From Methanoculleus caldifontis (GTDB lineage Archaea > Halobacteriota > Methanomicrobia > Methanomicrobiales > Methanoculleaceae), in assembly GCF_032842345.1 (NCBI RefSeq), contig NZ_WBKO01000001.1, forward strand, positions 1,550,001 to 1,614,000: a DNA stretch of 64,000 nt, in the 5' to 3' direction. How positions within the stretch are numbered: position 1 is the first letter of the stretch; the number at the start of each line of letters is the position of its first letter. Under the pieces are notes generated by a model. The model did not search any database, was not told the origin of the DNA, and was given only the letters and a program-made list of their open reading frames with translations. Below, piece after piece: positions 1 through 64,000 of this stretch. The position numbers and the translations under genes are program-made.

Positions 1-3
1 ACT

Positions 4-423
4 ATGGCGGCGAGAGTTGAGCACCTGTTCGAAGTCTTTGACCGCCTGATCGCCATCAGAAATGAGTGCTCCAGCCAGATCTTCGTCGAGTGCGGCCTTG
101 CGGAGATGACCGTGAAGCAGATCGCGTACTTGAAAGCGATCGACGGCCACGCCGACGTGACCTTCAGCCGGCTCGCCGAGATCACCGGGACCTCGAAACC
201 CACCGTCACGGAGACGATCAACAAATTCGTCCGGATGGAATGCGTCTACCGGGAACGATGCCCCGACGACGGGAGGGTCGCCTACATCCGCCTGACCGAG
301 AAGGGGCGGATGGTGGCGGAGGCCGAACGGAACGCCCTCTCCCGGATGGTCGAGAGAATGGTGCAGACACTCGACGAAGACGAGATCGACCTCCTGGTCG
401 GGATCCTCGGGAAAGTCCGGTAA
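4..423 (+). CDS. MarR-family transcriptional regulator
   Basis: A 139-residue protein with the MarR layout: an N-terminal dimerisation helix, a winged helix-turn-helix around residues 45-100 (the stretch TFSRLAEITGTSKPTVTETI is the recognition region), the beta-wing with DDGRVAYIRLTEKG, and a C-terminal helix. It should be a DNA-binding repressor or activator that responds to a small ligand. It stands 53 bases upstream of lon in the same direction, so it may co-transcribe with it or regulate it, but the spacing is wide enough for lon to have its own promoter. The ATG at base 4 fits the family start, but its ribosome binding site lies outside the window. The ligand is unknown. Confidence 0.85.
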   Translation: MAARVEHLFEVFDRLIAIRNECSSQIFVECGLAEMTVKQIAYLKAIDGHADVTFSRLAEITGTSKPTVTETINKFVRMECVYRERCPDDGRVAYIRLTEKGRMVAEAERNALSRMVERMVQTLDEDEIDLLVGILGKVR

Positions 424-476
424 TTTTTTCGCCGGCTGAATGGTTAGGTGAACACGAACTAATTACTTGGGTTATC

Positions 477-2861
477 ATGCATCCATCACAACTTGACGTT
501 ACCAGAGAGAGAATGGTCATACCGCTCTTCGAGGCCGTGGTCTACCCCGGCGCCCGGACGAAGTTCAAGGTCGGCACCGGGACCGGAAAGGTGCTGCTCG
601 CCGCGGTGAACAGCGCCGGCTCGACCCATGCGGTCGGCCTTACGGTCCGCGAGGGCATGGACCCCTCGGAAGCCTCGGCCGACTCGCTCTACCGCACGGG
701 GAGCCTGATCGAGATCGCACACGTCCAGCCCGCGAACGACGGCTACCTCGTCTTCGGCGAGGCCGTCGCAAGGGTGAAGGCCACGAGGCTGATCGAGGCC
801 GACGGGCTCTTCTCCGCCTTCTGCGAACCCGTTCCCGACCTCTTCGACCTCGACGAGGGGAGCCGGGCGGAGTTCCTCGCGAAGATCCGGGCGGTCATCC
901 GCGACGTCAGCGGCCACTTCCAGGGCTCCGAGCAGTTCACCCGCCCCATCGAGAAGATGGACTCCATCGACCAGATCATGGGGTTCGTCATGCCGTTCCT
1001 CCCCGTCGACCTCGCCGAGAAGCAGGAGCTCCTCGAGATCACCTCGATCCGCGGCCGTTACGCCGCGTTCCTTGACCTCCTGACCCGCGTGAAGGAGGGG
1101 ATCGAGATCCGGATCGAGGTCGCGAAGAAGACCTCCGAGAAGGTCGGCAAGGCGAACCGCGAGGCGATGCTCCGCGAGCAGCTCAAGGTGATCCAGGACG
1201 AGCTCAACGGCTGCGACGGCTCCGACGGCGAAGACGGCTACCGGGAGCGGATTGAGCGCTCGACGATGCCTGAAGAGGTGAAGAAGAAGGCGCTCGCCGA
1301 ACTGAAGAAACTCGAGAGCGGCGGCAGCCAGCACCACGAGAGCCAGGGTATCCGGAACTACCTCGATCTCCTGCTCGACCTGCCCTGGACGGTCGAGGAG
1401 AGGAAGAGCATCGATATCAACGAGGCCCGGCAGGTCCTCGAGAGCAACCACAACGGTCTCGAGAAGGTCAAGGAGCGGATCGTCCAGCACCTCGCGGTCA
1501 TGAAGCTCAAGGAGGAGAAGCAGGGCTCGATCCTCCTCTTCACCGGCCCGCCCGGCACGGGGAAGACGAGCCTCGGCCGGAGCATCGCCGACGCGTTGGG
1601 GAGAAAATACGTCCGGATCAGCCTCGGCGGCGTCAAGGACGAGGCGGAGATCCGGGGGCACCGGCGGACCTACGTCGGGTCGCTCCCCGGCCGGATCATC
1701 CAGGGGATGAAGAAGGCAGGGACGAAGAACCCGGTCTTTATCCTCGACGAGATCGACAAACTCGCCGTCTCCTACTCCGGCGACCCGGCGAGCGCCCTCC
1801 TCGAGGTCCTCGACCCCGAGCAGAACAGCACGTTCTCGGACCACTACCTGGAGGTTCCCTACGACCTCTCCGATGTGCTCTTCATCGCGACCGCGAACAG
1901 CCTCGCGACGATCCCGGCCCCGCTCCTCGACCGGATGGAGCTGATCGAGATCTCGGGCTACACCAAGAGCGAGAAGTTCGCGATCGCGAAAGATCACCTG
2001 GTCCCGACCACCCTCGCGGAGCACGGCCTCGACGCGGAGAGACTCCGGTTCGAGGACGAGGCCCTCGCGGCGATCATCGACCGCTACACCCGCGAGGCCG
2101 GCGTCCGGGCGCTCAAGAAGCAGATCGCCCGGGCCGCACGGTATGTCTCCGAAAAGATCGTCTCGGGGACCGCGACCCTCCCGTACGTCGTGACGGCGGA
2201 GATGCTCCCGGAGGTTCTCGGGAAAGAGACGGTCCGGCAGGACGTGGCGAGGAAGGAGAGCCCGCCCGGCGTCGTCACGGGCCTCGCATGGACCCCTGTC
2301 GGCGGCGACATCCTCTTCATCGAGGGGACGTTCATGCCCGGCAAAGGGAAGCTCACCCTGACGGGCCAGCTTGGGGACGTGATGAAGGAGTCGGCGCAGA
2401 TCTCGCTCAGCCTTATCCGGTCACGGTTCGCGGCCGCTGCCCCCGGGTTCGACTTCTTCGGAAGCGACATCCACATCCACGTCCCGGCGGGAGCGACCCC
2501 GAAAGACGGCCCCTCGGCGGGCGTGACCCTGTTCACGGCCCTCGCCTCCCTCATCACGGGAAGAGCGGTCGACCCGACGACCGCGATGACCGGCGAGGTG
2601 ACGCTCTCCGGCGCCGTCCTCCCTGTGGGCGGGATCAAGGAGAAGGTCCTCGCCGCTCACCGGGCGGGGATCAAGAAGGTCGTCCTGCCCCAGGAGAACG
2701 AGCGGGACCTCGTGGACGTGCCCGAAGACGTCCGGCGCGACCTCGTCTTCGTCACGGTGGAGACGATCGAGGACGTCCTCCGCGAGGCGCTCAACGTCGC
2801 GCTGCCGGGACCGGTCATGCACTACGCGGGCAACCGGTTCGTCCCGGCACACAACCTCTGA
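477..2861 (+). CDS. lon: ATP-dependent Lon protease, bacterial LonA type
   Basis: A 794-residue soluble Lon. The order is an N-terminal LON substrate-binding domain (about 1-205), a coiled region, an AAA+ module with Walker A GPPGTGKT (357-364) and Walker B LDEID (DE 424-425), then the serine-lysine protease domain. The catalytic dyad is visible as Ser680 in DGPSAG and Lys723 in GGIKEK, 43 residues apart as in Escherichia coli Lon (S679/K722). It degrades misfolded and regulatory proteins in the cytosol. Most archaea carry a membrane-anchored LonB; this protein has no membrane segment and the bacterial architecture, which suggests ancient transfer from bacteria. The start is taken at ATG 477; ATG 513, just before the first conserved strand, is the alternative. 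Confidence 0.95.
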   Translation: MHPSQLDVTRERMVIPLFEAVVYPGARTKFKVGTGTGKVLLAAVNSAGSTHAVGLTVREGMDPSEASADSLYRTGSLIEIAHVQPANDGYLVFGEAVARVKATRLIEADGLFSAFCEPVPDLFDLDEGSRAEFLAKIRAVIRDVSGHFQGSEQFTRPIEKMDSIDQIMGFVMPFLPVDLAEKQELLEITSIRGRYAAFLDLLTRVKEGIEIRIEVAKKTSEKVGKANREAMLREQLKVIQDELNGCDGSDGEDGYRERIERSTMPEEVKKKALAELKKLESGGSQHHESQGIRNYLDLLLDLPWTVEERKSIDINEARQVLESNHNGLEKVKERIVQHLAVMKLKEEKQGSILLFTGPPGTGKTSLGRSIADALGRKYVRISLGGVKDEAEIRGHRRTYVGSLPGRIIQGMKKAGTKNPVFILDEIDKLAVSYSGDPASALLEVLDPEQNSTFSDHYLEVPYDLSDVLFIATANSLATIPAPLLDRMELIEISGYTKSEKFAIAKDHLVPTTLAEHGLDAERLRFEDEALAAIIDRYTREAGVRALKKQIARAARYVSEKIVSGTATLPYVVTAEMLPEVLGKETVRQDVARKESPPGVVTGLAWTPVGGDILFIEGTFMPGKGKLTLTGQLGDVMKESAQISLSLIRSRFAAAAPGFDFFGSDIHIHVPAGATPKDGPSAGVTLFTALASLITGRAVDPTTAMTGEVTLSGAVLPVGGIKEKVLAAHRAGIKKVVLPQENERDLVDVPEDVRRDLVFVTVETIEDVLREALNVALPGPVMHYAGNRFVPAHNL

Positions 2862-3006
2862 GCGGGGGGCACCCCCCTTCCCTGCTCTTGCGGGACAAGG
2901 GTGACGCAGTCCCGGGCACTACTAAGATTGTTCATTTTTCCCCTCATAAGGGACAGAAACCTATTTGGGATCGCGGCGTCAGTCGGGGGCCGGGAAGGGA
3001 TACAGC

Positions 3007-3459
3007 ATGCAGGAACCGAAAGGTCTGGATCGGCTCAGGGACCGGTTCGTGGGGGAGTGGGACCTCGACGTGACCCTCCGGATGCCCGACGGCAGCACCC
3101 TTGCAGGCACGGGCACGGCCACGGCCCGGGAGGTTGCCGGCGGCTACGGCATCCAGAACGATCTCTCGTTCACGCTCGGCGGGAAGCCCTACCAGGAGAC
3201 GGACCTCTGGACCTACGACCGCGAGAAGGGGACGGTCCACATGTTCGGGGCGGGCTCCGACGGGAGCACGCACGACCATACCGGCAGGTGAAAGGACCCC
3301 GACACCCTGGAACTGCACTGGAGCGGCCCCGGAGGGATGGAAGAGACGATCACGGCCGCCTGGGAGGGTGCCGACACCCTTCGCATTCGGTCTGAGACGA
3401 GGGTTGCGGGGAAACCCGGCTCCGTCATGTACTCCGTGGGGAGGAGGCGGAAGGGATGA
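3007..3459 (+). pseudogene. DUF1579-like gene interrupted by an in-frame TGA
   Basis: Reading frame 1 from ATG 3007 encodes 94 residues beginning MQEPKGLDRLRDRFVGEW, then meets TGA at 3289-3291, and continues open for 55 more codons to a second TGA at 3457-3459. The downstream part (KDPDTLELHW through YSVGRRRKG) reads as natural protein with GC-rich third positions, so this is one gene of about 150 codons with a nonsense mutation, probably from a TGG tryptophan codon. The fold looks like the small beta-barrel family DUF1579 (GEW motif, repeated strands). Function is unknown. A sequencing error or genuine readthrough would restore it. Confidence 0.7.
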
Positions 3460-3467
3460 GAAAAAAG

Positions 3468-3707
3468 TTACATCCCCGCCCGGGAGAGGATGGTCTCGGC
3501 CACCTCTCCGGGGCTCGTGAAGGGGAAGTCCTCCGGCTTCAAGAGAGTGCCTGCTTCGCCGGCGGTCATCTCGACGCCGCCTGCCCTGCAGGTTGTCGCC
3601 GCTCCGGCCGGGAATGCGGCAAGGAGGTCTTCGGGTGTTTCGATAGGAAACTTCGCGCCGGCGAGGGCGCCGACAATCTGTGCACGGATCTCTTCTCTGA
3701 CGTTCAT
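3468..3707 (-). CDS. MTH865-family small protein
   Basis: A 79-residue protein beginning [20 protein letters not shown] and containing [14 protein letters not shown] and DDFPF-like (EDFPFTS) blocks that are characteristic of the MTH865 family (an EF-hand-like small helical fold solved from Methanothermobacter). The biological role of the family is not known. The start ATG overlaps the stop of the upstream 54-residue gene in an ATGA arrangement, so translation is probably coupled. A longer in-frame extension upstream exists, but it lies antisense-shifted over the upstream small gene and is not needed. Confidence 0.85.
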
Positions 3708-3868
3708 TGCTTCGCCTCCGTCATCCCGGCGATATCCCGGGCGGCTTTTGCCAGCGAGCAGTCGTCGCTGTGTTCTTCGCAGCCGAAACAGGCGCTCTTC
3801 ACTGCAGTAAGCGCCTGCTCTACTTTCTCGTCCGATACGGACGCTCCGGTGTAACTCCATTCAGGCAC
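3704..3868 (-). CDS. 54-residue cysteine-containing small protein
   Basis: Read from GTG (3866-3868), this gives 54 codons ending in TGA that overlaps the MTH865 start by four bases (ATGA). A purine-rich GAGGAGG lies about 10 bases before the GTG. The protein is acidic and has a C-x2-C-x6-C cluster ([11 protein letters not shown]) in its centre, which could bind a metal or be redox active. It is too short for routine gene calling. The coupling to the MTH865 gene and the good ribosome binding site are the main support. I do not recognise the family. Confidence 0.65.
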
Positions 3869-3909
3869 GTTCTCACCGTCCTCCTCGTTGGATGGTTAGA
3901 ATAATATAG

Positions 3910-4752
3910 ATGACCGTCATTAAACTATACCGGATTCTCGTGCTACACTCTCATAACTGTAAAGAGCATGACTCTGATCGGAGTGCCGGAGATCTGGTAG
4001 CCGACAGGGCGGAAGAGCGCTACGGCAGAGAGATCCGGGAGATTCAATCCGAGATTGCCGGCCTCAGGAGCGAGCTCCGGCGGTTTATAGAGCATGCGAA
4101 CAGGCAAAACATCGAAACCATCATCGGCAGGCTTCGCGAGGAGTATGCGGGCGTCTTTATCGGTCAGCACCTCTCCGACGCCGACCAGAGGCTCCGGGAG
4201 CGGATGATCCGGGACTGCCCGATGCGGGAGCGGTGTTATACCGCGTTTTACGAGTTTCTCAAGACCTCTGCGGAGCATATCAGGGACGGCGAGGTGAGCG
4301 AAGAGATCGTCCTGTCCTATCGCGACCGGCTCGCGGAGATGCGGAAGAGCGGGAAGTTCGACAGTTGTTCCACCTGTTTTGCCGAGACGAACCGTCTCTT
4401 CGAGAAACAGCTCGAACTGATGCGCTCGCTCGGGATCTACCAGAGGAACCGGGAGACTTCTCCGTCTATCGGGGACCTTCCTGATGAGGTGCTGGTCGGA
4501 GAGATCCTTGAACCGCTCGCGAACCGGCACAGGTTCAGGATCGTGCAGGCGCTCGCCGCCGAGCTGCAGACGTTCTCGGCTCTCTCGGACCTGACGGGAC
4601 TCCGGGGAGGAAACCTGCTCTTCCACCTCAAAAAACTCCAGGATGCCGGGATGATCCTGCAGCGGCACGAGCGGGGAGACTACATCATCACCGGGAAGGG
4701 CTATAAGACGCTCGAGGGTATCTGCGCTCTCTACGCTGCTCTGGAGTCGTAG
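3910..4752 (+). CDS. Winged-helix transcriptional regulator with N-terminal cysteine region
   Basis: A 280-residue protein. The C-terminal ~90 residues form an ArsR-like winged helix (ILEPLANRHRFRIVQAL, then GLRGGNLLFHLKKLQDAGMI and a wing). The N-terminal half starts with a coiled coil and has spaced cysteines (DCPMRERC and DSCSTC), which could sense metal or redox state. This layout is common in methanogens. The first ~28 residues look unlike the rest, so the true start may be an in-frame GTG at 3940 or a later alternative codon. It faces away from the MTH865 pair across a 41-base gap holding an A/T-rich promoter, so mutual regulation is possible. Confidence 0.75.
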   Translation: MTVIKLYRILVLHSHNCKEHDSDRSAGDLVADRAEERYGREIREIQSEIAGLRSELRRFIEHANRQNIETIIGRLREEYAGVFIGQHLSDADQRLRERMIRDCPMRERCYTAFYEFLKTSAEHIRDGEVSEEIVLSYRDRLAEMRKSGKFDSCSTCFAETNRLFEKQLELMRSLGIYQRNRETSPSIGDLPDEVLVGEILEPLANRHRFRIVQALAAELQTFSALSDLTGLRGGNLLFHLKKLQDAGMILQRHERGDYIITGKGYKTLEGICALYAALES

Positions 4753-4940
4753 GGCGTCCGGGCCCTTCCCCCGACGCAAGCCGCCGGGGCTCCGGAGGAG
4801 TATCCGAACATCTCCCCGGAGGAATCCGGACATACATTTTTATCCCGTTAAGGATAGGTTGGCCGGCGCTCTCTCACGAGACGGGACCGGACACGGTCCC
4901 CGGAATTCTGTCGGCGCCGAACGATGAGAGGTGTAAACGA

Positions 4941-5381
4941 ATGCAGCAGCAGGAGAGATTGAAGATGCCAGGCGAACTGATCGGTGAGTCACGAGGAAAG
5001 ATCATCGGCACGAGGATCGTTGAACTCCTCGAGACCAGCCCGAAGATCGAGACCACAGACCAATCGACCGGCAAACTGCTGGATCTCGATGCGGAGGACA
5101 TGTCAACTGCGTGGAGTGTGTGGCGGTCTCCGGATACCTTCTACGCAGAGGGTATGGGGGTAACCACATCAAAAGACGGCGAGATGGCCATGTACACCGG
5201 ATCGGGTACTGGTAAGGGTAGTGCGGGAAGCCCGGAGACCAGTTTTCATGGCATGCTCGTGTTCCGCTCGTCCACCCCGAAATGGGCCCGTCTCAATGGA
5301 ATTGCCGTCATGGTCGAATATACCGTTGACGCCGACGGCAATACCCATACAAGACTCTGGGAGTGGAAGGGACGGCCGTGA
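4941..5381 (+). CDS. Hypothetical protein, beta-rich
   Basis: A 146-residue soluble protein starting MQQQERLKMPGELIGESRGK. It has no signal peptide or membrane segment and is rich in beta-strand patterns and glycines (GMGVTTSKDGEMAMYTGSGTGKGS), ending RLWEWKGRP. It resembles small antiparallel beta-barrel proteins of the DUF3224/allene-oxide-cyclase-like kind in general pattern only; I do not recognise it securely. A candidate TATA element (TTTTTATC near 4837) and the purine-rich GAGAGGTG at 4926-4933 support expression as a single gene. It is followed 53 bases later by a GNAT gene. Confidence 0.6.
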   Translation: MQQQERLKMPGELIGESRGKIIGTRIVELLETSPKIETTDQSTGKLLDLDAEDMSTAWSVWRSPDTFYAEGMGVTTSKDGEMAMYTGSGTGKGSAGSPETSFHGMLVFRSSTPKWARLNGIAVMVEYTVDADGNTHTRLWEWKGRP

Positions 5382-5434
5382 CAGGCATATGAACCTTGAG
5401 AGGATCATACCGGGAGGGAACCACAGCCAGGGCG

Positions 5435-6067
5435 ATGATCCTCGAACCGTTCAATCCGAAAAGACATTCCATTGAGGAGGTTGCCGGCCTCATCTACGAT
5501 ACCGAGCCGGCGTATTTCCCGCTCGTCTTTGGAAGGGACCGCGAGAAGGCTCTTCTGAAGATTGAGAGCCTGATTCTGGCGGGCGGCAATGCCTTCGGGC
5601 ACGACAGTATCACCTGCGCCGTCCGGGCAGGCAGGGTCGCCGGGGTCCTGGTCATGCAGGCCCCGGATGCCCCCGGCCTCCGGGAGGAATCTCTCGTCAT
5701 CGCCCGTGCGGCCGGCCCCGTCACAGCGGCCCGGTTTCTCCTCGCCGAGTTGCTGATCTTTGCACCACACTACCTGAAGAGGACCACGGAGCCCGAATAC
5801 TACATCTCCGGCCTCTCGGTCGTCCCGGCAGAGCGGGGCCGGGGGATCGGCGCCGCCCTGCTCGAAGGCGCCGTCCGGCAGGTCCGGTCCCGCGGGGGCG
5901 GGAGGACTGTCCTCTCCGTCATCGCCCCCAATCCCCTGGCGGTGCGGCTGTATGAGAGAGCGGGGCTTCGTACCGTGTCCGCTCACAGGGCGTGGGTGCC
6001 GTTTCGGATTCTCAGTGTCCTGACCATGATCTACGATCCGGTGCAGGACGGATCCGGAGGACCATAA
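5435..6067 (+). CDS. GNAT-family N-acetyltransferase
   Basis: A 210-residue acetyltransferase. The acetyl-CoA-binding motif A is clear as ERGRGIGAALLEGAV, followed by motif B with APNPLAVRLYERAGL. The N-terminal half (about 1-125) is longer than a minimal GNAT domain and probably forms part of the substrate site. The acceptor (protein, antibiotic, amino acid or polyamine) cannot be told. The start is set at ATG 5435, where the GNAT-like sequence begins; a longer frame from 5396 would add 13 atypical residues. Confidence 0.8.
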   Translation: MILEPFNPKRHSIEEVAGLIYDTEPAYFPLVFGRDREKALLKIESLILAGGNAFGHDSITCAVRAGRVAGVLVMQAPDAPGLREESLVIARAAGPVTAARFLLAELLIFAPHYLKRTTEPEYYISGLSVVPAERGRGIGAALLEGAVRQVRSRGGGRTVLSVIAPNPLAVRLYERAGLRTVSAHRAWVPFRILSVLTMIYDPVQDGSGGP

Positions 6068-6375
6068 CGGGAACGGTCGATACCCGGCTCCCCGCTGTCG
6101 ACGGAGAGGAGGCGCACGGAAACGATCGAGCACAGGATCTCTCCTGATCATGCTCTTCTCCATGCCGGAGACTGCATGGATGCGGGGTCGCATAACAACC
6201 CCGCAGTATCTCCGGAGGGAACCTGCGAAGGGCGGGACTCCGGGTCCCTGTTCTGGACCCTGAGACTCCGGCAAAAGATAATAAGGGCGGCGAAGGGAGC
6301 AGAACCCCCCGTTGTGCCGTAAGGCGAGAGCAGGTTTCTGCTACCCCATACGTGTGTTACTCAGATTATTACCGA
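6068..6375. other. Gene-free interval with a nested hairpin
   Basis: No gene is seen. The interval between the GNAT gene and the convergent Cache-repeat gene contains a two-level inverted repeat: CCGGAGA (6165-6171) pairs with TCTCCGG (6209-6215), and inside it GCGGGGT (6182-6188) pairs with ACCCCGC (6198-6204). It lies downstream of both neighbouring genes, so a bidirectional terminator or a small structured RNA is possible. Confidence 0.45.
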
Positions 6376-7752
6376 TCACCACAGTTTCCCCATGTCGACA
6401 CCCACCAGTCCGACGACGGCGCCCGTCGAGTTCTTCACGGGGGCGTACCCGGTGATGAGGACGGCGGTCTCGTTGCCCCACTCTCCGATGTAGAACCCGG
6501 GATCTGCGGAGGGTTCCGCAAAGCCGGCGAGGAACGGGGCGTCCTCCTCCGTGGGCACGTAGATCTCGCCTATCGTGGCTCCGTTACCGCTGCCGTAATC
6601 CGCGTCCACAACGTACTCGGTGGCGTTCTCGGTCTTGCGCATCGTGTAAATGTAGATGACTCCGGGGTTCGCGCCCCGGAAGGCATCGAGCCGGTCGCGG
6701 ATGGCGGTGAACGCCGGCGTCGTCTCGTCGCCGGGTTTGAGCGCGGCGAGAGCGTCACCGTCTATCTTGCCGGCAATCTCCGCTGAGAGGGCTTTCAGCC
6801 GTTCCTGCGTGATCGGGTTCCCCGCCTGGATGCCTGCCACCCCGGTGCCGGCACCGCTCGCGTTCGTTACCGGGGCATACGCATAGATGACGGAATAAAT
6901 TTCGGCCGTGGGTTCCTCAAAGCCAGCAAGGAGGACGGTGTCGAGGTCTGTCAGGGCATAGCCTTCGCCTATCGCGACGGCGTTGTCGTCGCTGCCGTAG
7001 TCTGCATCCACAACATATTCGACGGTATTCCCGACCCTGCGCATCGTATAGATGTAGGTGATCTCGGGGTTTGCGGTCCGGAAAGCATCGAGCCGGTCGT
7101 GGATAGCAATATACGCCGATCCGTTCTCATCGCCAGACCGGAGAGCGGCGTGAGCGTCACCGTCTATCTTGCCGGCAATCTCCGCCGCGAGAGTTTCCAG
7201 CTGCTTCTGCGCGATCGGACTTCCCGGCTCGAGGCAGACCAGCCCGACGCCGGCTCCGCTCGCGTTCAGGATCGGGGCATATCCGTAAATGGCAGAATAA
7301 ACCTCGGCGGTGGGTTTCTCAAAGCCGGCGAGGTACCAGGCTTCCGGGTCCGCAACATGGTATCCCCCGCCGATTGCGTATGCACCGGTGTTGTTGTAGT
7401 CTGCATCAACGGCTTGCTCGATGGCGTTCCCCGTTCTGCGCATCGTAGTGATGTAGATGATCTCGGGGTTTGCAGACCGGAATGCATTGAGCTGGTCGTG
7501 GATGGTGGTATACGCCGGGGTGTTCTCGTCGCCGGGCTTGAGCGCGGCGAGAGCGTCGCCGTCGATCCGCCCTGCAATCTCCGCCGCGAGAGCCTTCATC
7601 TCGTCCGACGTCGGGACCTTCGGCACCGAGGGCGCCTGTGCGGGCGCCGGTTCCATCTCTCCCGGTCCAAGTGCAATCATAATTCCTGCTGCGACGATGA
7701 TCAGGGCCACGAGGGCGGTGATCGCTCCGATCAGAATATTCTGTTGCGTCAC
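6376..7752 (-). CDS. Membrane-anchored protein of three tandem Cache-like sensor repeats
   Basis: A 458-residue protein. One N-terminal membrane anchor (about residues 8-28) is followed by a short Pro/Ala linker and three repeats of about 135 residues (roughly 49-181, 182-321, 322-458). Each repeat starts with AEIAGKIDGDA, has TIHDQLNAFR-type and YIYTMRR blocks, and ends in YAPVxNxxGAxVGLV, the closing strand typical of extracytoplasmic PAS/Cache sensor domains of archaeal histidine kinases and chemoreceptors. Nothing follows the third repeat: no kinase, HAMP or methyl-accepting part. It should sit outside the membrane and bind small ligands, but how it could signal is not visible. The start is ATG 7750-7752. 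Confidence 0.8.
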   Translation of the reverse strand: MTQQNILIGAITALVALIIVAAGIMIALGPGEMEPAPAQAPSVPKVPTSDEMKALAAEIAGRIDGDALAALKPGDENTPAYTTIHDQLNAFRSANPEIIYITTMRRTGNAIEQAVDADYNNTGAYAIGGGYHVADPEAWYLAGFEKPTAEVYSAIYGYAPILNASGAGVGLVCLEPGSPIAQKQLETLAAEIAGKIDGDAHAALRSGDENGSAYIAIHDRLDAFRTANPEITYIYTMRRVGNTVEYVVDADYGSDDNAVAIGEGYALTDLDTVLLAGFEEPTAEIYSVIYAYAPVTNASGAGTGVAGIQAGNPITQERLKALSAEIAGKIDGDALAALKPGDETTPAFTAIRDRLDAFRGANPGVIYIYTMRKTENATEYVVDADYGSGNGATIGEIYVPTEEDAPFLAGFAEPSADPGFYIGEWGNETAVLITGYAPVKNSTGAVVGLVGVDMGKLW

Positions 7753-7865
7753 AATATACGCTCCGTTCAGGGATTTGCATTATTGGGGTTTGAACTTAAA
7801 CATTTGGAAATTTGCCATGATTATATGTGTCTGTATAAATGATATGGACGGATACGTTTTGGTAG

Positions 7866-8111
7866 ATCGTAAAATGTGACATTCTTGAACATTTCAGCGC
7901 CGCAGATCTGCAGTCACCAGGAATTTTTCGCTTTCTTGATGATGTGAGCGCTTCTGTCCGGCGTCGTCGTCGAAGGCCCGATAGAACGGACCTGAGCACC
8001 CGCGACGTCCTGGTGAGCGACCCCGACGGGTATCGCCTGGTCTCTACCACGCCGGACTTTGGTCGCATGCGGGATTTCGAGACGACCATGCGGGGTGTCC
8101 AGGAGCCGTGA
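7866..8111 (+). pseudogene. C-terminal remnant of a VOC/glyoxalase-family gene
   Basis: An open stretch with no proper start encodes a tail reading DVLVSDPDGYRLVSTTPDF before TGA at 8109-8111. The SDPDGYRL strand is a standard closing element of vicinal-oxygen-chelate (glyoxalase/bleomycin-resistance) proteins. Only about 80 codons remain, with an unusual run of arginines upstream, so this is probably a decayed fragment. It lies between the Cache-repeat gene and the epoxide hydrolase; its frame overlaps no other convincing gene. The rest of 7753-8161 is an A/T-rich promoter area. Confidence 0.45.
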
Positions 8112-8161
8112 GTGTACCGGCGATACCTTGAATATCGATAGGCTGTCAGAAGCGAGCGGAT

Positions 8162-9355
8162 GTGGCGGAGAAGGGGAGAATGTCTCCGGTACGCACTCCG
8201 GAGGCGATGATGGGAGCAAGACCGTTCAAGATCGATATCCCCGACGAAGAGCTCGAAGATCTGGCACGCCGGCTCGAGGCCACGCGCTGGCCCGACGAGG
8301 TGAAGGGTGCGGGGTGGGAGTACGGCACAGACCCGGGGTTCATGAAGGAGCTCGCGGACTACTGGCAGCACGAATACGACTGGCGGACCCGCGAAGCGGA
8401 GTTGAACCGGTTCGCGCAGTTCACCGCGGAGCTCGACGGCATGGAGGTCCACTTCGTGCACGAGCGCGGCAGGGGCCCTGAGCCGATACCCCTTATCCTG
8501 ACGCACGGCTGGTCGGGCTCGTTCTACGAGTTCTACAAACTCATCCCGCTCCTGACGGACCCCGCGGGCCGCGACGGCCGGTCGTTCGATCTGGTCGTGC
8601 CGTCCATGCCGGGGTTCGGGTTCTCCGCCCGGCCCGATGAGCCCGGCTGGGATATCGGCAGGACCGCCGACCTCTGGCACACCCTCATGACCGACGTGCT
8701 CGGCTATGAGCGGTACGCCGCCGGCGGGACCGACTGGGGGAGCGGTGTTTCGAGGCTGCTCGGGGCCCGGTACCCGGAAGCGCTGACGGGGATATACCTC
8801 TTCAACTTCGCCTACCCCGACTTCACGCCCGGCCAGGACGCTCTCCCCGACCTTACCTACGCCGAGCGGGCGTACCTGGAAGGGACGGAGGGGTGGCTCT
8901 GGACGCCCGGCGCCGCATACGCGATCGTCCAGAGCAATCGCCCGCAGACCCTGGCGTACGGCCTGAACGACTCGCCGGTGGGTCTCGCGGCCTGGCTGCT
9001 CGACAAGTTCCGGGACCTCTGCGACTGCGACGGCGATCTCTCAACGCGCTTCACCCGGGACGAGCTGATCACGAGCGTGATGATCTACTGGCTCACGGAG
9101 ACCGCCGGCTCGGCGGCACGGACATACTTCGAGAACACCTTCGCGACCCCGGTGCTTGCTCCCGGCGAGCGGATCGAGGTGCCGGTCGGGGCCGGCATCT
9201 TCACCCGGCACGTCGGCATCCCTCGTGAATATGCCGAACGGAGCATGAACGTGCAGCACTGGACCGAGATCCCGCGCGGCGGCCACTTCGGGGCCATGGA
9301 GGAGCCGGAGTTGCTCGCCGGAGATATCCGTGCGTTCTTCTGGAGCATCATGTAA
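8162..9355 (+). CDS. Epoxide hydrolase (alpha/beta-hydrolase fold)
   Basis: A 397-residue enzyme with an N-terminal epoxide-hydrolase cap segment (about 20-125; FKIDIPDEELEDLARRLEATR) and the catalytic fold. The oxyanion motif HGW is at 115-117, the nucleophile Asp191 sits in GGTDWGSG, and the catalytic histidine is in GGHFGAMEEPE near the C-terminus. It would open epoxides to diols by a covalent ester intermediate. Family members are common in bacteria and rare in methanogens. Inner starts at 8180 and 8207 are possible. The 3' end overlaps the end of the convergent sugar dehydrogenase gene by 8 bases. Confidence 0.88.
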   Translation: MAEKGRMSPVRTPEAMMGARPFKIDIPDEELEDLARRLEATRWPDEVKGAGWEYGTDPGFMKELADYWQHEYDWRTREAELNRFAQFTAELDGMEVHFVHERGRGPEPIPLILTHGWSGSFYEFYKLIPLLTDPAGRDGRSFDLVVPSMPGFGFSARPDEPGWDIGRTADLWHTLMTDVLGYERYAAGGTDWGSGVSRLLGARYPEALTGIYLFNFAYPDFTPGQDALPDLTYAERAYLEGTEGWLWTPGAAYAIVQSNRPQTLAYGLNDSPVGLAAWLLDKFRDLCDCDGDLSTRFTRDELITSVMIYWLTETAGSAARTYFENTFATPVLAPGERIEVPVGAGIFTRHVGIPREYAERSMNVQHWTEIPRGGHFGAMEEPELLAGDIRAFFWSIM

Positions 9356-10589
9356 ATCCGGGAGGCGGCGGGACAAGCCGGTAGATGCGCCCCGTCTTCC
9401 CGGTCGGCCCCCGCTCCTCTGCGGTCAGGATGTAGAGTTCGTGCTCCGCGTCCTCCCCGAATGCGAGGACGTATGCCCCCACGCTCCGGCTCCCGGCCAC
9501 CTCGACTTCATCAAACTCCCACATCCCACCGGCCCGTTCCGGAGGCGTCGCGGCGAAGACGATCCCGTCGCCGTCGGCCCCCGCCCGGTTCCACTCCCCA
9601 AAGACGTAGCGCCCGACGAGCCCGGGGAGCGCCTTCCCGCGGTAGACATACCCGCCGATGACGACCGCCCCGATGCCGCCGGGCTGGTTGGCATTCGGGT
9701 ACTCGATGATCGCCGGAACGAGGGGCTCGCCCCGCCGGCCGGTCCGGGGCACGTCCGCCGGCGACTCGCGGGGGTTGTCGGGGTCGAAGGCGTGATTGCC
9801 CTCCCGGAGGTTCCATCCATGATTCCCGCCCGGAACGATCATCTTCACCGACTCCCAGAGGTACTGCCCGGCGTCGGCGGCGAAGAGCCGGTACTCTCCT
9901 CCGGCATCGAACGTCATCCTCCACGGGTTGCGGAGGCCGTAGGCGCAGATCTCGTCCCGCCCCGCTCTGCCGACGAAGGGGTTGTCGGGCGGGATCCCGT
10001 AGGGTCTGGGGCCGTCGACGTCGATCCGCAGGATGCTCCCGAGCAGCGTCTCGATATCCTGCCCGTTTCCTCCCGGCGGATGGCCTCTCCCGGTATCGTT
10101 CGCGCCGCCGCCGTCGCCGAGCGGGATGTAGAGATAGCCGTCGGGGCCGAAGGCGATCGAGCCGCCGTTGTGGTTCGACTGCGGCTGGTCGACCTCCAGG
10201 ATCACCCGCTCTGAGCCGGGGTCCGCCCGGTCGGGGGTAGCGACGGCGAACTCCGAGACCCGGCTCGTGTGGTCCCAGCCCTCCGGCGCCCCGGCCCTGA
10301 GCGGAGCGCTGTAGTAGACGAAGAACCTCCCGTTCTCCCTGAACTTCGGGTGGAACGCAAGGCCGAGGAGCCCGCGCTCGTCGTAGCCGGTGCGGAGGTC
10401 GACGACGCGATCGGCGATGTCGAGGAAGGTCCCATCAACGTCGGCGCCGATGACCCGGACGACGCCCGGGAGGTCCGCGACGAAGAGCCGCCCGGTCCCG
10501 TCGGCGGGGGACGCGAGCGCGACGGGCATGGTGAACCCCCCGGCGATGAATTTGAGGCCGATCCGTTCCCGGTTTGCTCTTTCTGGCAT
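9348..10589 (-). CDS. PQQ-dependent sugar dehydrogenase-like beta-propeller
   Basis: A 413-residue protein of the glucose/sorbosone dehydrogenase family (six-bladed propeller). Visible marks are TMPVALASPADGTGRLFVAD at the start, ERGLLGLAFHP, the calcium/PQQ region LGDGGGAND, NPWRMTFD and GGNHGWNLREG. Enzymes of this family oxidise aldose sugars with PQQ. No signal peptide is seen, so either it is cytosolic or it uses another cofactor. The start ATG 10587-10589 is preceded by GGGAGTGGGAG, a good ribosome binding site; a longer frame upstream is not supported. It converges with the epoxide hydrolase. Confidence 0.85.
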   Translation of the reverse strand: MPERANRERIGLKFIAGGFTMPVALASPADGTGRLFVADLPGVVRVIGADVDGTFLDIADRVVDLRTGYDERGLLGLAFHPKFRENGRFFVYYSAPLRAGAPEGWDHTSRVSEFAVATPDRADPGSERVILEVDQPQSNHNGGSIAFGPDGYLYIPLGDGGGANDTGRGHPPGGNGQDIETLLGSILRIDVDGPRPYGIPPDNPFVGRAGRDEICAYGLRNPWRMTFDAGGEYRLFAADAGQYLWESVKMIVPGGNHGWNLREGNHAFDPDNPRESPADVPRTGRRGEPLVPAIIEYPNANQPGGIGAVVIGGYVYRGKALPGLVGRYVFGEWNRAGADGDGIVFAATPPERAGGMWEFDEVEVAGSRSVGAYVLAFGEDAEHELYILTAEERGPTGKTGRIYRLVPPPPGFT

Positions 10590-10672
10590 GATACTCCCAC
10601 TCCCTGCGGGAATGGATCGGGCTGAAGTACTTAAACCCTGCTGCCGGGAGACTGGGAACCCTGCTATTGCGG

Positions 10673-10942
10673 CTATCCCGGCCCTCTCTCCTCCTCCATC
10701 ATCTTCGCCCGCATCTCCTTCGCCCGACAGATGAGATACTCCAGTTTCACCAGTCCGCCGGCGGTCCCGCAGGCGCCCCTGCTGCACGCCTCGTCGTGCA
10801 GCCTGTGGCACTCCTGTTCGATGCGGTTGAGGTCGCCCATGGTATACGTGTGATACCGGGCGAGGATATCCCCATACTCATCGGTGAACGCATCGATCTC
10901 CCTGAGGAGATCCATCCGGCCCGTTCTTGCCGTCCGCTCCAT
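10673..10942 (-). CDS. Hypothetical helical protein
   Basis: An 89-residue protein starting MERTARTGRMDLLREIDAFT, predicted all-helical, with two cysteines in SRGACG-type context and many charged residues. It lies 83 bases upstream of the sugar dehydrogenase start in the same direction and could share its transcript. I do not recognise the family. Confidence 0.55.
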   Translation of the reverse strand: MERTARTGRMDLLREIDAFTDEYGDILARYHTYTMGDLNRIEQECHRLHDEACSRGACGTAGGLVKLEYLICRAKEMRAKMMEEERGPG

Positions 10943-11051
10943 GATACGTTCTTGCCATGCCGGGGAGTTATCCTTTCCGGAATGAAAGGGCCGCTTGATA
11001 ACCGCTCTGCCGGGTGAAGCGGGATCGGGTCCGGCCCGGCTTCTCCGGCAA

Positions 11052-11438
11052 TCAGCCCTGCCTGATCCGCGAGACGATCCCCTTCACGCCGCCTGCGACG
11101 ATGAAGGCCACTCCCCTGACCCAGACCGTAAAGAAATCGAGAGCGACGGATCCAAGCGTCTCTTCCGGGAACATATGCTCGCGCACGTTCCGGAGCGAGA
11201 AGTATGCGAGGAGCATCCAGGCCGTCGCGACGAGCCCCTGGCCGATCACCGATATCCAGAGGCCGAGGGTGGCAAAGACCATGGCCATGGCGTAGCCGAG
11301 GAGGCTCGTGAAGAGCGCCGAGAAGAAGTTCAGCACGGCCCCGCGCGAGATCACGTCGCGGAGCTGCGGCAGGAGCATGACCGCGAAGAGTACTGTGATG
11401 CCGGTTATGGCGAAGTCCTGCCAGGTCGTCTTGATCAC
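11052..11438 (-). CDS. Small integral membrane protein
   Basis: A 128-residue protein with hydrophobic segments at about 8-28, 38-66 (possibly two passes) and 104-122, separated by the charged segment RNVREHMFPEET. No catalytic motif is seen. It is separated from the 89-residue gene by 109 bases and from the solute-binding fusion by 75 bases, both on the same strand. Function unknown. Confidence 0.65.
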   Translation of the reverse strand: MIKTTWQDFAITGITVLFAVMLLPQLRDVISRGAVLNFFSALFTSLLGYAMAMVFATLGLWISVIGQGLVATAWMLLAYFSLRNVREHMFPEETLGSVALDFFTVWVRGVAFIVAGGVKGIVSRIRQG

Positions 11439-11513
11439 CCGTGCGCACGCGGCACAGCATAGAGATATCGACGTGCGAACATATCAGATCGGCAGATCCG
11501 GGCGGGTCCCGGG

Positions 11514-13685
11514 TCAGACGGCTGCCGTCCCGAGGTAGTCTTTCTCCGCGGCGACCGCCCGCTCCTGCCAGTCGGCGGCGACCCATCCATACTCCGAAAA
11601 CCGCGGGGAGACGAAGAGCCCGGTGCCGCCGTTCTCGAGCGTCCAGACCTCCTGCCCAGGCGTGAACGTGCCGTCGACCTCGCCTGCCGCCGCGTGGTAG
11701 ACGATCGCGTCGATCTCCTTGACCACCGAGGCGACGACGAGGTTCGGGGCGAGATAGGACTGGTCGGTGTCCTCCCCGATGAGGTAGACGTCGGAGGTCT
11801 CGCGGGCGGCGTCCACGATCCCGGTGTTCGAGGAGCCCGCGATCATCAGGACGACGTCGACACCCTCCCTGCGGAGGTCACGGGCGATCGCGCCCGCACG
11901 TTCCGGCATCCCGAACCCCTCGAAACTCTCGCCGACGTAGCGGACCGTGACGTTCACGGAGGGGTCGTATGCCGCCGCCCCTGCCCGGAACCCCTCGACG
12001 AAGGGGTCGATGACGGCGACCGGCGCACCGGCGATCGCACCGATCCTGCCCGTCTCCGTCATGTTCGCCGCCATCACGCCCGCGAGGTAGGATGCCCCGT
12101 AGGGAACCATCACGGCGTCACAGGCATTCGGGAGGCCGTAATTCGCCTGTTCGAGGGTGAAGAACCGGATATCGGGGTTCGTCTCCGCCCACGCCCGGGA
12201 AGCGTCGGCGAACTGGAACCCCTCGGTGATGACCAGGTCGGGCTTCTCGGTGAAGTTCCGCGCGGCAAAGACGGCGTCAAGGAGCGCGAGATCGTCATAC
12301 GAGAACTCCCGCTTCGTGAAATCATACGACTCCTGCGCCCGGAAGAGGCCCCGGTACGCGGTGTCGGCAAACGACCGGTCGCCTTTTGCCAGCGGGTAGA
12401 CCATCCAGATCACCGGGCCGTCGCCGGCAGCACCGGGCGAGGAGAGGCCGGGGAGGCGCGGGGTTACGTCCGCGGACGCGACCGGGGTGTTCTCGCAGAA
12501 CTCCCCGCCCTCGACCGTCCAGCGGGTATAGTAGCCGGCGAGCGGGCCTGCCGAGGAGTGTTCGCCGAACCGGAGGGGGCCCGAGGCGCCGGTGACGGAG
12601 GGGCGAGCGCCCGCCCGGATCATCGTTGCGGCCTCGCTCGCCTCCTGGGGGTCCCAGCCTTTGACGATGCCGTCGCCGGAGACGACCCGGCGCAGGGAGG
12701 CGGCGGGCGACTCCTTCGGGGCCGCCTCCTGCCGGGCCGCGGTGTAGACGGCCAGGAGGAGGGCGTCGTAGGTCTGAGCGGCAAACGCCGGCGGCGCCTC
12801 GCCGAAGACCTCCTCGTAGGCGATCGCGTAGCCGGTCGAGGGGTCGGAAGAGAGCGACGTGCCCCGGATTCCCTCCGCCCGCTCGCCGAGGCTCTCTATC
12901 AGGTAGGGCGAGCGGGCGGCGTCGGTCAGGAAGAGACCGGCGGGCGAGCCCGTTGCGGCGAGCGCGTCCGCGATCCCGGCCGCCTCCTCGGGGTAGACGG
13001 CCGCGACGACCATATCGGGCCCTTCCTCGCCTATCCGTGCGGCCACTTCCGTGAAGTTATCGGAGACCTCGACGATGGTCGTTCCGGTGAGCCGGACCCC
13101 GGTCATCGCCGCCGCCGCAGGGGCAAGCCGTGCGAACGTCTCCCCGTAGGTGGTGTTCGCGGCGACGAGCGAGACGTTCCGGACGCCGGTATCCCGGAGG
13201 GTCCCGAAGATCGCCTTCAACTGCTCGCCGTCGGCGGAGCAGGTCCTCCAGACGAGCTCGTTCTCCCGGTACTCGGCCGTGACGAGGCCCGACGTGGCGC
13301 TCGGCGAGATGAGGATCTTGCCCCGTTCCGTGACGAGAGGCGCGATCCGGACGAGTTCCGCGCTCGTCGCGGGGCCGATGATGACGTCGATATCCTCCCG
13401 CCCGGCAAGTTCCTCGGCGTATCCGGAGATGTTGCCGGCGCTCGTGTCCCGGTAGACGAGTTCGATCGCGCGGCCGTCTACGCCGCCATGCCGGTTCAGC
13501 GCGTCCACCGCCCAGGCGAGCCCTTCGATCGAGTGCGTGGCAAGCGGCCCGCTCGCGGGCAGCAGGACCCCGATCCGGACGGGGCCGGGATCGGCCGTTG
13601 CGGTGCATCCTGCAGAGAGGACTGTTATCGTGACGGTACAGATGAGCATGAGGACCGGGATAAGGGGCGATGTTCGTGCGGTCAT
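11514..13685 (-). CDS. Lipoprotein fusing two solute-binding domains (Leu/Ile/Val type + BMP type)
   Basis: A 723-residue secreted lipoprotein. The signal peptide ends in the lipobox LSAGC (Cys27). Residues about 35-400 form a branched-chain-amino-acid-type binding domain (VRIGVLLPASGPLA, then VIIGPATSAE and ISPSATSG). Residues about 430-710 form a second periplasmic-binding fold of the BMP/Med purine-nucleoside lipoprotein type (WMVYPLAKGDRSFADTAYRG, GIAGAPVAVIDPF-like block, and LMIAGSSNTGIVDAA). No permease or ATPase lies next to it, so it is an orphan receptor or serves a distant transporter. Each half is about the full length of its family, so this is a true fusion and not an artefact. 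Confidence 0.85.
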   Translation of the reverse strand: MTARTSPLIPVLMLICTVTITVLSAGCTATADPGPVRIGVLLPASGPLATHSIEGLAWAVDALNRHGGVDGRAIELVYRDTSAGNISGYAEELAGREDIDVIIGPATSAELVRIAPLVTERGKILISPSATSGLVTAEYRENELVWRTCSADGEQLKAIFGTLRDTGVRNVSLVAANTTYGETFARLAPAAAAMTGVRLTGTTIVEVSDNFTEVAARIGEEGPDMVVAAVYPEEAAGIADALAATGSPAGLFLTDAARSPYLIESLGERAEGIRGTSLSSDPSTGYAIAYEEVFGEAPPAFAAQTYDALLLAVYTAARQEAAPKESPAASLRRVVSGDGIVKGWDPQEASEAATMIRAGARPSVTGASGPLRFGEHSSAGPLAGYYTRWTVEGGEFCENTPVASADVTPRLPGLSSPGAAGDGPVIWMVYPLAKGDRSFADTAYRGLFRAQESYDFTKREFSYDDLALLDAVFAARNFTEKPDLVITEGFQFADASRAWAETNPDIRFFTLEQANYGLPNACDAVMVPYGASYLAGVMAANMTETGRIGAIAGAPVAVIDPFVEGFRAGAAAYDPSVNVTVRYVGESFEGFGMPERAGAIARDLRREGVDVVLMIAGSSNTGIVDAARETSDVYLIGEDTDQSYLAPNLVVASVVKEIDAIVYHAAAGEVDGTFTPGQEVWTLENGGTGLFVSPRFSEYGWVAADWQERAVAAEKDYLGTAAV

Positions 13686-13826
13686 GGTAACTTCGTCCGG
13701 GCGCCTGGTGCGGTCGGCGGATAGTCATACGTACTCGGCGGCGGCTCACATATCGCTTTTCTTTGGTCTCCGGCTCCGATCGAGCGGGGTCTCGCCCCTG
13801 CCTCCCGGCAGGCCCCGCCTGAAAAA

Positions 13827-14546
13827 TTAAGATCGTCTCCTCTCTTCCTTCTCAGGCGCCGCCGGCCCGGTCAGAGAGAGCCCGAACGGTTCAAAGTCCC
13901 TGACATCCACGTTGTGAGACCCCGGGGCGATTGCCGGGATGATGAACCGAAAGAACTCGCTCGCGAACTGCTCGTAGCTGAATCCCTCCGCCTCGATCAC
14001 CATCTTCCATTTGTTCTCCATGGAGAGAATGCCCATGAAGGACGTCATGAGATACATCGAGGTCAGGAACGGATCGAGATCCGGCCGGATCGTCCCGTCT
14101 TCGATCCCCTCCTTTATTGCGTCCGCCAGGATCAGGCGGCAGGTGCCGTAGCCCTTCCCGATCTCTGCGGCGCAGGGGTTCTCCCTCGAGAACCGTTCGG
14201 ACCCATAGAAGTGGATGAGCCGGAGGTAGTCGGGGTGTTCCTGTGCGAACCGGTAATAGGCCTGGCCCATCAGGACCACCCTGACGATGCCGGGGACCTC
14301 TCTTTCCATGCACTCCGCGTATCTCGCCTTGAGGATCTCGACGCCGCGGAGCACGACAGCGGCGAAGAGAGCCTCTTTGTTTTTGAAATAGAGATAGATG
14401 GTCGCCTTGTTCAGTTCAACCTCCCGGGCTATGCCCTCCATCGAGACGTCTTCGTAACTCCGGGAGAAGAAGAGGCGCTCGGCTGCATCGATGATCTCGT
14501 TCCTCCGCTGCTCCTTCTCGCGCTGTCTCCTATCGGCGACTCCCAT
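13827..14546 (-). CDS. TetR/AcrR-family transcriptional regulator
   Basis: A 239-residue regulator with an N-terminal TetR helix-turn-helix (residues about 15-62, with EGIAREVELNKATIYLYFKN) and a C-terminal ligand/dimer domain containing LYGSERF- and YLMTSFMG-like helices. It is the last gene of the nudC / flavoprotein / flavodoxin-ferredoxin series, 53 bases after its neighbour, so it probably autoregulates that operon. The candidate operators are the GTTA-N5-TAAC repeats at 17030-17070, which is inference. Confidence 0.85.
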   Translation of the reverse strand: MGVADRRQREKEQRRNEIIDAAERLFFSRSYEDVSMEGIAREVELNKATIYLYFKNKEALFAAVVLRGVEILKARYAECMEREVPGIVRVVLMGQAYYRFAQEHPDYLRLIHFYGSERFSRENPCAAEIGKGYGTCRLILADAIKEGIEDGTIRPDLDPFLTSMYLMTSFMGILSMENKWKMVIEAEGFSYEQFASEFFRFIIPAIAPGSHNVDVRDFEPFGLSLTGPAAPEKEERRRS

Positions 14547-14599
14547 AGCTTCACCCGATCCTTATTGAAATCCCCAATGTAACCGCGGGAAACCGGCCA

Positions 14600-15397
14600 T
14601 TATAAGAAATACTCGGGCTCCTTTCGTTCCCGGTACAGTGTACTCAGCCGCACCGAAGCGTCCCTGACCAGACCGGGCTTCATCGTTCTCGCGTGGGCGG
14701 GACAGTTCTTGATGCAGGCGCAACACGTGATGCACTTCTCCGTATCGACCGAGTAGCCGTCTTCCGGGTCGATGGCGCCGGTGGGGCATCCCTCTGCACA
14801 GACCCCGCACCCGGTACACGCATCGCTGACTGCAACAAAGTCAACCGTCCAGAGTGTCGGGTCTCCCCGGTAAGGGCGGCAGCCGGGTATCGCTACATCA
14901 ATCCGGTCGGCCGACGGGACGGCGTTGAGTTTCTCCCGGATCTTACACCCGAACAACTCTGCCTGGCGCAGGTCGCTTGCATCCGGGCGCCCTTCTGCCG
15001 TCGGCGTCTCGGCGCTGGAGAACGAGTGTTCCCCGATGAACGCTGCGCCGGCGATCGGTCTGCAGCCACGCTGAGCCAGCATATCGTTCAACTCGATGAG
15101 CGCATCGTCATACACGCGGTTGCCGTAGACGACGACACCTACCGCGGGCGTGTCATGGGCTTTGATCGCCTGCAACCACTCCACCAGGAGGGCCGGCACC
15201 CTTCCCATGTACACCGGGACCGCAACGACGAGCAGTTCGTTCTCCGATGTCTCCAGCGGCTCTCTCCTCGCGTCCGGCGTGGTGATGTCGATGATTTCCG
15301 CCTTGTCGTGGTTTATTCCCCGTGCGATACCCTGGATAACCGTCTTTGATGTTCCCGTAGGCGAGAAACATACCAGTTTCAGCGATTCAATCTTCAT
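14600..15397 (-). CDS. Flavodoxin-ferredoxin fusion (EFR1 type)
   Basis: A 265-residue protein. The N-terminal flavodoxin-like domain has the phosphate loop FSPTGTSKT; the C-terminus carries two 4Fe-4S motifs, CTGCGVCAEGC and CITCCACIKNC. This EFR1-type architecture is found in anaerobes and should shuttle electrons between flavin and low-potential clusters in the cytosol. The start is set at ATG 15395-15397, preceded by GGAGGAGAGA and overlapping the stop of the upstream flavoprotein gene by four bases (ATGA), which indicates translational coupling. A longer in-frame extension is unlikely. Confidence 0.88.
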   Translation of the reverse strand: MKIESLKLVCFSPTGTSKTVIQGIARGINHDKAEIIDITTPDARREPLETSENELLVVAVPVYMGRVPALLVEWLQAIKAHDTPAVGVVVYGNRVYDDALIELNDMLAQRGCRPIAGAAFIGEHSFSSAETPTAEGRPDASDLRQAELFGCKIREKLNAVPSADRIDVAIPGCRPYRGDPTLWTVDFVAVSDACTGCGVCAEGCPTGAIDPEDGYSVDTEKCITCCACIKNCPAHARTMKPGLVRDASVRLSTLYRERKEPEYFL

Positions 15398-15996
15398 ACT
15401 CTCTCCTCCGTCCGGTCTGCGGCCGCGATCGTCTTCAGCAGCCACGCCATGTTCTTTCCGGCTTCTTTCGCCCTTGCCATGCCTTCTTCGTCCCTCAGGA
15501 CGTCCCCGATATCCCGGCCGATACCGATCACCGGGACTCCCGGGACCGTCATCCCGCTGTAGAGCATGAAGTGGAGCAGGGTGTCGACGGTATGGTTTGC
15601 ACCGGATCTCCGCACGGCTGCCGCGGCGGTCGCCGCTTTGCGCTGGAAGGGCCGGCCGTTCGCCCTGGCCACCACGCCCGCCCGGTCGATCAGGGCTTTC
15701 ATCTCGGACGTGACGTCGAGGAAGTAGACCGGCGAGCCGAGGACGATCCCGTCGGCATCGATCATCTTCTCGATGCAGTCGTTCACGATATCGTCGTCAA
15801 AAGCGCACCGCAGGTCCCGGTTCTCAAAGCATCTCCGGCAATCAGCGCATCCGCGGATCATCTGCCCGCCGACCTGGACGAGTTCCGTCTCGATGCCCTC
15901 GTTCTCGAGTTCGTCAAGGATCCGCCGGATCAGGATGGACGTGTTGCCGTCCTTCCGGGGGCTTCCGTTGAATGCAACGACTTTCAGTCTTCTCAT
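15394..15996 (-). CDS. Iron-sulfur flavoprotein (NADPH-dependent FMN reductase family)
   Basis: A 200-residue protein with the flavodoxin-fold start VVAFNGSPRKDGNTS and the compact cluster motif C-x2-C-x2-C-x7-C (CADCRRCFENRDLRC) that binds a 4Fe-4S cluster in Methanosarcina Isf. It should transfer electrons between ferredoxin and FMN, probably in oxidative-stress defence or reductive detoxification. It overlaps both neighbours by four bases, upstream nudC and downstream flavodoxin-ferredoxin. Confidence 0.9.
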   Translation of the reverse strand: MRRLKVVAFNGSPRKDGNTSILIRRILDELENEGIETELVQVGGQMIRGCADCRRCFENRDLRCAFDDDIVNDCIEKMIDADGIVLGSPVYFLDVTSEMKALIDRAGVVARANGRPFQRKAATAAAAVRRSGANHTVDTLLHFMLYSGMTVPGVPVIGIGRDIGDVLRDEEGMARAKEAGKNMAWLLKTIAAADRTEERV

Positions 15997-16868
15997 CTCC
16001 CTTCACCCCTTCCTTTGATCTCATCCGCGCTCCGGGGCTCCGTTGCCCAGTCGTCGATGAGCGCACGGGTGAGGCTGAGTCTCGGCGGAAGAGTCGGGAG
16101 ATGGTCGCGGTCAACCCATACGGTGCTCTCGACCTCGACGCCGTCCGGGGCGACTTCTCCCCCGTCGTAATCGGCAACGAAGCCGAGCATGAGCGAGTCG
16201 GGGAACGGCCACGGTTCGCTTGCACGATACCGGATATTTTTGATTGTAATCCCCGTCTCCTCACGGACCTCGCGGCGCACGGCATCCTCGACCGACTCAC
16301 CGGGCTCGACGAACCCGGCGACGAGGCTGTACCTGCCGGGTGGCGCCCTGATCCCCCGGACCATGAGGATGGTGTCGTTCATTCTCACCAGGACGATGAT
16401 CGCCGGGGAGAGCCGGGGATACACGATCCGGTGGCAGGACGGGCAGACCCTGGCCCGCTCTGTTTTTACGGGTTCCGTTGCCGCACCGCACCTCCCGCAG
16501 AACCGGGTGGTCCGGTCGTAGTCGATGATCTGAGCAGCAAGCGCGGCAACGGCAAGTTCCTCGTCCGGGATGAGGCCGGCAAGTTCGCGCACGCCGGAGT
16601 ATGCCAGCCCTTCGGGCAGGGGGAGGTCGCCGGGGACCTCGACGGCATAGCAGGGAACGAGCCCCCGGTGGCCGAGGTAACGGGCATCCTTCTTCAGTCC
16701 TTCCGGAAGGTCCGGAAGTGTCTCCTGAAAGATGGTCGGCGTGCTGCCGCTCCTGACGCAGACCCCCCCGTCACGGACAAACACCAGGCATGCATCTTCC
16801 GGGAGCCGGTCCGGTTCCGGGTACTGCTTGTGCAGACAGCCGACTGCAAACCTTGCTCTATGCTCCAT
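15993..16868 (-). CDS. nudC: NAD(H) pyrophosphatase NudC-like Nudix hydrolase
   Basis: A 291-residue NudC-family enzyme. An N-terminal domain is followed by a zinc ribbon (CGRCG and CPSCH pairs, about residues 125-145) and a Nudix box with the pattern G-x5-E-x7-REVREETGI, then the SEPWPFPDSLMLGF strand that marks NADH pyrophosphatases (SQPWPFPxS motif). It would cleave NAD(H) to NMN(H) and AMP. The start is ATG 16866-16868 after GGGGG; a further 18 in-frame codons upstream look unnatural. It heads a coupled operon with the flavoprotein and the flavodoxin-ferredoxin genes. Confidence 0.9.
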   Translation of the reverse strand: MEHRARFAVGCLHKQYPEPDRLPEDACLVFVRDGGVCVRSGSTPTIFQETLPDLPEGLKKDARYLGHRGLVPCYAVEVPGDLPLPEGLAYSGVRELAGLIPDEELAVAALAAQIIDYDRTTRFCGRCGAATEPVKTERARVCPSCHRIVYPRLSPAIIVLVRMNDTILMVRGIRAPPGRYSLVAGFVEPGESVEDAVRREVREETGITIKNIRYRASEPWPFPDSLMLGFVADYDGGEVAPDGVEVESTVWVDRDHLPTLPPRLSLTRALIDDWATEPRSADEIKGRGEGR

Positions 16869-17029
16869 AAAAACCCCCAATTCCCATGATCCCGGGCCTT
16901 TCGATTCCATACACGTCTCCACGGGATTCCCATTCTCTCTGTTGAGTCTCCATCCGATTCATCCCTCCCCCACCGGGGAGGTCTAACTCCAGGCTGCCCG
17001 AAGGTAGTCTACCAGATTGTTGTCTCTCG

Positions 17030-17070
17030 GTTATATTATAACTGTCGGTTATTTTGTAACTTTAGGTTAT
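17030..17070. promoter_or_regulatory. Two GTTA-N5-TAAC palindromes and a half-site with 18-bp spacing
   Basis: GTTATATTATAAC (17030-17042) and GTTATTTTGTAAC (17048-17060) are dyad-symmetric sites with the same ends; a third half-site GGTTAT starts at 17065. The period is exactly 18 bases. They lie about 160 bases upstream of nudC and could be the operator of its operon or the landing site of the TetR regulator at its end. Confidence 0.5.
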
Positions 17071-17183
17071 GGGGCTGGACCAGGAGTACGGCAGAAGACG
17101 CACACCGCCCATCCTGCGACCGGGGAGAGGCGGGGAGAAGGCTCCGGCAGGAGAAAACTCGTCCGGGCAGGCCCTCCATGCCC

Positions 17184-17320
17184 TCAAACCGGCGGAACCT
17201 GAACTTCCGGCACCAGGTCCTCCGACTTCGTGACCGCCCGGACTATCCTGGCAACGATCTCCTGCTCCTCCGGCTGAAAAAATCCACGAATGATAACGAT
17301 ACCTCTTTCCTGCCCCGGAC
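17184..17320 (-). pseudogene. C-terminal remnant of an archaeal ATPase gene
   Basis: Read on the minus strand this encodes QPEEQEIVARIVRAVTKSED followed by LVPEVQVPPV and TGA at 17184-17186. It aligns with the C-terminus of the second ATPase of the pair at 39278-40945 (QPEERAVVAGIVREITGSEE, then LGAGV). Nothing upstream of about 17320 matches, because the SNF transporter gene begins at 17337. It is therefore a left-over of a second ATPase-pair copy. The rest of the interval 16869-17336 shows only the operator-like repeats. Confidence 0.65.
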
Positions 17321-17336
17321 GCAAGATATCTGATTA

Positions 17337-18848
17337 ATGAGTGCAGAAGAGCGCTGGAGCTCCCGGCTCACCTTCATACTCGCCGGGATAGGGGCGGCGA
17401 TAGGCCTTGGAAACCTCTGGCGGTTCCCCTATATCTGCTACGACAACGGCGGCGGGGCATTCCTTATACCCTATATCGTCGCCCTGCTCTTTGCCGGCAT
17501 TCCGCTCTGGCTGATGGAGAGCGCTCTCGGGTACCGGGCGCGGGCCGGAGTCCCCGGCTCGTTCAAGAAGCTCGTCGGCCGGAAGGCCGAGTGGATCGGC
17601 TGGCTCGTCGTGATCCTGACCGTGATCCTGATGGCATACTACTCGGTGATCATGGCCTGGGGCGTGAACTACATCGGGTTTGCCTCGACGCTGGCCTGGG
17701 GGTCGGACCCCGAAGGGTTCTTCTACGAGACTTTCCTCCGCCTCTCGCCCGATATCTTCACGCTCGGCGGCATGAACTGGCCGGTCGTCCTCGGTGCCGT
17801 CATCTCCTGGATAGCGGTATACCTCTCGATCTTCCGCGGGATCCGGAGCGTCGAGAAGGTCGTCTGGCTGACGGTCCTCCTCCCCTGGACCTGCCTGATC
17901 GTCCTGGTCGTCCGGGGCGTGACGCTGCCGGGGGCGATCGACGGGCTCGTATACTACCTGACGCCGGACTTTGGAGCGCTCGCGAGGCCCGAGGTCTGGG
18001 GGGCCGCTTTCGGCCAGATCTTCTACTCGCTCTCGATCGGCATGGGGATCATGATCGCCTACGCGAAGTATCTCCCTGACCGCCACGACCTCGTCAGGAG
18101 CGGCTTTCTGATCTGCATCGCAAACAGCGTCACGTCGTTCATCGCCGGGATCGCCGTCTTCTCGACCCTGGGCTACCTCGCCCACACCACCGGCGTGCCG
18201 GTCCCCGAAGTCGTGAAAGGGGGCATCGAGCTCGCGTTCGTGGTCTATCCGACGGTCATCAGCCTCCTGCCCGTGGCCCCCGAGATCTTCGGCGTCCTCT
18301 TCTTCCTGATGTTCGTCACCCTTGCCGTCGACTCCATCTTCGCCGCGGTCGAGGGCATCAGCATATCGCTCGAGGACTACATCGGCATACCGCCCGCGCT
18401 CCTCTCCGCCCTGGTCTCCGCCGGGATCTTCCTTGTCGGCCTGCTCTTCATGACGAATGGCGGGCTGTACTGGATCGATCTCATCGACGCCTACTACAGC
18501 TCGTTTGCGATTCTCGTCGTCGGCATCCTGGAGACGATCGTGATCGGACACCTGTACGGTGCCGGGCGGCTCCGCGGGTTCATGAACGCATCGGCATCGC
18601 GCCCGGTCGGCAGGTGGTGGGACCTCAGTATCAGGTATCTCGTTCCCGCCGTCCTGATCGTGGCGGTCGCCGCGAGCCTCGTCGAGAGGATCGGCACGCC
18701 GTACGGGGGGTATCCGCCCCTCGCGCAGGCAGTGGGACTGGCGCTCGTCCTCGGCACCCCGATCGTCGCCGTCGCGGTATCCCGGGTGCTCGGAGGCGGA
18801 CCCGGCAGAGACGGCGGGCCGCAGGCCGAACCGGCGGCCGGGGAGTGA
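17337..18848 (+). CDS. Sodium-dependent transporter, SNF/NSS family
   Basis: A 503-residue polytopic membrane protein. The first helix carries the family signature [20 protein letters not shown], including the unwound region that binds sodium and substrate; about 12 further hydrophobic segments follow, and the C-terminus is a short soluble tail. It should import an amino acid or related solute with sodium. The start ATG 17337 fits the usual short N-terminus before helix 1. A diverged 5' fragment of a homologous gene is present at 34826-34953. Confidence 0.92.
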   Translation: MSAEERWSSRLTFILAGIGAAIGLGNLWRFPYICYDNGGGAFLIPYIVALLFAGIPLWLMESALGYRARAGVPGSFKKLVGRKAEWIGWLVVILTVILMAYYSVIMAWGVNYIGFASTLAWGSDPEGFFYETFLRLSPDIFTLGGMNWPVVLGAVISWIAVYLSIFRGIRSVEKVVWLTVLLPWTCLIVLVVRGVTLPGAIDGLVYYLTPDFGALARPEVWGAAFGQIFYSLSIGMGIMIAYAKYLPDRHDLVRSGFLICIANSVTSFIAGIAVFSTLGYLAHTTGVPVPEVVKGGIELAFVVYPTVISLLPVAPEIFGVLFFLMFVTLAVDSIFAAVEGISISLEDYIGIPPALLSALVSAGIFLVGLLFMTNGGLYWIDLIDAYYSSFAILVVGILETIVIGHLYGAGRLRGFMNASASRPVGRWWDLSIRYLVPAVLIVAVAASLVERIGTPYGGYPPLAQAVGLALVLGTPIVAVAVSRVLGGGPGRDGGPQAEPAAGE

Positions 18849-18985
18849 TGCCGCCGCACGGCGGGTCATCGATCACGCTCTCCGATGAAGGATGATACGT
18901 GCGGTAGTTCGCAGTCACCTCCGTTTCATCCTGCGGCGGACCCAAACGAGAATGTTCTTGCCCTGCCGCGATCATACGGGAACTA

Positions 18986-19384
18986 ATGACCCACCTCTCC
19001 TCCGACCTGATCGCCTCCTGCGGAATGAACTGCGGGCTCTGCATCGCCTATCTCCGGGAGAAGAACCAATGTCCGGGCTGCCGGACGGAGGATGCCGCCA
19101 GACTGCCCCGGTATTGTGCCGAATGCAGGATCAGGAACTGCGAAGACCGCACGGGAGACTACTGCTACGACTGCGCCGGATATCCCTGCCCGCGGCTGAA
19201 ACGCCTGGACAAGCGCTACACGACAAAGTACCGGATGAGCATGCTGGAGAACCTTCGCGAGATCCGGGAACGGGGCGTCGCGGCGTTCGTCGAGCAGGAG
19301 GAAGTCCGCTGGAGATGCCCGCAGTGCGGATCCATCCTCTCTGTTCACCGGGATCGCTGCCCGCACTGCGGCCAGGCGTGGTGA
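18986..19384 (+). CDS. DUF3795 zinc-binding protein
   Basis: A 132-residue cysteine-rich protein. The DUF3795 signature is visible: SCGMNCGLCIAYLR, CPGCR, CAECRIRNC and CYDCAGYPC, followed by a helical part and a C-terminal zinc ribbon (CPQCGS ... CPHCGQ). It probably binds two or three metals. The family is common in anaerobic archaea and bacteria; its function is unknown. The preceding interval has a promoter-like A/T stretch near 18945. Confidence 0.88.
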   Translation: MTHLSSDLIASCGMNCGLCIAYLREKNQCPGCRTEDAARLPRYCAECRIRNCEDRTGDYCYDCAGYPCPRLKRLDKRYTTKYRMSMLENLREIRERGVAAFVEQEEVRWRCPQCGSILSVHRDRCPHCGQAW

Positions 19385-19500
19385 GGGGGGAGCACAGCCC
19401 GCGCTATTCTGCTTTTTTTCTGCAGACCGGCCTCCGGTCGCTTCCCCTGGCTATCCCGGTTGTCGGGTAGTGGGCGATGGCCTCTGATCCGGTCGAAGAT

Positions 19501-20151
19501 TCACCGGGTGCCGGAAGCGTATTCCCGCAGGTATGCGACAGCCAGTTCGTATGCCGAATGCACCTTCTCTCTCTCAACCTTCGGCACGCCGCATGCCACA
19601 ATATGCACCATCGTTGTGGCGAGGGTGATCTTTGTTGCATCCGAGTCACGGTACGGGTAGACGGCGACGATCTCGTCGTCATCTGTCAGGATAACCTGGT
19701 TCTTATGGAGAACGGCGGGTCTTGCCATCCCGATGCCGAGGAACTCTTCACCCTCTTCTGCAAACCGCATGGAGAGTTCCCCGCCCAGGGTATCGGCATC
19801 AAAAGCGGCAATGGGTATGCCTGTGCGGATCGAGGCCAGATTATAGGCATCCACCGCGGTGTTGATCGTCGGGAGCATCTTTTTGGCCAGGATCCTTCTC
19901 ACCAGCGCTTCCGAGGCGGGCCGCGTCCTGGTCGGATCGACGCCCACCCTCCAGAAGAAGTCCCGATAAGCCCTGAAGAGAGGTTCATCCTTGACCTGCT
20001 CAAGCGTATACCGTTCCCTTACCGAGCAGACGATCTCATCCTTCAGGGCTTCCAGGGGCGGGCTCTTCTCCTGGATCGAGAGCGGTCCGACATCACCTTC
20101 TGCAACTGAGAGGCCGGGGAAGGCGGCAAGAATCTCCTTGTGAATTTCCAT
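19501..20151 (-). CDS. B3/B4 (tRNA-editing-like) domain protein
   Basis: A 216-residue protein that corresponds to a single B3/B4 domain, the fold of the editing site of the phenylalanyl-tRNA synthetase beta chain. Typical blocks are YRDFFWRVGVDPTRTRPA, PTINTAVDAYNLASI and the acidic strand YPYRDSDATKI. Stand-alone members are presumed to act on amino acids, nucleotides or mischarged tRNA, but no reaction is established. The start is set at ATG 20149-20151 where family similarity begins; the frame stays open to 20280 and a longer form cannot be excluded. Confidence 0.8.
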   Translation of the reverse strand: MEIHKEILAAFPGLSVAEGDVGPLSIQEKSPPLEALKDEIVCSVRERYTLEQVKDEPLFRAYRDFFWRVGVDPTRTRPASEALVRRILAKKMLPTINTAVDAYNLASIRTGIPIAAFDADTLGGELSMRFAEEGEEFLGIGMARPAVLHKNQVILTDDDEIVAVYPYRDSDATKITLATTMVHIVACGVPKVEREKVHSAYELAVAYLREYASGTR

Positions 20152-20416
20152 GGCTCGTACCGTTCCTGCTGGATTGATTGAGGCATCTCCAGCCTTGAGG
20201 AATGGAGCCTTCCGGCGGTGGAGATGCTCGTACCAACTCTTTTCTCTGTCCTCACCAGTATTGACTTTTTTTTGAATCAAGGACGGGAATCCTCCTGGTC
20301 GCTACTGTGGCAGGATCGTAAGATTTTGCCATATTTACAATCCCGCACGTGGGTGAGCCGATAGAACATAGAGGAGTTTCACCGGTTCTGGAGAAGGCTG
20401 CCCCCAACGATACCGC

Positions 20417-20809
<393 letters not shown>

Positions 20810-21298
20810 GATCGTCCATATCCGGAGAACTATATGTCTGTTTCGGCGACTTATGAGGCCGAATGACGACTTTGTTCGTGAGTGCACCGGCAGTGGTATG
20901 CTCTCCCTGACTCTGAGCGCCAGGCGACGGATCGGATCTCGTTCTGCCATTTCCCGGGGCATTCCGGGACCACCTCGGACCAGTTGCCGGTCTGACAATC
21001 ACGAGAGCGCCTGGCGCAAACCGGGAAAGACGTTGAGATCCGGGCTGAGTGCCAGCGGCAAGCACCGGGCCTCACCATCAAGCGCTGCATCATACAGGAT
21101 ACGACGTTCGTCACCGCCGATCCTGGGCATGCCCTCTGTGGACACACCGCGGGAAGAACCGGCACGGATACGGCGCAACCGCGACGGTACTGGGTAAGAA
21201 GGCCTCGATGCCGTGGGTGTGCGGGAATGAAAAAGCCGCCGGGGTTGCGCAGGGGAGATCCAATACCCTCAAACCCTGAAGGACCCCAGGATGGTAGC
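20810..21298. other. No recognisable gene
   Basis: This 490-base stretch is open in several frames, but none gives a convincing protein. The best is a minus-strand frame ending near 21000 that reads RILYDAALDGEARCLPLALS; it lacks a ribosome binding site and may be a remnant. I see no RNA gene. Confidence 0.4.
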
Positions 21299-21472
21299 AT
21301 GAGTGAAACGACCCGGAAGGTTATGCGCTGCCCGATATGCCGGAGCACCGACATCTACTGGGACGCCCGTGGCCTGTACGCGACGCTGTATCATTGTCGG
21401 CAGTGCGGGTATCAGGGAGCGTTTATTCTGGAGTGTGAGGACGCAAAAGATGATGGGCCGGGCGGGAGTTGA
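21299..21472 (+). CDS. Small zinc-ribbon protein
   Basis: A 57-residue protein from ATG 21299 with two CxxC pairs (CPICRS and CRQCGY) separated by about 24 residues, the pattern of a rubredoxin-like zinc ribbon. Its last six codons are read from the antisense strand of a tRNA-Ala 3' end (21454-21508), so the natural C-terminus may have been replaced when something integrated there. Function unknown. A longer frame from 21227 is possible. Confidence 0.6.
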   Translation: MSETTRKVMRCPICRSTDIYWDARGLYATLYHCRQCGYQGAFILECEDAKDDGPGGS

Positions 21473-21508
21473 ACCCGTGGTCTCTTCCATGCCGGGGAGT
21501 TCCCCTGC
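21454..21508 (-). pseudogene. Decayed 3' part of tRNA-Ala(GGC)
   Basis: Read on the minus strand, this shares GGCATGGAAGAG, a T-arm of the form CGGGTTCAA-TCCCG and a terminal CGG(C)CCA with the intact tRNA-Ala(GGC) at 45646-45717, with a few substitutions; the anticodon stem is mismatched and the 5' half is gone. It is best read as an attachment-site remnant at the left edge of the accessory region. Confidence 0.65.
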
Positions 21509-21998
21509 CGCGGTCTGAATAAATTCGCGGAATCTATCGTTTGAACGGTATTCAGAGAATACACGCACGGCATGACGACGCGGGAAAGTGTTTGGGGGCG
21601 CGCCGAGATCGGACATTTCCCGCAGGCAACAGGATAGCTGTAGAGCGCTATTTCCGCGCGATCTCACCGCTGTATGAATCAATACAAAAATCGTCTGAGC
21701 GGATGCACGCCCGAATCTCAGTCGCAAAATGAAAAGAGGGCTTTGTTGAATCCCTCCCTGAGATCGAATCGTCTGCAGAATTCTCCAGACCACTCGACTC
21801 ATGCGAAGCCGTGAAGTGCGATGGGCCAAAGGGCCGGAGTTCGAGCACTATCGGGTGCGAAGTGCGAGCAAAGCGAGCATGAGAAGCCCTCAGGCTTCGA
21901 AGAACGCGAAGGAGGCTGTCAGTATCTATTCAGGCTTCGTGCCTTCGCGGCTTCGCGTGAGGTCACATCACCACCATCTCGTGGTACCCGGGCGTTCT
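21509..21998. repeat. Gene-free, repeat-rich stretch
   Basis: No gene is seen. From about 21811 to 21965 the sequence is made of short imperfect inverted repeats built on GATGGGCC-GGCC, CGAAG and GCGGCTTCGCGTGAG motifs. A related stretch lies, partly inverted, at 61550-61800. Function unknown; it directly precedes the RelE toxin gene end. Confidence 0.5.
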
Positions 21999-22331
21999 CT
22001 AGAGGGTGTGAAGCATTTCAATAGAGCCGAAGAGAGGTCGGAACCGTCCGTACCGTTTATGCGCCTGCTCGATTGACATCACGGCGAGAACATGGACTTC
22101 CAACTCCTGCTCATGGATGCGATAGAATGCCGTGAATGTCCGGCTGATATGAAGTCTATGGGTGTCTTCGCGGCCGTGCACGTGCAGGCACTCCCTGTCG
22201 CTCCCGCTGCCGGGATACGGGCCTTCCTGGAGGGTTTTCAGATTCTCCATGACGATCCGCCAGCCCTTCTCGCTGAGGCTCCGGATATTCTCAAGGGCCT
22301 TGCGGTTCATCAGTATCCGGAACGTCAACAT
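21999..22331 (-). CDS. RelE/ParE-family toxin
   Basis: A 110-residue toxin: TFRILMNRKALENIRSL at the start, the basic strand RLHISRTFTAFYRI, and the family-typical ending MSIEQAHKRYGR. RelE proteins cut mRNA on the ribosome. The ATG 22329-22331 overlaps the end of the antitoxin gene by 41 bases, which couples their synthesis. The protein is slightly longer than most archaeal RelE (about 90 residues), with an extra GPYPGSGSD loop. Confidence 0.85.
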   Translation of the reverse strand: MLTFRILMNRKALENIRSLSEKGWRIVMENLKTLQEGPYPGSGSDRECLHVHGREDTHRLHISRTFTAFYRIHEQELEVHVLAVMSIEQAHKRYGRFRPLFGSIEMLHTL

Positions 22332-22509
22332 TCAGCTCCACGAAATCTCCTTCGGCCTCGATGCGGTCCATGTCTTCGATGAACCGGCGCTTCTTCTCCT
22401 GCTCCACCATGGAGGAGAGGGGGTCATCGAAGGTCTGGCCGGGGTGCTTCAGCTCGGAGATCGCTGCCCAGACCCCCTCTGAAACGGGAATTCTCTTGGT
22501 CGCAGCCAT
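22291..22509 (-). CDS. Antitoxin for the RelE-family toxin
   Basis: A 72-residue acidic protein starting MAATKRIPVSEGVWAAISEL. It has a short N-terminal DNA-binding-type segment and a helical tail rich in Glu/Asp (DRIEAEGDFVELNVDVPD) suited to wrapping the toxin. It is the usual first gene of an archaeal relBE-like pair and should repress their shared promoter. The start is ATG 22507-22509; the frame upstream is open but unrelated. Confidence 0.75.
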   Translation of the reverse strand: MAATKRIPVSEGVWAAISELKHPGQTFDDPLSSMVEQEKKRRFIEDMDRIEAEGDFVELNVDVPDTDEPQGP

Positions 22510-22815
22510 AACAGTATTGTAAATGTTGCACACGGTGAGCCGCTGGAAGTCTGGAGGGTTCTCAAAGGGGAGTGCCTCCAGTCTCCGCCCGTGTGCCCGG
22601 GAGGTGCAGTTCTCCGCGACGACGAACCGTCGCAACCCGGTCCCCTCTCCGACCAGGTAAAAGCCTCCGCCCCTTTGTTGCATAGCGAATCTGCCCCGTT
22701 ACAACTGCCCGTCACGAAGGAGCAGGAGAGTGGCCCTCCCTTAATGAAAGGGTTAGAGGGGGACAACTATAATCCGTCCGGAGCACCCACATACGCATAT
22801 TCTGGAGTGTGCGGC

Positions 22816-23025
22816 ATGGGAGTGCACTACATCTGTGATGCAGAAGGCAGAAAGACCGACGTTATCGTGCCGATCGGTCTCTGGGAGAGCCTGACCGCCG
22901 AAAAACCTGCAGACAGACCTATCGGGGTTGCCGAGCCCGCGAGATACCGGGGCATATACCGGGACCTGGATCTCGACCTGGAGGCTGAGACCCGAAACCT
23001 GCGGGACGAGTGGGACCCGGTGTGA
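22816..23025 (+). CDS. Orphan antitoxin-like protein
   Basis: A 69-residue protein starting MGVHYICDAEGRKTDVIVPI, with an acidic C-terminus (RDLDLDLEAETRNLRDEWDP). The start strand is typical of small archaeal antitoxins that precede PIN or RelE toxins. Its stop overlaps a GTG (GTGTGA) that opens a second frame, but that frame stops after 12 codons, so the partner gene seems broken. Confidence 0.6.
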   Translation: MGVHYICDAEGRKTDVIVPIGLWESLTAEKPADRPIGVAEPARYRGIYRDLDLDLEAETRNLRDEWDPV

Positions 23026-23247
23026 AACGGTACACCTTCGTGACAGAGACTCCCATATAGTTCTTTACAGATGCCCTTTTGCTGGAGAAAGTAAATGCGA
23101 TTGAAGACCTGCTTACCTCTTCGTGCTCTGTCTCGATCACTACGAGGATCGATTTTTTCAGGTGGAAACAGTGTACCCCAGAGGGATGCACAATGGTTCG
23201 GGGCATCATCCGCCCGGCATGCCGCACACCAGTCTTCAGGAATTGAT
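23022..23247 (+). pseudogene. Possible broken toxin partner
   Basis: From GTG 23022 the frame reads VKRYTFVTETPI then TAG, and afterwards stays open for about 60 codons (FFTDALLLEKVNAIEDLLTS and on). The overlap with the antitoxin stop and the hydrophobic start suggest a decayed toxin, perhaps PIN-like, but the family cannot be confirmed. Otherwise this 236-base gap holds only the ribosome binding site of the next gene. Confidence 0.3.
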
Positions 23248-23261
23248 GAGGAGGCAGGGGC

Positions 23262-24767
23262 ATGACCCCCGTCCGCATCTTCATCAGCAGTGTGCAGAAG
23301 GAGTTCGCCGAGGAGCGTGCTGCCCTTCGCGACTATCTGCAGGGCGATGCACTGATGCGGCGGTTCTTCGAGGTCTTCCTCTTCGAGGACGTCCCTGCCG
23401 CCGACCGCCGTACCGACGATCAGTACCTCGACGAGGTCCGGCGCTGTGATATCTATGTCGGACTGTTCGGGAACGACTACGGCTCCGAGAATGCCGAAGG
23501 GGTCTCCCCGACCGAACGGGAGTTCGATCTCGCCACCACCGAAGGGAAGTACCGGCTCATCTACGTCAGGGGCATGGACGACGATGCCCGCCAACCGAAG
23601 ATGCGTGCGCTTGTTCGCAGAGCGCAGGCGGGCCTGATCCGGAAGCGGTTCAACACTCCCTCTGAACTGGTCGCCGGGCTGTATGCGGCGCTGGTCGAAT
23701 ACCTGGAGGAGAAGCAGCTCATCCGCTCAGGTCCCTTCGATGCGGCCCCGTGCACGAAGGCGACACTCGAACACCTGGACCCTGAACGTATGGCGTGGTT
23801 CCTCCGCACGGCCAGAGCGACCCGCCGGTTCTCCCTCGCCCCCAATGCCTCTTCCGCTGACCTGCTGGAGCACCTGAACCTGCTCGACGACGGACACCTG
23901 ACGAACGCCGCGGTCCTCCTCTTCGGGAAGCAGCCGCAACGGTTCCTGATCTCCTCCGAGATCAAGTGCGCCCACTTCCACGGCACCGAGGTGGCCAAAC
24001 CGATCCCGTCCTACCAGGTCTACAAGGGCACGGTCTTCGATCTCGTGGACGCGGCGGTGGACTTCGTCCTGAGCAAGATCGCCCTCTCGGTCGGGACCCG
24101 CGAGGCCGGCCCGCAGGCCCCGGTGCGCTACGAGATCCCCAAAGAGGTGGTGGCGGAGGCGATCGTCAACGCCGTCGCCCACCGTGACTACACGAGCAAC
24201 GGCAGCGTGCAGGTGATGCTCTTTGCCGACCGCCTGGAGATCTGGAACCCGGGCACGCTCCCGCCGTCCCTGACGCTCGAGAAGCTCCGCCAGGCCCACG
24301 GGTCGGTGCCGGGCAACCCGCTCCTTGCGGAGCCGATGTACCTTACCGGCTATATCGAGCGGATGGGCACGGGGACACGGGACATGATCCGGCACTGCAC
24401 CGAGGCCGGGCTGCCGGAGCCGGAGTTTGCCGTCAGCGACGGGTTCCAGACGATCATCCGCCGGACTCTGGCTCCCGGCCAGAGGACGCAGCCAGAGTCG
24501 CAGCCAGAGTCGCGGCCAGAGTCATTGGAAAAGAGAGTCCTTTTGCTTCTGGCGGTTGCCACCAGGTCCAAAGCGGAGTTGTCAAGGGGACTCGGGCAGA
24601 AAGAGATCTCGGGACAGCTGAACAAGGTCGTCCGTCAATTGCTCGATGACCTGATGATCGAATACACCATCCCTGAGAAACCCGGCAGTCGGCATCAAAA
24701 ATACCGCCTGACTGAGAAGGGCCGGGCTGCGCTGGCAAAACCCGGTTCTGGAGAAGACATGCCATGA
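23262..24767 (+). CDS. DUF4062 - HATPase_c_4 - winged-helix protein
   Basis: A 501-residue multi-domain protein. Residues about 3-85 form a DUF4062 domain (RIFISSVQKEFAEERAALRD, DIYVGLFGNDYG), a TIR-like fold found in many NTPase defence proteins. About 150-400 correspond to the RecG-like/AlbA_2-associated region and a HATPase_c_4 domain (EIPKEVVAEAIVNAVAHRDY, then GYIERMGTGTRDMI). A repeated linker (QPESQPESRPES) leads to a C-terminal winged helix. It probably couples a signalling or NAD-related domain to an ATPase and DNA binding; no activity is proven. The start has AGGAGG 7 bases upstream. It overlaps the hicB gene by four bases. Confidence 0.8.
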   Translation: MTPVRIFISSVQKEFAEERAALRDYLQGDALMRRFFEVFLFEDVPAADRRTDDQYLDEVRRCDIYVGLFGNDYGSENAEGVSPTEREFDLATTEGKYRLIYVRGMDDDARQPKMRALVRRAQAGLIRKRFNTPSELVAGLYAALVEYLEEKQLIRSGPFDAAPCTKATLEHLDPERMAWFLRTARATRRFSLAPNASSADLLEHLNLLDDGHLTNAAVLLFGKQPQRFLISSEIKCAHFHGTEVAKPIPSYQVYKGTVFDLVDAAVDFVLSKIALSVGTREAGPQAPVRYEIPKEVVAEAIVNAVAHRDYTSNGSVQVMLFADRLEIWNPGTLPPSLTLEKLRQAHGSVPGNPLLAEPMYLTGYIERMGTGTRDMIRHCTEAGLPEPEFAVSDGFQTIIRRTLAPGQRTQPESQPESRPESLEKRVLLLLAVATRSKAELSRGLGQKEISGQLNKVVRQLLDDLMIEYTIPEKPGSRHQKYRLTEKGRAALAKPGSGEDMP

Positions 24768-25021
24768 GCACCGTCGGCAAGCACGAAATGGAAAACCTGC
24801 AGTACCATATCCTCCTCCGGGCGGAGCCGGAGGGCGGGTATACGGTTATAGTGCCGGCCCTGCCCTGCTGTATCACCTTCGGAGAGACCGTCGACGAGGC
24901 GATAGCGATGGCACGGGAGGCCGTCGAGGTCTATATCGAGAGCCTGCGGGAGAGGGGGGAAGACGTTCCGACCGAAGAAGGGTACCTGGAATACAGGCTC
25001 ACCGTCGAAGTCCCGGGGTGA
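24764..25021 (+). CDS. hicB: HicB-family protein
   Basis: An 85-residue HicB: HILLRAEPEGGYTVIVPALPCC then FGETVDEAIAMAREAVEVYIESLRERGE. This is the partial RNase-H-like fold of HicB antitoxins. No HicA toxin gene lies beside it. Instead its ATG overlaps the stop of the DUF4062/HATPase gene (ATGA), so it is co-translated with that protein. There is no visible C-terminal DNA-binding extension. Confidence 0.88.
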   Translation: MSTVGKHEMENLQYHILLRAEPEGGYTVIVPALPCCITFGETVDEAIAMAREAVEVYIESLRERGEDVPTEEGYLEYRLTVEVPG

Positions 25022-25483
25022 ACGCCCGGGCCGCACCCCGTGAACCGGCGTGTCCGGGACCACGGTCCGCTGCCGGGAGCAGTACTTCACGTTCGACGCC
25101 GAGTTCTACCCGCAGTGGGTGCGGGGGACGGAGGTCTGGCTTGATGACGGCGGGGGGGAGGGTGGTCCGGGCCCGGCGACTCTTTCAGCATTACAGCAGG
25201 TTTTGAGCAGAGTTTCAGCAGGTGCTGTAAGGATCGATCTCCCCCGGACGGCGCTGAATTAGAGAATACTGGTACATTACTACTACTGGCACCGGACGTA
25301 ACGCTGAGAGATTTGCTCGATCAAAAGAAAAGCGTTATACAATAGCAAAGCCGCTTGCGCATGCAATTTGCCAGGAGAAGCGCGATTACTATTCCGATTT
25401 TCGCCCGAACGCCGGGCAGATCGGACGGGTGTAATGCAGTATATTGCGGGTGGCAGTATCCCGAATACGTTCCTGTGTTGGCT
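25022..25483. other. Interval without a secure gene
   Basis: A GTG frame at 25050-25262 could encode about 70 residues (CREQYFTFDAEFYPQWVRG and on), but it has no clear ribosome binding site or known family. The remainder, to the end of the arsR gene, shows nothing I can identify. Confidence 0.35.
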
Positions 25484-25843
25484 TTAGCCGTTCATTGCTC
25501 CGGCGATCTTCCGTATTGCCGGTGCGGCCGTATCCTTCAGCCTGTAGATCTTGTGGTTCGACCGGTAATAGGACTCGACGAGTCCGCCGTCTCTGAGTTT
25601 CTTCAGGTTGTACGAGATAAGGTTCTGCGGTTCTTCGAGGACGTAAAAAAACTCGCAAACGCAGTGGTCGCGGTTGAGGAGCATCAGGAGAATTCTGATG
25701 CGGGTCGGATGGGCGAGCAGTTTCATCAGTCCGCTCAGCTCCTCGACCCGGCCCCCGGAAAGCGAGGCTTTCTCCCGGGCGAGTTCGTCTTCCCAGTCGC
25801 TCCGGAGGGCGCAGTCGGCGGGACAGCAGCGGGCGGTTGCCAT
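25484..25843 (-). CDS. ArsR-family metalloregulator
   Basis: A 119-residue ArsR/SmtB-type repressor. The winged helix contains LLAHPTRIRILLMLLNRDHCVCEFFYVL, where CVC is the classical arsenic/metal site in the recognition helix, followed by ISYNLKKLRDGGLVESYYRSNHKIYRL. Extra cysteines lie near the N-terminus (ARCCPADC). ATG 25841-25843 is the best start. It is transcribed away from the DGC-domain gene across a 154-base region and probably represses both. Confidence 0.9.
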   Translation of the reverse strand: MATARCCPADCALRSDWEDELAREKASLSGGRVEELSGLMKLLAHPTRIRILLMLLNRDHCVCEFFYVLEEPQNLISYNLKKLRDGGLVESYYRSNHKIYRLKDTAAPAIRKIAGAMNG

Positions 25844-25997
25844 GGTACACAATGACCCGGCAGAGATTAATACGTTCTTACGGCCGCCGGCCCCGGGAAA
25901 GGCATATAAAACCCGCGCAACGATTCAACCTTTTTTGAAATCCGGTTCCGGGATATATATCCAAGCGCTTCCCACGCATCATGTAGAAGGTGCAGCA

Positions 25998-26549
25998 ATG
26001 GACTACGAAATTGCAAAAATTGCGAAAGTGGCCGGGAAATGTGCGGCCTGCGAAGAATACGCTGAGAAGAATGCAACCACACCGCCGAAGATTGCGGTGA
26101 TGGCCTGCGAGGGTGCGTGTGCACGGGGCGAGGTCGCCCGTCGTGCGGCAAACCTGGTCGCACACCGGCTTGCCCGCGACGAGACGGTGCGGATCTGCCT
26201 CGGCGGAGCGTTCACCAAGGACACCGGCCAGCGGAACCTCGTGCGTCGGGCAGAGAGGGTGATCGCGATCGAGGGCTGTTTCATAAACTGCTCCTCGCGG
26301 ATGATGGCCGGCGTTATCGCCGACCTAAAACCGGAGATCGTCAGGGCGGACCTGATCTACGACCGCGATCTCCCGTTCGGCATCGACGAGGTCCCTGACG
26401 AGATGTTCACGGTGTACGCCTACCAGGTGGCGGAGCAGGTGGTCAGGGAACAGATCGCGCGGTCTCCCGCAGCAGGACCCTGCCGGCCCCCCGTGCAGAA
26501 GCAAGCTGGCTCCGCCGGGGGCTGCAGTTCCTGCAGGACGGACGGATAA
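25998..26549 (+). CDS. DGC-domain putative zinc-binding protein
   Basis: A 183-residue protein with many cysteines: KCAACEEYA, MACEGACARGEVARRAAN, EGCFINCSSRMM and a C-terminal GGCSSC. The CxGxCxxGE-type block and the later ECC/GCFINC element match DGC-domain (PF08859) proteins, thought to bind zinc. In methanogens these genes often accompany ArsR regulators and thiol or metalloid transport genes. The start ATG 25998 follows AAGGTGCAGC. An upstream in-frame extension lies in the promoter region and is not used. Confidence 0.8.
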   Translation: MDYEIAKIAKVAGKCAACEEYAEKNATTPPKIAVMACEGACARGEVARRAANLVAHRLARDETVRICLGGAFTKDTGQRNLVRRAERVIAIEGCFINCSSRMMAGVIADLKPEIVRADLIYDRDLPFGIDEVPDEMFTVYAYQVAEQVVREQIARSPAAGPCRPPVQKQAGSAGGCSSCRTDG

Positions 26550-27041
26550 ACAGAAATCACCCTTTTTCTGACAACTCGCTCTGCTCACGCCCGCCTCATC
26601 TCCCGGGTGCTCTCCGCAGCAGAACGCTCCCCGCCGGTTCCGCTCAGCACGGCAATCCGTCTCGTAAACGAGTTTCCTGGTGGTCTTTGCGCCGGTCATC
26701 CTGGTAACCCTCCCGGGGGACAGTAGGACGTTGTACAGATAGAGAGATGCGTCTCTCTCTTAGTACTGAAGTACAGCAGAAGGCACACACAGTCCCCGGC
26801 ACCGATGCCGGGGTGGGTGCGGGTGCGTGTGTGTGCGATATCCGGAATGCCGGAAGTGATCCGGCTATCCGGCAGCCTGGGGGAGGAAATCCGGATCAGG
26901 CGCTAGAAACGCGTCCGTTAAGTCGCATCGCCGGCTGCAACGCGCTGGAAACCGGTGCAAAGCGGTGGTCCGTGCTGCAAGAGCCCCTGTCGGGGGTGCT
27001 GGAACGCAGTGAGGAAAATCTCTGATTTTCCGGTCCACCGG
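26550..27041. other. No recognisable gene
   Basis: No convincing reading frame. A perfect 7-bp hairpin (AGAGAGA at 26741-26747, TCTCTCT at 26752-26758, loop TGCG) is present and could terminate transcripts from the DGC-domain gene, although it lies about 190 bases downstream. Confidence 0.4.
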
Positions 27042-27206
27042 ATGTTTGCGCGGGTGAAGGTGGAGATCGGCCGGTGCGATGTCTGCGGGGGGAAGAGGGC
27101 GGTGTATTGGTCGCGGGAGGCGCAGGCGAAGAAATACACGTGGAGTTACATAATCATCTTCAAGACCAGAGTCTTGATACGCTCTCAACAACACATATTT
27201 ATCTAA
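27042..27206 (+). pseudogene. Truncated small zinc-finger gene
   Basis: From ATG 27042 the frame reads MFARVKVEIGRCDVCGGKRA then VYWSREAQAKK and soon turns into an unrelated hydrophobic tail before TAA at 27206. The start resembles small archaeal zinc-finger proteins with a second CxxC pair after REAQ; that second pair is missing. It is probably a gene cut by a rearrangement at the left border of the restriction-modification block. Confidence 0.5.
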
Positions 27207-27327
27207 CAGTGCTATTGTAACGGCTCTTGCCAAACGGAGGCACGATCCGCGTCAATTGTGCGCTGCAGTTCAACGTAATGATTAATTTCCCCGTTGACGG
27301 CCGAGCACTGGGAGCCAGAGGCATGCC

Positions 27328-27516
27328 TTGACTCGAAAAACGAACAACGCAACATCCCCCGGCGACACCGCCGTCACCATCGGATCCGAAGCTCTGCTCT
27401 GGCAGATGGTCGACGTTTTGCGCTGCAGCGTAGACGCGACTGAGTCCAAGCACGTAGGCACGCCAATGACGAGGAATACTCAGCGTTACATAGCAACCAT
27501 GTTAAAGGGAGAGTAG
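27328..27516 (+). pseudogene. N-terminal remnant of a second type I methylase (hsdM)
   Basis: The frame from TTG 27328 contains GSEALLWQMVDVLRCSVDAT followed by ESKHVG. This is the N-terminal helix block of one class of HsdM proteins (normally like F-x-x-KLW-x-x-AD-x-LR-x-x-MDAAEYKHV). It then loses similarity and stops at 27516, directly before the intact hsdM, which belongs to a different HsdM class with another N-terminus. It is the start of an older, replaced methylase gene. Confidence 0.6.
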
Positions 27517-27517
27517 C

Positions 27518-29071
27518 ATGATCACCGGCGAAATCAAGAATCAAGTCGACCACATCTGGGATGCCTTCTGGTCCGGCGGTATCTCAAACCCACTGGAAGT
27601 GATCGAGCAGATTACCTACCTGCTCTTCATCCGCCGCCTCGACGACCTTCACACTCTGGAAGAGAACAAGGCCAACCGGCTCAGTAGACCGATGGAACGG
27701 CGGGTATTCCCGCAGGGCAATGATGCCAAGGGCCGCGCTTACGAGGACTTCCGCTGGTCCCGCTTCAAGCACTTCGCCCCGGCCGAGATGTTCACCGTGG
27801 TCGACGAGCACGTCTTCCCTTTCCTACGCGACGATCTCGCGCAGCAGCTTGGCAACGGAGACTCCACCTATGCGCACCACATGGAGGGCGCTCGCTTCAC
27901 TATCCAGAAGCCGGCGCTGCTCGCCAAGGTGGTTGATATGCTCGACAAGGTCCCGATGGAAGATCGCGACACCAAGGGTGACATCTATGAGTATATGCTT
28001 GCCAAGATCGCGACCGCTGGGCAGAATGGGCAATTCCGCACCCCGCGTCATATCATCCAACTGATGGTCGAACTCACGGCACCGCAGCCGAACGACGTCA
28101 TTTGCGACCCTGCCTGCGGCACGGCGGGCTTCCTGGTCGCGGCGGGTGAATACCTGCGCAAGCACTACCCGAACCTGCTCCACGACGAGACATTGCGCAA
28201 ACACTTCCACTACCACCTCTTCCACGGCTTCGACTTCGACAACACGATGCTGCGCATCGCCAGTATGAACATGCTGCTGCACGGTGTGGAGGGCCCGGAT
28301 ATTCGTTACCGCGACTCGCTTGCACAGGACCATGCGGGAGAGGAAGAGAAGTACACGCTGGTGCTTGCCAATCCGCCCTTCGCGGGCAGCCTCGACTACG
28401 AGAACACCGCCAAGGACCTCCTCCAGATTGTCAAGACCAAGAAGACTGAGTTGCTCTTCCTCGCGCTCTTCCTCCGCCTCTTGAAGTCCGGCGGACGTGC
28501 AGCGGTGATCGTGCCCGAAGGCGTGCTCTTCGGGTCGAGCAAGGCGCACAAGGAGTTGCGCCGCATCCTGGTCGAGGATCAGAAACTCGATGCCGTGGTG
28601 AAGCTCCCTAGCGGTGTGTTCAAACCCTACGCGGGCGTTTCGACGGCGATCCTCGTCTTCACCAAGACCAACTCCGGCGGCACCGACTTTATCTGGTTCT
28701 ATGATGTTGAGGCCGACGGTTGGAGCCTCGACGACAAGCGCACACCGCTCCTGTCTGAAGACAAGCTCGGTTCCGTACCCTGCACGGCGCTAACCGACGA
28801 CGAGTACGCGATGAACAACCTGCCCGATGTGCTCGCACGCTGGCCGCAGCGAGCCGGCGCCGAACGGAACCGCCCGCGCACTGCGCAGAGTTTCTGCGTG
28901 CCAAAAGATGATATTGCCGCCCAGGGCTACGACCTCTCGCTCAACCGGTACAAGGAGGTGGTGTACGAGGCCGCCGAACACCGCTCGCCGAAGGAGATCC
29001 TCGCCGATCTGTGGAAGCTGGAGGACGAGATCCAACGGGGGATGAAGGAACTGGAGAGGTTGTTCGGATGA
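27518..29071 (+). CDS. hsdM: Type I restriction-modification methyltransferase subunit
   Basis: A 517-residue HsdM. The N-terminal helical domain (about 1-150) is followed by the adenine-N6 methyltransferase core with the SAM motif DPACGTAGF (197-205) and the catalytic NPPF (285-288), then a helical tail that binds HsdS. It methylates adenine within the site chosen by HsdS and is part of the M2S(R2) complex. A GGGAGAG ribosome binding site precedes ATG 27518. Its stop overlaps the hsdS start by four bases. Base and codon use look less archaeal than in the core genes, which suggests transfer. Confidence 0.96.
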   Translation: MITGEIKNQVDHIWDAFWSGGISNPLEVIEQITYLLFIRRLDDLHTLEENKANRLSRPMERRVFPQGNDAKGRAYEDFRWSRFKHFAPAEMFTVVDEHVFPFLRDDLAQQLGNGDSTYAHHMEGARFTIQKPALLAKVVDMLDKVPMEDRDTKGDIYEYMLAKIATAGQNGQFRTPRHIIQLMVELTAPQPNDVICDPACGTAGFLVAAGEYLRKHYPNLLHDETLRKHFHYHLFHGFDFDNTMLRIASMNMLLHGVEGPDIRYRDSLAQDHAGEEEKYTLVLANPPFAGSLDYENTAKDLLQIVKTKKTELLFLALFLRLLKSGGRAAVIVPEGVLFGSSKAHKELRRILVEDQKLDAVVKLPSGVFKPYAGVSTAILVFTKTNSGGTDFIWFYDVEADGWSLDDKRTPLLSEDKLGSVPCTALTDDEYAMNNLPDVLARWPQRAGAERNRPRTAQSFCVPKDDIAAQGYDLSLNRYKEVVYEAAEHRSPKEILADLWKLEDEIQRGMKELERLFG

Positions 29072-30252
29072 GTGTACGGAACAGCGTTCCCCTCGTTGAA
29101 GTTGCGGAAGTCTTCAATGGAAAGACACCATCCAAGTCAGAACAGCGAAGTCGCGGGCATCCTGTGCTTAAGATTAAGGATGTGAGCGACCTAGGTGAGT
29201 TCCGAGGCACATTCGACTCATTCATTGATCCTGAGCTCGCCGATGCCTACGCAAACAAACAGCTCCGCGAAGGCGATACGCTGATTCTTAATGCTGCGCA
29301 CAACGCGAACTATGTGGCCTCGAAAACCTTCCGTGTGCAACGCCCCACCGTGGGGGCTTTCGCAACCGGCGAATGGTTGGTTCTCCGTCCAGTAGAGTCT
29401 CGACTAGATCCAGGATTTATGTTCCATTGGGTAAATAGCCCTGATACGCGGCGAGCGATTCGGGACATGGTCAAGGGAATCCATCTTTATCCCAAGGATG
29501 TTGCGCGTCTTCGTATCTCGCTTCCACCCCTCCCTGAGCAGCGGCGAATTGCGGAGATCCTAGACAAGGCGGATGCGCTACGGACCAAGCGCCGCGCCGC
29601 CCTCGCCCAGCTTGACACCCTCATCCAATCCATTTTCCTCGATCTGTTCGGCGACCCCGCCACGAATCCGAAGAGGTGGCCGAAGAGAGCGTTCGGTGAA
29701 GTATGTGAAACCAGGCTTGGGAAGATGCTCGACCAAAAGCAACAGACTGGTAAGCATCGGCGTCCCTATCTGCGCAACGCAAACGTGCAGTGGTTCAGAT
29801 TTGACATCACCAGCCTGTTCGAAATGGACTTTGATGATGACGATCGTCGTATTTTCCGACTTCAGTCTGGGGATCTGTTGATCTGCGAGGGGGGTGAGCC
29901 TGGACGTGCGGCAGTGTGGCGAGGCGAGCTTGAGGAATGCTATTTCCAGAAGGCGCTTCATCGTGCTCGCCCTAATCCCAATCTGGCATTGGCTGAGTAT
30001 CTCGCCTGGTTGTTGTGGTTCCTTAATCAGGCGGGCATGCTTAGCGGCGTGACGTCTGCGACGATCGCACATCTGACGGGCGAGAAACTGGCGGTGCTGC
30101 CAACAATGCTGCCGCCGTTGTCCCTACAACAAGAGTTCGCGAACCGCGTCACTTCCATCGAAAATGTGGAGGCAAGTTTCCAAACCTCACTTCACCGACT
30201 TGATGGAATGTTCGCTTCACTCCAGCACTGTGCCTTCCGGGGGGATCTATAG
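29068..30252 (+). CDS. hsdS: Type I restriction-modification specificity subunit
   Basis: A 394-residue HsdS with two target-recognition domains (about 1-150 and 205-345), each followed by a conserved spacer helix: LPPLPEQRRIAEIL at about 152-165 and LPPLSLQQEFANRV at about 348-361. Each domain reads one half of a bipartite DNA site. The second half is less conserved than the first, as usual. ATG 29068 overlaps the hsdM stop (ATGA). Confidence 0.95.
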   Translation: MSVRNSVPLVEVAEVFNGKTPSKSEQRSRGHPVLKIKDVSDLGEFRGTFDSFIDPELADAYANKQLREGDTLILNAAHNANYVASKTFRVQRPTVGAFATGEWLVLRPVESRLDPGFMFHWVNSPDTRRAIRDMVKGIHLYPKDVARLRISLPPLPEQRRIAEILDKADALRTKRRAALAQLDTLIQSIFLDLFGDPATNPKRWPKRAFGEVCETRLGKMLDQKQQTGKHRRPYLRNANVQWFRFDITSLFEMDFDDDDRRIFRLQSGDLLICEGGEPGRAAVWRGELEECYFQKALHRARPNPNLALAEYLAWLLWFLNQAGMLSGVTSATIAHLTGEKLAVLPTMLPPLSLQQEFANRVTSIENVEASFQTSLHRLDGMFASLQHCAFRGDL

Positions 30253-30254
30253 CC

Positions 30255-31373
30255 ATGCGCGGAGAGCTTATCGGCGTGTGGTCGGAGATGTGGCGAGGGA
30301 TTTGGCTACCGCTCATAGAGCAGCCGCTTGATGAGAACGAAGAGGGCGTGCCGGCGGACATCTTTTGTGAGTTGTACCGCGAGCTCGCCAAGGCTCTAAA
30401 GAGGCCAACAGACGATAGTGCGATCGTCTTGCTCGTTGAGGACGCTGTCACATTGAAAGAGGCTTTCGAACTCAGTGCGCATCGATCAGGTCAACAACTG
30501 GTACTTGAGCAAGTAGATGAGGCATTCAGTCAATCGGGCGCTACAGAGCTTATACATGCCGGAGAAAGAAGAACGGCTGTCGAAGCTGCGCTGACAACTC
30601 TGCTCGGACAACCTGCAGCTCCGCTCTTGGATGCACAACTGCACGAACTCGTGCAGGATCCCTTGAGGGTTGAGGCAGCGAGGCGGCGCGCACTCGAACG
30701 GATAATTAACGATCAGCAGAAGAGCCGCGAGGCATTTGAGAATACAAGAGCCGAAGACCTCGCCGGGGAGCGGGCGCTGGTCGGATTTCTCGAATCCGTG
30801 CCCGATGCGCTGAAAGAACTCGACTGTAACGATCTGACCAACACCTACTTCGACCTGCTCGCCGTCTTTATCGAGAAGTTCAGCCTCCGCTACGATCTGT
30901 GTCCTCCGTGCAGACTCTGTCCGAACCTCCCCGGTGTCTTCGTGAGCCTTGTTCGAAACCTACAAGCACTGGCCGCCACCGACCCGCACCTCGACACCCT
31001 AATGAAGGAGTTCGAGAACGCGATCCGCAATCTACAGCACGATTGCTCTGAGGGCCACATCAAGACCTGTATTCAAAAGCAAGTAAACTTGTTAGAAGCC
31101 ATCGGGGGGACATATCCTGGTGTCAAAGATGGAGAGCTCGGGAGTATGTGCGGCCAGATTAAAAGCTGGCCACACCCTGCGGTAAGAGCAGCTCTAGGGA
31201 ATCTTTACGGGTTTGCATCTTCTTACCCCGGAATCCGACACGGCGGCAATGCCGAAAGCGCGTTACGCAATGTGGACATGCGCGATTTGGTTGCGATTTC
31301 TATCGTGTTCGCTGGCTTCACACCGTACCTGAGCAATGGGCTCGACGCCGACCAAGTGTATCGGGGGGCATGA
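30255..31373 (+). CDS. Abortive-infection-like (Abi-C) protein in the restriction operon
   Basis: A 372-residue protein placed between hsdS and hsdR, 2 bases after hsdS and 1 base before hsdR, so it belongs to the operon. The N-terminal part is mainly helical; a CPPCRLC cluster lies near residue 217; the last ~60 residues ([20 protein letters not shown] then [16 protein letters not shown]) match the pattern of the abortive-infection C-terminal domain (an R-H-G-x-A-type HEPN-related helix pair). It may be an RNase-like effector controlled by the complex, or an accessory factor. The Abi-C match is by eye. Confidence 0.65.
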
Positions 31374-31374
31374 G

Positions 31375-34300
31375 ATGAGCCAGTTCGCCTTCCTCCAGCA
31401 CGAATGGGCCGTCGTGTTCGAGGCAGCGTCGAAGGCCGAGGCGGCGGTCCACGCCGACCCAAGGACGGCCTGTTTCTATGCCCGCCGTGCGCTGGAGCTC
31501 GCGGTGAGCTGGGCCTACAAGCATGACGCAGCGTTGCGGCTCCCGTACCAGGACAACATCTCGGCGCTGATCCACGAACCGAGCTTCAAGCAGACTGCGG
31601 GCGAGGCGGTGTTCAACAAGGCGCGGGTGATCAACACGCTCGGTAACCGCGCCGTGCATAGCCGTCGCCCAGTACCGGAGTCGGACGCGCTCGCGGCGGT
31701 GCTCGAGATGTTCCACGTCGCCTACTGGTTCGCCCGCACCTACGCACGCGCCGAGCGACCGGCGCCCGGGCTCGCGTTCGATCCGGCGGCGCTGCCCCGG
31801 CCCGCGCCAGCGGCGACGCAGACTGCGGAGCAGTTGCAGGCTCTAGAAGTGCGCTTGCGGGAGCGTGACGAAAGCCTCTCGGCGTTGCTAGTGGACAAGA
31901 CCGCGCTCGATGAAGAGCTGAAGCGCCTACGCGCCGAAGTCACGAAGGCGAAGAAGGCCGCCGAGGCACAGCCCGACACGCACGACTACTCCGAAGCCGA
32001 GACGCGGGACTACTTCATCGACCTGCTGCTCAAGGAGGCCGGGTGGCCGCTTGACCAGCCTCGCGACCGCGAGTTCGAGGTCAGCGGCATGCCCAACAAT
32101 AAGGGCAAGGGCTACGTCGACTACGTGCTCTGGGGGGACGACGGGAAGCCCCTTGGACTGATCGAAGCCAAACGCACGCGCCGCGATGCTCGGGTGGGGC
32201 AGCAACAGGCCAAGCTCTACGCCGATTGCCTGGAGCGTCAGTTCGGCCGTCGGCCGGTCATTTTCTACTCAAACGGCTACGAACACTGGATCTGGGACGA
32301 CATGCGCTACCCGCCGCGCCAGGTGCAGGGCTTCTACAAAAAGTCGGAGTTGGAGTTGCTGGTTCAGCGCCGCGAGACGCGGCGGCGGCTCGCCGAGGCG
32401 CCGATCAATCCAGCGATCGCCGAACGTTATTACCAGACACGCGCCATTCGTCGTATTGCCGAGGCGTTCGAGCGCGACCACGATCGCAAAGCGTTGCTCG
32501 TGATGGCGACCGGTGCCGGGAAGACGCGCACGGTGATCGCGCTCTGCGACCTACTGATACGCTGCAACTGGGTGAAACGCGTGCTCTTCCTCGCCGATCG
32601 CGTGGCGCTCGTGAATCAGGCAGTGAACGCTTTCAAGCGCCACCTGCCCGATTCGTCGCCCGTGAACCTGGTCGCCGAAAAGGACACCGAGGGGCGCGTC
32701 TTCGTCTCGACCTATCCTACCATGATGGGTCTGATCGACCAGGCCGCGGACGGTCAGCGACGCTTTGGCCCCGGACACTTCGACCTCATAATTATCGACG
32801 AGGCGCACCGGTCGGTGTTCCAGAAGTACCGTGCGATCTTCGATTATTTCGACTCGCTGCTCATCGGACTGACGGCGACGCCGAAGGACGAGTTGGATCG
32901 CAACACCTACAGGCTCTTCGACCTCGAAAGCGGCGTGCCGACCGATGCCTACTCACTGGAGGAGGCCGTGCGTGACGGCTACCTCGTGCCGCCGCAGGCC
33001 GTTTCGGTGCCGCTCAGGTTCCAGCGCGAGGGTATCACGTATGACGAGCTTTCGGAGGAGGAGAAGGACCAGTGGGATACGCTGGAGTGGGATGACGAAG
33101 GCACCGTGCCGGACCGGGTCGAGGCTCAGGCCGTCAACAGGTGGCTCTTCAACAAAGATACCGTGGACAAGGTGCTGGCGCATCTGATGACGCGTGGCCT
33201 CACGGTTGCGGGCGGCGACCGGCTGGGTAAGACGATCATATTTGCTAAGAATCAGCAGCACGCCGACTTCATCGCCGAGCGCTTCAACGTTAACTACCCA
33301 CACTACCGGGGCGAGTTCGCACGCGTCATCACCTTTAAAACCGAGTATGCGCAGAACCTGATCGACAACTTCTCCAACAAGGAGAAGGCACCGCATATCG
33401 CGATCTCGGTGGACATGCTCGACACGGGTATCGACGTGCCGGAGGTCGGGAACCTTGTCTTCTTCAAGCTTGTGCGGTCAAGGACTAAGTTCTGGCAGAT
33501 GGTCGGGCGCGGTACGCGGTTGTGCCCGGACCTGTTCGGCCCGGGACAGCACAAGGAGTTCTTCTATCTCTTTGACTACTGCCAGAACCTCGAGTACTTC
33601 AGCCAGGATATGCCGGCAACTGAGGGTTCGGCGGCAGCGTCGCTGGGCAAGCGGCTCTTCAACGCACGGCTGGAACTGGTCGCAGCACTGGATAGCCGTG
33701 CTCAGAACATGCCGGTCGCGACAGTTGGGGAGTCGACGGCGACATACGGTGATCCGAGGACGAACAATGAGGTGAGGCAGTCCGTCTCGGAACTGCTGCA
33801 ACGCGAGGTGGCGTCAATGAACGTTGACAACTTCGTTGTTCGCCCGCACCGGCGCCTGGTCGAGGAGTATGCTAAGCCCGAAGCGTGGGTAGCGCTGGCG
33901 GGAGAGGCTCTCTCGGAGCTTTCCTGTGAACTAGCAGGGCTTCCTACACAGCTCGATCCTGAGAACGAAGAGGCGAAGCGCTTCGATCTACTTGCCCTGA
34001 GGTTACAACTCGCCTTACTGCATGCCGAACCCGGATTTCCACGTCTGCGCGACCATGTCATGAAGATTGCCGGACTGCTGGAAGAGAAGGATGCCATTCC
34101 ATTGGTCCGCGAACAGATGGCCCTGATCCAGGATGTACAGAGCGATGAGTGGTGGCAAGATGTCACAGTGCCGATGCTGGAAGTGATGCGGCGCCGGTTG
34201 CGCGAGTTAGTGCAGTTCATCGACAAGCGCCAACGCAAGCCAGTCTATACGGACTTCGAGGACCTGATGGGGAGCGAGACTGACTTCACCCTGCCCGGCT

Positions 34301-34788
34301 GCACGGTGGGTACCGATCAAGCCAAGTTTGTCGCAAAAGCGCGAGCGTTCCTGAACCAGCACCTCGATCACACTGTGATTGCCAAACTGCGGATGAACCA
34401 GCCGCTTACCTGCCCTGATCTCGCAGAACTGGAGCGTTTGCTCGGTGAGAGTGGTACAGGTGGATTGGATGATATCCGTCGGGCGGCGGACGAAGCCCAT
34501 GGGCTAGGTCTCTTTGTGCGGTCACTCGTGGGGATGGATAGGAGCGCGGCCAAAAATGCGCTAGGAGGGTTCATCAGAGGAAAACCATTCACTGCGAACC
34601 AGCTTGAGTTCGTCAACCTGATCGTGGACCACCTGACCGAGCACGGGGTCATGGAACCCGCCCTACTCTACGAGTCGCCGTTCACGGACCTCACACCGCA
34701 GGGGCCGGAGGGTCTGTTCCAGTCGGCTGAGATGGATGAGTTAATCCGGGTGCTCAAGGCCGTGCGGGAGACGGCTGTGGCAGCTTAA
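31375..34788 (+). CDS. hsdR: Type I restriction endonuclease/translocase subunit
   Basis: A 1137-residue HsdR. Order: DUF4145-like HEPN domain (about 5-110), coiled coil (about 148-195), HSDR_N nuclease (about 205-330, with YVDYVLWG and [11 protein letters not shown] forming the D...ExK centre), superfamily-2 helicase with Walker A MATGAGKT (377-384), DEAH (475-478) and LTATP, second RecA domain with [12 protein letters not shown] and QMVGRGTRL, and an EcoEI-type C-terminal domain that binds the methylase. It translocates DNA and cuts unmodified molecules. ATG 31375 is chosen because it follows the previous stop by one base. Confidence 0.95.
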
Positions 34789-34825
34789 CTCAGTTGCTTG
34801 TCACATGCGTAACGCCTCACTGCAC

Positions 34826-34953
34826 ATAGGGGCGGCGGTGGGCCTCGGAAACCTCTGGCGGTTCCCCTATATCTGTTACGATAACGGCGGCGGGGCATTC
34901 CTCCTCCCTATGTCCTCGCCCTGCTCTATGCTGGCATCCCACTCTGGCTGATT
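34826..34953 (+). pseudogene. 5' fragment of an SNF-family transporter gene
   Basis: This encodes [20 protein letters not shown], the first helix of the transporter at 17337-18848, then GGGAFLLP and, after a one-base frameshift, [14 protein letters not shown]. It is about 85 percent identical by eye to 17381-17515. Both ends break off abruptly, so it is a displaced fragment. Confidence 0.8.
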
Positions 34954-34957
34954 CGAC

Positions 34958-35085
34958 CGCAGGTCGACCCGGCCTCCTGCAGCGCCGCCAGTGCATCCTC
35001 CCGCCTCGTGGCCGCGACGTATAACAAATCTGCTATATAAAAAATCCGTTGTTTTTCGGCCGGGCCTGCTTCCGGGGGCCGGCAC
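34958..35085 (-). pseudogene. Joined fragments of an ATPase pair
   Basis: On the minus strand, 34973-35020 encodes AATRREDALAALQEAG, matching AAGRREDVLAGLKEAG inside the second ATPase (39278-40945). It is joined at about 35021 to a decayed version of the 32-bp palindrome that precedes the first ATPase (here 35021-35053), followed by the same upstream GCCGGCAC block. So a decayed, rearranged copy of the ATPase locus lies here. Confidence 0.65.
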
Positions 35086-35201
35086 CGTCTCAATGCCGGC
35101 ATATGCGCAGCGGCACCTGGACAGGAAGACCGGAAGAACGACAACGGACCGTGACAGCAGGCGACCCCGGGAGCGGAGGCGATCGTTGAGCCGGAGAAGT
35201 G

Positions 35202-35385
35202 TCGGAACAGTGCGCTGACGACATCAAGCGGCAGACCGGCAGAGGCGTCTTGATCTTCCTCTCCAATGGCTACAAGATATGGTTCTGAGACCGGGAGCGC
35301 TACCCGCCCCGGCTGCTGAAGGGTTTCCATGCACAGAAAGACCTTGAGCGGCTCCTCTTCCAGAACAAAAAGATCATGTCATCAT
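35202..35385 (+). pseudogene. Internal fragment of a second hsdR gene
   Basis: The frame from 35202 reads CADDIKRQTGRGVLIFLSNG then YKIWF, a TGA, and DRERYPPRLLKGFHAQKDLE. It matches the region of the intact HsdR that reads [19 protein letters not shown] and later YPPRQVQGF, just after its nuclease domain. The TGA replaces the tryptophan of the intact protein (WIWDD). It is a remnant of an older type I system, on the same strand as the intact one. Confidence 0.75.
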
Positions 35386-35391
35386 TGATGT

Positions 35392-36222
35392 TTATATATA
35401 GTCCGTCGTTTCTTCATTTTTTTCAAATAACTTCCCACATTTTTCACATTTTATTACAGTCCAGACCGTGTAAGAGTAGGGTTCGATATCTTCGCCAATA
35501 CCGCGGTAATGCGTTGTAGTCTCGGTTGTTGCAATAATTTTTCCACCACATTTGGGACAATAACTGTAAATTGACTCAATCATCGTTTCAATCTTATTAA
35601 CTGTGTAATCAAGAATTGAAATCAAACTTTCTAGCGATTCAGGATCCAAGCGCCCAATATTGATTTTTTCAAAATTTTTGAGTTGTTGGAGTTGTTCTTT
35701 AAGGGCCTCATTAGTTCTTATGCTTTCCCCGTAATCTGGCTCAGGGGTTTTGAACCATAGTTTAGTAAATTCAATTTTTTTCGAATACTCATTTGCCAAT
35801 GTTCTTCTGTCGCGAAGTCCTCTCTTCCTCTCGCCTACCAGTGATTCCAGTCCCGATTTTGATCCCTTTGCTTGATTGATTAAGTATTCTAAATCACGAG
35901 TTTGAGGTTCAGCAAATATTGTGTGCGCTAATTTATTTCTCACTTCATTGACTTTTTTTATTAATTCTTGGTATTGAGTCACTGCTTTGGGATCCAGCTC
36001 ATAAACGAGTAAAAACCAGTTTCTATCTAAATTATAGGATTCCTTCACATCCAAATTAAGTTCAGTTCCAAGTCGATATATTAGTAATTGATAAAAGTTG
36101 ACGATTGCATAGCCGCTTTCTCGGTAGTCGACGTTAGGTTTATGATCATTATGACTATTACCTTTATTCAGATGAATTCTGGACAGTTCCAGTAAGTAAT
36201 CTTCAGATTCTTTGAATTCCAA
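35392..36222 (-). CDS. HEPN-like protein with C-terminal zinc ribbon
   Basis: A 276-residue, Lys/Glu-rich protein from AT-rich DNA. The N-terminal helical part ends in EVRNKLAH (RNKLAH at 95-100), which fits the R-N-x3-H motif of HEPN RNases. A helical middle follows, and the C-terminus has two CxxC pairs (CPKC 222-225, CEKC 259-262) forming a zinc ribbon. HEPN proteins are frequent toxins or effectors in defence loci. It follows the GHKL-nuclease gene at a distance of 476 bases on the same strand. The HEPN call rests on one motif and the helical pattern. Confidence 0.6.
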   Translation of the reverse strand: MEFKESEDYLLELSRIHLNKGNSHNDHKPNVDYRESGYAIVNFYQLLIYRLGTELNLDVKESYNLDRNWFLLVYELDPKAVTQYQELIKKVNEVRNKLAHTIFAEPQTRDLEYLINQAKGSKSGLESLVGERKRGLRDRRTLANEYSKKIEFTKLWFKTPEPDYGESIRTNEALKEQLQQLKNFEKINIGRLDPESLESLISILDYTVNKIETMIESIYSYCPKCGGKIIATTETTTHYRGIGEDIEPYSYTVWTVIKCEKCGKLFEKNEETTDYI

Positions 36223-36698
36223 TCTCCCACCAGATTACTTTTCGTAAGGATTGTCTTTTCTTCGGTTTTGAAACTATCGGTTAATAATTCTGCTTCGATA
36301 TTCAACAATCAAGGCGAATCTCCGAGAATTGTTTGAACAGGTCTGCCTTTGACAGGATAATCTCTGTATTCTGGTGTCGTGATTCGGAAAGGCTGTGAGA
36401 TCCTGTGAATGAGTCGGTCAGTCTTGACAGGTTACACTGTCTGAGAGACTGTTGAAAGACCCTGAAACGATAGCCGACTATGAGCAGTCACTTCAGTACC
36501 AGATACACAGAATCAGAAGAATACCGATTTTTGAGGGATTATTGGAAACCTTCAGGAAAATTGCCTACTACTAACTGTACTGTACAGAATATTGTTACTA
36601 GTAATATCTAATAATTATAATCGTTTTTTTTAGTGAGGCACTCTTCACTCTGACACCCTGAATCACTCTGGCTTTCAACGCTATATGTCAACATCAAA
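36223..36698. other. AT-rich interval, no gene seen
   Basis: All frames are broken by stops. No tRNA, repeat array or insertion-sequence end is recognised. It probably holds the promoter of the HEPN-like gene close to 36240. Confidence 0.5.
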
Positions 36699-38711
36699 TC
36701 ACATCGCCGCTGAAGAGGCATTTGCTTGTTTAACTGCTTCACTTGCGGTTTTCGTTTTTTCAATGAGCCTATTCTTTTGTATTTCAAGCTGATTGTTTAC
36801 GAAACTGTGCCTAATTTCACAATCGCTTAATATATCGCTCCACTTCCGAATGTATATTTTACAATTCTCTAAATCTTGGACTATCCCTCTTTCTCCCTTC
36901 CCCTCATAACTTTTTATCTCCCTCTCAATGAGGCCCCTTGAATCGTATTTCGTTCCGACTAAGATGAATTCCCACGAAAAGCTATCACCATTAAACCGAG
37001 GTTCGGATAATACCACGCTTAAATAGGTTTTTACTTGATTTAACTGCTCTAACCCAATTCGCTTTTTTGGGTGCTTAAGTTCGATAATAACATTGTGAAC
37101 GCCTTTATGGTGCTTATTTTGCCGACAGATGAAGATATCGACCTGTTTATTCTTATCAGGATTATCAATGTGAACTTTTTCATCCTTTGCCGATAGTATG
37201 CGAATCTGATTGCGAAGGGCTTTCTCGAAGGTGTCTTCAGCTGCCGCCACCAGGGCATATTGTTCCCCAAAAAGCCATGTATTGCTTTCCACAATTTTTT
37301 GGATGTGATCTACCTCATTTGCCCCAAAGGAGTCGTTGAATAGACATTCTTCTATCAGTTTCAGTACCATTTGTCTATCGGCGATTAATTTTATTGTCTT
37401 AACAATTTTCTGCATTTCAGTTACTTTGAGCAGCTCGGCCAATTCTCCCCTCTCGTCAGCATCGAGCTCCACAATATCCTCAATAATTTTCAAGATTTCA
37501 TCTCGATCTTCAGAATTTAGTACGACATTTAAGAGGCTTATGAGCATCTTTTGCTGCTCTTGACTTAAATCCAAAAAGATTCGTGGCTGGGTTGTATATA
37601 TCTCTTGAATTACTTCTTCCAGATCCTCTATCTGGATTAACTGAAAGGAATCGGCATCCTTTTTTGCGATAATACCTTCTCTCTCAAAGTCTGCGATGAC
37701 TTTTTTGGCATGTTGTCGTAAAAATGGCTTCCTTTTTCTTCGTAAATATCCCTGTAGTTGTTCAGTTAATTGTTTGAATGTCTCATCCGAGCGCCCAAAT
37801 CCAGTGATATTCTCTTGGTCTTCTGTGGAGTCAAATTTAAAGTTCCTGAAGTATTTACTTGCGATGAAAACGCTGTGATAAAACCTATCTCCCTTCTTAT
37901 TCAATGTCGTATACTCTTTATGGAGTTCGTTGCAATTATGATCTAAATAGTAATACTTTGAATATTCCTGGTTTAATGGTATTTTCCATCTAACATAACG
38001 TATAGAAAACATTTCTCCTTGTCGTTTCCCTGTCAAAGTAAAATTTTCTTCATCTCCTATAAGAGGACTATAATCTAACTTTACGCCATTAATAATTAAT
38101 TTGTAGCCTTTATACTTATTCAACTCCAAGAACCAGCAAAATTCCCGCTTTAAATATTCTAATAATTCGGTTTCCCCTACGTTTTTCCCATATTTATTGT
38201 GGTTGTACTCCTTAAAGTCAGAAAATGTCACCACTGTGCTTGGTTGTTTATTGGATTCTTCGGGATTTTCATCTAATCCCGAAAATAATTCAAGCTTGTT
38301 ACCTAATATTTCAATAGAATATGAGTATGTCTTCTCCCCTTGCTGGTACGCCGTTTCCCATCGAGCTCTTCGTGCGAAAGTAACAAACGTTAATCTACCC
38401 AATCCATTTTTCCCATGGTACTGTGATGTGTTTCGGTTATTGCCGTCGTCTTTGAGTTTATCCGATTCAAAAATGGGTTGAAATTTAAGATTGAGTTGGT
38501 CATGGGGAATACCATGACCATTGTCCCTGATAACAAGCCTTCGTAGCCCCCCTGCGCTAAACTCATAGTCGAGCTCAACTATGGACGCACGAGCATCAAA
38601 GCCATTCCAAATATACTCGGCCACTGCTTTGGGGAAATTTTTGTCAGTGAATTTTAATTTGCTCAAGGCAGTAATAATGCCTTCAGTGGTGATTTTAACT
38701 TCTTCTGGCAT
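36699..38711 (-). CDS. GHKL ATPase fused to a PD-(D/E)xK (Shedu-like) nuclease
   Basis: A 670-residue protein. Residues about 1-330 form a Hsp90/MutL-type GHKL ATPase: Asn36 in the N box (AEYIWNGFDA), DNGHG at 63-67, and GKNGLGR at 100-106. A helical connector follows (about 340-475). The C-terminal ~190 residues resemble the DUF4263/Shedu nuclease: WLFGEQYALVAAAED, then VDIF (Asp525) and IIELKHPKKR (Glu544-x-Lys546), followed by a helix with QLNQVKTY. It is probably an ATP-gated DNA nuclease used in defence. ATG 38711 is the chosen start; a GGGGAGAG-flanked ATG 33 bases upstream and ATG 38840 are alternatives. AT-rich, unlike the core. Confidence 0.75.
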   Translation of the reverse strand: MPEEVKITTEGIITALSKLKFTDKNFPKAVAEYIWNGFDARASIVELDYEFSAGGLRRLVIRDNGHGIPHDQLNLKFQPIFESDKLKDDGNNRNTSQYHGKNGLGRLTFVTFARRARWETAYQQGEKTYSYSIEILGNKLELFSGLDENPEESNKQPSTVVTFSDFKEYNHNKYGKNVGETELLEYLKREFCWFLELNKYKGYKLIINGVKLDYSPLIGDEENFTLTGKRQGEMFSIRYVRWKIPLNQEYSKYYYLDHNCNELHKEYTTLNKKGDRFYHSVFIASKYFRNFKFDSTEDQENITGFGRSDETFKQLTEQLQGYLRRKRKPFLRQHAKKVIADFEREGIIAKKDADSFQLIQIEDLEEVIQEIYTTQPRIFLDLSQEQQKMLISLLNVVLNSEDRDEILKIIEDIVELDADERGELAELLKVTEMQKIVKTIKLIADRQMVLKLIEECLFNDSFGANEVDHIQKIVESNTWLFGEQYALVAAAEDTFEKALRNQIRILSAKDEKVHIDNPDKNKQVDIFICRQNKHHKGVHNVIIELKHPKKRIGLEQLNQVKTYLSVVLSEPRFNGDSFSWEFILVGTKYDSRGLIEREIKSYEGKGERGIVQDLENCKIYIRKWSDILSDCEIRHSFVNNQLEIQKNRLIEKTKTASEAVKQANASSAAM

Positions 38712-38938
38712 ACGGCAAGGAGTATTGTGATAAACTCTCCCCATTAAGGTTTTGTTTTTACTTTTAAGAGGTAAAGGCCATCGGAGAACTATTTCCGCTA
38801 TTCTATGAAGCCAAAATCCTGAAGTTATAGAGGATTCCAAGAAAATTGGAGTGAGTCACTAACAGTACAGATACCCGAGCATGTCATAACACACCTCGTC
38901 TCTCACCCTCTCCGACCTTCCCGACAACCACGCGCCCC

Positions 38939-39052
38939 GCAGCGTATGTTATACTACCTCTCTAAGACCTCCCGCCGCCCACGCATGATCACCGGAGTGT
39001 ACAAAGGTGCAAGTGTACGTACCCAGAAGGAAGAGCCCGATAGAAAGAGAAA
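38939..39052 (+). promoter_or_regulatory. Promoter/operator of the ribbon-helix-helix gene, copy A
   Basis: The motif GTGTAC occurs twice (about 38998 and 39013, the latter as AGTGTACGTAC) before ATG 39053. The same arrangement, with a perfect palindrome, precedes copy B at 45411-45446. From AGCGTATGTT onwards the two upstream regions align for over 100 bases. Autoregulation by the encoded ribbon-helix-helix protein is likely. Confidence 0.55.
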
Positions 39053-39250
39053 ATGCCAAACGAACCGCGCAAAAACCGCGTCCGGCAACGCCTCCACATC
39101 CCAGTCTCCCCTGAAGTCCAAGACTATCTGAAAAACCGCATCGGCAACGTCAGCCTATTCATCGATACGACCATCAGCAACGCCACTCTATCGATTCAAC
39201 CATCGATAACAGTGCTTTCACAAAACAAGATGGACCGGGCGGGAATCGAA
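39053..39250 (+). CDS. Ribbon-helix-helix DNA-binding protein, copy A
   Basis: From ATG 39053 the frame reads a basic start (MPNEPRKNRVRQRLHIPVSP), then EVQDYLKNRIGNVSLFID, the strand-helix-helix pattern of a CopG/Arc-like protein. It enters a tRNA-Ala 3' end (39231-39250) in frame, giving MDRAGIE, and stays open to 39454 over the antisense of an ATPase gene, so the true end is uncertain; the annotated end marks the tRNA fragment. Copy B (45468) reads into the tRNA in the same frame. It could be a transcription factor or a recombination directionality factor for the element. Confidence 0.6.
39231..39250 (-). repeat. tRNA-Ala 3'-end direct repeat (attachment-site candidate)
   Basis: The 20 bases ending in CGGTCCA on the minus strand repeat the T-loop/acceptor end of tRNA-Ala(GGC) at 45646-45665 with two differences. 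Upstream sequence (the tRNA 5' part) is absent. Together with the shared ribbon-helix-helix gene it forms a direct repeat of about 310 bases with 45358-45665. Confidence 0.65.
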
Positions 39251-39277
39251 GACTCCGCCCAAACAACCCAACAATCC

Positions 39278-40945
39278 CTAAACCCCCGCCCCCAGCTCCT
39301 CCGACCCCGTGATCTCCCGGACAATCCCGGCAACGACCGCCCGCTCCTCCGGCTGCAGCCTCGTATAGTACAGCCTAGTATCCTTCGCCTCGACGATCGC
39401 CACGGCATCCGCGACCGGCTTCAAGAACCCCTCGTACCCGGCGCCCCCGGATAGAACGATCTCGCGGACGGCGCTCCCGACAGCGGAGACCTCCCCCGCC
39501 CCGATTAGCCGCTTCAGGAACCCTGCCGTCATCCTCCGTGCCGTTGCCGGGTCCAGGCGGCCCGCGTGCGCATATGCCAGTCTGATTAACGAGAGGCCGT
39601 TTGCCCGGTTCCCGGCCAGCAGCTCCTCCCCCGCGAGATCGAGCGTGATCTCCACGGACCGCGCCAGCCGGTCCGGGTCGTCGGGTTCTTCCCCGGCCTC
39701 CTTTAATCCCGCCAGAACATCCTCCCGCCTCCCGGCCGCGATCCGGTCCGGCAGGGCAACGCCCTCCATAACGCCCGATGCCCCCCGGTATGGTATATCG
39801 ACGGCCGCCGGATGCCCATGCCAGGCCTCCAGAAATCCGATGAGGACAAACACCCGGTCACGGCCGGCCGGCCTCCGCATCGCCCGCCACAGCGAAAAAA
39901 GCCGGTCCCGGGCCTCGTAGGTCGTCCTCTTCTTCATCGGGCGGGAGACGACGTAGCCCTCGGCCTCCAGCCTCCGGAGCTGCGCGTTCACCGTCGCGAG
40001 GTTCAGCCGGGCGCGCTCTGCGACGTCTTTCGGGGTGAGCGGGGTCTCTGCGGTGAGGATCGTATCGAGGATGAGCCGCCGCTGCCCCGGAAGCCTCCGG
40101 AAGACCTCCCGGTAGTAGGGCGTCTGCTCGTCCGCCAGCCTGAAGAAGGCCTCCGCCGCCCTGCCGGCCCCGCACTGCGAGAGGATCTCGTACAGCCGGA
40201 TCACCAGCCCCGGGTTGCCGCCGATGAGGTGCCGGAGCGCCTCGATGCCGGGCTCGTAGTCCCCGAAGTTCTCGATGAAGGCGGTATCGCCGTCGACCTC
40301 CGCGACCCTCCGCATGAGGTCCTTTGATTCGGCGCAGTCGAGCTCCCGGAGGTGAAAGACCCGGAAGAAGTTGTAAAACGGTTCCTCATGGTCGAGGACT
40401 CCGGGGAAGAGCGACGGTGCCGACGCAATGACCGAGAGATAATCTGTCCGCTGGAAGACCGACCGCAGCGCCCGGACCTCGCGCCTCTCCATCTGGTCAA
40501 AGACCTCGTGGATGTTCTCGACGAAGACCACGACCTGCCGCTCCCCGGCCGCTGCGGCGATCCTCTCGACCGCGGCCTCGCGGACCAGCGAATCCTCGCC
40601 GAGCGCGGCCACGTCGGAGGTCTCGACCCCCATCCCCGCGAGCACCCGGAGAAAGAAGTCGGACGCCCTGAATATCGAGTACTCTTCCTCTGCAAGGTCT
40701 ACCGGGATCACCAGGCCGGAGAGTTCGTCGCGTATCCTCCGGCAGAGCAGGCTCATCAGGTGGGACTTCCCGGCGCCCCGGGACCCGACCAGGAGGAAGA
40801 ACCGCGGCGTTCTGCTCGCGGACGCCCGGTCCGCTTCGTAAAAGAGGCTCTCCAGGAGTTCCTGCCGGCCGACGAGAAGGTGCTCGAGCGTCTCCCTTTC
40901 AAGGGCCGCGGGGAAGTAGCGGTAACACCTACCAGGTGCCGGCAT
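39278..40945 (-). CDS. Archaeal AAA ATPase with winged helix, second of a pair
   Basis: A 555-residue protein. An AAA/STAND-type NTPase module has Walker A GSRGAGKS (54-61) and a hydrophobic strand VVVFVENIHE as Walker B. After the lid comes a winged helix (TPKDVAERARLNLATVNAQL, EAEGYVVSRPM) and a C-terminal alpha-helical region ending LQPEERAVVAGIVREITGSE. It overlaps the end of the first ATPase gene by 17 bases, so the two are made together. Remnants of homologues lie at 17184 and 34973. Likely a regulatory or defence NTPase; substrate unknown. Confidence 0.7.
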   Translation of the reverse strand: MPAPGRCYRYFPAALERETLEHLLVGRQELLESLFYEADRASASRTPRFFLLVGSRGAGKSHLMSLLCRRIRDELSGLVIPVDLAEEEYSIFRASDFFLRVLAGMGVETSDVAALGEDSLVREAAVERIAAAAGERQVVVFVENIHEVFDQMERREVRALRSVFQRTDYLSVIASAPSLFPGVLDHEEPFYNFFRVFHLRELDCAESKDLMRRVAEVDGDTAFIENFGDYEPGIEALRHLIGGNPGLVIRLYEILSQCGAGRAAEAFFRLADEQTPYYREVFRRLPGQRRLILDTILTAETPLTPKDVAERARLNLATVNAQLRRLEAEGYVVSRPMKKRTTYEARDRLFSLWRAMRRPAGRDRVFVLIGFLEAWHGHPAAVDIPYRGASGVMEGVALPDRIAAGRREDVLAGLKEAGEEPDDPDRLARSVEITLDLAGEELLAGNRANGLSLIRLAYAHAGRLDPATARRMTAGFLKRLIGAGEVSAVGSAVREIVLSGGAGYEGFLKPVADAVAIVEAKDTRLYYTRLQPEERAVVAGIVREITGSEELGAGV

Positions 40946-42116
40946 AATAGATCCTCCACCAGTCCCGGAGCATCTTTGAGTAGAACCGCAACTCGCCAGG
41001 GGTCTCCGAAGTGACGTAGAAGTCGTGGTTCAGTTGTGCCAGCAGCGCTCTGAACGCATCCTCGCTCTCCGACGCGGTGCTCTGCCGGAAGATCTCGTAG
41101 GCGATACCCGCGGGCAGGGACTCCGCGAGACTCACCCTGCTTAAGATGGCGCGGGCGGCCTTCGCCTCCTGCCCGGAGTAGGTCGTCTGGAGGCGGCGCG
41201 AGTAGTGCTCGAAGTAGTGGCGCCCCTCGCTGCCGAGGATCCTCCTGCTGTAGACCCGCTCGACCAGCGCCGGGGAGGGCACCCCTCCGGAGATATCCGC
41301 CTCTTCCTTCAGGCCGGAGAGGACGATCATGAGGAAGTAGGGGATGTAGGGCTCGCCCACGCAGTCGAGAACCGCCCGCCCGATCTCCGGCGAATACTCC
41401 CACCCTTCTCCCCGAAAGACGCGTTCGACGACGGAGAGCGCGACATCTTCGCTGAACCCGCCGATGGTGACTCTCCGGAAGTCGTTGATGACCGGGGTCC
41501 CGCCGATATGGTAGACGACGTGGTCGATGCTGACCGAGCCCCCGACGATGAACCTCACCCCTGCCGAGACCTGCCGCAGCCGCCGGAACCACTGCAGGAA
41601 CTTCCTCGCATCCTCTCTCTCCATATTCTGTATGGCAACCGGAAACTCGTCGAGGATGATGCAGACCGGCCCGGTGAGCCCTGCAAAGATCTCATCCACC
41701 TTCTTTGCCTTCTCGTGCCAGTCGTCCGAGAACTCCGCTCGCAGCCGGCCCCGGAGCTTTGCCCTGAAGGCCGGGGTCTCGATCTCGTCGATATTCTCCT
41801 GCACCAGGGCAAACGCCTTGCCGAGCGCCGAGGAGATCCGGGCTCCGGGGCTCGCCCCCTCGCACTCGACGAGCGCCGTGACGAGATCGGTGATGAACTC
41901 CCCCGGGGAGTTGACGCTCTCGACCTCAAGGAATACGCACGATTGGTCTCTGCTCGCGAGGTCTCTCTCGATCTTTCGCATGATCGAGGTCTTGCCGAAC
42001 CGCCGGGGGGCGACGAGCATGACGTGGTCGTTCTTGATGGTGCTCAGGATGAACGCGGTCTCACGTTCGCGGTCGACGAAGTCGTCTCCTGTTGCGGGGC
42101 TTCCTACGGGCAGCAT
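40929..42116 (-). CDS. Archaeal ATPase (PF01637-like), first of a pair
   Basis: A 395-residue ATPase starting MLPVGSPATGDDFVDREREТ-like, the usual opening of archaeal ATPases of this family; Walker A is APRRFGKT (36-43), Walker B CIILDEFPV, and a sensor region FIVGGSVSID follows. The C-terminal part is a helical/winged region ending DWWRIYYAGTW. ATG 42114-42116 is chosen because the A/T-rich palindrome at 42142-42173 then acts as promoter; the frame is open to GTG 42194 through the palindrome, giving a longer alternative. Partner of the next gene, with which it overlaps. Confidence 0.75.
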   Translation of the reverse strand: MLPVGSPATGDDFVDRERETAFILSTIKNDHVMLVAPRRFGKTSIMRKIERDLASRDQSCVFLEVESVNSPGEFITDLVTALVECEGASPGARISSALGKAFALVQENIDEIETPAFRAKLRGRLRAEFSDDWHEKAKKVDEIFAGLTGPVCIILDEFPVAIQNMEREDARKFLQWFRRLRQVSAGVRFIVGGSVSIDHVVYHIGGTPVINDFRRVTIGGFSEDVALSVVERVFRGEGWEYSPEIGRAVLDCVGEPYIPYFLMIVLSGLKEEADISGGVPSPALVERVYSRRILGSEGRHYFEHYSRRLQTTYSGQEAKAARAILSRVSLAESLPAGIAYEIFRQSTASESEDAFRALLAQLNHDFYVTSETPGELRFYSKMLRDWWRIYYAGTW

Positions 42117-42141
42117 GTACGACACCAGACAGATCTGGTAT

Positions 42142-42173
42142 ATAACGAATCTGTTATATAACAAATTCGTTAT
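42142..42173. promoter_or_regulatory. 32-bp near-perfect palindrome over the ATPase-pair promoter
   Basis: ATAACGAAT (42142-42150) is mirrored by ATTCGTTAT (42165-42173), and the centre GTTATATAAC (42153-42162) is itself palindromic: 15 of 16 base pairs match. The centre resembles a TATA box 37 bases before ATG 42116, so a dimeric repressor could block transcription. A decayed copy is found at 35021-35053. Confidence 0.6.
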
Positions 42174-42388
42174 TCTCCGGGCAGGGGCCGGCACTATCTC
42201 GATGCTGGTAATAAGGTCCTGAACGCGACAGAAGAGTATGAAAAACTCATCGAAAAATTTCCGATTTGATATTTCAACGTATCTTTTTTCATAAATCCCG
42301 CTAGGAGAACATAGATAAATATTAAGTAACCCTTGCTCGATAATTTTATTGGTGGTACGATACGAGTAGAAGTCCTCCTAAAAACAGC

Positions 42389-42859
42389 TTGAAGAATAAG
42401 GACAAGAAAAAAGACCCTAAAGACGATTTTGTGATACACCTTATAATCATCTTGATATCGGCCATAGTTACTCTTTGGATTGCCATGCTCTCAAAAGATT
42501 ACTGTTTTGCTGCAAATTCACTTTCAGACCCTTCGTTAGGAGAGGACGTTCAGTCCTTTATCGGGAATACCTCATCGCAACTGATCGTCGCAGCAACTTT
42601 TCTTCTATCTGCAGTATTCGCCGTTATTACACTTGAAAAAGATAGAATAGAAGATAGCAAAAATTCTCTTCGTTTTACCTACCTGTTCGCATTTGTGGCA
42701 TTGATGGCCGGACTCTATGTGAATTTTTGGGGATCTTTGCCCTCACTTCGAACTGAAGATATGGCCGCTCCCTTCCTAGTTTTAATGTACGGAATATACT
42801 GTTTACTTCTAGCAATGTTTGCTGTGCTTACTATCGGCCTAAAAACTCTTGGGCGCTGA
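42389..42859 (+). CDS. Four-transmembrane protein
   Basis: A 156-residue protein with a charged start (MKNKDKKKDPKDD) and four hydrophobic segments at about 15-36, 63-82, 94-113 and 127-151, connected by short loops. AT-rich DNA. No family recognised. It lies between the ATPase pair (divergent) and the RNase III remnant. In defence islands small multi-pass proteins often act as membrane effectors, which is only a suggestion here. Confidence 0.65.
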   Translation: MKNKDKKKDPKDDFVIHLIIILISAIVTLWIAMLSKDYCFAANSLSDPSLGEDVQSFIGNTSSQLIVAATFLLSAVFAVITLEKDRIEDSKNSLRFTYLFAFVALMAGLYVNFWGSLPSLRTEDMAAPFLVLMYGIYCLLLAMFAVLTIGLKTLGR

Positions 42860-43050
42860 CTTAGTGTAAGTAAAAGAAAAGAGACATTGCTTCTTTTTTT
42901 AGTCATAATCACATGGGAGTTGTGTTTAACCACGCTCACACTGCGGGGAGAGCGAGCCGCCCGCTGACACCATAACTGGCGTGATGTATTCCGCTGATAA
43001 GGAACGGGTAACCGCCAGTCCGACAGAGAGTAAAACATCCCTCGATTCAG

Positions 43051-43472
43051 TCAGTCAAACATTCTGTGCAACTGACGGGTGGGCACATTCGCCTTAGTGC
43101 GCCGTTTTACCTTTTGCTCAAAGATGCACTCTTTGATCTCTGTTTGTGACGTTAAATCATAGACAAGACCGTTAAGTGATATGACCGTAGCCCCTGGATA
43201 TTCATCGACAACCAGATATTTGCCCCATACGCCCCGGTTGTCCGCCGTCGCTATCTCTCTATTATTGAGGTCATCATAATATCAGCAAGACTGGTGTTCT
43301 CAATCACTTTTAATTGGTTGTTCAGGTCTTTTTAGTTGCACTCCGATGAATTAAATAGAATCTCGGCAATTACGTAATCAAGGACATAATTTCCTAAAAA
43401 CTCTAACTGCTCGTAGTTGTCACACTTGATTCCCCCTGCGATAATTGAGCAGTATACGATGTCAGACTACTG
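43051..43472 (-). pseudogene. Decayed RNase III-like gene
   Basis: On the minus strand 43268-43472 encodes CDNYEQLEFLGNYVLDYVIA then EILFNSSECN, a TAA, and KDLNNQLKVIENTSLADIMM: the RNase III signature (ERLEFLGD-x-VLD ... NxSLA) with the catalytic Asp of LEFLGD changed to Asn. A frame change near 43255 leads to a second open part ending at 43051 (WGKYLVVDEYPGATVISLNG and on) that I cannot assign. No start codon is seen. Nothing else is recognised in 42860-43558. Confidence 0.6.
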
Positions 43473-43558
43473 ATACGGCTTCCCATTGGATATCGCCACA
43501 TGGGGGGGACCGGGAGGGGATGCCCCCCTCTTGACAGAGGCGTTTCTGGATGACCTCA

Positions 43559-45166
43559 TTATAAAATTTGTTTTCCAATGTTCAAAGCTTTTCGCATTCC
43601 AATGAATATTCTGTATTTAGAGTGAGTTTTAACTTTTGGTGCTAGATTAGCATAAGTTCTCTGTTTATAACAGAATTTCCCGAAATCTTCATTGCGAGTC
43701 CGTTCTAGATAACTGATTATATTAAGGTCATATAGCAACTGTAAAAATGTATCTGCATCAGAGCAGAATGGCGGGATCTTATAATTGTAATCGTAAGTAT
43801 ACTCAATTAATTTAAAAAATGCACTATTGAATTCAGAGTAATTAAAATCAGATTTACCGTTCAAGAAATCGAAAAACTTTTTGAACACTTCAAAGTCCTT
43901 TTCCGAATAAAAAAAGGACATCTGGTCTTTGATCTCTCCTAAATAATAGTCTGCCAATTGTCTTTGAAAATCTGTATTTTTAAAATCCTCATGAGAGAAT
44001 GCTTGAGTAGTCTTACCTTTTCTATTAACTGATATATCCCTTAAAATGTTCATCATCGTGACAATATCTCTTGGTCGATACAAGGAGTGTCTTAAGATGC
44101 CGATGAATGAATCATCAAAATCATGGTTACTACTCCTACGGGCAGATCGATTTGGAATTTTATATGGGAAGTAGTAATTCCACGCCGCTCCAGACTCAAG
44201 GGCTTCATCTTGCTGAGATCTTAAGAGATTGTCGGCTATGCTGAAGATGTAAGAAGTTCGGTAATTTTTATCCGTAGTATTCCAATCTAATATCACGGAA
44301 TTATCCCGCAATCTGTTATTTTGGTTTTGTAGTCCGAATTTGTTAAATATATCGGGTCTAACCAGCAATACTGCTCTTAAACTGCCACTATCACTTCCTA
44401 TCAAAGAGAAGAAATCATTATTAACGGTCCAAATTGCATTAGCTAGCCCCTTTATACAATCCAAGTAATCCTCAAAGGCGATGCCATATGGCTTAATATC
44501 GATACCATCAAGGAATAAAATATGATTCTTGGTTAAATTAAGGGTGCTTAATGCTTCTCGAAACTTTTGCTTTATGGTCATTAATTTTACTTGATATCGA
44601 TGCTCTGTCGATTCGAGCGTTTTTTTATCCTCACCACCGAATTTAAAGCCTGCTGGATCGTACTTAGAGAAAATTTCTGCGGCAACAGCAGAGTTTTCAA
44701 CTAGTTTTATTGCAAAAGGAATTTCAGGAGAGAAAGCCGATTTGAAAAATTCCCTCATTATATCTTGTAATTGCTTAAACTTTAAATACTTACTAATAAA
44801 GTTTGGCTCTTCATTTTCGAGGATTTGCTGGGAAATTAGGAAGTAAATAATTATTTCCCATATATCTCTATAGTCTGAGAGGCTCAGCTGATTTTCTTGT
44901 TTCAGCGTGACAAATTTATGATATTCCGTTTCCCTTAAAAATCGTATGGCGCCGTAATTCTCCTTATAGGCATTATTAGAGAAATACACTGCATATGCAG
45001 TTTTACCAGTCCCTTTCTCCCCTACCAAAAAATAAACATTGTCGTCACATAATTTGTCTAAAGCGTCAGTATGTATGAATATTTTATTAAACAGTTCTCT
45101 GTCTCTTGGACGCTTATAATTTTCAGCATCATTATAGCCTAGATCTAAATTAGCAATGGGAAGCAT
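43559..45166 (-). CDS. P-loop ATPase, Sll1717/FunZ-like family
   Basis: A 535-residue, AT-rich gene product. After a start typical of the family (NLDLGYNDAENYKRPRDREL) comes Walker A GEKGTGKT (49-56), a long helical insertion, the Walker-B-like strand HILFLDGIDI and VLLVRPDIF, and a helical C-terminus with YRPRDIVTMMNI. Such proteins are common in defence islands; their function is not established. The composition differs strongly from the core chromosome, and the gene is alone on its strand. Confidence 0.7.
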   Translation of the reverse strand: MLPIANLDLGYNDAENYKRPRDRELFNKIFIHTDALDKLCDDNVYFLVGEKGTGKTAYAVYFSNNAYKENYGAIRFLRETEYHKFVTLKQENQLSLSDYRDIWEIIIYFLISQQILENEEPNFISKYLKFKQLQDIMREFFKSAFSPEIPFAIKLVENSAVAAEIFSKYDPAGFKFGGEDKKTLESTEHRYQVKLMTIKQKFREALSTLNLTKNHILFLDGIDIKPYGIAFEDYLDCIKGLANAIWTVNNDFFSLIGSDSGSLRAVLLVRPDIFNKFGLQNQNNRLRDNSVILDWNTTDKNYRTSYIFSIADNLLRSQQDEALESGAAWNYYFPYKIPNRSARRSSNHDFDDSFIGILRHSLYRPRDIVTMMNILRDISVNRKGKTTQAFSHEDFKNTDFQRQLADYYLGEIKDQMSFFYSEKDFEVFKKFFDFLNGKSDFNYSEFNSAFFKLIEYTYDYNYKIPPFCSDADTFLQLLYDLNIISYLERTRNEDFGKFCYKQRTYANLAPKVKTHSKYRIFIGMRKALNIGKQIL

Positions 45167-45410
45167 GCATCATCCTCTGAACAAATATTCACGGATCTAA
45201 CTCAATATAAACCCTTTTAAATTGAATTAATATTTTAAATCTTAAATGACAGGATTAAATCCTAGATACAACACTGAACATCTAAAAGTTGCATGTTCAC
45301 ACTCTTTCTGAAATAGAGTAGCACAGCCTCCTCAGCAGCCGCGTACCGCATATCTCACAGCGTATGTTACTACCTCCTTAAGACCACCTGCCGTCCGTGC
45401 ATGATCACCG

Positions 45411-45446
45411 GAGTGTACGTACAAAGGTGCAAGTGTACGTACACTC
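45411..45446. promoter_or_regulatory. Paired GTGTACGTAC operators before ribbon-helix-helix copy B
   Basis: AGTGTACGTACACT (45432-45445) is a perfect 14-bp palindrome; a second GTGTACGTAC lies at 45413-45422. Both precede ATG 45468 and correspond to the diverged sites upstream of copy A. Typical of an autoregulated ribbon-helix-helix gene. Confidence 0.6.
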
Positions 45447-45467
45447 AAAACGGATGAAGCAGAGAAC

Positions 45468-45645
45468 ATGCCAAGAAAACCTCAAAAACGGCGTATCCGG
45501 AAGCGGATCTAAATCACCGTCTCCCCGGAAGTCCACGATTACCTGAAAAACCGCGTTGGCAATGCCAGTAGATTCTTGGATGCGCTAACCAGAGATGCTA
45601 TTTCCGGAATACAGCCTGTGATATTTTTTCTATCACGAAAAAGGA
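45468..45645 (+). pseudogene. Ribbon-helix-helix gene, copy B, with an early stop
   Basis: From ATG 45468 the frame reads MPRKPQKRRIRKRI, then TAA (45510-45512), then ITVSPEVHDYLKNRVGNASR and FLDALTRDAI. It aligns with copy A over the whole domain, so the TAA is a nonsense mutation. The frame continues through the tRNA-Ala antisense (MDRAGIEPA). The rest of 45167-45467 is AT-rich and gene-free. Confidence 0.65.
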
Positions 45646-45717
45646 TGGACCGAGCGGGAATTGAACCCGCGGCCTCTTCCATGCCAAGGAAGCGATCTTC
45701 CCCTGATCTATCGGCCC
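45646..45717 (-). tRNA. tRNA-Ala (anticodon GGC)
   Basis: A complete 72-base cloverleaf: acceptor GGGCCGA pairing with TCGGTCC and containing the G3-U70 wobble pair that identifies tRNA-Ala; D arm GATC/GATC; anticodon stem CTTCC/GGAAG with loop TTGGCAT (anticodon GGC); variable AGGCC; T arm GCGGG/CCCGC with TTCAATT; discriminator A. No intron and no encoded CCA. Its 3' end is repeated at 39231 and, in decayed form, at 21454. Confidence 0.95.
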
Positions 45718-45778
45718 CTGTTACCCTACTATGTTGATCGCGATCGGTTAAAAAGGATTCCGGCCCCTCGCCCCCCTA

Positions 45779-46903
45779 TCACTCATTTTCAAGGCCCGAA
45801 AGCCGGGAGAGCACCCGCTCCCGCGCATCCTCCATCTCCGGGCGCGCGACCACCGCGCCGCCCTCGATGCACCGGGAGAGGAGCGGCGCCCCTCCCTCCG
45901 GCGCTGGAGCCCGGAGAGGCAGCGTGACCCGCCGGCCCTCCGCCGTCTCGTAGACCTGCTTTACGCCGCTCCGCTTCCCCCGCTTCGCGTAGGGCCGCCC
46001 CTCCATCTCCACGATGTCCATCGCGAAGTCGATCACCGGCGCGTTCGCGATTGCCCCCCCGACCCCGAAGGCGTCCGCGATGTCGTGGTAGGCCGCGACG
46101 TCCTCGCGCGAGAGCCCCCCGGAGAGGAAGATCTTCACGTCCGGGTAGCCGTGGACGTCCAGTTCCCAGCGCACCTCCTCGACGATCGCCCGCATGTTCC
46201 CCCGCCGCGACCGCGGCGTGTCGAGCCGCACAGCCGTCGCCCCGCATGCCGCCGCCCGGACCGCCTCCACCTTCTCGTCGTAGAAGGTGTCGGCGAGCAT
46301 GATCCGCGGCACCTCCGGTCCCGCCTCCCGCGCGAACGCCCGCCAGGCATCCTCCTGCCGGGGATAGCACATCACGAAGGCGTGCGGCATCGTCCCCGCG
46401 AGCGGGATCCCCTCCGGCGCACAGGTGTTGCTCGCGGCGTCCACCCCGCCGATCCAGGCCGCCCGCTCGACCATCGCCGCGATCGCCGGGTGCTGCCGCC
46501 GCGACCCGAAGGAGTAGACCGGCCTGCCCCGTGCCGCGAGCCTGACATGCGCCGCCGACGACGCCACCCCCGAGGCGTGGCAGAGGAAGCCGAGGATCGC
46601 CGTCTCGTAGACCGCGAAGTCCCGGTAACGCCCCGAGACCCGGAGGACCGGCTCGTTCGCCGAGAAGACCGCGCCCTCCGGCATCGCGTCCACGTCCACC
46701 GGCACGCCCTCCAGGAGTTCGACGACGTCGGAGAGGCCGCAGAAGACTCCCCACGGGTCCGGGAGCGCCGCCGCCGTCACCTCCATCGTGACGTGCGGGT
46801 TGACGCCGTCCCGCTCCATCACCTCAGTGACCCGCTCGAAGTAGACGTCGGTGCACCGCCCGTCGCGGATGGCGTCCTCGCCGACCATCAGAAACCTGCG
46901 CAT
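45779..46903 (-). CDS. pncB: Nicotinate phosphoribosyltransferase, archaeal type
   Basis: A 374-residue enzyme with the type II phosphoribosyltransferase fold. Visible blocks are FSANEPVLRVSGRYRDFAVY, the active-site region FGSRRQHPAIA, ASNTCAPEGIPLAGTMPHAF, and the phosphate-binding barrel strands RLDTPRSRRG and IFLSGGLSREDV. It makes nicotinate mononucleotide from nicotinate and PRPP for NAD salvage. It is divergent from the MTI-phosphorylase gene. The ATG 46903 gives MRRFLMVGEDAIRDG, the usual archaeal start. Confidence 0.93.
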   Translation of the reverse strand: MRRFLMVGEDAIRDGRCTDVYFERVTEVMERDGVNPHVTMEVTAAALPDPWGVFCGLSDVVELLEGVPVDVDAMPEGAVFSANEPVLRVSGRYRDFAVYETAILGFLCHASGVASSAAHVRLAARGRPVYSFGSRRQHPAIAAMVERAAWIGGVDAASNTCAPEGIPLAGTMPHAFVMCYPRQEDAWRAFAREAGPEVPRIMLADTFYDEKVEAVRAAACGATAVRLDTPRSRRGNMRAIVEEVRWELDVHGYPDVKIFLSGGLSREDVAAYHDIADAFGVGGAIANAPVIDFAMDIVEMEGRPYAKRGKRSGVKQVYETAEGRRVTLPLRAPAPEGGAPLLSRCIEGGAVVARPEMEDARERVLSRLSGLENE

Positions 46904-47040
46904 GCCAGATCCGGTCGTCGCCGGAGACGTAAACCCTTCCGAACCGTATCGCGAATAGATGGGGTTTTCTGATAAGACGTCGACCCGATAGACTGAATGT
47001 CACACGGACGGGCGTATGCACGGGCAGGGTGGGCCTGAAG

Positions 47041-47712
47041 ATGCTCGGGATCATCGGGGGCACGAGCCTCCTCTTCGCCAGACTGCCGCCGCTTGAGAAG
47101 AAGACCGTCGCCACCCCCTATGGAAAGGCGGAGGTCTACTGCGGAGACTTCGCGCTCCTCCTGCGCCACCAGCACAGCCTCCCCCCGCACCGGATCAACT
47201 ACCCCGCCTGCCTCGCCGCGCTCGCCCTGCTCGGTGTGGACCGGATCGTCGCCTTCGGCTCCACCGGCTCCCTGCAGCCGGCGATCCCGCCGGGCTCGGT
47301 CGTCATCCCGACCGACTACCTGAGCGTCACCGACATCCCCTCCATCCACGAGTGCAGCATCGGCCATGTCCGCCCCGAACTGGACGCGGACCTCGTCCGC
47401 ACCCTCGGCGACCTGGTGCCGGAGGCCCGGGTGGGCGGGGTCTACGCCCAGACCCGCGGCCCCCGGATCGAGACCGTCGCCGAGGTCAGGGCGCTCGCCC
47501 GCGTAGCGGACATCGTCGGGATGACGGTCGCGAGCGAGGCGACGCTCGCGCTCGAACTCGGGATGCGGTTTGCCGCCGTCTGCACCGTGGACAACTACGC
47601 AAACGGCCTCGGCGACGAGACCCTCACCTACGAGCACATCCTCGCGACCTCGCGGGCGAACGCGCAGAGGACCGAGAGGATCCTTGAGAATATCGTGGAG
47701 CACCTTGCATGA
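47041..47712 (+). CDS. Methylthioinosine/purine nucleoside phosphorylase (MTAP family)
   Basis: A 223-residue member of the MTA phosphorylase family: MLGIIGGTSLL at the start, RHQHSLPPHRINYPA, GSTGSLQPAIPPGSVVIPTD, YAQTRGPRIETVAE, and MTVASEATLALELGM. The downstream gene is a deaminase that turns methylthioadenosine into methylthioinosine, so the probable substrate is methylthioinosine, giving hypoxanthine and methylthioribose-1-phosphate. It overlaps the deaminase start by four bases (ATGA). ATG 47041 is chosen over GTG 47029 because the family starts at MLGIIGG. Confidence 0.9.
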   Translation: MLGIIGGTSLLFARLPPLEKKTVATPYGKAEVYCGDFALLLRHQHSLPPHRINYPACLAALALLGVDRIVAFGSTGSLQPAIPPGSVVIPTDYLSVTDIPSIHECSIGHVRPELDADLVRTLGDLVPEARVGGVYAQTRGPRIETVAEVRALARVADIVGMTVASEATLALELGMRFAAVCTVDNYANGLGDETLTYEHILATSRANAQRTERILENIVEHLA

Positions 47713-49025
47713 CTGAATCTGACGACATCTTCACCGCCCGGGGATCGGTCCTGATCGCCGGCGCCATCATCGACGGATCGACTGTGGATATCGCGATCGA
47801 CGAGACCGGGACGATCGCGGGGATCGGGGAGGGCGCGAGGGAGGCGATCGACGTCGACATCATCATCGACGGTTCGGAGAGGCTCGCCGTCCCCGGCCTC
47901 GTCAACACCCATACCCACGCCGCGATGAGCCTGCTGCGGGGCTACGCGGATGATATGCTCCTGCAGGACTGGCTCTCGCAGAAGATCTGGCCGCTTGAAG
48001 CCCATCTGTCCGGCGACGATGTCTACTGGGGAACGAAGCTCGCCTGTCTTGAGATGATCAAGAGCGGCACCGTCGCGTTCAACGACATGTACTTCTTCAT
48101 GGACCGGGCCGCAGAGGCCGTCGACGAGATGGGCATCCGGGCGACGCTCGCCTACGGGTTCATCGACCTCTCCATCCCCGAAAAAAGGGAGGCCGAGATC
48201 AAAGCGACCGAGAGCCTCGCCCGCCACATACAATCGCTCGACAACCCCCGGATCAGGACGGCCGTCGGCCCCCACTCGGTCTACACCGTCTCCCTCGAAG
48301 GCCTCCGCTGGTGCGCGGAGTTTGCGAAGGAGCAGGGGATCGGCATCCACGTCCACCTCGCCGAGACCGAGAAAGAGGTCGTCGACTGCGTCGCGCAGAC
48401 CGGCAAACGCCCCGCGGCGCTCCTTGACGAGTGCGGCTGCCTCACCCCGCGGACGGTCGCTGCGCACTGCTGCTGGCTCGACGAGGCCGAATGCCGGCTC
48501 CTTGCCGAGCGGGGGGTCTCCGCCTCCCACAACCCGGCAAGCAACATGAAACTCGCCGTCAACCGGGCGATGCCCTACCACTGGCTGAAGCAGGCCGGGG
48601 CGAACGTCTGTCTCGGCACCGACGGCTGCTCCTCGAACAACAATCTCGATATGTTCGAGGAGATGAAGTTCGCCGCCCTCTTGCAGAAGTTCGCCTGGAA
48701 CTCGCCGACCCTTCTGCCCGCGGGCGAGGCGGTCACGATGGCGACCGCGGCGGGCGCCCGGGCGCTCGGCACCGGCCCCGGCACCCTGACCGTGGGCGCG
48801 CCGGCCGACATCGTCCTCGTCGACGCCCGCGCGGTCTGCAACACCCCGCTCTACCACGCGGACTCGAACCTCGTCTACGCCTGCAACGGCGACGCGGTCA
48901 TGACCGTCCTCTGCCAGGGCAGGGTCCTGATGCACGAGCGGACGGTGCCGGGCGAGGAGGAGATCCTGGAGGGCGCCGCCGCCGCGGCACGCTCGCTCGT
49001 CGGGCGGGCCCGGCAGGCCTCCTGA
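47709..49025 (+). CDS. dadD: 5'-deoxyadenosine / MTA / SAH deaminase
   Basis: A 438-residue amidohydrolase. The metal site is visible as NTHTH (His68, His70), the strand GPHSVYTVS, HVHLAETEKE, TVAAHCCW and LGTDGCSSNNNLD with its catalytic Asp. DadD of Methanocaldococcus deaminates 5'-deoxyadenosine, methylthioadenosine and S-adenosylhomocysteine, recycling products of radical-SAM and methyl-transfer reactions. Coupling to the phosphorylase supports this pathway here. Confidence 0.93.
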   Translation: MTESDDIFTARGSVLIAGAIIDGSTVDIAIDETGTIAGIGEGAREAIDVDIIIDGSERLAVPGLVNTHTHAAMSLLRGYADDMLLQDWLSQKIWPLEAHLSGDDVYWGTKLACLEMIKSGTVAFNDMYFFMDRAAEAVDEMGIRATLAYGFIDLSIPEKREAEIKATESLARHIQSLDNPRIRTAVGPHSVYTVSLEGLRWCAEFAKEQGIGIHVHLAETEKEVVDCVAQTGKRPAALLDECGCLTPRTVAAHCCWLDEAECRLLAERGVSASHNPASNMKLAVNRAMPYHWLKQAGANVCLGTDGCSSNNNLDMFEEMKFAALLQKFAWNSPTLLPAGEAVTMATAAGARALGTGPGTLTVGAPADIVLVDARAVCNTPLYHADSNLVYACNGDAVMTVLCQGRVLMHERTVPGEEEILEGAAAAARSLVGRARQAS

Positions 49026-49043
49026 TCCTTTTTTGGTCCGGGC

Positions 49044-50369
49044 TCAGTACCGGTCCTCGGTGGGGTACCAGTACGTCGGCTCTTCAGTGGGGTACCAGGT
49101 CGGCTCTTCGGTCGGATTCCCGGTGGGCTCTCCGGTCGGGTAGACCGGCCCGTAGGTCGGCTGCCCCGCCGGGTAGACCGGTCCCGAGGTAGCTACCGGG
49201 CTCGGCCCCGCCGTCGGCTGCGGCCCCGCACCGACGCTGCCGAGGTAGATGTTCCAGGGGCCGTCGTCGTTGCCCATCCAGACGATCCGGTCGCCGGAGA
49301 TGTCGGGGAAGGCCTGCTCGGCGCTGCTTGACGTCACCTGCCGCTCCTGCCCGCTCCGGATGTCGTAGAGGTAGATGTCGCCGTTCCCGTTCCGGTAATC
49401 GGTCCAGACGACGTAGTTGCCGTCGACGACGGGAGCGATCGCCAGCGCCCCCTCGCCGCTGATCTGCTCGATGTTCATGGTGCCGACGTCGAGCAGGTTC
49501 ACGACGAACGACGTGTTACTCTCGGCCACCCAGACGATCCGGCTTCCGTCGCTCGAGACCGCGGGCGGGCTGGTGATGTTGTTCTGCGAACTCGCGCGCA
49601 TCGATTGGCCGCTCGATATGGAGGCCCAGGCGAGATCGAGGCGCCCGCCGACCTCGCCGTCGTCAAGCCAGGCGACGGTGTCCCCGCCGACGACCGGGTA
49701 GAGCTGGTTGTATGTCTCGTTCGCGAGAAGAAGCGGGGCGGTCCCCCCGACGTCGGTGTCCTGCCAGTAGACTTCGCCCATCCCGGTGTTGAAATCGATA
49801 CGGTTCCAGCAGACGAGGTTGCCGGAGATGCTCGGCCACATCTGGATCTCCTCGTCGTTCGTGATCTGGCCAAGCCTTCCCGACGCGATATCGTAGAGGT
49901 AGATGTCGGTCGTCATCGTCGTGGCGTTCAGGCCGGTCCAGACGGCGGTGTTTCCCGATACGTCGATCTGCCGCATGCCTCCCACGACGTACGTCCCGTT
50001 CGGGGGCGGCAAGGTTCGCCCGGTCGAGGCGTCGTAGATCCCGACGGACATGGTGTTGTTGTCATACCAGACCACCAGGTCTCCCGAGATCGCGGGGAAC
50101 TCTTTGTCCCCCGTCCCGCTCGTGATCGCAGCCTCCCCGGCCTGTGCCGGGGTCGGTCCCGCTGCCGGGAACGTCGGAGTCGGCCCCGGCCCGGCCGGCG
50201 TCTGGGTCGGCCCCGTTGCCGGGAACGTCGGGGTGGGTTCCGCCCCGGCCGGGGTCGAGGTCGGGAACAAACCCGGCGGGAAGGCCTGCGCGGAGGCCGC
50301 ACCCGCGATGAGTCCGACGGCGACGATCATTACGAGAACCGCCGCCATCTTAACCGTGATTCCTCTCAT
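49044..50369 (-). CDS. Secreted TolB-like beta-propeller with Pro/Thr-rich linkers
   Basis: A 441-residue secreted protein. A signal peptide (about 1-28, ending GAASAQA) is followed by a low-complexity stretch of TPTFPATGPTQTPAGP type, then about five to six propeller blades with repeats such as FPAISGDLVVWYDNN, MWPSISGNLVCWNR and DIYLYDIASG, and a C-terminal tail with repeated PTEEPTWYP units. Such propellers sit on methanogen surfaces and bind other proteins or polymers. The tail could be a wall- or S-layer-associated stalk, as no membrane anchor is present. Confidence 0.8.
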   Translation of the reverse strand: MRGITVKMAAVLVMIVAVGLIAGAASAQAFPPGLFPTSTPAGAEPTPTFPATGPTQTPAGPGPTPTFPAAGPTPAQAGEAAITSGTGDKEFPAISGDLVVWYDNNTMSVGIYDASTGRTLPPPNGTYVVGGMRQIDVSGNTAVWTGLNATTMTTDIYLYDIASGRLGQITNDEEIQMWPSISGNLVCWNRIDFNTGMGEVYWQDTDVGGTAPLLLANETYNQLYPVVGGDTVAWLDDGEVGGRLDLAWASISSGQSMRASSQNNITSPPAVSSDGSRIVWVAESNTSFVVNLLDVGTMNIEQISGEGALAIAPVVDGNYVVWTDYRNGNGDIYLYDIRSGQERQVTSSSAEQAFPDISGDRIVWMGNDDGPWNIYLGSVGAGPQPTAGPSPVATSGPVYPAGQPTYGPVYPTGEPTGNPTEEPTWYPTEEPTYWYPTEDRY

Positions 50370-50638
50370 AACTCACAATCTCCCTGATCATACGCATGAT
50401 CGCTCCCCGCCCCCGGACCGGGGCGAGGCTCCGGCATGAGGGTGGATGTCTGAGTTCCATCGCGGCGCTGAACGGCGGTGTCTGCGGAGCGTTGCGCGTG
50501 CTCCGGGAGAATGGGCCATTGGGCGGATGCGGGTGGGAAGGGCTCTCCGTGGCGTGTGCGTCCTGGCCGGATACCCTCACGCTGGTCCCCGATGGCGGCA
50601 CCTGTATATATGCGTTGGCCCCGGTGCCGGGGGGAGCA

Positions 50639-51958
50639 TCACTCAGCCTGCTCCCCTACGGCCGTTATCGTGAGGTCGAACCGTTTCTCCGTCCCGGTCA
50701 CGTTCTCCCAGGGCCGCCGGTAGACGGCCGAGAACGTGAATACCCCCGCGTGCTCCGGCACGAGGGTCCAGGTGCGGATTCCCCCGACCCCGACCATCGT
50801 CCCCGGTGTCGCGTTCTGCTCGTAGCGGTCGGCAGCGATGGTGAGCCCCGGTGAGGCCGTGGCGTTCCAGGAATAGCCGGTGGAGGGGTTCTCCGCAAGG
50901 CTGACCAGGGCCTCGCTCTCCACCGGGACGGTGACGTTCTCCCCGTTCTGCTCCGTGCCGAAGGCGTACGGGGCCCCGGCCTCCTCTTCGAGCGTGAGCA
51001 GCCAGATATCCCAGTCTCCCGACCGGTTGTCCATCCAGGCTATCCGGTTGCCCGAGATGCGCGGGAAGGACTGCCATGCGTCGTCGTCCGTGACCTGCCG
51101 GATCTCGCCGCCGGCAAGGTCGAGCAGGTAGATATCATCCATGATCCCGCCTGTGAAGTTCTGCCAGATAACCAGATCCCCGGAGATATCGGGATAAAGG
51201 GCAAACCCCGGCGAACCGCCGGCAACCCGCTCCTCCTTGCCCGTGGTGAGGCCGTGGATGACGAGCGAGGCTGAACCGTTCCCGATCTCCGTCCAGACGA
51301 CGCGGTCGCCGGAGACCGCAGGGAAGCCCTGCCTCACGGTGCCGTTCCCGAGTGCCACGGGCTCCCCGTCATCCCGGCTGACGAAGACGGTATAGTCCCC
51401 CCCGCTCTCGTCCGCCCAGACGACTGTCCCGCCCGACACGTCGGGGGAGACGATCAGGGGATTGCCCTGCACCGGCCCCGAAGAGACCCGGGCGACGGTG
51501 CCGTCCGTCAGGTTCATGGCATAGATGCCGCCGGCGTCGCCGGCCCGCAAGTCGAGCCAGACGACCTTATCACCGTCGATCGCGGGCATGACCTGACCGC
51601 CGGGCTCATCGGTGAGCCGGACCTCCGTGCCGGCCGCGATATCGTAGAGCCAGATCTCGGGCGCTCCCGACCGGTTGTCCTGCCAGACGATACGCTCCCC
51701 CGAGATCTCCGGCCAGATCGGGAGGCCGGTCCCGTTGGTGATCCGGGTCTCCGTTCCGGCCGCGATATCGTAGAGATAGATGTCGCTGCCGTTGTGCCGC
51801 TCGTCGACCCAGACGATCCGGTCGCCATCGATGGCAGCGATGCCCTGGTCGCTCCCGTTCGTCGTCACCTGCACCGGCTCCCCGACCTCTGCCCCGCTCA
51901 CCCCGACCATCAGCATTGCTATGGCAATGCATACAAAATACAGGGATCCGTCTTTCAC
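50639..51958 (-). CDS. Secreted beta-propeller with C-terminal chagasin-like (I42) inhibitor domain
   Basis: A 439-residue protein from GTG 51956-51958, preceded by GGGGGAAAA. The hydrophobic signal (LYFVCIAIAMLMVGVSGAE) leads to about seven TolB-like repeats (IAAIDGDRIVWVDERHNGSD, then IYLYDIAAGTE and similar). The last ~105 residues carry the three inhibitory loops of chagasin-type cysteine-protease inhibitors: ENPSTGYSW, VGVGGIRTW and RRPWE. It is a secreted protein that may block papain-like proteases. A longer frame to 51991 is possible. Confidence 0.82.
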   Translation of the reverse strand: MKDGSLYFVCIAIAMLMVGVSGAEVGEPVQVTTNGSDQGIAAIDGDRIVWVDERHNGSDIYLYDIAAGTETRITNGTGLPIWPEISGERIVWQDNRSGAPEIWLYDIAAGTEVRLTDEPGGQVMPAIDGDKVVWLDLRAGDAGGIYAMNLTDGTVARVSSGPVQGNPLIVSPDVSGGTVVWADESGGDYTVFVSRDDGEPVALGNGTVRQGFPAVSGDRVVWTEIGNGSASLVIHGLTTGKEERVAGGSPGFALYPDISGDLVIWQNFTGGIMDDIYLLDLAGGEIRQVTDDDAWQSFPRISGNRIAWMDNRSGDWDIWLLTLEEEAGAPYAFGTEQNGENVTVPVESEALVSLAENPSTGYSWNATASPGLTIAADRYEQNATPGTMVGVGGIRTWTLVPEHAGVFTFSAVYRRPWENVTGTEKRFDLTITAVGEQAE

Positions 51959-52116
51959 TTGTTTTCCCCCGGGGTGAGGGAATATGTGCATAGTATAAAA
52001 ATCAATTTATTTAAATCGCGGCGGGGTGATGCCCGGGCGCCGTCGGGGTCAGTGTGTGGCCGCGGTTGAAATGGTGGGCTATGTGGTCTCGATCGTTGGT
52101 GCGAGGCAGGGGTTCT

Positions 52117-52962
52117 TTATTGTGGCCGCCGCGACTCGCAGGGCACCCCGGTCTGGCAGAAGCCGCAGCTCGCGACCGGGAGGCCGAGCTCGTCCTCGAC
52201 GAAGGGCATCGTCGTCTCCCGGATGTACGCGAAGCACCGCTCCTTGTCGTGCCCCTCCGCCGAGATCGCGCCCGCGGGGCAGCGGCGGATGCAGGCGTCG
52301 CACCCGGAGGGGCGGAGGCAGTATGCGGTCCTGTCGCTGTAGGGTCGCGGGGTTGCGGGAAGGTCCATCGCGGCCACGACCGACCCGAAACGCACCGCCT
52401 TGCCCCGCTCCGTGATCAGGCCGTCGCAGAGACCGAAGGTGCCGAGGGCCGAGGCGTAGGCAGCGTGCCGCTCCGACCAGCGCGAGGCGATCCCGAACCG
52501 CTCCGAGGTCTCCCGTCCAAAAGCCGGGAGCCGGGCCGGGGCGACGGCCGGGTATCCGGCATCGGCGAGCACCCGGACGAGACGGTCGCGGATGCGGTCG
52601 TTCACCGCCTCCCCGTAGTGGCGGGCAAGGCTCCAGCGCCGCGAAGGGAGAGCGGTGCACGCACGGTGGTCGCGCCGTGTCGCGGCGGTCTGCGGCAGCG
52701 CCCAGACGACGACCGCGAGATCGGACGCCGCGACGCCGGAACCCGGAAACCCGATGCGGAACGCCTCGAGGGGCGTCCAGTGAAACGATCCTATCGTCTC
52801 CTGAAACTCGGCATACAGCGGATCGTCGCCGCGGGAGACGCCGATGAGCGGGCTCTCCCAGGCGGGCTCGGCGACATCCGGGCCGAGCCGGTTGACGTCC
52901 GGGTCGGCGAGGATCGATCGGATCTCCTCGAGGATCTCATAGATGCCGAACATCTCGTGCAT
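52117..52962 (-). CDS. QueG-like 4Fe-4S protein
   Basis: A 281-residue iron-sulfur protein similar to the epoxyqueuosine-reductase family: ASALGTFGLCDGLITERGKA, SGCDACIRRCPAGAIS and a later CGFCQTGVPCES supply two 4Fe-4S clusters, while the N-terminal half (DLAVVVWALPQ) matches the DUF1730-like corrinoid-binding part only partly. It is about 100 residues shorter than bacterial QueG. Probably a reductase whose substrate is unknown. It follows the acyl-CoA synthetase gene? No: it lies 14 bases downstream of that gene's end on the same strand, so co-transcription is likely. Confidence 0.8.
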   Translation of the reverse strand: MHEMFGIYEILEEIRSILADPDVNRLGPDVAEPAWESPLIGVSRGDDPLYAEFQETIGSFHWTPLEAFRIGFPGSGVAASDLAVVVWALPQTAATRRDHRACTALPSRRWSLARHYGEAVNDRIRDRLVRVLADAGYPAVAPARLPAFGRETSERFGIASRWSERHAAYASALGTFGLCDGLITERGKAVRFGSVVAAMDLPATPRPYSDRTAYCLRPSGCDACIRRCPAGAISAEGHDKERCFAYIRETTMPFVEDELGLPVASCGFCQTGVPCESRRPQ

Positions 52963-52976
52963 GGTAAAAAAGGGAG

Positions 52977-54677
52977 TTATGCGGTCTCGATCTTCGACGC
53001 GTTCTCAAGACCGAGTTCCTCGATCGCCATATCGCGCATCTTGAACTTCATGATCTTGCCCGAGACCGTCATCGGGAAGTCGTCGACGAACTTGACGTAG
53101 CGCGGGATCTTGAAGTGCGCGATCCTGCCGCGGCAGAACTCCTTCACCTCATCCTCCGTGAGGGTCGCCCCGCCCTCCAGCCTGATCCAGGCCATCAGCT
53201 CCTCGCCGTACTTCTGGTCCGGCACCCCGATCACGTAGACGTCGGCAACCTTCGGGTGGTTGTGGAGGAACTCCTCGATCTCGCGCGGGTAGATGTTCTC
53301 CCCGCCCCGGATCACCATATCCTTCAGCCGGCCGACGATCTTGATGTAGTCCTCCTCGTCCATCGTGCCGAGGTCGCCGGTGTGGTTCCAGCCGTGCTCG
53401 TCGATCGTCGCCCGGGTGGCGTTCGGGTTGTTGTAGTAGCACCGCATCACGCAGTAGCCGCGGGCGCAGATCTCGCCGGTCTCGCCCCGGGGGAGGATCT
53501 TCTTCGTGTTCGGGTCGACGATCTTGATCTCGGTGTGGGGGAACGGCCTCCCGACGGTGGAGACCCGCCGCTCCAGGGGATCGACGGTCGTCGTCATCGT
53601 CACGCCGGGGGAGGTCTCCGTCTGGCCGTAGACGATCACGATCTCGGACATGTTCATCTTCTTGTTGACCTCCCGCATCACCTCGGTCGGGCAGGGCGAT
53701 CCGGCCATGATCCCGGTGCGGAGCGAGTCCAGCCGGAACTTCGCGAAGTCCGGGTGGGAGAGTTCGGCGATGAACATCGTCGGCACGCCGTGGACCGCCG
53801 TGCACTTCTCGTCCTGGATGGCCTGGAGGACCGCCTCGGGGCTGAAGACCGGCGCGGGGAGCACCATCGCGGCGCCGTGGGTGACGCTCGCCATGTTCGA
53901 GAGGACCATCCCGAAGCAGTGGTAGAACGGCACCGGGATGCAGAGCCGGTCCTTATGGGTGAACTTCATCCCCTCGCCGATGATGTAGCCGTTGTTTAAG
54001 ATGTTGTGGTGGGTCAGGACGACGCCTTTCGGGAACCCGGTGGTCCCGCTGGTGTACTGGATGTTGACCGCGTCGTCGAAGTCGAGCGAGACCTCGCGCT
54101 CCCGGAGCTCATCGGGACTGATGAGCGCGGCCATCTCGTGGAGTTCGTCCCAGGTGTACATCCCGTTGTAGGGGATGTCGCCGAGGAAGATGACGTTCTT
54201 CAAGAACGGGAACTTGTCGCTGTTGATCCGGCCCGGCTTCGCCTCGAACGCCTCGGGACAGGACTCGTAGAACATCCCGACGTAGTCGGAAGTCTTGAAC
54301 CGCCCCTGGATCAGGAGGGTCTGGACCTCGGACTGCTTCATGGCGTACTCGAACTCGTAGGTCCGGTAGGCCGGGTTGATGTTCACCATGATCGCGCCGA
54401 TCTTTGCGGTGGCGAACTGGACGAGCACCCATTCCGCGTAGTTCAGCGCCCAGATCGCGACCCGGTCCCCGCGCTCCACGTCAAGCGCCATGAGGGCGCG
54501 TGCAAGGGCGTCGACGCGCTCGAGAAACTCCCCATACGTCCAGCGGATGTTCTGGTGGACGGAGACGAGCGCATCGCTATCCGGGTGCGCCGCTGCGATT
54601 CGGTTCAGCATCTCGCCGATCGTGATGCCGAGCAGAGGTATCTGCGAGTTTCCACACGCGTAACTGCCCTCAACCAT
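52977..54677 (-). CDS. AMP-forming acyl-CoA synthetase
   Basis: A 566-residue adenylate-forming enzyme: the P-loop-like YTSGTTGFPKGVVL, YGQTETSPG, TGDLGTMDEEDY, KIVGRLKDMVIRGGENIYP and the catalytic lysine in PMTVSGKIMKF. It activates a fatty or medium-chain acid with ATP and CoA. Only by close comparison could the chain length be told. It faces away from the tRNA-Trp gene; the shared intergenic DNA holds four TAATGGTT-like sites. The QueG-like gene follows at 14 bases. Confidence 0.93.
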   Translation of the reverse strand: MVEGSYACGNSQIPLLGITIGEMLNRIAAAHPDSDALVSVHQNIRWTYGEFLERVDALARALMALDVERGDRVAIWALNYAEWVLVQFATAKIGAIMVNINPAYRTYEFEYAMKQSEVQTLLIQGRFKTSDYVGMFYESCPEAFEAKPGRINSDKFPFLKNVIFLGDIPYNGMYTWDELHEMAALISPDELREREVSLDFDDAVNIQYTSGTTGFPKGVVLTHHNILNNGYIIGEGMKFTHKDRLCIPVPFYHCFGMVLSNMASVTHGAAMVLPAPVFSPEAVLQAIQDEKCTAVHGVPTMFIAELSHPDFAKFRLDSLRTGIMAGSPCPTEVMREVNKKMNMSEIVIVYGQTETSPGVTMTTTVDPLERRVSTVGRPFPHTEIKIVDPNTKKILPRGETGEICARGYCVMRCYYNNPNATRATIDEHGWNHTGDLGTMDEEDYIKIVGRLKDMVIRGGENIYPREIEEFLHNHPKVADVYVIGVPDQKYGEELMAWIRLEGGATLTEDEVKEFCRGRIAHFKIPRYVKFVDDFPMTVSGKIMKFKMRDMAIEELGLENASKIETA

Positions 54678-54761
54678 TCTATATAAATGAGTGGCGTTAC
54701 CGTTATATCATTAATGGTTCTCCTCCCAGCGCAACCATTATATTTCCCTGCGCTAATGGTA
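54672..54761. promoter_or_regulatory. Array of TAATGGTT/AACCATTA sites between acyl-CoA synthetase and tRNA-Trp
   Basis: AACCATT at 54672, TAATGGTT at 54712-54719, AACCATTA at 54733-54740 and TAATGGTA at 54754-54761. The last three start exactly 21 bases apart, two helical turns; the middle two are a perfect 8-bp inverted repeat. They straddle the start of the acyl-CoA synthetase transcript and look like operators. Confidence 0.5.
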
Positions 54762-54771
54762 TTGAGGACGG

Positions 54772-54924
54772 GGGGTCGTGGCCTAGTCCGGAATGGCGAC
54801 GGGCTCCAGCGGTCTTTGCACGTGATGAACAATGGGTCTGCTGATCGAGAGATGATGACCCGTTGGAGCACTGATGCATGTCGGAGAGACCCGTCGATCG
54901 TGAGTTCAAATCTCACCGACCCCA
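54772..54924 (+). tRNA. tRNA-Trp (anticodon CCA) with a 79-base intron
   Basis: Exons: acceptor GGGGTCG pairs with CGACCCC; D stem GCC/GGC; anticodon stem ACGGG/CCCGT; spliced loop CTCCAGA (anticodon CCA at 54806-54808); T arm GTGAG/CTCAC with TTCAAAT; discriminator A. The intron (54810-54888) is bounded by a canonical bulge-helix-bulge: CTCC (54804-54807) pairs with GGAG (54883-54886), flanked by the 3-base bulges AGC and AGA, cut after the second base of each. Confidence 0.95.
54810..54888 (+). ncRNA. Box C/D guide RNA within the tRNA-Trp intron
   Basis: Box C GTGATGA (54822-54828), D' CTGA (54841-54844), C' ATGATGA (54852-54858) and D CTGA (54871-54874). By the N+5 rule the D guide directs 2'-O-methylation of C34 (54806) and the D' guide of C39 (54890). 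The D' guide pairs across the exon junction (CAG plus ACCC), so it matches best after splicing. Intron-encoded C/D guides for positions 34 and 39 are known from euryarchaeal tRNA-Trp. Confidence 0.85.
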
Positions 54925-55038
54925 CATTCTTATGTTCTTTTGCCGATACCGCAGGGTGTCTTTTTCAAGATTCTTCTCAGGCTGAAACCGGAAGACTCCT
55001 GGTTGGCCGGACCTGCCAGTCATCACCGTTCACTCCTT

Positions 55039-55557
55039 CTACTTATCCTCTTCCGCGGCCGCCGCCGCCCGGTACCTGTCGGTCTCGCGGTAGGTGAGCG
55101 CCGATATGTCGCCGTCGCTCTCGATGTAGGCGATCCGCACCTCTTCGATGCCGCCGATGCCCCTCGCACGCAACCGCTCGACGAGTTCGTCGCGGGTCAT
55201 CAGCTCCCGCCGGAGGCTTCTTTCGATGACCTTTCCGTTCTCGATCACCTTCAGGGCTTCGGGGGAGACGATACTGCGGAACCGCCGGCTCTTGTACTGC
55301 CCGATGGAGACGAGCACCGAGAGGCCGAGGAGCGTCGAGGCGCTGACCAGCGCGGCAAGCAGGGAGGTGTCGCCCGCAGTGAACGCCTCCGAGATGCTTT
55401 CGGAGATGATCAAGAGGAGGATGAGGTCGAAAGGGGTCAGCTGCCCGAACTCGTGCCTGCCGATGAACCGCATCACGAGCAGCAGGAAGAAGTAGATCAC
55501 CGCCGCCCGGAGGACAAGTTCGAGGAGCGGCGTCTGGAGGACGAAGAGGTCCGACAT
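55039..55557 (-). CDS. DUF421 membrane protein
   Basis: A 172-residue protein with three N-terminal membrane helices (about 10-30, 40-60, 64-82; VIYFFLLLVMRFIGRHEFGQ and LTPFDLILLLIISESI) and a cytoplasmic DUF421 domain (KVIENGKVIERSLRRELMTR, then DELVERLRARGI). YetF/YcaP-type proteins have no settled function. The start is ATG 55555-55557; a longer frame upstream lacks support. Confidence 0.88.
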   Translation of the reverse strand: MSDLFVLQTPLLELVLRAAVIYFFLLLVMRFIGRHEFGQLTPFDLILLLIISESISEAFTAGDTSLLAALVSASTLLGLSVLVSIGQYKSRRFRSIVSPEALKVIENGKVIERSLRRELMTRDELVERLRARGIGGIEEVRIAYIESDGDISALTYRETDRYRAAAAAEEDK

Positions 55558-55784
55558 GGTCGGGGTGAGCGAACCGGGATGGATTATACCTTTCGTCACC
55601 GCGGCGGTATCTCCGCCGGGGGGCGTCCGCACCCATACGCGGCTGCTCGTTTCCGGGGCGTAATACTCCCTTTTGCCGCTCTTCCTCGCGGGAATATCCT
55701 CCTGTCGGGCGGGTTTGGGAGGCCAACCGGGAGGTCTTTAATAGAAGCCTCACCAATATTTCTGCAGAATCTGAGGGCATGCAT

Positions 55785-56966
55785 ATGTATCTCATCGGTG
55801 AAGCACTGGTTGGAGATGGCGCAGAACTTGCGCACATCGATCTCTTGATAGGAAACAAAGAGGGCGCGGTAGGGCAGGCGTTCGCAAACTCCCTCTCGCA
55901 GCTCTCCAGAGGCCACACCCCGCTCCTCGCGGTCGTCAGGCCGAACCTGCCGACGAAGCCCTCGACGCTCGTCATCCCCAAGGTCACCTTAAAGAAGGAG
56001 TACCAGGTGAACCAGATGTTCGGGCCCGTCCAGGCCGCGGTTGCGAAGGCCGTCGCCGACTCGGTCGAGGAAGGCGTCTTTGAGGGGATCGATCTCGAGG
56101 ACACCGTCATCATGGCGAGCGTCTTCGTCCACCCGACCGCGCAAGACTACAACAAGATCTACCGGTTCAACTACGGCGCGATGAAGCTCGCGCTCCGCCG
56201 GGCCCTCGACAGGTTCCCGAGCGTCGAGACGCTCCTGCACGAGAAGGACCGGGCCGCCCACGCGGTCATGGGCTTCAAGGTCCAGCGCCTCTGGGACCCG
56301 CCGTACCTCCAGGTCGCCATGGACCTCGTCGACAAGAACCACATGCGCCGGGTCCTTGAGTCCCTGCCCCAGAACGACCACCTGATCATCGAGGCGGGCA
56401 CGCCCCTGATCAAGAAGTTCGGGCTCTCGATCATCTCCGAGATCCGCGAGATCCGGCCGAACGCGTTCATCGTGGCCGACTTAAAGACCCTCGACACGGG
56501 CAACCTCGAGGCCCGGATGACCGCCGACGCCGGCGCAGACGCCGTCGTGATCTCCGGCCTTGCACCCATCTCGACGATCGAGAAGGCGATCGAGGACACC
56601 CGGAAGACCGGCATCTACACGGTCGTCGACATGCTCAACGTCGAGGACCCCCGCGCCGTCGTCGAGCAGCTGAAAGTGAAGCCCGACGTCGTGGAACTCC
56701 ACCGCGGCATCGACGTCGAGGAGACCGCCTACGCCTGGGGAGACATCCCGGCGATCAAGAAGGCCGGTGGCGAGCGGCTGCTCGTTGCGACGGCAGGCGG
56801 CATCCGGCAGGGCGTCGTGAAGGACGCGCTCAAGGCGGGCGCGGACATCCTGGTCGTCGGCCGGGCCATCACCGCGAGCAAGAACATCCAGCACGCGGCC
56901 GAAGAGTTCCTCCAGGAACTGAGCACCGAAGAGATCGACCAGTTCAGGATCATGACCGATTTTTAA
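55785..56966 (+). CDS. fae-hps: Bifunctional formaldehyde-activating enzyme / 3-hexulose-6-phosphate synthase
   Basis: A 393-residue fusion. Residues 1-160 are Fae (MYLIGEALVGDGAELAHIDL with His17 and Asp19 at the active site, then SRGHTPLLAVVRPNLPTKPS). Residues about 167-393 are the Hps barrel (LQVAMDLVDK, IIEAGTPLIKKFG, VADLKTLDTGN, VELHRGIDVEE). Fae condenses formaldehyde with tetrahydromethanopterin; in methanogens the Hps part supplies ribulose-5-phosphate by the reverse RuMP route. The ribosome binding site GAGGG (55773-55777) is 7 bases before ATG 55785 and only 1 base before ATG 55779, so the inner start is chosen. Confidence 0.96.
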   Translation: MYLIGEALVGDGAELAHIDLLIGNKEGAVGQAFANSLSQLSRGHTPLLAVVRPNLPTKPSTLVIPKVTLKKEYQVNQMFGPVQAAVAKAVADSVEEGVFEGIDLEDTVIMASVFVHPTAQDYNKIYRFNYGAMKLALRRALDRFPSVETLLHEKDRAAHAVMGFKVQRLWDPPYLQVAMDLVDKNHMRRVLESLPQNDHLIIEAGTPLIKKFGLSIISEIREIRPNAFIVADLKTLDTGNLEARMTADAGADAVVISGLAPISTIEKAIEDTRKTGIYTVVDMLNVEDPRAVVEQLKVKPDVVELHRGIDVEETAYAWGDIPAIKKAGGERLLVATAGGIRQGVVKDALKAGADILVVGRAITASKNIQHAAEEFLQELSTEEIDQFRIMTDF

Positions 56967-57287
56967 TCGGTCATTACAACTATACACCTATTTTTCGATT
57001 AGACTCGCGCGAAGTCTGCGAAGAGCAGCCGCTCATCTGCCTGGCGTGTGGTGAGCTGGATCCGATACACCTGTCGCGAGTCGGGATCCGCTATCATTGC
57101 GGGCAGCTGGCGATCGGGGGGCCGTGAAGACCCTGGCCGGAACAAAGAGATTCCTCACGGATGGCGCGACGATCCAGAACCAGAAGGCGTGGGCGGTCCT
57201 GGAGATGCGAGAACGGGGCGAGATCTGAACCGGGGCAGGAGAAACCTATTTTATGTACGCCGGGATATTATATCGTATCAGGAGGGG
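56967..57287 (+). other. Interval with two tiny overlapping frames
   Basis: 57011-57127 is open for 38 codons with a CxxC...HCG pattern (LICLACGELDPIHL, IRYHCGQLA) but has no start codon. Its TGA overlaps a GTG that opens 34 codons to 57228 (KTLAGTKRFLTDGATIQNQK and on). Both may be remnants; neither is a secure gene. A TATA-like stretch (ATATTATATC near 57265) serves the next gene. Confidence 0.35.
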
Positions 57288-57440
57288 ATGGAGACGGCAA
57301 AACCGATCGAACTTGGACTTGTCCTGGAGGGTGAAGATGCCCGGCGGTTCCAGCACTACCTGGACCACCCCACCGACACCGATGACGGCCGCGAGCTGAT
57401 CCGCGAGGCCGCCATCCTTGCCCGTGAGATGCGACTTTGA
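57288..57440 (+). CDS. Putative small antitoxin of a GNAT toxin pair
   Basis: A 50-residue acidic protein starting METAKPIELGLVLEGEDARR and ending REAAILAREMRL. It has a strong ribosome binding site (GGAGGGG, immediately before the ATG) and its stop overlaps a TTG start of the acetyltransferase gene. Similar small genes precede GNAT genes in archaea and can act as antitoxins. The role is inferred from the arrangement. Confidence 0.65.
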   Translation: METAKPIELGLVLEGEDARRFQHYLDHPTDTDDGRELIREAAILAREMRL

Positions 57441-57442
57441 AT

Positions 57443-58009
57443 ATGAAAATACCCTTCAGGGATCTCTTGTTTTCTTTTCTCAATGAAGACATTGACATTT
57501 CGTTATTCCGGTGCAGAGAGCCGGACCTGACGGAATTCCTGATCGAGGATGCGCTTGAAAACCAGGTTGCCCGATTGTCGGTCACGCGGCTCGTGTCATA
57601 TGAAGGGCAGATTGCTGGTTTTTTCACACTCACCAACGACTGTATCATCAGGAAAGGCGTCAGCGATGATGACGGTGAAGAGTGGTATCCATATCCGCAT
57701 TATCCAGCGCTGAAGATCGCACGACTGGCGACACACCAGGAGTTTGAAGGGCGGGGTATCGGACGGGCAATGCTATTAAAGACGATGGCCATCGCCATGC
57801 GGCTCTCGCACTATGTGGGGTGTCGCATGATCACGGTCGATTCCAAACCAGACTCTGAAGGGTTCTACCTGAAGTATGGCTTCCAGAAGGTTCTCGTAAA
57901 GCAGAAGGCGAACGCGGTTCCTCTCTATCGTGACTTCTATCGTTCTTATCATGAGGCCGAGAAGGACATGAGCCTTCCTCTGTCGAGTTTCGATGACAGT
58001 ACGCGGTAA
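57443..58009 (+). CDS. GNAT acetyltransferase, possible TacT/AtaT-type toxin
   Basis: A 188-residue GNAT protein: LIEDALENQVARLSVTRLVS, KIARLATHQEFEGRGIGRAM with the acetyl-CoA loop EGRGIG, and SEGFYLKYGFQKV. The length and the LARLAV-like strand fit toxins that acetylate aminoacyl-tRNA (TacT, AtaT). The start may be TTG 57437, overlapping the antitoxin stop, or ATG 57443. Confidence 0.78.
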   Translation: MKIPFRDLLFSFLNEDIDISLFRCREPDLTEFLIEDALENQVARLSVTRLVSYEGQIAGFFTLTNDCIIRKGVSDDDGEEWYPYPHYPALKIARLATHQEFEGRGIGRAMLLKTMAIAMRLSHYVGCRMITVDSKPDSEGFYLKYGFQKVLVKQKANAVPLYRDFYRSYHEAEKDMSLPLSSFDDSTR

Positions 58010-58495
58010 TGAACGCGATGTGGCTTGAGAGGCAGATGCTCGACCGAGGTTGCCTCTGCGATGTTCGGGTCTGCGTCCAGCGAGTTCCTCCTGGGCGACG
58101 TCAACCGGGCGAGGGTCTGCATCAGCCGGATCTGGAGATGATCAAGATCGGTCGTGATGGTGGCGCCGCCGGGGCTGCCGGGGCGGCCACGCTGCAGGTG
58201 TGGGGTAATGTTGCGGTTCGCGATGCGCAGGCAGGGTGATAGAATATAGGAGATGAGGGATTCTAACTTAAAGTTTGAGTGCGCCGACCGGGAATCGAGC
58301 TCGCAACTCTTCACGGAGAGGGGGCTTTGTTGTAATGACCGATTATTTGCAGGTAGTTCCGCATCAGGACCGACTTCTAAGGTCGGTCGATATCTTCTTC
58401 CGCCGAAGTGTTTCCGGCAAAAATTACCCGGCGGCGCGGAGATGCACGCCGTCCCGGACAATAAGTTAACGTGAGCAGAACGGCAACGAATAACC
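58010..58495. other. Gene-free interval with a tRNA-like fragment and a hairpin
   Basis: On the minus strand, about 58277-58303 reads GAGCTCGATTCCCGGTCGGC followed by GCA, like a T-arm and acceptor end of a tRNA; no 5' half is found. Further right GACCGAC (58368-58374) and GTCGGTC (58382-58388) form a perfect 7-bp hairpin. No convincing protein gene. Confidence 0.4.
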
Positions 58496-59068
58496 ATGTC
58501 GTTTCCCGGCCCGGTGAGCGGGCGAACTCCGGTCGACGAAGGATCGCCGGACTCCGGGACGGGCACGGACGGTTATCGGCGGCTGAACCGGAAGTCCCTT
58601 CTCTCGATATACTTCGGCCACGCCGTCTCCTATGCGATCCTCCTTGGGGCGTTCATCCTCCTCGAGACCTACGCAGAGAGGTTCCTCGGCCCCAACTACG
58701 TTCTCGTCCGATACGCCTTCATTGCGGTCCTCGCCGTCGTTCTGGTCTATATGGCGGTGGCTCCGCCGGTCTTCTATGCCCGCTACCGCTACCGGATCAC
58801 CGCCGACAGGATAGACGTCCGCTCCGGCGTCCTCGTGCTGCGCCATATCCTGGTGCCGATCGAGCGGGTGCACCAGGTGGAGGTCTCCCGCGGCCCGGTC
58901 AACAGCGCGCTCGGCCTTGCGGAGGTCACGATAACCACCGCCGGCGGCGTGGCGACGCTCAGCTACCTCGAACTTGAAGAGGCGGAGAGGGTGGCCGAAC
59001 TGTTGAACAGTCTGGTCGGGCGGATGCTCAAGGGGCGCGTGCCGGCGACGGAGCCCGCAGGCGACTGA
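58496..59068 (+). CDS. Bacterial-PH-domain membrane protein, YdbS type
   Basis: A 190-residue protein with two membrane helices (about 37-60 and 68-92) followed by one bPH2 domain (RYRITADRIDVRSGVLVLRH, ILVPIERVHQVEVSRGPVNS, ALGLAEVTI). It pairs with the next gene, whose ATG starts 2 bases after its stop. YdbS/YdbT pairs are widespread and protect some bacteria against certain bacteriocins; the archaeal role is unknown. Confidence 0.85.
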   Translation: MSFPGPVSGRTPVDEGSPDSGTGTDGYRRLNRKSLLSIYFGHAVSYAILLGAFILLETYAERFLGPNYVLVRYAFIAVLAVVLVYMAVAPPVFYARYRYRITADRIDVRSGVLVLRHILVPIERVHQVEVSRGPVNSALGLAEVTITTAGGVATLSYLELEEAERVAELLNSLVGRMLKGRVPATEPAGD

Positions 59069-59069
59069 T

Positions 59070-60545
59070 ATGATCGCGCCCGGCGAGAGGATGAGGTGCC
59101 ACCCGAGCGTCATCGTGGAGAACTCGCTCTCTATCGTAGTCCTCCTCGCGCTCCTCGTTGGCCGGTTCGAGACGACAGCGGTAGCAGGCGTGCTTGCGGC
59201 CGCCGTCGCCGCGCTGCTGCTCTTCAACTACCGGCAGTGGAGCCGGACGACGATCCGGTTCAGCGAGACGGAGATCGTGGTGGAGCGGGAGACCCTCTTC
59301 AAGCTGAAGAAGACCCTCCCCTACGCGAAGATCGCGTCGGTCAACGTGAACCGCGGCATCGTAAACCGGCTCTTCGGGACCGCAAGGCTGCAGATCAACA
59401 TCAACTCGGGGAGCAGCGCCACGGTCCCTGAGGCGGTCCTGACGTTCCGGCAGGACATGGCCGAGGAGATCCGGGCCGCGATCGCGGACCGCCTCTACGG
59501 CCGCGAGGCCGCTCCGGACGAGGACGAGGAAGCGGAGCCGCTCGCGACGCTCTCCCCGGCGGACGTGGTCGTGCACGGTCTTCTCAGCGTCCCGACCTAC
59601 CAGACCCTCATAGGCTCGGTCTTCCTGGTCTACTCCGTACTGCAGCTCTACGGCTCCGCGGGAGCGGGGTTCTGGGCGGACAGCAGGGCGCTGGCCTCGC
59701 TGACGATGTTCTTCATCGTCCAGATAGGACCTTCGGTCTCGCTCATCTTCCGCTACTACAACTACCGGGTATACCGCCGGGGGGATACGATCTACCTCCA
59801 GCACGGCCTCTTCCGGACCTACAGGACATCATTCGACGTCTCACGGGTCAACGCCGTCCGGGTCAAGAGCACGTTTGCGGCCCGGCTCCTGCACCGGTCG
59901 TGGATCGAGGCGGAGGTGGTGGGGCTCGCGTCCGGGAGCGGGGAGAGCCTCCGCCCCGTCCTCTGCCTCCTGAAAGACGACGCGACACAGCAGACGCTCC
60001 TCCGCGAACTGGTGCCGGAGTTCGTCTACGAGCGGAACCCGGAGAGGCAGCCCGCGGGTGCGCGGAGTGTCCTCCGGATCCGGGCCGCGGCGGCCTCTCT
60101 CGCGCTCGTTCTGGCGATGGCCTGGCCGTCGCTCTACGTCTACCGCGAGGCCGCGGATCTCGCCGGGGTCGCCGGCGCGGTCCTCCCCTGGGCGCTGCCG
60201 CTCGCGACGGTCCTCGCAGTCCTCGCGATCTTCTACGCGACGCACGTCTCCTACCGGATCACGGAGTTCGATGCCGGCAAGGACCTTTTTTCGTTCGTGA
60301 ACGGCGCCGTCGACCGCGAGGCCGTCACGATGAACTACGACAAGGTCCAGACGGTTCAGGTCACCCAGGGACCGGTCGCCCGGCTCTTCGGGGTCGCGAG
60401 GGCGGAGGTATACCTCCTCTCCTCGAGGGGTGGGACGAGCATCTCGTCGGGGTATTTCTCCGAGGACCGGCTCGGCGTCATCGGGGAGACGGTGATGGAG
60501 CGGATCGCGAGCGGGGAGTACGATTGGCGGAAGAATAGCGTCTGA
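59070..60545 (+). CDS. Multi-bPH2 membrane protein, YdbT type
   Basis: A 491-residue protein with three bPH2 domains alternating with pairs of membrane helices. Domain marks: TTIRFSETEIVVERETLFKL with YAKIASVNVNRGIVNRLFGT; YRRGDTIYLQHGLFRTYRTS; and VDREAVTMNYDKVQTVQVTQ with GPVARLFGVARAEVYL. Helices lie near 18-50, 165-205 and 335-385. It forms an operon with the preceding YdbS-like gene. Confidence 0.85.
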   Translation: MIAPGERMRCHPSVIVENSLSIVVLLALLVGRFETTAVAGVLAAAVAALLLFNYRQWSRTTIRFSETEIVVERETLFKLKKTLPYAKIASVNVNRGIVNRLFGTARLQININSGSSATVPEAVLTFRQDMAEEIRAAIADRLYGREAAPDEDEEAEPLATLSPADVVVHGLLSVPTYQTLIGSVFLVYSVLQLYGSAGAGFWADSRALASLTMFFIVQIGPSVSLIFRYYNYRVYRRGDTIYLQHGLFRTYRTSFDVSRVNAVRVKSTFAARLLHRSWIEAEVVGLASGSGESLRPVLCLLKDDATQQTLLRELVPEFVYERNPERQPAGARSVLRIRAAAASLALVLAMAWPSLYVYREAADLAGVAGAVLPWALPLATVLAVLAIFYATHVSYRITEFDAGKDLFSFVNGAVDREAVTMNYDKVQTVQVTQGPVARLFGVARAEVYLLSSRGGTSISSGYFSEDRLGVIGETVMERIASGEYDWRKNSV

Positions 60546-60742
60546 GCGGGGCGGGGAACGAGCCTGGCCGTGAAAGCAGGGTTATTGTCATCTTCTCCAA
60601 GGCGAGGGAGGCAGTGGGATTCCGGCCAGATGCACCGGAGGATGCCGGCAATTCTATGTGGCCGGGTGGAAGGCGTCGGTCAATAACTATTTTATCCCGG
60701 TGGCGTACTGGCGTATGCCCTGTGGGGCAGGAGGACGATGGA

Positions 60743-61111
60743 TTGAGGAAGAAGCTACTGCTCATCGGGATCGTGTGCGTATGCGTTGCCCTGCTGCTGG
60801 TCACGCCCTGCCTGGCAGCCCAGCCCAGGATGGTAAAGATCGATGCCGTAAAGGGCGAATACCATATCGGGGAGGACCTTGTGGTTTCCGGAACAACGAA
60901 AAATCTTCCTGATGGAACAATGATAGATATTGGCTTTGAAAGTCCCCCATACTCACGCGTACCGATCACAACGTATGTCGTCGACAATCATTACACGGCT
61001 ACTGTTCATACAGATTATCTGGGCGTGGGAAAATGGAGCGTTTGGGCTTCTACTCCCTTTGAATGGCCATCAGCAGCCAGCAGGTATGTATCTGTCACGA
61101 TACTCCCCTGA
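60743..61111 (+). CDS. Small secreted protein
   Basis: A 122-residue protein started at TTG 60743, which has AGGAGG 8 bases upstream. The signal peptide (MRKKLLLIGIVCVCVALLLV then TPCLAA) is clear. The mature part, IDAVKGEYHIGEDLVVSGTT and on, is a beta-sandwich like the domains found in methanogen S-layer and adhesin proteins. No anchor is present. Confidence 0.7.
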   Translation: MRKKLLLIGIVCVCVALLLVTPCLAAQPRMVKIDAVKGEYHIGEDLVVSGTTKNLPDGTMIDIGFESPPYSRVPITTYVVDNHYTATVHTDYLGVGKWSVWASTPFEWPSAASRYVSVTILP

Positions 61112-61198
61112 CTCAACCCTTTTTGCTATCTTTAGACTATAGGGGGCGGTATTGGCGGTGGTTTTAATATAGAATAAGTCCCTATACCCGAATCGGGA

Positions 61199-61426
61199 AT
61201 GAAACCGGTAAGAATTGTGGGTGTGCTCATCGGCGCCTTTATTGCATCGCTTGGCCTGCTCTGGTTCCTCCAGGGTATGGCAATTATCGAGATGCGTCCG
61301 ATACTCTGTGTCGCGGACTGCGAACCTCTCGTGGGCGGATCGCCGACCTGGGCGGCAGCCGGGGCGGTTGCTCTCATCATCGGGGTTGGTGTCGTTCTTT
61401 TCAGCGCGAGGCGCGGGGGAAGATAG
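61199..61426 (+). CDS. Small two-helix membrane protein
   Basis: A 75-residue protein with hydrophobic segments at about 5-27 (VGVLIGAFIASLGLLWFLQG) and 49-68, and two cysteines in the loop (CVADCEP). Members of this type of small membrane protein are common in methanogens and bacteria; function unknown. A TATA-like TTTTAATATAGA lies about 30 bases upstream. Confidence 0.65.
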   Translation: MKPVRIVGVLIGAFIASLGLLWFLQGMAIIEMRPILCVADCEPLVGGSPTWAAAGAVALIIGVGVVLFSARRGGR

Positions 61427-61549
61427 ACGAGCAACTGAACTCTCGGTGACTTCGCCCAACGAGTATGACCCCCACTATCGGGCCCCAGCACTTCGCTAAA
61501 GTTCCAGGAAAGCCCCCCGATGTCAAACCACTGACTTCTATTCGCACCT

Positions 61550-61800
61550 GGCGGTGCTCGAACTCGCTTCGCTCGTGCTTCGCGGCTTCGCGCATTCGCG
61601 TGAGGGTGTATTATTATCCGCACCCGCTAGCTCACGCGAAGCCGCGAAGAACGCGAAGTCTGGTGTCCGGGTGTTGCCAGCTTCTTTACATCTCCGATGC
61701 TCGAACCTCGGGCTTGCACCAATCGGTGCTCAAGCTCCTGCCCCCACCCTTCGGGTGCTCACGATCCGGCCCTTCGGCCCATCGCGGCACGTCACCGCGC
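61550..61800. repeat. Stretch of short imperfect inverted repeats
   Basis: Motifs such as CTCGAACTCGCTTCGCTCG, CTTCGCGGCTTCGCG, CTCACGCGAAGCCGCGAAG and CCGGCCCTTCGGCCCATCGC occur here, several in both orientations. The last is found inverted at about 21813. No gene is visible in this part, nor in 61427-61549. Confidence 0.5.
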
Positions 61801-62035
61801 CAGAAGGCTCGGCATCTTCGGTTCGGCGACAGGGGACCGGTTCGACCCGGCATCGACCTCGTCATCGAGTTCGAGCCGATGGCCCCGGTGGAGCATGCAC
61901 GGGCTTACTTCGGCCTCGCCGAAGACCTGGCCCGGGCCTTCGGCCGCGAGGTCGATCTCGTTGATCTCTCCGTGGTGTGGATGCGATCTTCCGCCGGGCG
62001 GTAGAAGAGACCTGCTGGGATGTACATGCTGTTCA
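61775..62035 (+). pseudogene. Frameshifted MNT-type nucleotidyltransferase
   Basis: One frame reads ARRLGIFGSATGDRFDPAS, the next frame continues IDLVIEFEPMAPVEHARAYF and GLAEDLARAFGREVDLVDLS, and a third ends FRRAVEETCWDV. Together they make a minimal nucleotidyltransferase (GS-x10-D-x-D core and the REVDLV strand), the antitoxin of HEPN/MNT pairs. At least two frameshifts disable it. No HEPN partner is found in the remaining DNA to 62315, which is otherwise empty. Confidence 0.7.
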
Positions 62036-62315
62036 AAGGCGCAGGGGCTGGTGCACTACTACCTGATGGGCAAAGCGCACCCCTGGTTTCATGAAGCAGG
62101 AGTAGCAGGTTGACAGGGTTGATACGGGCGAGGATACACAGATGCTTCGTCTGTTCCCTCCAGCAGATGAACCTGCATCCGGCTGAATAACCACCACGAT
62201 CTCCGGTGTGTCAGCGGTTGCGGAGGCTCGATCTTTATGAGAAAAGGGTGGCAGGTCAGGGCCTACCATCATGGCTCACCGGTAGGTCGGGCCTGGTAGA
62301 AGTATGATCGCCTGC

Positions 62316-63998
62316 CTATAGATCTCTTCCTGTCTTCTGAAGTATTTCCTGCATCTCCGGGGTCAACTGGAGAACAAGTTCTGCATTATATGCACCGCTT
62401 GGCATCATCTCTACTGGAGATTTGAATATCTGTTGAGCTGCGATAGCATACGACCGCGATCTGGCAGCGGGTGATCCGTCTCTGACCGCCGGATCAACAT
62501 TGGTGGTAAAGATTGAGATTGTATTGTCGCTGTTATAGACGAATTCGAAGGTCCGGAACTGCTGAGGGAACTCCCGCAGCGATGCGGTTTCAACCTGCCA
62601 GAAACCGAGTTCAGGGCGGTCAGAATCCGGAGATTCGATAGGTATCACGGTATTTTGATGGCGATGCCCCGAGATCCATGCCATGAGGTTTGGATAGGTC
62701 TGAAGTTTGGCTATCAGATCAACATCAGATACCGCAGCGTACTCACTCCATTTCATGACCGAACTGAGACCCGTTTGATCCTTTTCGATGACTATCGGGA
62801 TGTGGGCTGCGATGATCATGAGCTTTCCTTCAGCCTGACCACTCTCGAGTTCTTGTACGAGCCAGTCGTACCGCTCCTGATCGATAGAACCAAATCCGGA
62901 GGTCCCTTCGCTGGGATCATCGTCCCTCTGGGTATTATCAAGCACAATGACCTTTATCGGGATATCTGATCTCGGTTCGAATGAATAACAGGCAAATCCC
63001 GTTGTTCTATCGGACTGGCTGAATCCATGCCCTTGTGGGTTTGAAGAGGAGTCTAAAAATCCACCGATCCACTCTGTTCTCGAGAGGAAACGGCGATTTT
63101 GATCGGCCGGGACTGTTGGGGGGCCATCAGTGAAGTTGGTGACAGGGCCTGCACCGATAATCTCACCGTCTGGTGTCCGACCATCGATTACTCCCATATA
63201 GAAACCACGGCTTTTTAGGCGGAGAGGGTCGGTGAAAATATTACCTAATTCGAGTATTGCAGTGCCGGTCAAGGCATTTCTGGTAGAATCATCCGGAGGG
63301 AAGAGACCCATCCAGAAGTGATCGTGATTGCCGAGAACCTGATACCATCTGATCGATTCATCAAGCCCGGCTGCAAGGTATTCATCCTGGTAATCATTGA
63401 GAGGGCCGGGGATTGGATCGTCCTTGTCACCGGAGTCGGGGTTGACTATCCTGCCGTCAAGCACATCGATATACCATCGCAGTTCGTTGTACTGGCCGCT
63501 GTTAATTGCATCGCCAAGGAATATGCCGAAGTCGAATGGATTCTCTTTATGAAGGGCGTTTGCCGTCTGGACTGCTGCGTCGAGGGTATGGGTGGTATAC
63601 AGCATAGCCGGAGAGTATCCTGAAATTACGCCCCATTCATAACCATAATAGACCACCTGAGCAGGAGACTCTTTGTCGGTGATATGGATATCACTCATGG
63701 CAAAGAAGGTTAAAAGTTTCTCCGTATTGGTATCTGATGCAGGGGTGTATCCATCTGGCATGAGGTCCAGTCTCTTCTCATAATCCAGCCCCTCGCCGAA
63801 CTCCCAGATCCCATATCCATACTCTGAAAAGTTTGCGACCTGATCCGGATCCAGGGCAGGCGACGTTGAAGGGACGGGGACGGGAAGAACGGTTCTGTTG
63901 AGTGTTGTCAGGACCAGAGAATCTATTGGATAATCCGGTTCTCCATCTTCAGGGAGTTGGGTGTTGGGAGCGGTACATCCTGCTGCAGTGATGAACAC
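62316..63998 (-). CDS. Metallophosphoesterase lipoprotein (5'-truncated by the window)
   Basis: At least 560 residues of a calcineurin-like phosphoesterase. The visible N-terminus (VFITAAGC) is the end of a lipoprotein signal with lipobox Cys, so the real start lies beyond base 64000. Metal-binding motifs: MSDIHITD, FLGDAINSG, LGNHDHFW, AAHIPI and SGHRHQNT. It should be tethered outside the membrane and hydrolyse phosphate esters or nucleotides. The protein is larger than simple family members because of insertions of 30-60 residues between motifs. Confidence 0.88.
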   Translation of the reverse strand: MFITAAGCTAPNTQLPEDGEPDYPIDSLVLTTLNRTVLPVPVPSTSPALDPDQVANFSEYGYGIWEFGEGLDYEKRLDLMPDGYTPASDTNTEKLLTFFAMSDIHITDKESPAQVVYYGYEWGVISGYSPAMLYTTHTLDAAVQTANALHKENPFDFGIFLGDAINSGQYNELRWYIDVLDGRIVNPDSGDKDDPIPGPLNDYQDEYLAAGLDESIRWYQVLGNHDHFWMGLFPPDDSTRNALTGTAILELGNIFTDPLRLKSRGFYMGVIDGRTPDGEIIGAGPVTNFTDGPPTVPADQNRRFLSRTEWIGGFLDSSSNPQGHGFSQSDRTTGFACYSFEPRSDIPIKVIVLDNTQRDDDPSEGTSGFGSIDQERYDWLVQELESGQAEGKLMIIAAHIPIVIEKDQTGLSSVMKWSEYAAVSDVDLIAKLQTYPNLMAWISGHRHQNTVIPIESPDSDRPELGFWQVETASLREFPQQFRTFEFVYNSDNTISIFTTNVDPAVRDGSPAARSRSYAIAAQQIFKSPVEMMPSGAYNAELVLQLTPEMQEILQKTGRDL

Positions 63999-64000
63999 CA

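Follow-up and report, generated by a model that had tools for sequence, protein, structure and literature searches.

Methanoculleus caldifontis carries a gene that joins a GHKL ATPase to what we take to be a Shedu-related PD-(D/E)xK nuclease in one polypeptide. The product is very probably a defence enzyme of the paraMORC3 kind that acts on DNA as a single protein and in which ATP-driven closure of a clamp would license the nuclease. The gene lies in a 64,000-nt stretch of contig NZ_WBKO01000001.1 (assembly GCF_032842345.1), the whole of which is called the window here. Its catalytic residues are intact, both halves of the protein are under purifying selection, no partner gene is fixed beside it, and it is located in a mobile island. 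The defence reading is supported by the patchy distribution of the gene, by relatives on plasmids and in phages, by defence genes among the neighbours of relatives, and by the behaviour, described below, of mutants of a bacterial protein of like architecture, VcSduA.

The GHKL-nuclease architecture has been published before, under the name paraMORC3 in 2008 and, with VcSduA, as Shedu type I-D in 2025; the window protein adds one more archaeal member. The paraMORC3 proteins have a GHKL domain with all ATP-binding motifs, an S5-type domain, and at the C-terminus a conserved restriction-endonuclease-fold domain with the signature E-D-ExK, and they occur sporadically in bacteria and archaea (Iyer, Abhiman and Aravind, 2008; PMC2292703). 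The window protein has all three features (intact GHKL motifs, an S5-fold domain and a C-terminal E-D-ExK nuclease), and it shows no architectural difference from paraMORC3, to which it is likened by described architecture and motifs. VcSduA of Vibrio cholerae protects E. coli against Drexlerviridae and its own host against X29, and the substitutions E27A in the ATPase and K557A in the nuclease each abolish phage protection; in this work VcSduA is placed in Shedu type I-D under DUF4263, the paraMORC3 name is cited for such an organization, and the GHKL domain is proposed to control the nuclease (PMC12137116, 2025). VcSduA and the window protein share the order GHKL ATPase, clamp-like middle and PD-(D/E)xK nuclease, a likeness drawn from architecture, and E27 and K557 correspond by role to E32 and K546. 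The spacing between the glutamate and the lysine is 530 residues in VcSduA, 514 in the window protein and 503-536 across its family, a range that takes in VcSduA but does not decide whether VcSduA belongs to this clade. VcSduA is bacterial and was assayed against phages, whereas the window protein is archaeal and known here from its sequence and a model.

The design put forward in a preliminary description of this DNA, a defence nuclease under the control of an ATP clamp, is thus already the published hypothesis. The VcSduA mutants support it; gating itself, its trigger and any activity of the archaeal protein are inferred. In the proposed mechanism, the GHKL domain would bind ATP and dimerize, and closure of the dimer would form a clamp through the transducer and the helical middle region. 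Clamp closure would bring the Shedu-type PD-(D/E)xK domains at the two C-termini into place on the DNA caught inside, or activate them there, with cutting in the closed state, and ATP hydrolysis would reset the clamp. The trapped DNA would probably come from an invader and be marked by, for instance, free ends or an unusual topology. The literature searched yielded no experiment on an archaeal member and no paper joining Shedu and methanogens; with the window protein, an architecture whose role in phage defence has so far been tested in Vibrio cholerae and E. coli is now also seen in an archaeon, one that has a sequenced close relative bearing the same gene. Current defence annotation misses it, as PADLOC-DB 2.0 profiles give no match for the protein.

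The gene, its ATPase and its middle region

The gene occupies positions 36699-38711 on the reverse strand, with its stop codon at 36699-36701, and its product, started at an ATG, has 670 residues. The open reading frame listing allows a longer frame from a TTG start (36699-38840), but this is not supported: relatives align from residues 1-5, so that the ATG is the right start. The order of domains is GHKL ATPase, transducer, helical linker and PD-(D/E)xK nuclease. The preliminary description had named Hsp90/MutL-type ATPase motifs (N36, DNGHG and GKNGLGR), a nuclease centre of D525 and E544-x-K546, and an AT-rich gene inside an island. All of these hold: the motifs fall at E32-Y-I-W-N36, DNGHG 63-67, GKNGLGR 100-106, VD525 and E544-L-K546, and the region around the gene has a GC content of 38-42% against about 60-67% in the flanking chromosome, within an island associated with a tRNA-Ala gene. 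The motifs are no chance occurrence, as the HATPase_c_3 match and the invariance across the family, both given below, show.

The GHKL (Bergerat) ATPase domain spans about residues 1-170 (38202-38711, reverse strand) and contains E32/N36, D63-x-G-x-G67 and G100-xx-G-x-G-R106. Pfam HATPase_c_3 matches residues 26-138 above its curated cut-off (E 8.1e-16), and the top sequence relatives of the ATPase are MutL, Mlh1 and Topo VI subunit B. In the full-length predicted model (mean pLDDT 82.3), the best Foldseek matches in the PDB are ATPase fragments of TRAP1/Hsp90, Topo II, MLH1 and MutL, with E down to 1.1e-10. MutL, Mlh1, Topo VI B and Hsp90 thus have the ATPase fold and motifs in common with the window protein; they differ in that a C-terminal nuclease is absent or of another type. 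The transducer, an S5-like alpha+beta domain of about residues 171-290 (37842-38201, reverse strand), follows, with model strands between positions 204 and 284; its boundary was set by inspection of the secondary structure of the model. Foldseek matches that cover the ATPase plus the transducer include the 40 kDa N-terminal fragment of MutL and ATPase-transducer fragments of Topo II. The helical middle region of about residues 291-460 (37332-37841, reverse strand) is modelled with helices at 310-344, 355-374 and 418-458, and no family is assigned to it.

The nuclease domain and its relation to Shedu

The nuclease domain covers about residues 461-650 (36762-37331, reverse strand) and carries E466, D525, E544, K546 and Q559. 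Predicted by themselves, the last 216 residues adopt a PD-(D/E)xK fold (pLDDT 90.7, pTM 0.87). Against the PDB, this C-terminal model had no Foldseek match at E <= 0.001, and its weak matches are headed by EndoMS (E 5.2e-3). When 1000 of these weakly matching chains were re-aligned with VIA-align, among which middling Z scores are common, the first rank went to the B. cereus Shedu nuclease domain (8ti9_B; Z 10.6, rmsd 3.6, 145 residues aligned) and the second to E. coli SduA (8ps4_A; Z 10.0, rmsd 4.1, 161 aligned). Among the same 1000 chains, the BspD6I nickase was nearly tied with the Shedu chains at Z 9.9, and EndoMS reached 9.1. The structures of canonical SduA (8ti8/8ti9 and 8ps4/8ps5) align over 145-161 residues with Z 9.2-10.6; canonical SduA is unlike the window protein in having other N-terminal domains and no GHKL ATPase, and identity is 17-19%. 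Judged from these models, the tie in Z between BspD6I and Shedu does not settle the family of the nuclease domain on fold alone.

Because middling Z scores are common in VIA-align, profile-profile comparison was also relied on. The archaeal SduA reference set holds seven of eight SduA_C matches, one that fell below the curated cut-off (L127) having been left out; SduA proteins over the cut-off occur in 7/294 genomes of the phylum. Aligned to these seven with hhalign, the nuclease alignment of the window protein's family scored a probability of 95.9 (E 5.7e-9, 153 columns), with matching motifs Q-x(4)-E...W/P, PD, ExK and Q-x(3)-Y. The reversed SduA alignment scored 0.2, and the N-terminus of the window's HsdR scored 0.5, a weak control as it is a single sequence.

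Direct profile searches are less uniform. A rival reading is that the C-terminal domain is HsdR-like (HSDR_N) or BspD6I-like, with its Shedu likeness reflecting the common PD-(D/E)xK fold only. Pfam HSDR_N_2 matches 64/74 family members; on the window protein it covers residues 512-567 at E 0.006, below the cut-off. SduA_C (PF14082, DUF4263) matches neither the window protein nor any protein of its genome, and 3/74 family members weakly (best E 7.4e-4). The nuclease profile, run against PDB sequences, found nothing at E <= 10. The HSDR_N count and the BspD6I tie favour such a reading, yet the hhalign result with its shared motifs and its HsdR control opposes it, as do the PADLOC SduA models in the family (PDLC00401 in 15/74 members, PDLC00402 in 1/74) and the filing of the same architecture under DUF4263 in PMC12137116; we regard it as unlikely. 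From profile-profile and fold comparison we take the nuclease domain to be Shedu-related, the protein itself not being a strict SduA_C member. The union of a GHKL ATPase with a Shedu-like nuclease, as first suggested from the letters of the DNA, is borne out by family, profile-profile and fold evidence, and the PD-(D/E)xK core looked for by structure prediction is present, with Shedu nucleases matched.

Family, conservation and selection

Scanning genome contigs gave 263 matching stretches. A relative is encoded by 230 of them, and the best 80 of these were kept. Uninterrupted reading frames of 600-760 residues were found in 73 of the 80 and aligned; three split genes (L043, L063 and L070) and four that lack the nuclease (L077, L078, L080 and L081) were left out, and the family alignment has 74 full-length rows. 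Among these rows, drawn from the best 80 of 230 relatives, identity to the window protein runs from 51% in Woesearchaeota down to about 31%. Relatives were found in Woesearchaeota, Methanosarcinales, Methanophagales, Bacteroidota, Bacillota, Pseudomonas, Chloroflexi, Cyanobacteria and Patescibacteria. The ATPase residues E32, N36, D63, G65, G67, G100, G103, G105 and R106 and the nuclease residues E466, Q471, D525, E544, K546 and Q559 are invariant in all 74. Given the depth and good conservation of the family, structural work and studies of ATP gating could make use of an archaeal or thermotolerant member.

Within the class the gene is rare, carried at E <= 1e-20 by 2/199 genomes, namely its own and that of a congener (G097). 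The counterpart in the congener is identical at 614 of 670 residues. Between the two, dN/dS is 0.132 overall (0.153 for residues 1-300, 0.105 for 301-460 and 0.089 for 461-650): both halves of the protein are kept.

Distant relatives are present in 45 of 72,556 plasmid records and in 2 of 50,697 phage records, both from Pasteurella phages. The members of this distant subclass (L082, L083 and L084) have the same domain order and catalytic residues over their full length at 23% identity; they differ from the family in this lower identity and in their setting, a phage morphogenesis region or the vicinity of an LlaMI-type restriction system. In Pasteurella phage Pmp14 (L083, 4932-6890) the relative lies among tail genes and is likely a cargo gene, so phages carry the GHKL/nuclease family too. 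On a Psychrobacter plasmid (L082, 720-6905) the genes next to the relative encode a cytosine methylase, a restriction enzyme of LlaMI type and Drt2, an antiviral reverse transcriptase.

The nuclease-less relatives (L077:8001-9254, L078:7992-9269, L080:8001-9248 and L081:7923-9269), four of the best 80 of 230, are 415-448 residues long with intact GHKL motifs. A tblastn search with the 74 nuclease domains found none in about 17 kb around each of them, and the two from Pedobacter share one gene order. Such a nuclease-free clamp may have its own role. It can be proposed more broadly that the archaeal clade is a DNA clamp whose separable ATPase module, on closure by ATP, traps DNA topologically, with the Shedu-type nuclease as an add-on that makes a weapon of a DNA sensor and the nuclease-less relatives as the sensor or clamp acting by itself in its own function; we hold this to be unlikely and continue to favour an enzyme in which the clamp licenses the nuclease.

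The island and its neighbouring genes

One edge of the island is a tRNA-Ala(GGC) gene (45646-45717, reverse strand). Positions 21441-21493 repeat part of the 3' half of this tRNA (85% over 53 bp) and are the candidate far attachment site. The tRNA is present in 29 of 30 loci fetched across the genus, its own genome included, and in these 30 loci the sequence past its 3' end differs between species groups; in this genus, the 3' side of tRNA-Ala is a site of variable insertion. In the congener, the GHKL gene (89% identical DNA over 2.5 kb) directly adjoins tRNA-Ala, and the equivalent repeat, an exact 44/44-bp copy of the 3' end of the tRNA, lies about 11.9 kb further.

The neighbours of relatives were called crudely as longest open reading frames, those over 2000 residues or with a cut frame being skipped, and 139 of the 141 nearest were scanned (two, from L049 and L079, being omitted). 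At most 6 of the 139 share any one PADLOC or Pfam family. PtuA-like ATPases, type I R-M subunits, TIR, SEFIR, Schlafen AlbA, GmrSD and OLD-like proteins are among the commonest. Because most of the 139 match no defence family repeatedly, the genomic context supports defence loosely; the pattern fits, without proving it, a stand-alone gene often near defence genes.

A type I R-M cluster of HsdM, HsdS, a gene weakly similar to PDC-S32 and HsdR (27518-34788, forward strand) lies in the same island, as context outside the proposed system. Its presence favours a reading in which the window protein is a subunit of this or another island system and does not act on its own. So do the HsdS- and HsdR-like reading frames directly upstream of the split relative L043 and the link of paraMORCs to R-M operons made by Iyer et al. 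(PMC2292703). The R-M genes are, however, on the opposite strand to the GHKL gene, with a 276-residue gene (35392-36222) between them; the congener has the GHKL gene beside tRNA-Ala, with neither that gene nor the R-M block found beside it. Among the 139 neighbours scanned, no family is found in more than 6, and nuclease-bearing paraMORC3 genes often stand by themselves in the account of PMC2292703. A subunit role is quite unlikely on this evidence.

A role in DNA repair or chromosome topology (MutL-like or EndoMS-like) in place of defence is very improbable: the kinship of the ATPase with MutL, Mlh1 and Topo VI subunit B, the structural closeness of EndoMS to the nuclease (Foldseek rank 1) and the ATPase motifs retained by the four nuclease-less relatives speak for it, but the patchy distribution (2/199), the variable tRNA-Ala site, the presence on plasmids and phages and the defence phenotype of VcSduA (PMC12137116) stand against it.

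The gene for the stand-alone defence enzyme that we favour shares its island with several others. The AT-rich 276-residue gene encodes two C-terminal CxxC pairs, and profile searches (Pfam and NCBIfam) place it in no clear family. It was considered as a conserved partner and rejected, since the congener has the GHKL gene without it and relatives are without a fixed partner. Between HsdS and HsdR, a 372-residue gene (30255-31373) with no Pfam match resembles the PADLOC candidate PDC-S32 (E 2.1e-7). A stretch of about 300 bp near tRNA-Ala is repeated at 72% identity (38940-39250 and 45359-45665), with part of the 3' end of the tRNA copied where it ends; within the island, this makes a second and older junction that resembles an attachment site. 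Two overlapping AAA ATPase genes at 39278-42194 (one AAA_16 plus winged helix, the other AAA_22-like) are kept as one block in the congener at 93% DNA identity and are likely a system of their own. Adjoining tRNA-Ala, positions 43559-45166 encode a P-loop ATPase of the Sll1717 family (NCBIfam NF047389, E 3.8e-55).

What the first reader, a model, noticed from the sequence alone, without database searches (positions are those of the whole stretch)
39278..42194. Overlapping pair of different ATPases behind a 32-bp palindrome, with remnants at two other places
Two dissimilar NTPases share a 17-base overlap and a palindromic promoter. Decayed pieces of the same locus are found at 17184-17320 and 34958-35085, the latter including the palindrome. 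Repeated gain and loss inside 25 kb, next to restriction systems, is the behaviour of a mobile defence or selfish system. I know no described function for this two-ATPase arrangement.
Basis: partly seen in the sequence, partly recalled or inferred. Interest (0 to 1): 0.7.

Follow-up and report, generated by a model that had tools for sequence, protein, structure and literature searches.

The report
Self-regulated archaeal pair of sensor ATPases
Two overlapping archaeal genes make two different ATPases of the kind used in cell-signalling and immune switches, and they travel together across methane-cycling archaea behind a private, repeated DNA control site; their job is unknown, but they look more like a self-regulated stress or signalling switch than a roaming antiviral cassette.

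Summary
Genes B (40929-42116) and A (39278-40945) overlap by 17 bases. B starts at ATG 42116, not GTG 42194, so the palindrome lies in the promoter. The "32-bp palindrome" is two tandem 16-bp units, TAAC-N6-GTTA, interleaved with TATA-like sequences. Both decayed pieces are real.

The two genes are a true unit. In a 393-genome phylum sample B occurs in 23 genomes and A in 25, all 23 B beside A. The operator is conserved in Methanoculleus, Methanosarcinales, other lineages and one Thermodesulfobacteriota genome. In 8/8 checked Methanoculleus genomes with the pair, the single-unit motif occurs once, in front of B. Distant A proteins carry up to 15 TPR repeats between an NTPase-wHTH core and a conserved C-terminal domain: STAND architecture. 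B was deleted at least five times with operator and A kept; the reverse was never seen.

Mobile defence is not supported outside Methanoculleus: 104 neighbours show almost no defence genes, contexts are conserved, and no viral relative was found. The best reading is an autoregulated STAND-type switch, with A as sensor/regulator and B as dispensable output. An association with mismatch-repair and recombination genes is suggestive, not shown.

The parts
40929..42116 (-). Gene B, first gene of the operon: 395-aa P-loop NTPase (ATPase_2/AAA_22-like, weak Pfam), Walker A APRRFGKTS, Walker B CIILDEFP, invariant C-terminal FYSKMLRDWWR motif
   Evidence: AF2 model pLDDT 80.5, best PDB matches 2qen and 2fna; dN/dS 0.13-0.17 against near relatives
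39278..40945 (-). Gene A, second gene: 555-aa NTPase (AAA_16) + winged helix (HTH_24/MarR, residues ~286-348) + short variable linker (TPR array in distant relatives) + conserved C-terminal helical domain
   Evidence: AF2 model pLDDT 76.1, pTM 0.52, PDB matches Orc1/Cdc6, CED-4, Apaf-1, Avs3
40929..40945 (-). 17-nt B/A overlap, relative frame conserved in relatives (translational coupling inferred)
42142..42173 (.).
42138..42161 (-). Two TATA-like sequences overlapping the operator, starting 45 and 29 nt before the ATG of B; probable core promoter (inferred)
17199..17276 (-). Remnant of the 3' end of an A gene, in the chromosomal region where other Methanoculleus carry the pair
34968..35099 (-). 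Remnant: internal piece of A (34968-35017) joined to a degenerate operator and upstream sequence (35020-35099)
34826..34952 (+). Duplicated 5' piece of the sodium-dependent transporter gene next to the remnant (copy of 17388-17515)
45646..45717 (-). tRNA-Ala(GGC); its 3' end is duplicated at the left edge of the segment that carries the pair
38940..39250 (.). Direct repeat (72%) of 45358-45665, including ~20 bp of the tRNA-Ala 3' end; possible old integration boundary

Best explanation
B-A is a self-regulated two-gene switch built from two STAND-type (Apaf-1/MalT-like) NTPases. A is the sensor and regulator: an NTPase, a DNA-binding-type winged helix, then a TPR array (lost in most Methanoculleus, including here) and a conserved C-terminal domain that senses a protein or small-molecule cue. 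In the resting state A sits as an oligomer on the tandem TAAC-N6-GTTA units that overlap the TATA sequences and keeps the operon low; a cue and the nucleotide switch release it, and B and A are made together through a translationally coupled overlap. B is the NTP-dependent output partner and is dispensable. Shown: gene pair, overlap, domains, operator conservation and privacy, one-sided loss of B, purifying selection on A without B. Inferred: that A is the protein that binds the operator, that the effect is repression, that B is the output arm. Unknown: the cue and the output.
For: Strict linkage: in 393 phylum genomes B in 23, A in 25, all 23 B adjacent to A; pairwise divergence of B and A is correlated (r 0.90). 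Architecture: AAA_16 plus MarR/HTH_24 winged helix; conserved GG(S/N)P motif; up to 15 TPR repeats in relatives (14 x 102 bp array in L018); folds closest to Orc1/Cdc6, CED-4, Apaf-1, Avs3 and, for B, archaeal ATPase_2 proteins, ORC, CED-4, plant resistosomes. Operator: 37 of 44 loci have at least two units at exactly 16 bp, against 0.0001 of shuffles; TATAACN6GTTATA occurs once per genome in 8/8 Methanoculleus with the pair, always before B, and 0 in 2 without; two-unit array in 47/54 pair genomes against 5/72 pair-less genomes, three of those five with pieces of the locus beside it and a fourth a probable operator relic. One-sided loss: five B deletions that keep the operator, the start region and an intact A (G002, G006=G009, G023, BLZ2/L022, G426), no A loss with B kept; A evolves under purifying selection without B (G006/G009 dN/dS 0.38, interval 0.25-0.53; G426 against G393 0.16). 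Precedent for TPR-sensor STAND regulators: MalT and archaeal PH0952 (PMC6468293).
Against: No binding or expression data. In Apaf-1-like STAND proteins the winged helix is not a DNA-binding module, and PH0952 and MalT carry a separate DNA-binding domain; A has none besides the winged helix. The TPR sensor is absent in the window's own A. A is only moderately modelled (pTM 0.52). An array is also kept near mutS in G534 without B-A beside it, so the operator may be read by something else. Five losses against zero is modest (one-sided p about 0.03 if equally likely).
Confidence: 0.45

Rival explanations
1. Genome-maintenance switch: the pair is a stress regulator or actor tied to DNA mismatch repair and recombination, with the operator also controlling mutS-mutL in some lineages (an SOS-like role).
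For: B-A is divergent from mutS-mutL with the array in the shared intergenic region in G393, G425 and G429, with scars there in G426 and G412; a 3-unit array lies 131 bp upstream of mutS-mutL in G534 although the pair is on another contig; RuvB/RuvA 3-5 genes downstream in Methanoperedens, with MutL at the related G365 locus; OGG adjacent in L018, Pol IV near in L019; Mfd and an HhH-GPD repair protein beside the pair in the bacterial L021; RadB and a MutS-V/HhH protein beside it in Methanosarcina-like L175.
Against: Noticed after the fact; no proper background was computed. Several Methanosarcinales contexts descend from one ancestral neighbourhood, so independent cases are few. No repair gene neighbours the pair in Methanoculleus or f5. 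The G534 array may be a leftover of the ancestral arrangement.
Confidence: 0.2
2. Antiviral defence by a paired NLR-like system: A senses a viral product through TPR repeats, B is the executor.
For: STAND architecture and Avs3/resistosome-like folds; variable, near-identical TPR repeats; patchy distribution and repeated loss; R-M or toxin-antitoxin-like neighbours in some Methanoculleus.
Against: No recognisable effector domain in either protein; neighbours outside Methanoculleus are not defence genes; stable gene order in Methanosarcina-like genomes; no PADLOC hit and no relative in viral contigs.
Confidence: 0.18
3. Toxin-antitoxin-like or selfish module: B is a costly effector, A the DNA-binding antidote and autorepressor.
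For: Autoregulated overlapping operon with a palindromic operator; B lost repeatedly while A is kept, as with orphan antitoxins.
Against: Two large ATPases with no known toxin fold; long vertical inheritance in several families; A is retained under selection without B, which a pure antidote would not need.
Confidence: 0.1
4. Orc1/Cdc6-like DNA-site ATPase (replication or partition function of an old integrated element), with the array as an iteron-like site.
For: Closest PDB folds of A are Orc1/Cdc6; tandem 16-bp repeats; tRNA-Ala-flanked segment in the window.
Against: The array is always at the promoter, interleaved with TATA-like sequences; chromosomal contexts without element genes; TPR arrays are not an Orc1/Cdc6 feature.
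Confidence: 0.04

Closest known systems
PH0952 of Pyrococcus horikoshii and MalT (STAND regulators with TPR sensor; PMC6468293, PDB 6MFV)
   Same: NTPase + winged helix + TPR sensor; PH0952 is archaeal; MalT is a transcription activator that works as an oligomer (tandem MalT boxes: my own knowledge)
   Different: PH0952 and MalT carry a separate DNA-binding domain; A has only the winged helix behind the NTPase and an extra C-terminal domain; A is always paired with B; no sequence match to 6MFV in PDB searches
Archaeal ATPase_2 proteins PABY2304 (2qen) and SSO1545 (2fna)
   Same: Best fold matches of B (E 4.5e-10 and 3.2e-8); weak Pfam ATPase_2 match (E 0.0027)
   Different: B is below Pfam's gathering score, has its own invariant C-terminal motif and is operon-linked to A
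Orc1/Cdc6 initiators (2qby, 2v1u)
   Same: AAA+ plus DNA-binding-type winged helix, top PDB fold matches of A
   Different: TM only 0.39-0.43 on the query; TPR array and C-terminal domain in A; no origin context
STAND immune proteins (Apaf-1, CED-4, Dark, Avs3, NRC resistosomes)
   Same: Fold similarity, GxP-type motif, repeat sensor in relatives
   Different: No effector domain; no defence neighbourhood outside Methanoculleus; matches are remote
P-loop ATPase Sll1717 family (NF047389)
   Same: A weak N-terminal match (E 1.1e-5, cutoff not met); a true member is the neighbouring gene 43559-45166
   Different: A is far below the family cutoff

Membership tests
STAND NTPases | P-loop NTPase followed by GxP motif and winged helix | tested here: met
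   A: Walker A G(S/P)RGxGKSH, GG(S/N)P motif and MarR/HTH_24 winged helix invariant or nearly so
STAND NTPases | C-terminal repeat sensor | tested here: met
   Up to 15 TPR units in relatives, none detected in the window's A
STAND NTPases | Nucleotide-dependent oligomerisation | not testable with these tools
   needs biochemistry
MalT/PH0952-type STAND transcription regulators | Separate DNA-binding effector domain (LuxR- or ArsR-type) | tested here: not met
   No second HTH found by Pfam in A or B
ATPase_2 (PF01637) | Score above Pfam gathering cutoff | tested here: not met
   B: 18.0 bits against 33.2, although the nearest folds are ATPase_2-type proteins
Known anti-phage defence systems (PADLOC) | Confident PADLOC match | tested here: not met
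   Only weak ATPase/HTH matches, best E 1.4e-4 to a MADS8 model
Known anti-phage defence systems (PADLOC) | Enrichment beside defence genes | tested here: not met
   104 neighbours in 15 non-Methanoculleus contexts: a handful of generic matches; no random-region control run
Toxin-antitoxin modules | Autoregulated operon with DNA-binding component | tested here: inconclusive
   Operator at the operon's own promoter shown; binding protein not shown
Toxin-antitoxin modules | Toxic component neutralised by partner | not testable with these tools
   needs expression tests
Mobile genetic element | Own mobility gene, or presence in viruses | tested here: not met
   No integrase among scanned neighbours; no viral contig relative; tRNA-Ala repeats suggest old island activity in the window only

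The most novel reading that the evidence does not exclude
An archaeal SOS-like genome-maintenance switch: a STAND ATPase pair reads a DNA-damage cue and, through a private tandem operator, controls itself and, in some lineages, mutS-mutL.
Probability: 0.13. Interest if true: 0.85.

Novelty: new variant of a known kind. Interest (0 to 1): 0.52.

Why it matters
It defines a two-gene STAND unit with a cis-element so specific that its single-unit motif occurs exactly once in each of eight Methanoculleus genomes checked and stays recognisable at 50% protein identity across archaeal families and into a bacterium. That makes a regulatory hypothesis testable with one binding assay. If A is the repressor, it would be a STAND regulator that uses its core winged helix on DNA; if the mutSL link holds, it would offer a first handle on damage-responsive transcription in methanogens. 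The recurrent loss of B with retention of A is a natural dissection of which half does what.

Tried and rejected
Defence-island reading: PADLOC on the genes and on 104 neighbours gave little.

Viral origin: scan of 2.9 million viral contigs, no relative.

Direct PDB homologues by sequence: none for the B or A profiles; phmmer of A only chance-level.

First gene calling by longest ORF in GC-rich loci gave false antisense genes and was replaced by codon-usage scoring.

First TPR search failed through a bad regular expression and was redone.

DNA-repair neighbourhood as an independent statistical signal: rejected as proof because several contexts trace to one ancestral location (G365 locus L197 carries both the L018/L019-type upstream genes and the CitG-RuvBAC downstream genes of L017/L022).

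Literature searches found no description of the pair; two papers on archaeal defence or dark matter were text-searched for it without result. Subscription papers are not covered.

Full report
WHAT IS THERE. The window lies in a 2.6-Mb archaeal genome whose nearest relatives are Methanoculleus species (titles). On the minus strand B (40929-42116) is followed by A (39278-40945) with a 17-nt overlap. The finding's end, 42194, comes from an upstream GTG. All full-length B relatives begin at the equivalent of ATG 42116 or close to it (MLPVG...), so the palindrome is in the promoter. A and B share no detectable sequence similarity.

THE PALINDROME. Across 44 loci the feature is an array of 16-bp units with consensus TAAC-AAAWTT-GTTA, spaced exactly 16 bp (45 of 46 neighbouring spacings). 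37 of 44 loci have at least two units within 120 bp of the B start, against 0.01% of shuffled upstream regions. The junction of two units, GTTA-TA-TAAC, is itself TATA-like; in the window such sequences start 45 and 29 nt before the ATG. The single-unit motif TATAACN6GTTATA occurs exactly once in each of eight Methanoculleus genomes with the pair and not at all in two without it. The two-unit array was found in 47 of 54 genomes with the pair, almost always before B, and in 5 of 72 without a B match. Of those five, G429 is a cut-off B start at a contig end, G412 a decayed B start, G426 an A gene whose B is deleted, G035 a probable solo-operator relic in a Methanoculleus, and G224 a weak match that may be chance.

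THE UNIT. In an even sample of 393 genomes of the phylum, B occurs in 23 and A in 25; all 23 B genes adjoin A, and the two A-only genomes carry B deletion scars. Further cases in two orders show the same arrangement. One Thermodesulfobacteriota genome has it, with operator (the first residues of its B are in another frame). Divergence of B and of the A core is correlated (r 0.90 over 703 pairs), as expected for co-inheritance.

A AND B. A has an AAA_16 NTPase and a MarR/HTH_24 winged helix, then a stretch that varies from a short linker here to up to 15 TPR units elsewhere (in L018 a 102-bp DNA repeat, 14 copies, 84% matches), then a conserved C-terminal domain. Its model (pLDDT 76, pTM 0.52) resembles Orc1/Cdc6 first and CED-4, Apaf-1, Dark and Avs3 further down. 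B (pLDDT 80.5, pTM 0.78) resembles the archaeal ATPases 2qen and 2fna, then ORC proteins, CED-4 and plant resistosomes. Both therefore belong to the wider AAA+/STAND fold world. The best-studied architecture like A is the STAND-with-TPR family of MalT and archaeal PH0952 (PMC6468293), but those have a separate DNA-binding domain, which A lacks.

ONE-SIDED LOSS. B is deleted in G002 (residues ~40-373 gone), in G006 and G009 (first codons of B fused in frame to A), in G023 (a ~30-aa mini-B that still ends at the overlap), in Methanoperedens BLZ2 (62 + 81 aa left) and in G426 (operator directly before A). In each the operator and an open A frame remain. A alone is under purifying selection (G006/G009 dN/dS 0.38, bootstrap 0.25-0.53; G426 against G393 0.16). 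I saw no locus with B kept and A lost. So A is the core and the operator most likely serves A; that A binds it is inferred.

CONTEXT. In Methanoculleus the pair sits in one of a few places of a variable region: by tRNA-Ala and nadC (as here), between a glyoxalase gene and a methyltransferase gene, or beside a type I restriction system. In pair-less G035 glyoxalase and methyltransferase genes are 124 bp apart, an empty site. The window's remnant at 17199 lies in that second region, next to the B3/4-domain gene and glyoxalase, though the gene order there is rearranged. The pair here is enclosed by a 72% repeat that includes the tRNA-Ala 3' end. Elsewhere neighbours are housekeeping genes, with conserved order within Methanosarcina-like genomes and within family f5, and 104 neighbours gave almost no defence matches.

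DNA-REPAIR LEAD. Mismatch-repair and recombination genes recur: mutS-mutL divergent from B across the operator in G393, G425 and G429; an array near mutS in G534 without the pair; RuvB/RuvA downstream in Methanoperedens; a MutS-V protein and RadB in Methanosarcina-like L175; Mfd and an HhH-GPD protein in L021. Several of these share one ancestral location, so I treat this as a lead. The species of G410 is probably M. acetivorans, judged from its contig length (recall, not tested).

VERDICT. Real, conserved, functionally uncharacterised. The mechanism most consistent with the evidence is an autoregulated STAND-type switch with A as sensor/regulator and B as partner. Defence is possible but not favoured.

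Noticed in passing
43559-45166: P-loop ATPase of the Sll1717 family (NF047389, E 3.8e-55, above cutoff), a third NTPase in the tRNA-Ala-flanked segment.
   Followed up: no
38940-39250 and 45358-45665; 21441-21493: Duplicated tRNA-Ala 3' ends (two long repeats, one short piece) suggest successive integrations into tRNA-Ala; no integrase recognised nearby.
   Followed up: partly
36699-38840: 713-aa protein with a MutL/GHKL-type ATPase domain and a weak HSDR_N_2 nuclease match; possible defence or repair gene, no PADLOC hit.
   Followed up: no
27518-34788: Type I restriction-modification operon (M, S, R) with a 372-aa gene between S and R that matches candidate defence model PDC-S32.
   Followed up: no
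L099 (G026): Two copies of the locus in tandem: one with intact B and a 937-aa TPR-bearing A, one with a truncated B and a TPR-less A; the TPR array was lost within Methanoculleus.
   Followed up: partly
L092, L089, L094, L097, L099, L104: An additional AAA-type ATPase gene (cluster c18, 429 aa, looks like an AAA_14/DUF4143 protein) lies downstream of A in several Methanoculleus.
   Followed up: no
L194 5013-5046 (G534:C36): Three-unit operator array 131 bp before mutS-mutL although this genome's B-A pair is on another contig.
   Followed up: partly
G365, G458, G477, G529: A divergent B-A subfamily (B E-values about 1e-62 to 1e-68) with operators that depart from the consensus, e.g. TAAC...GTTG.
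   Followed up: no
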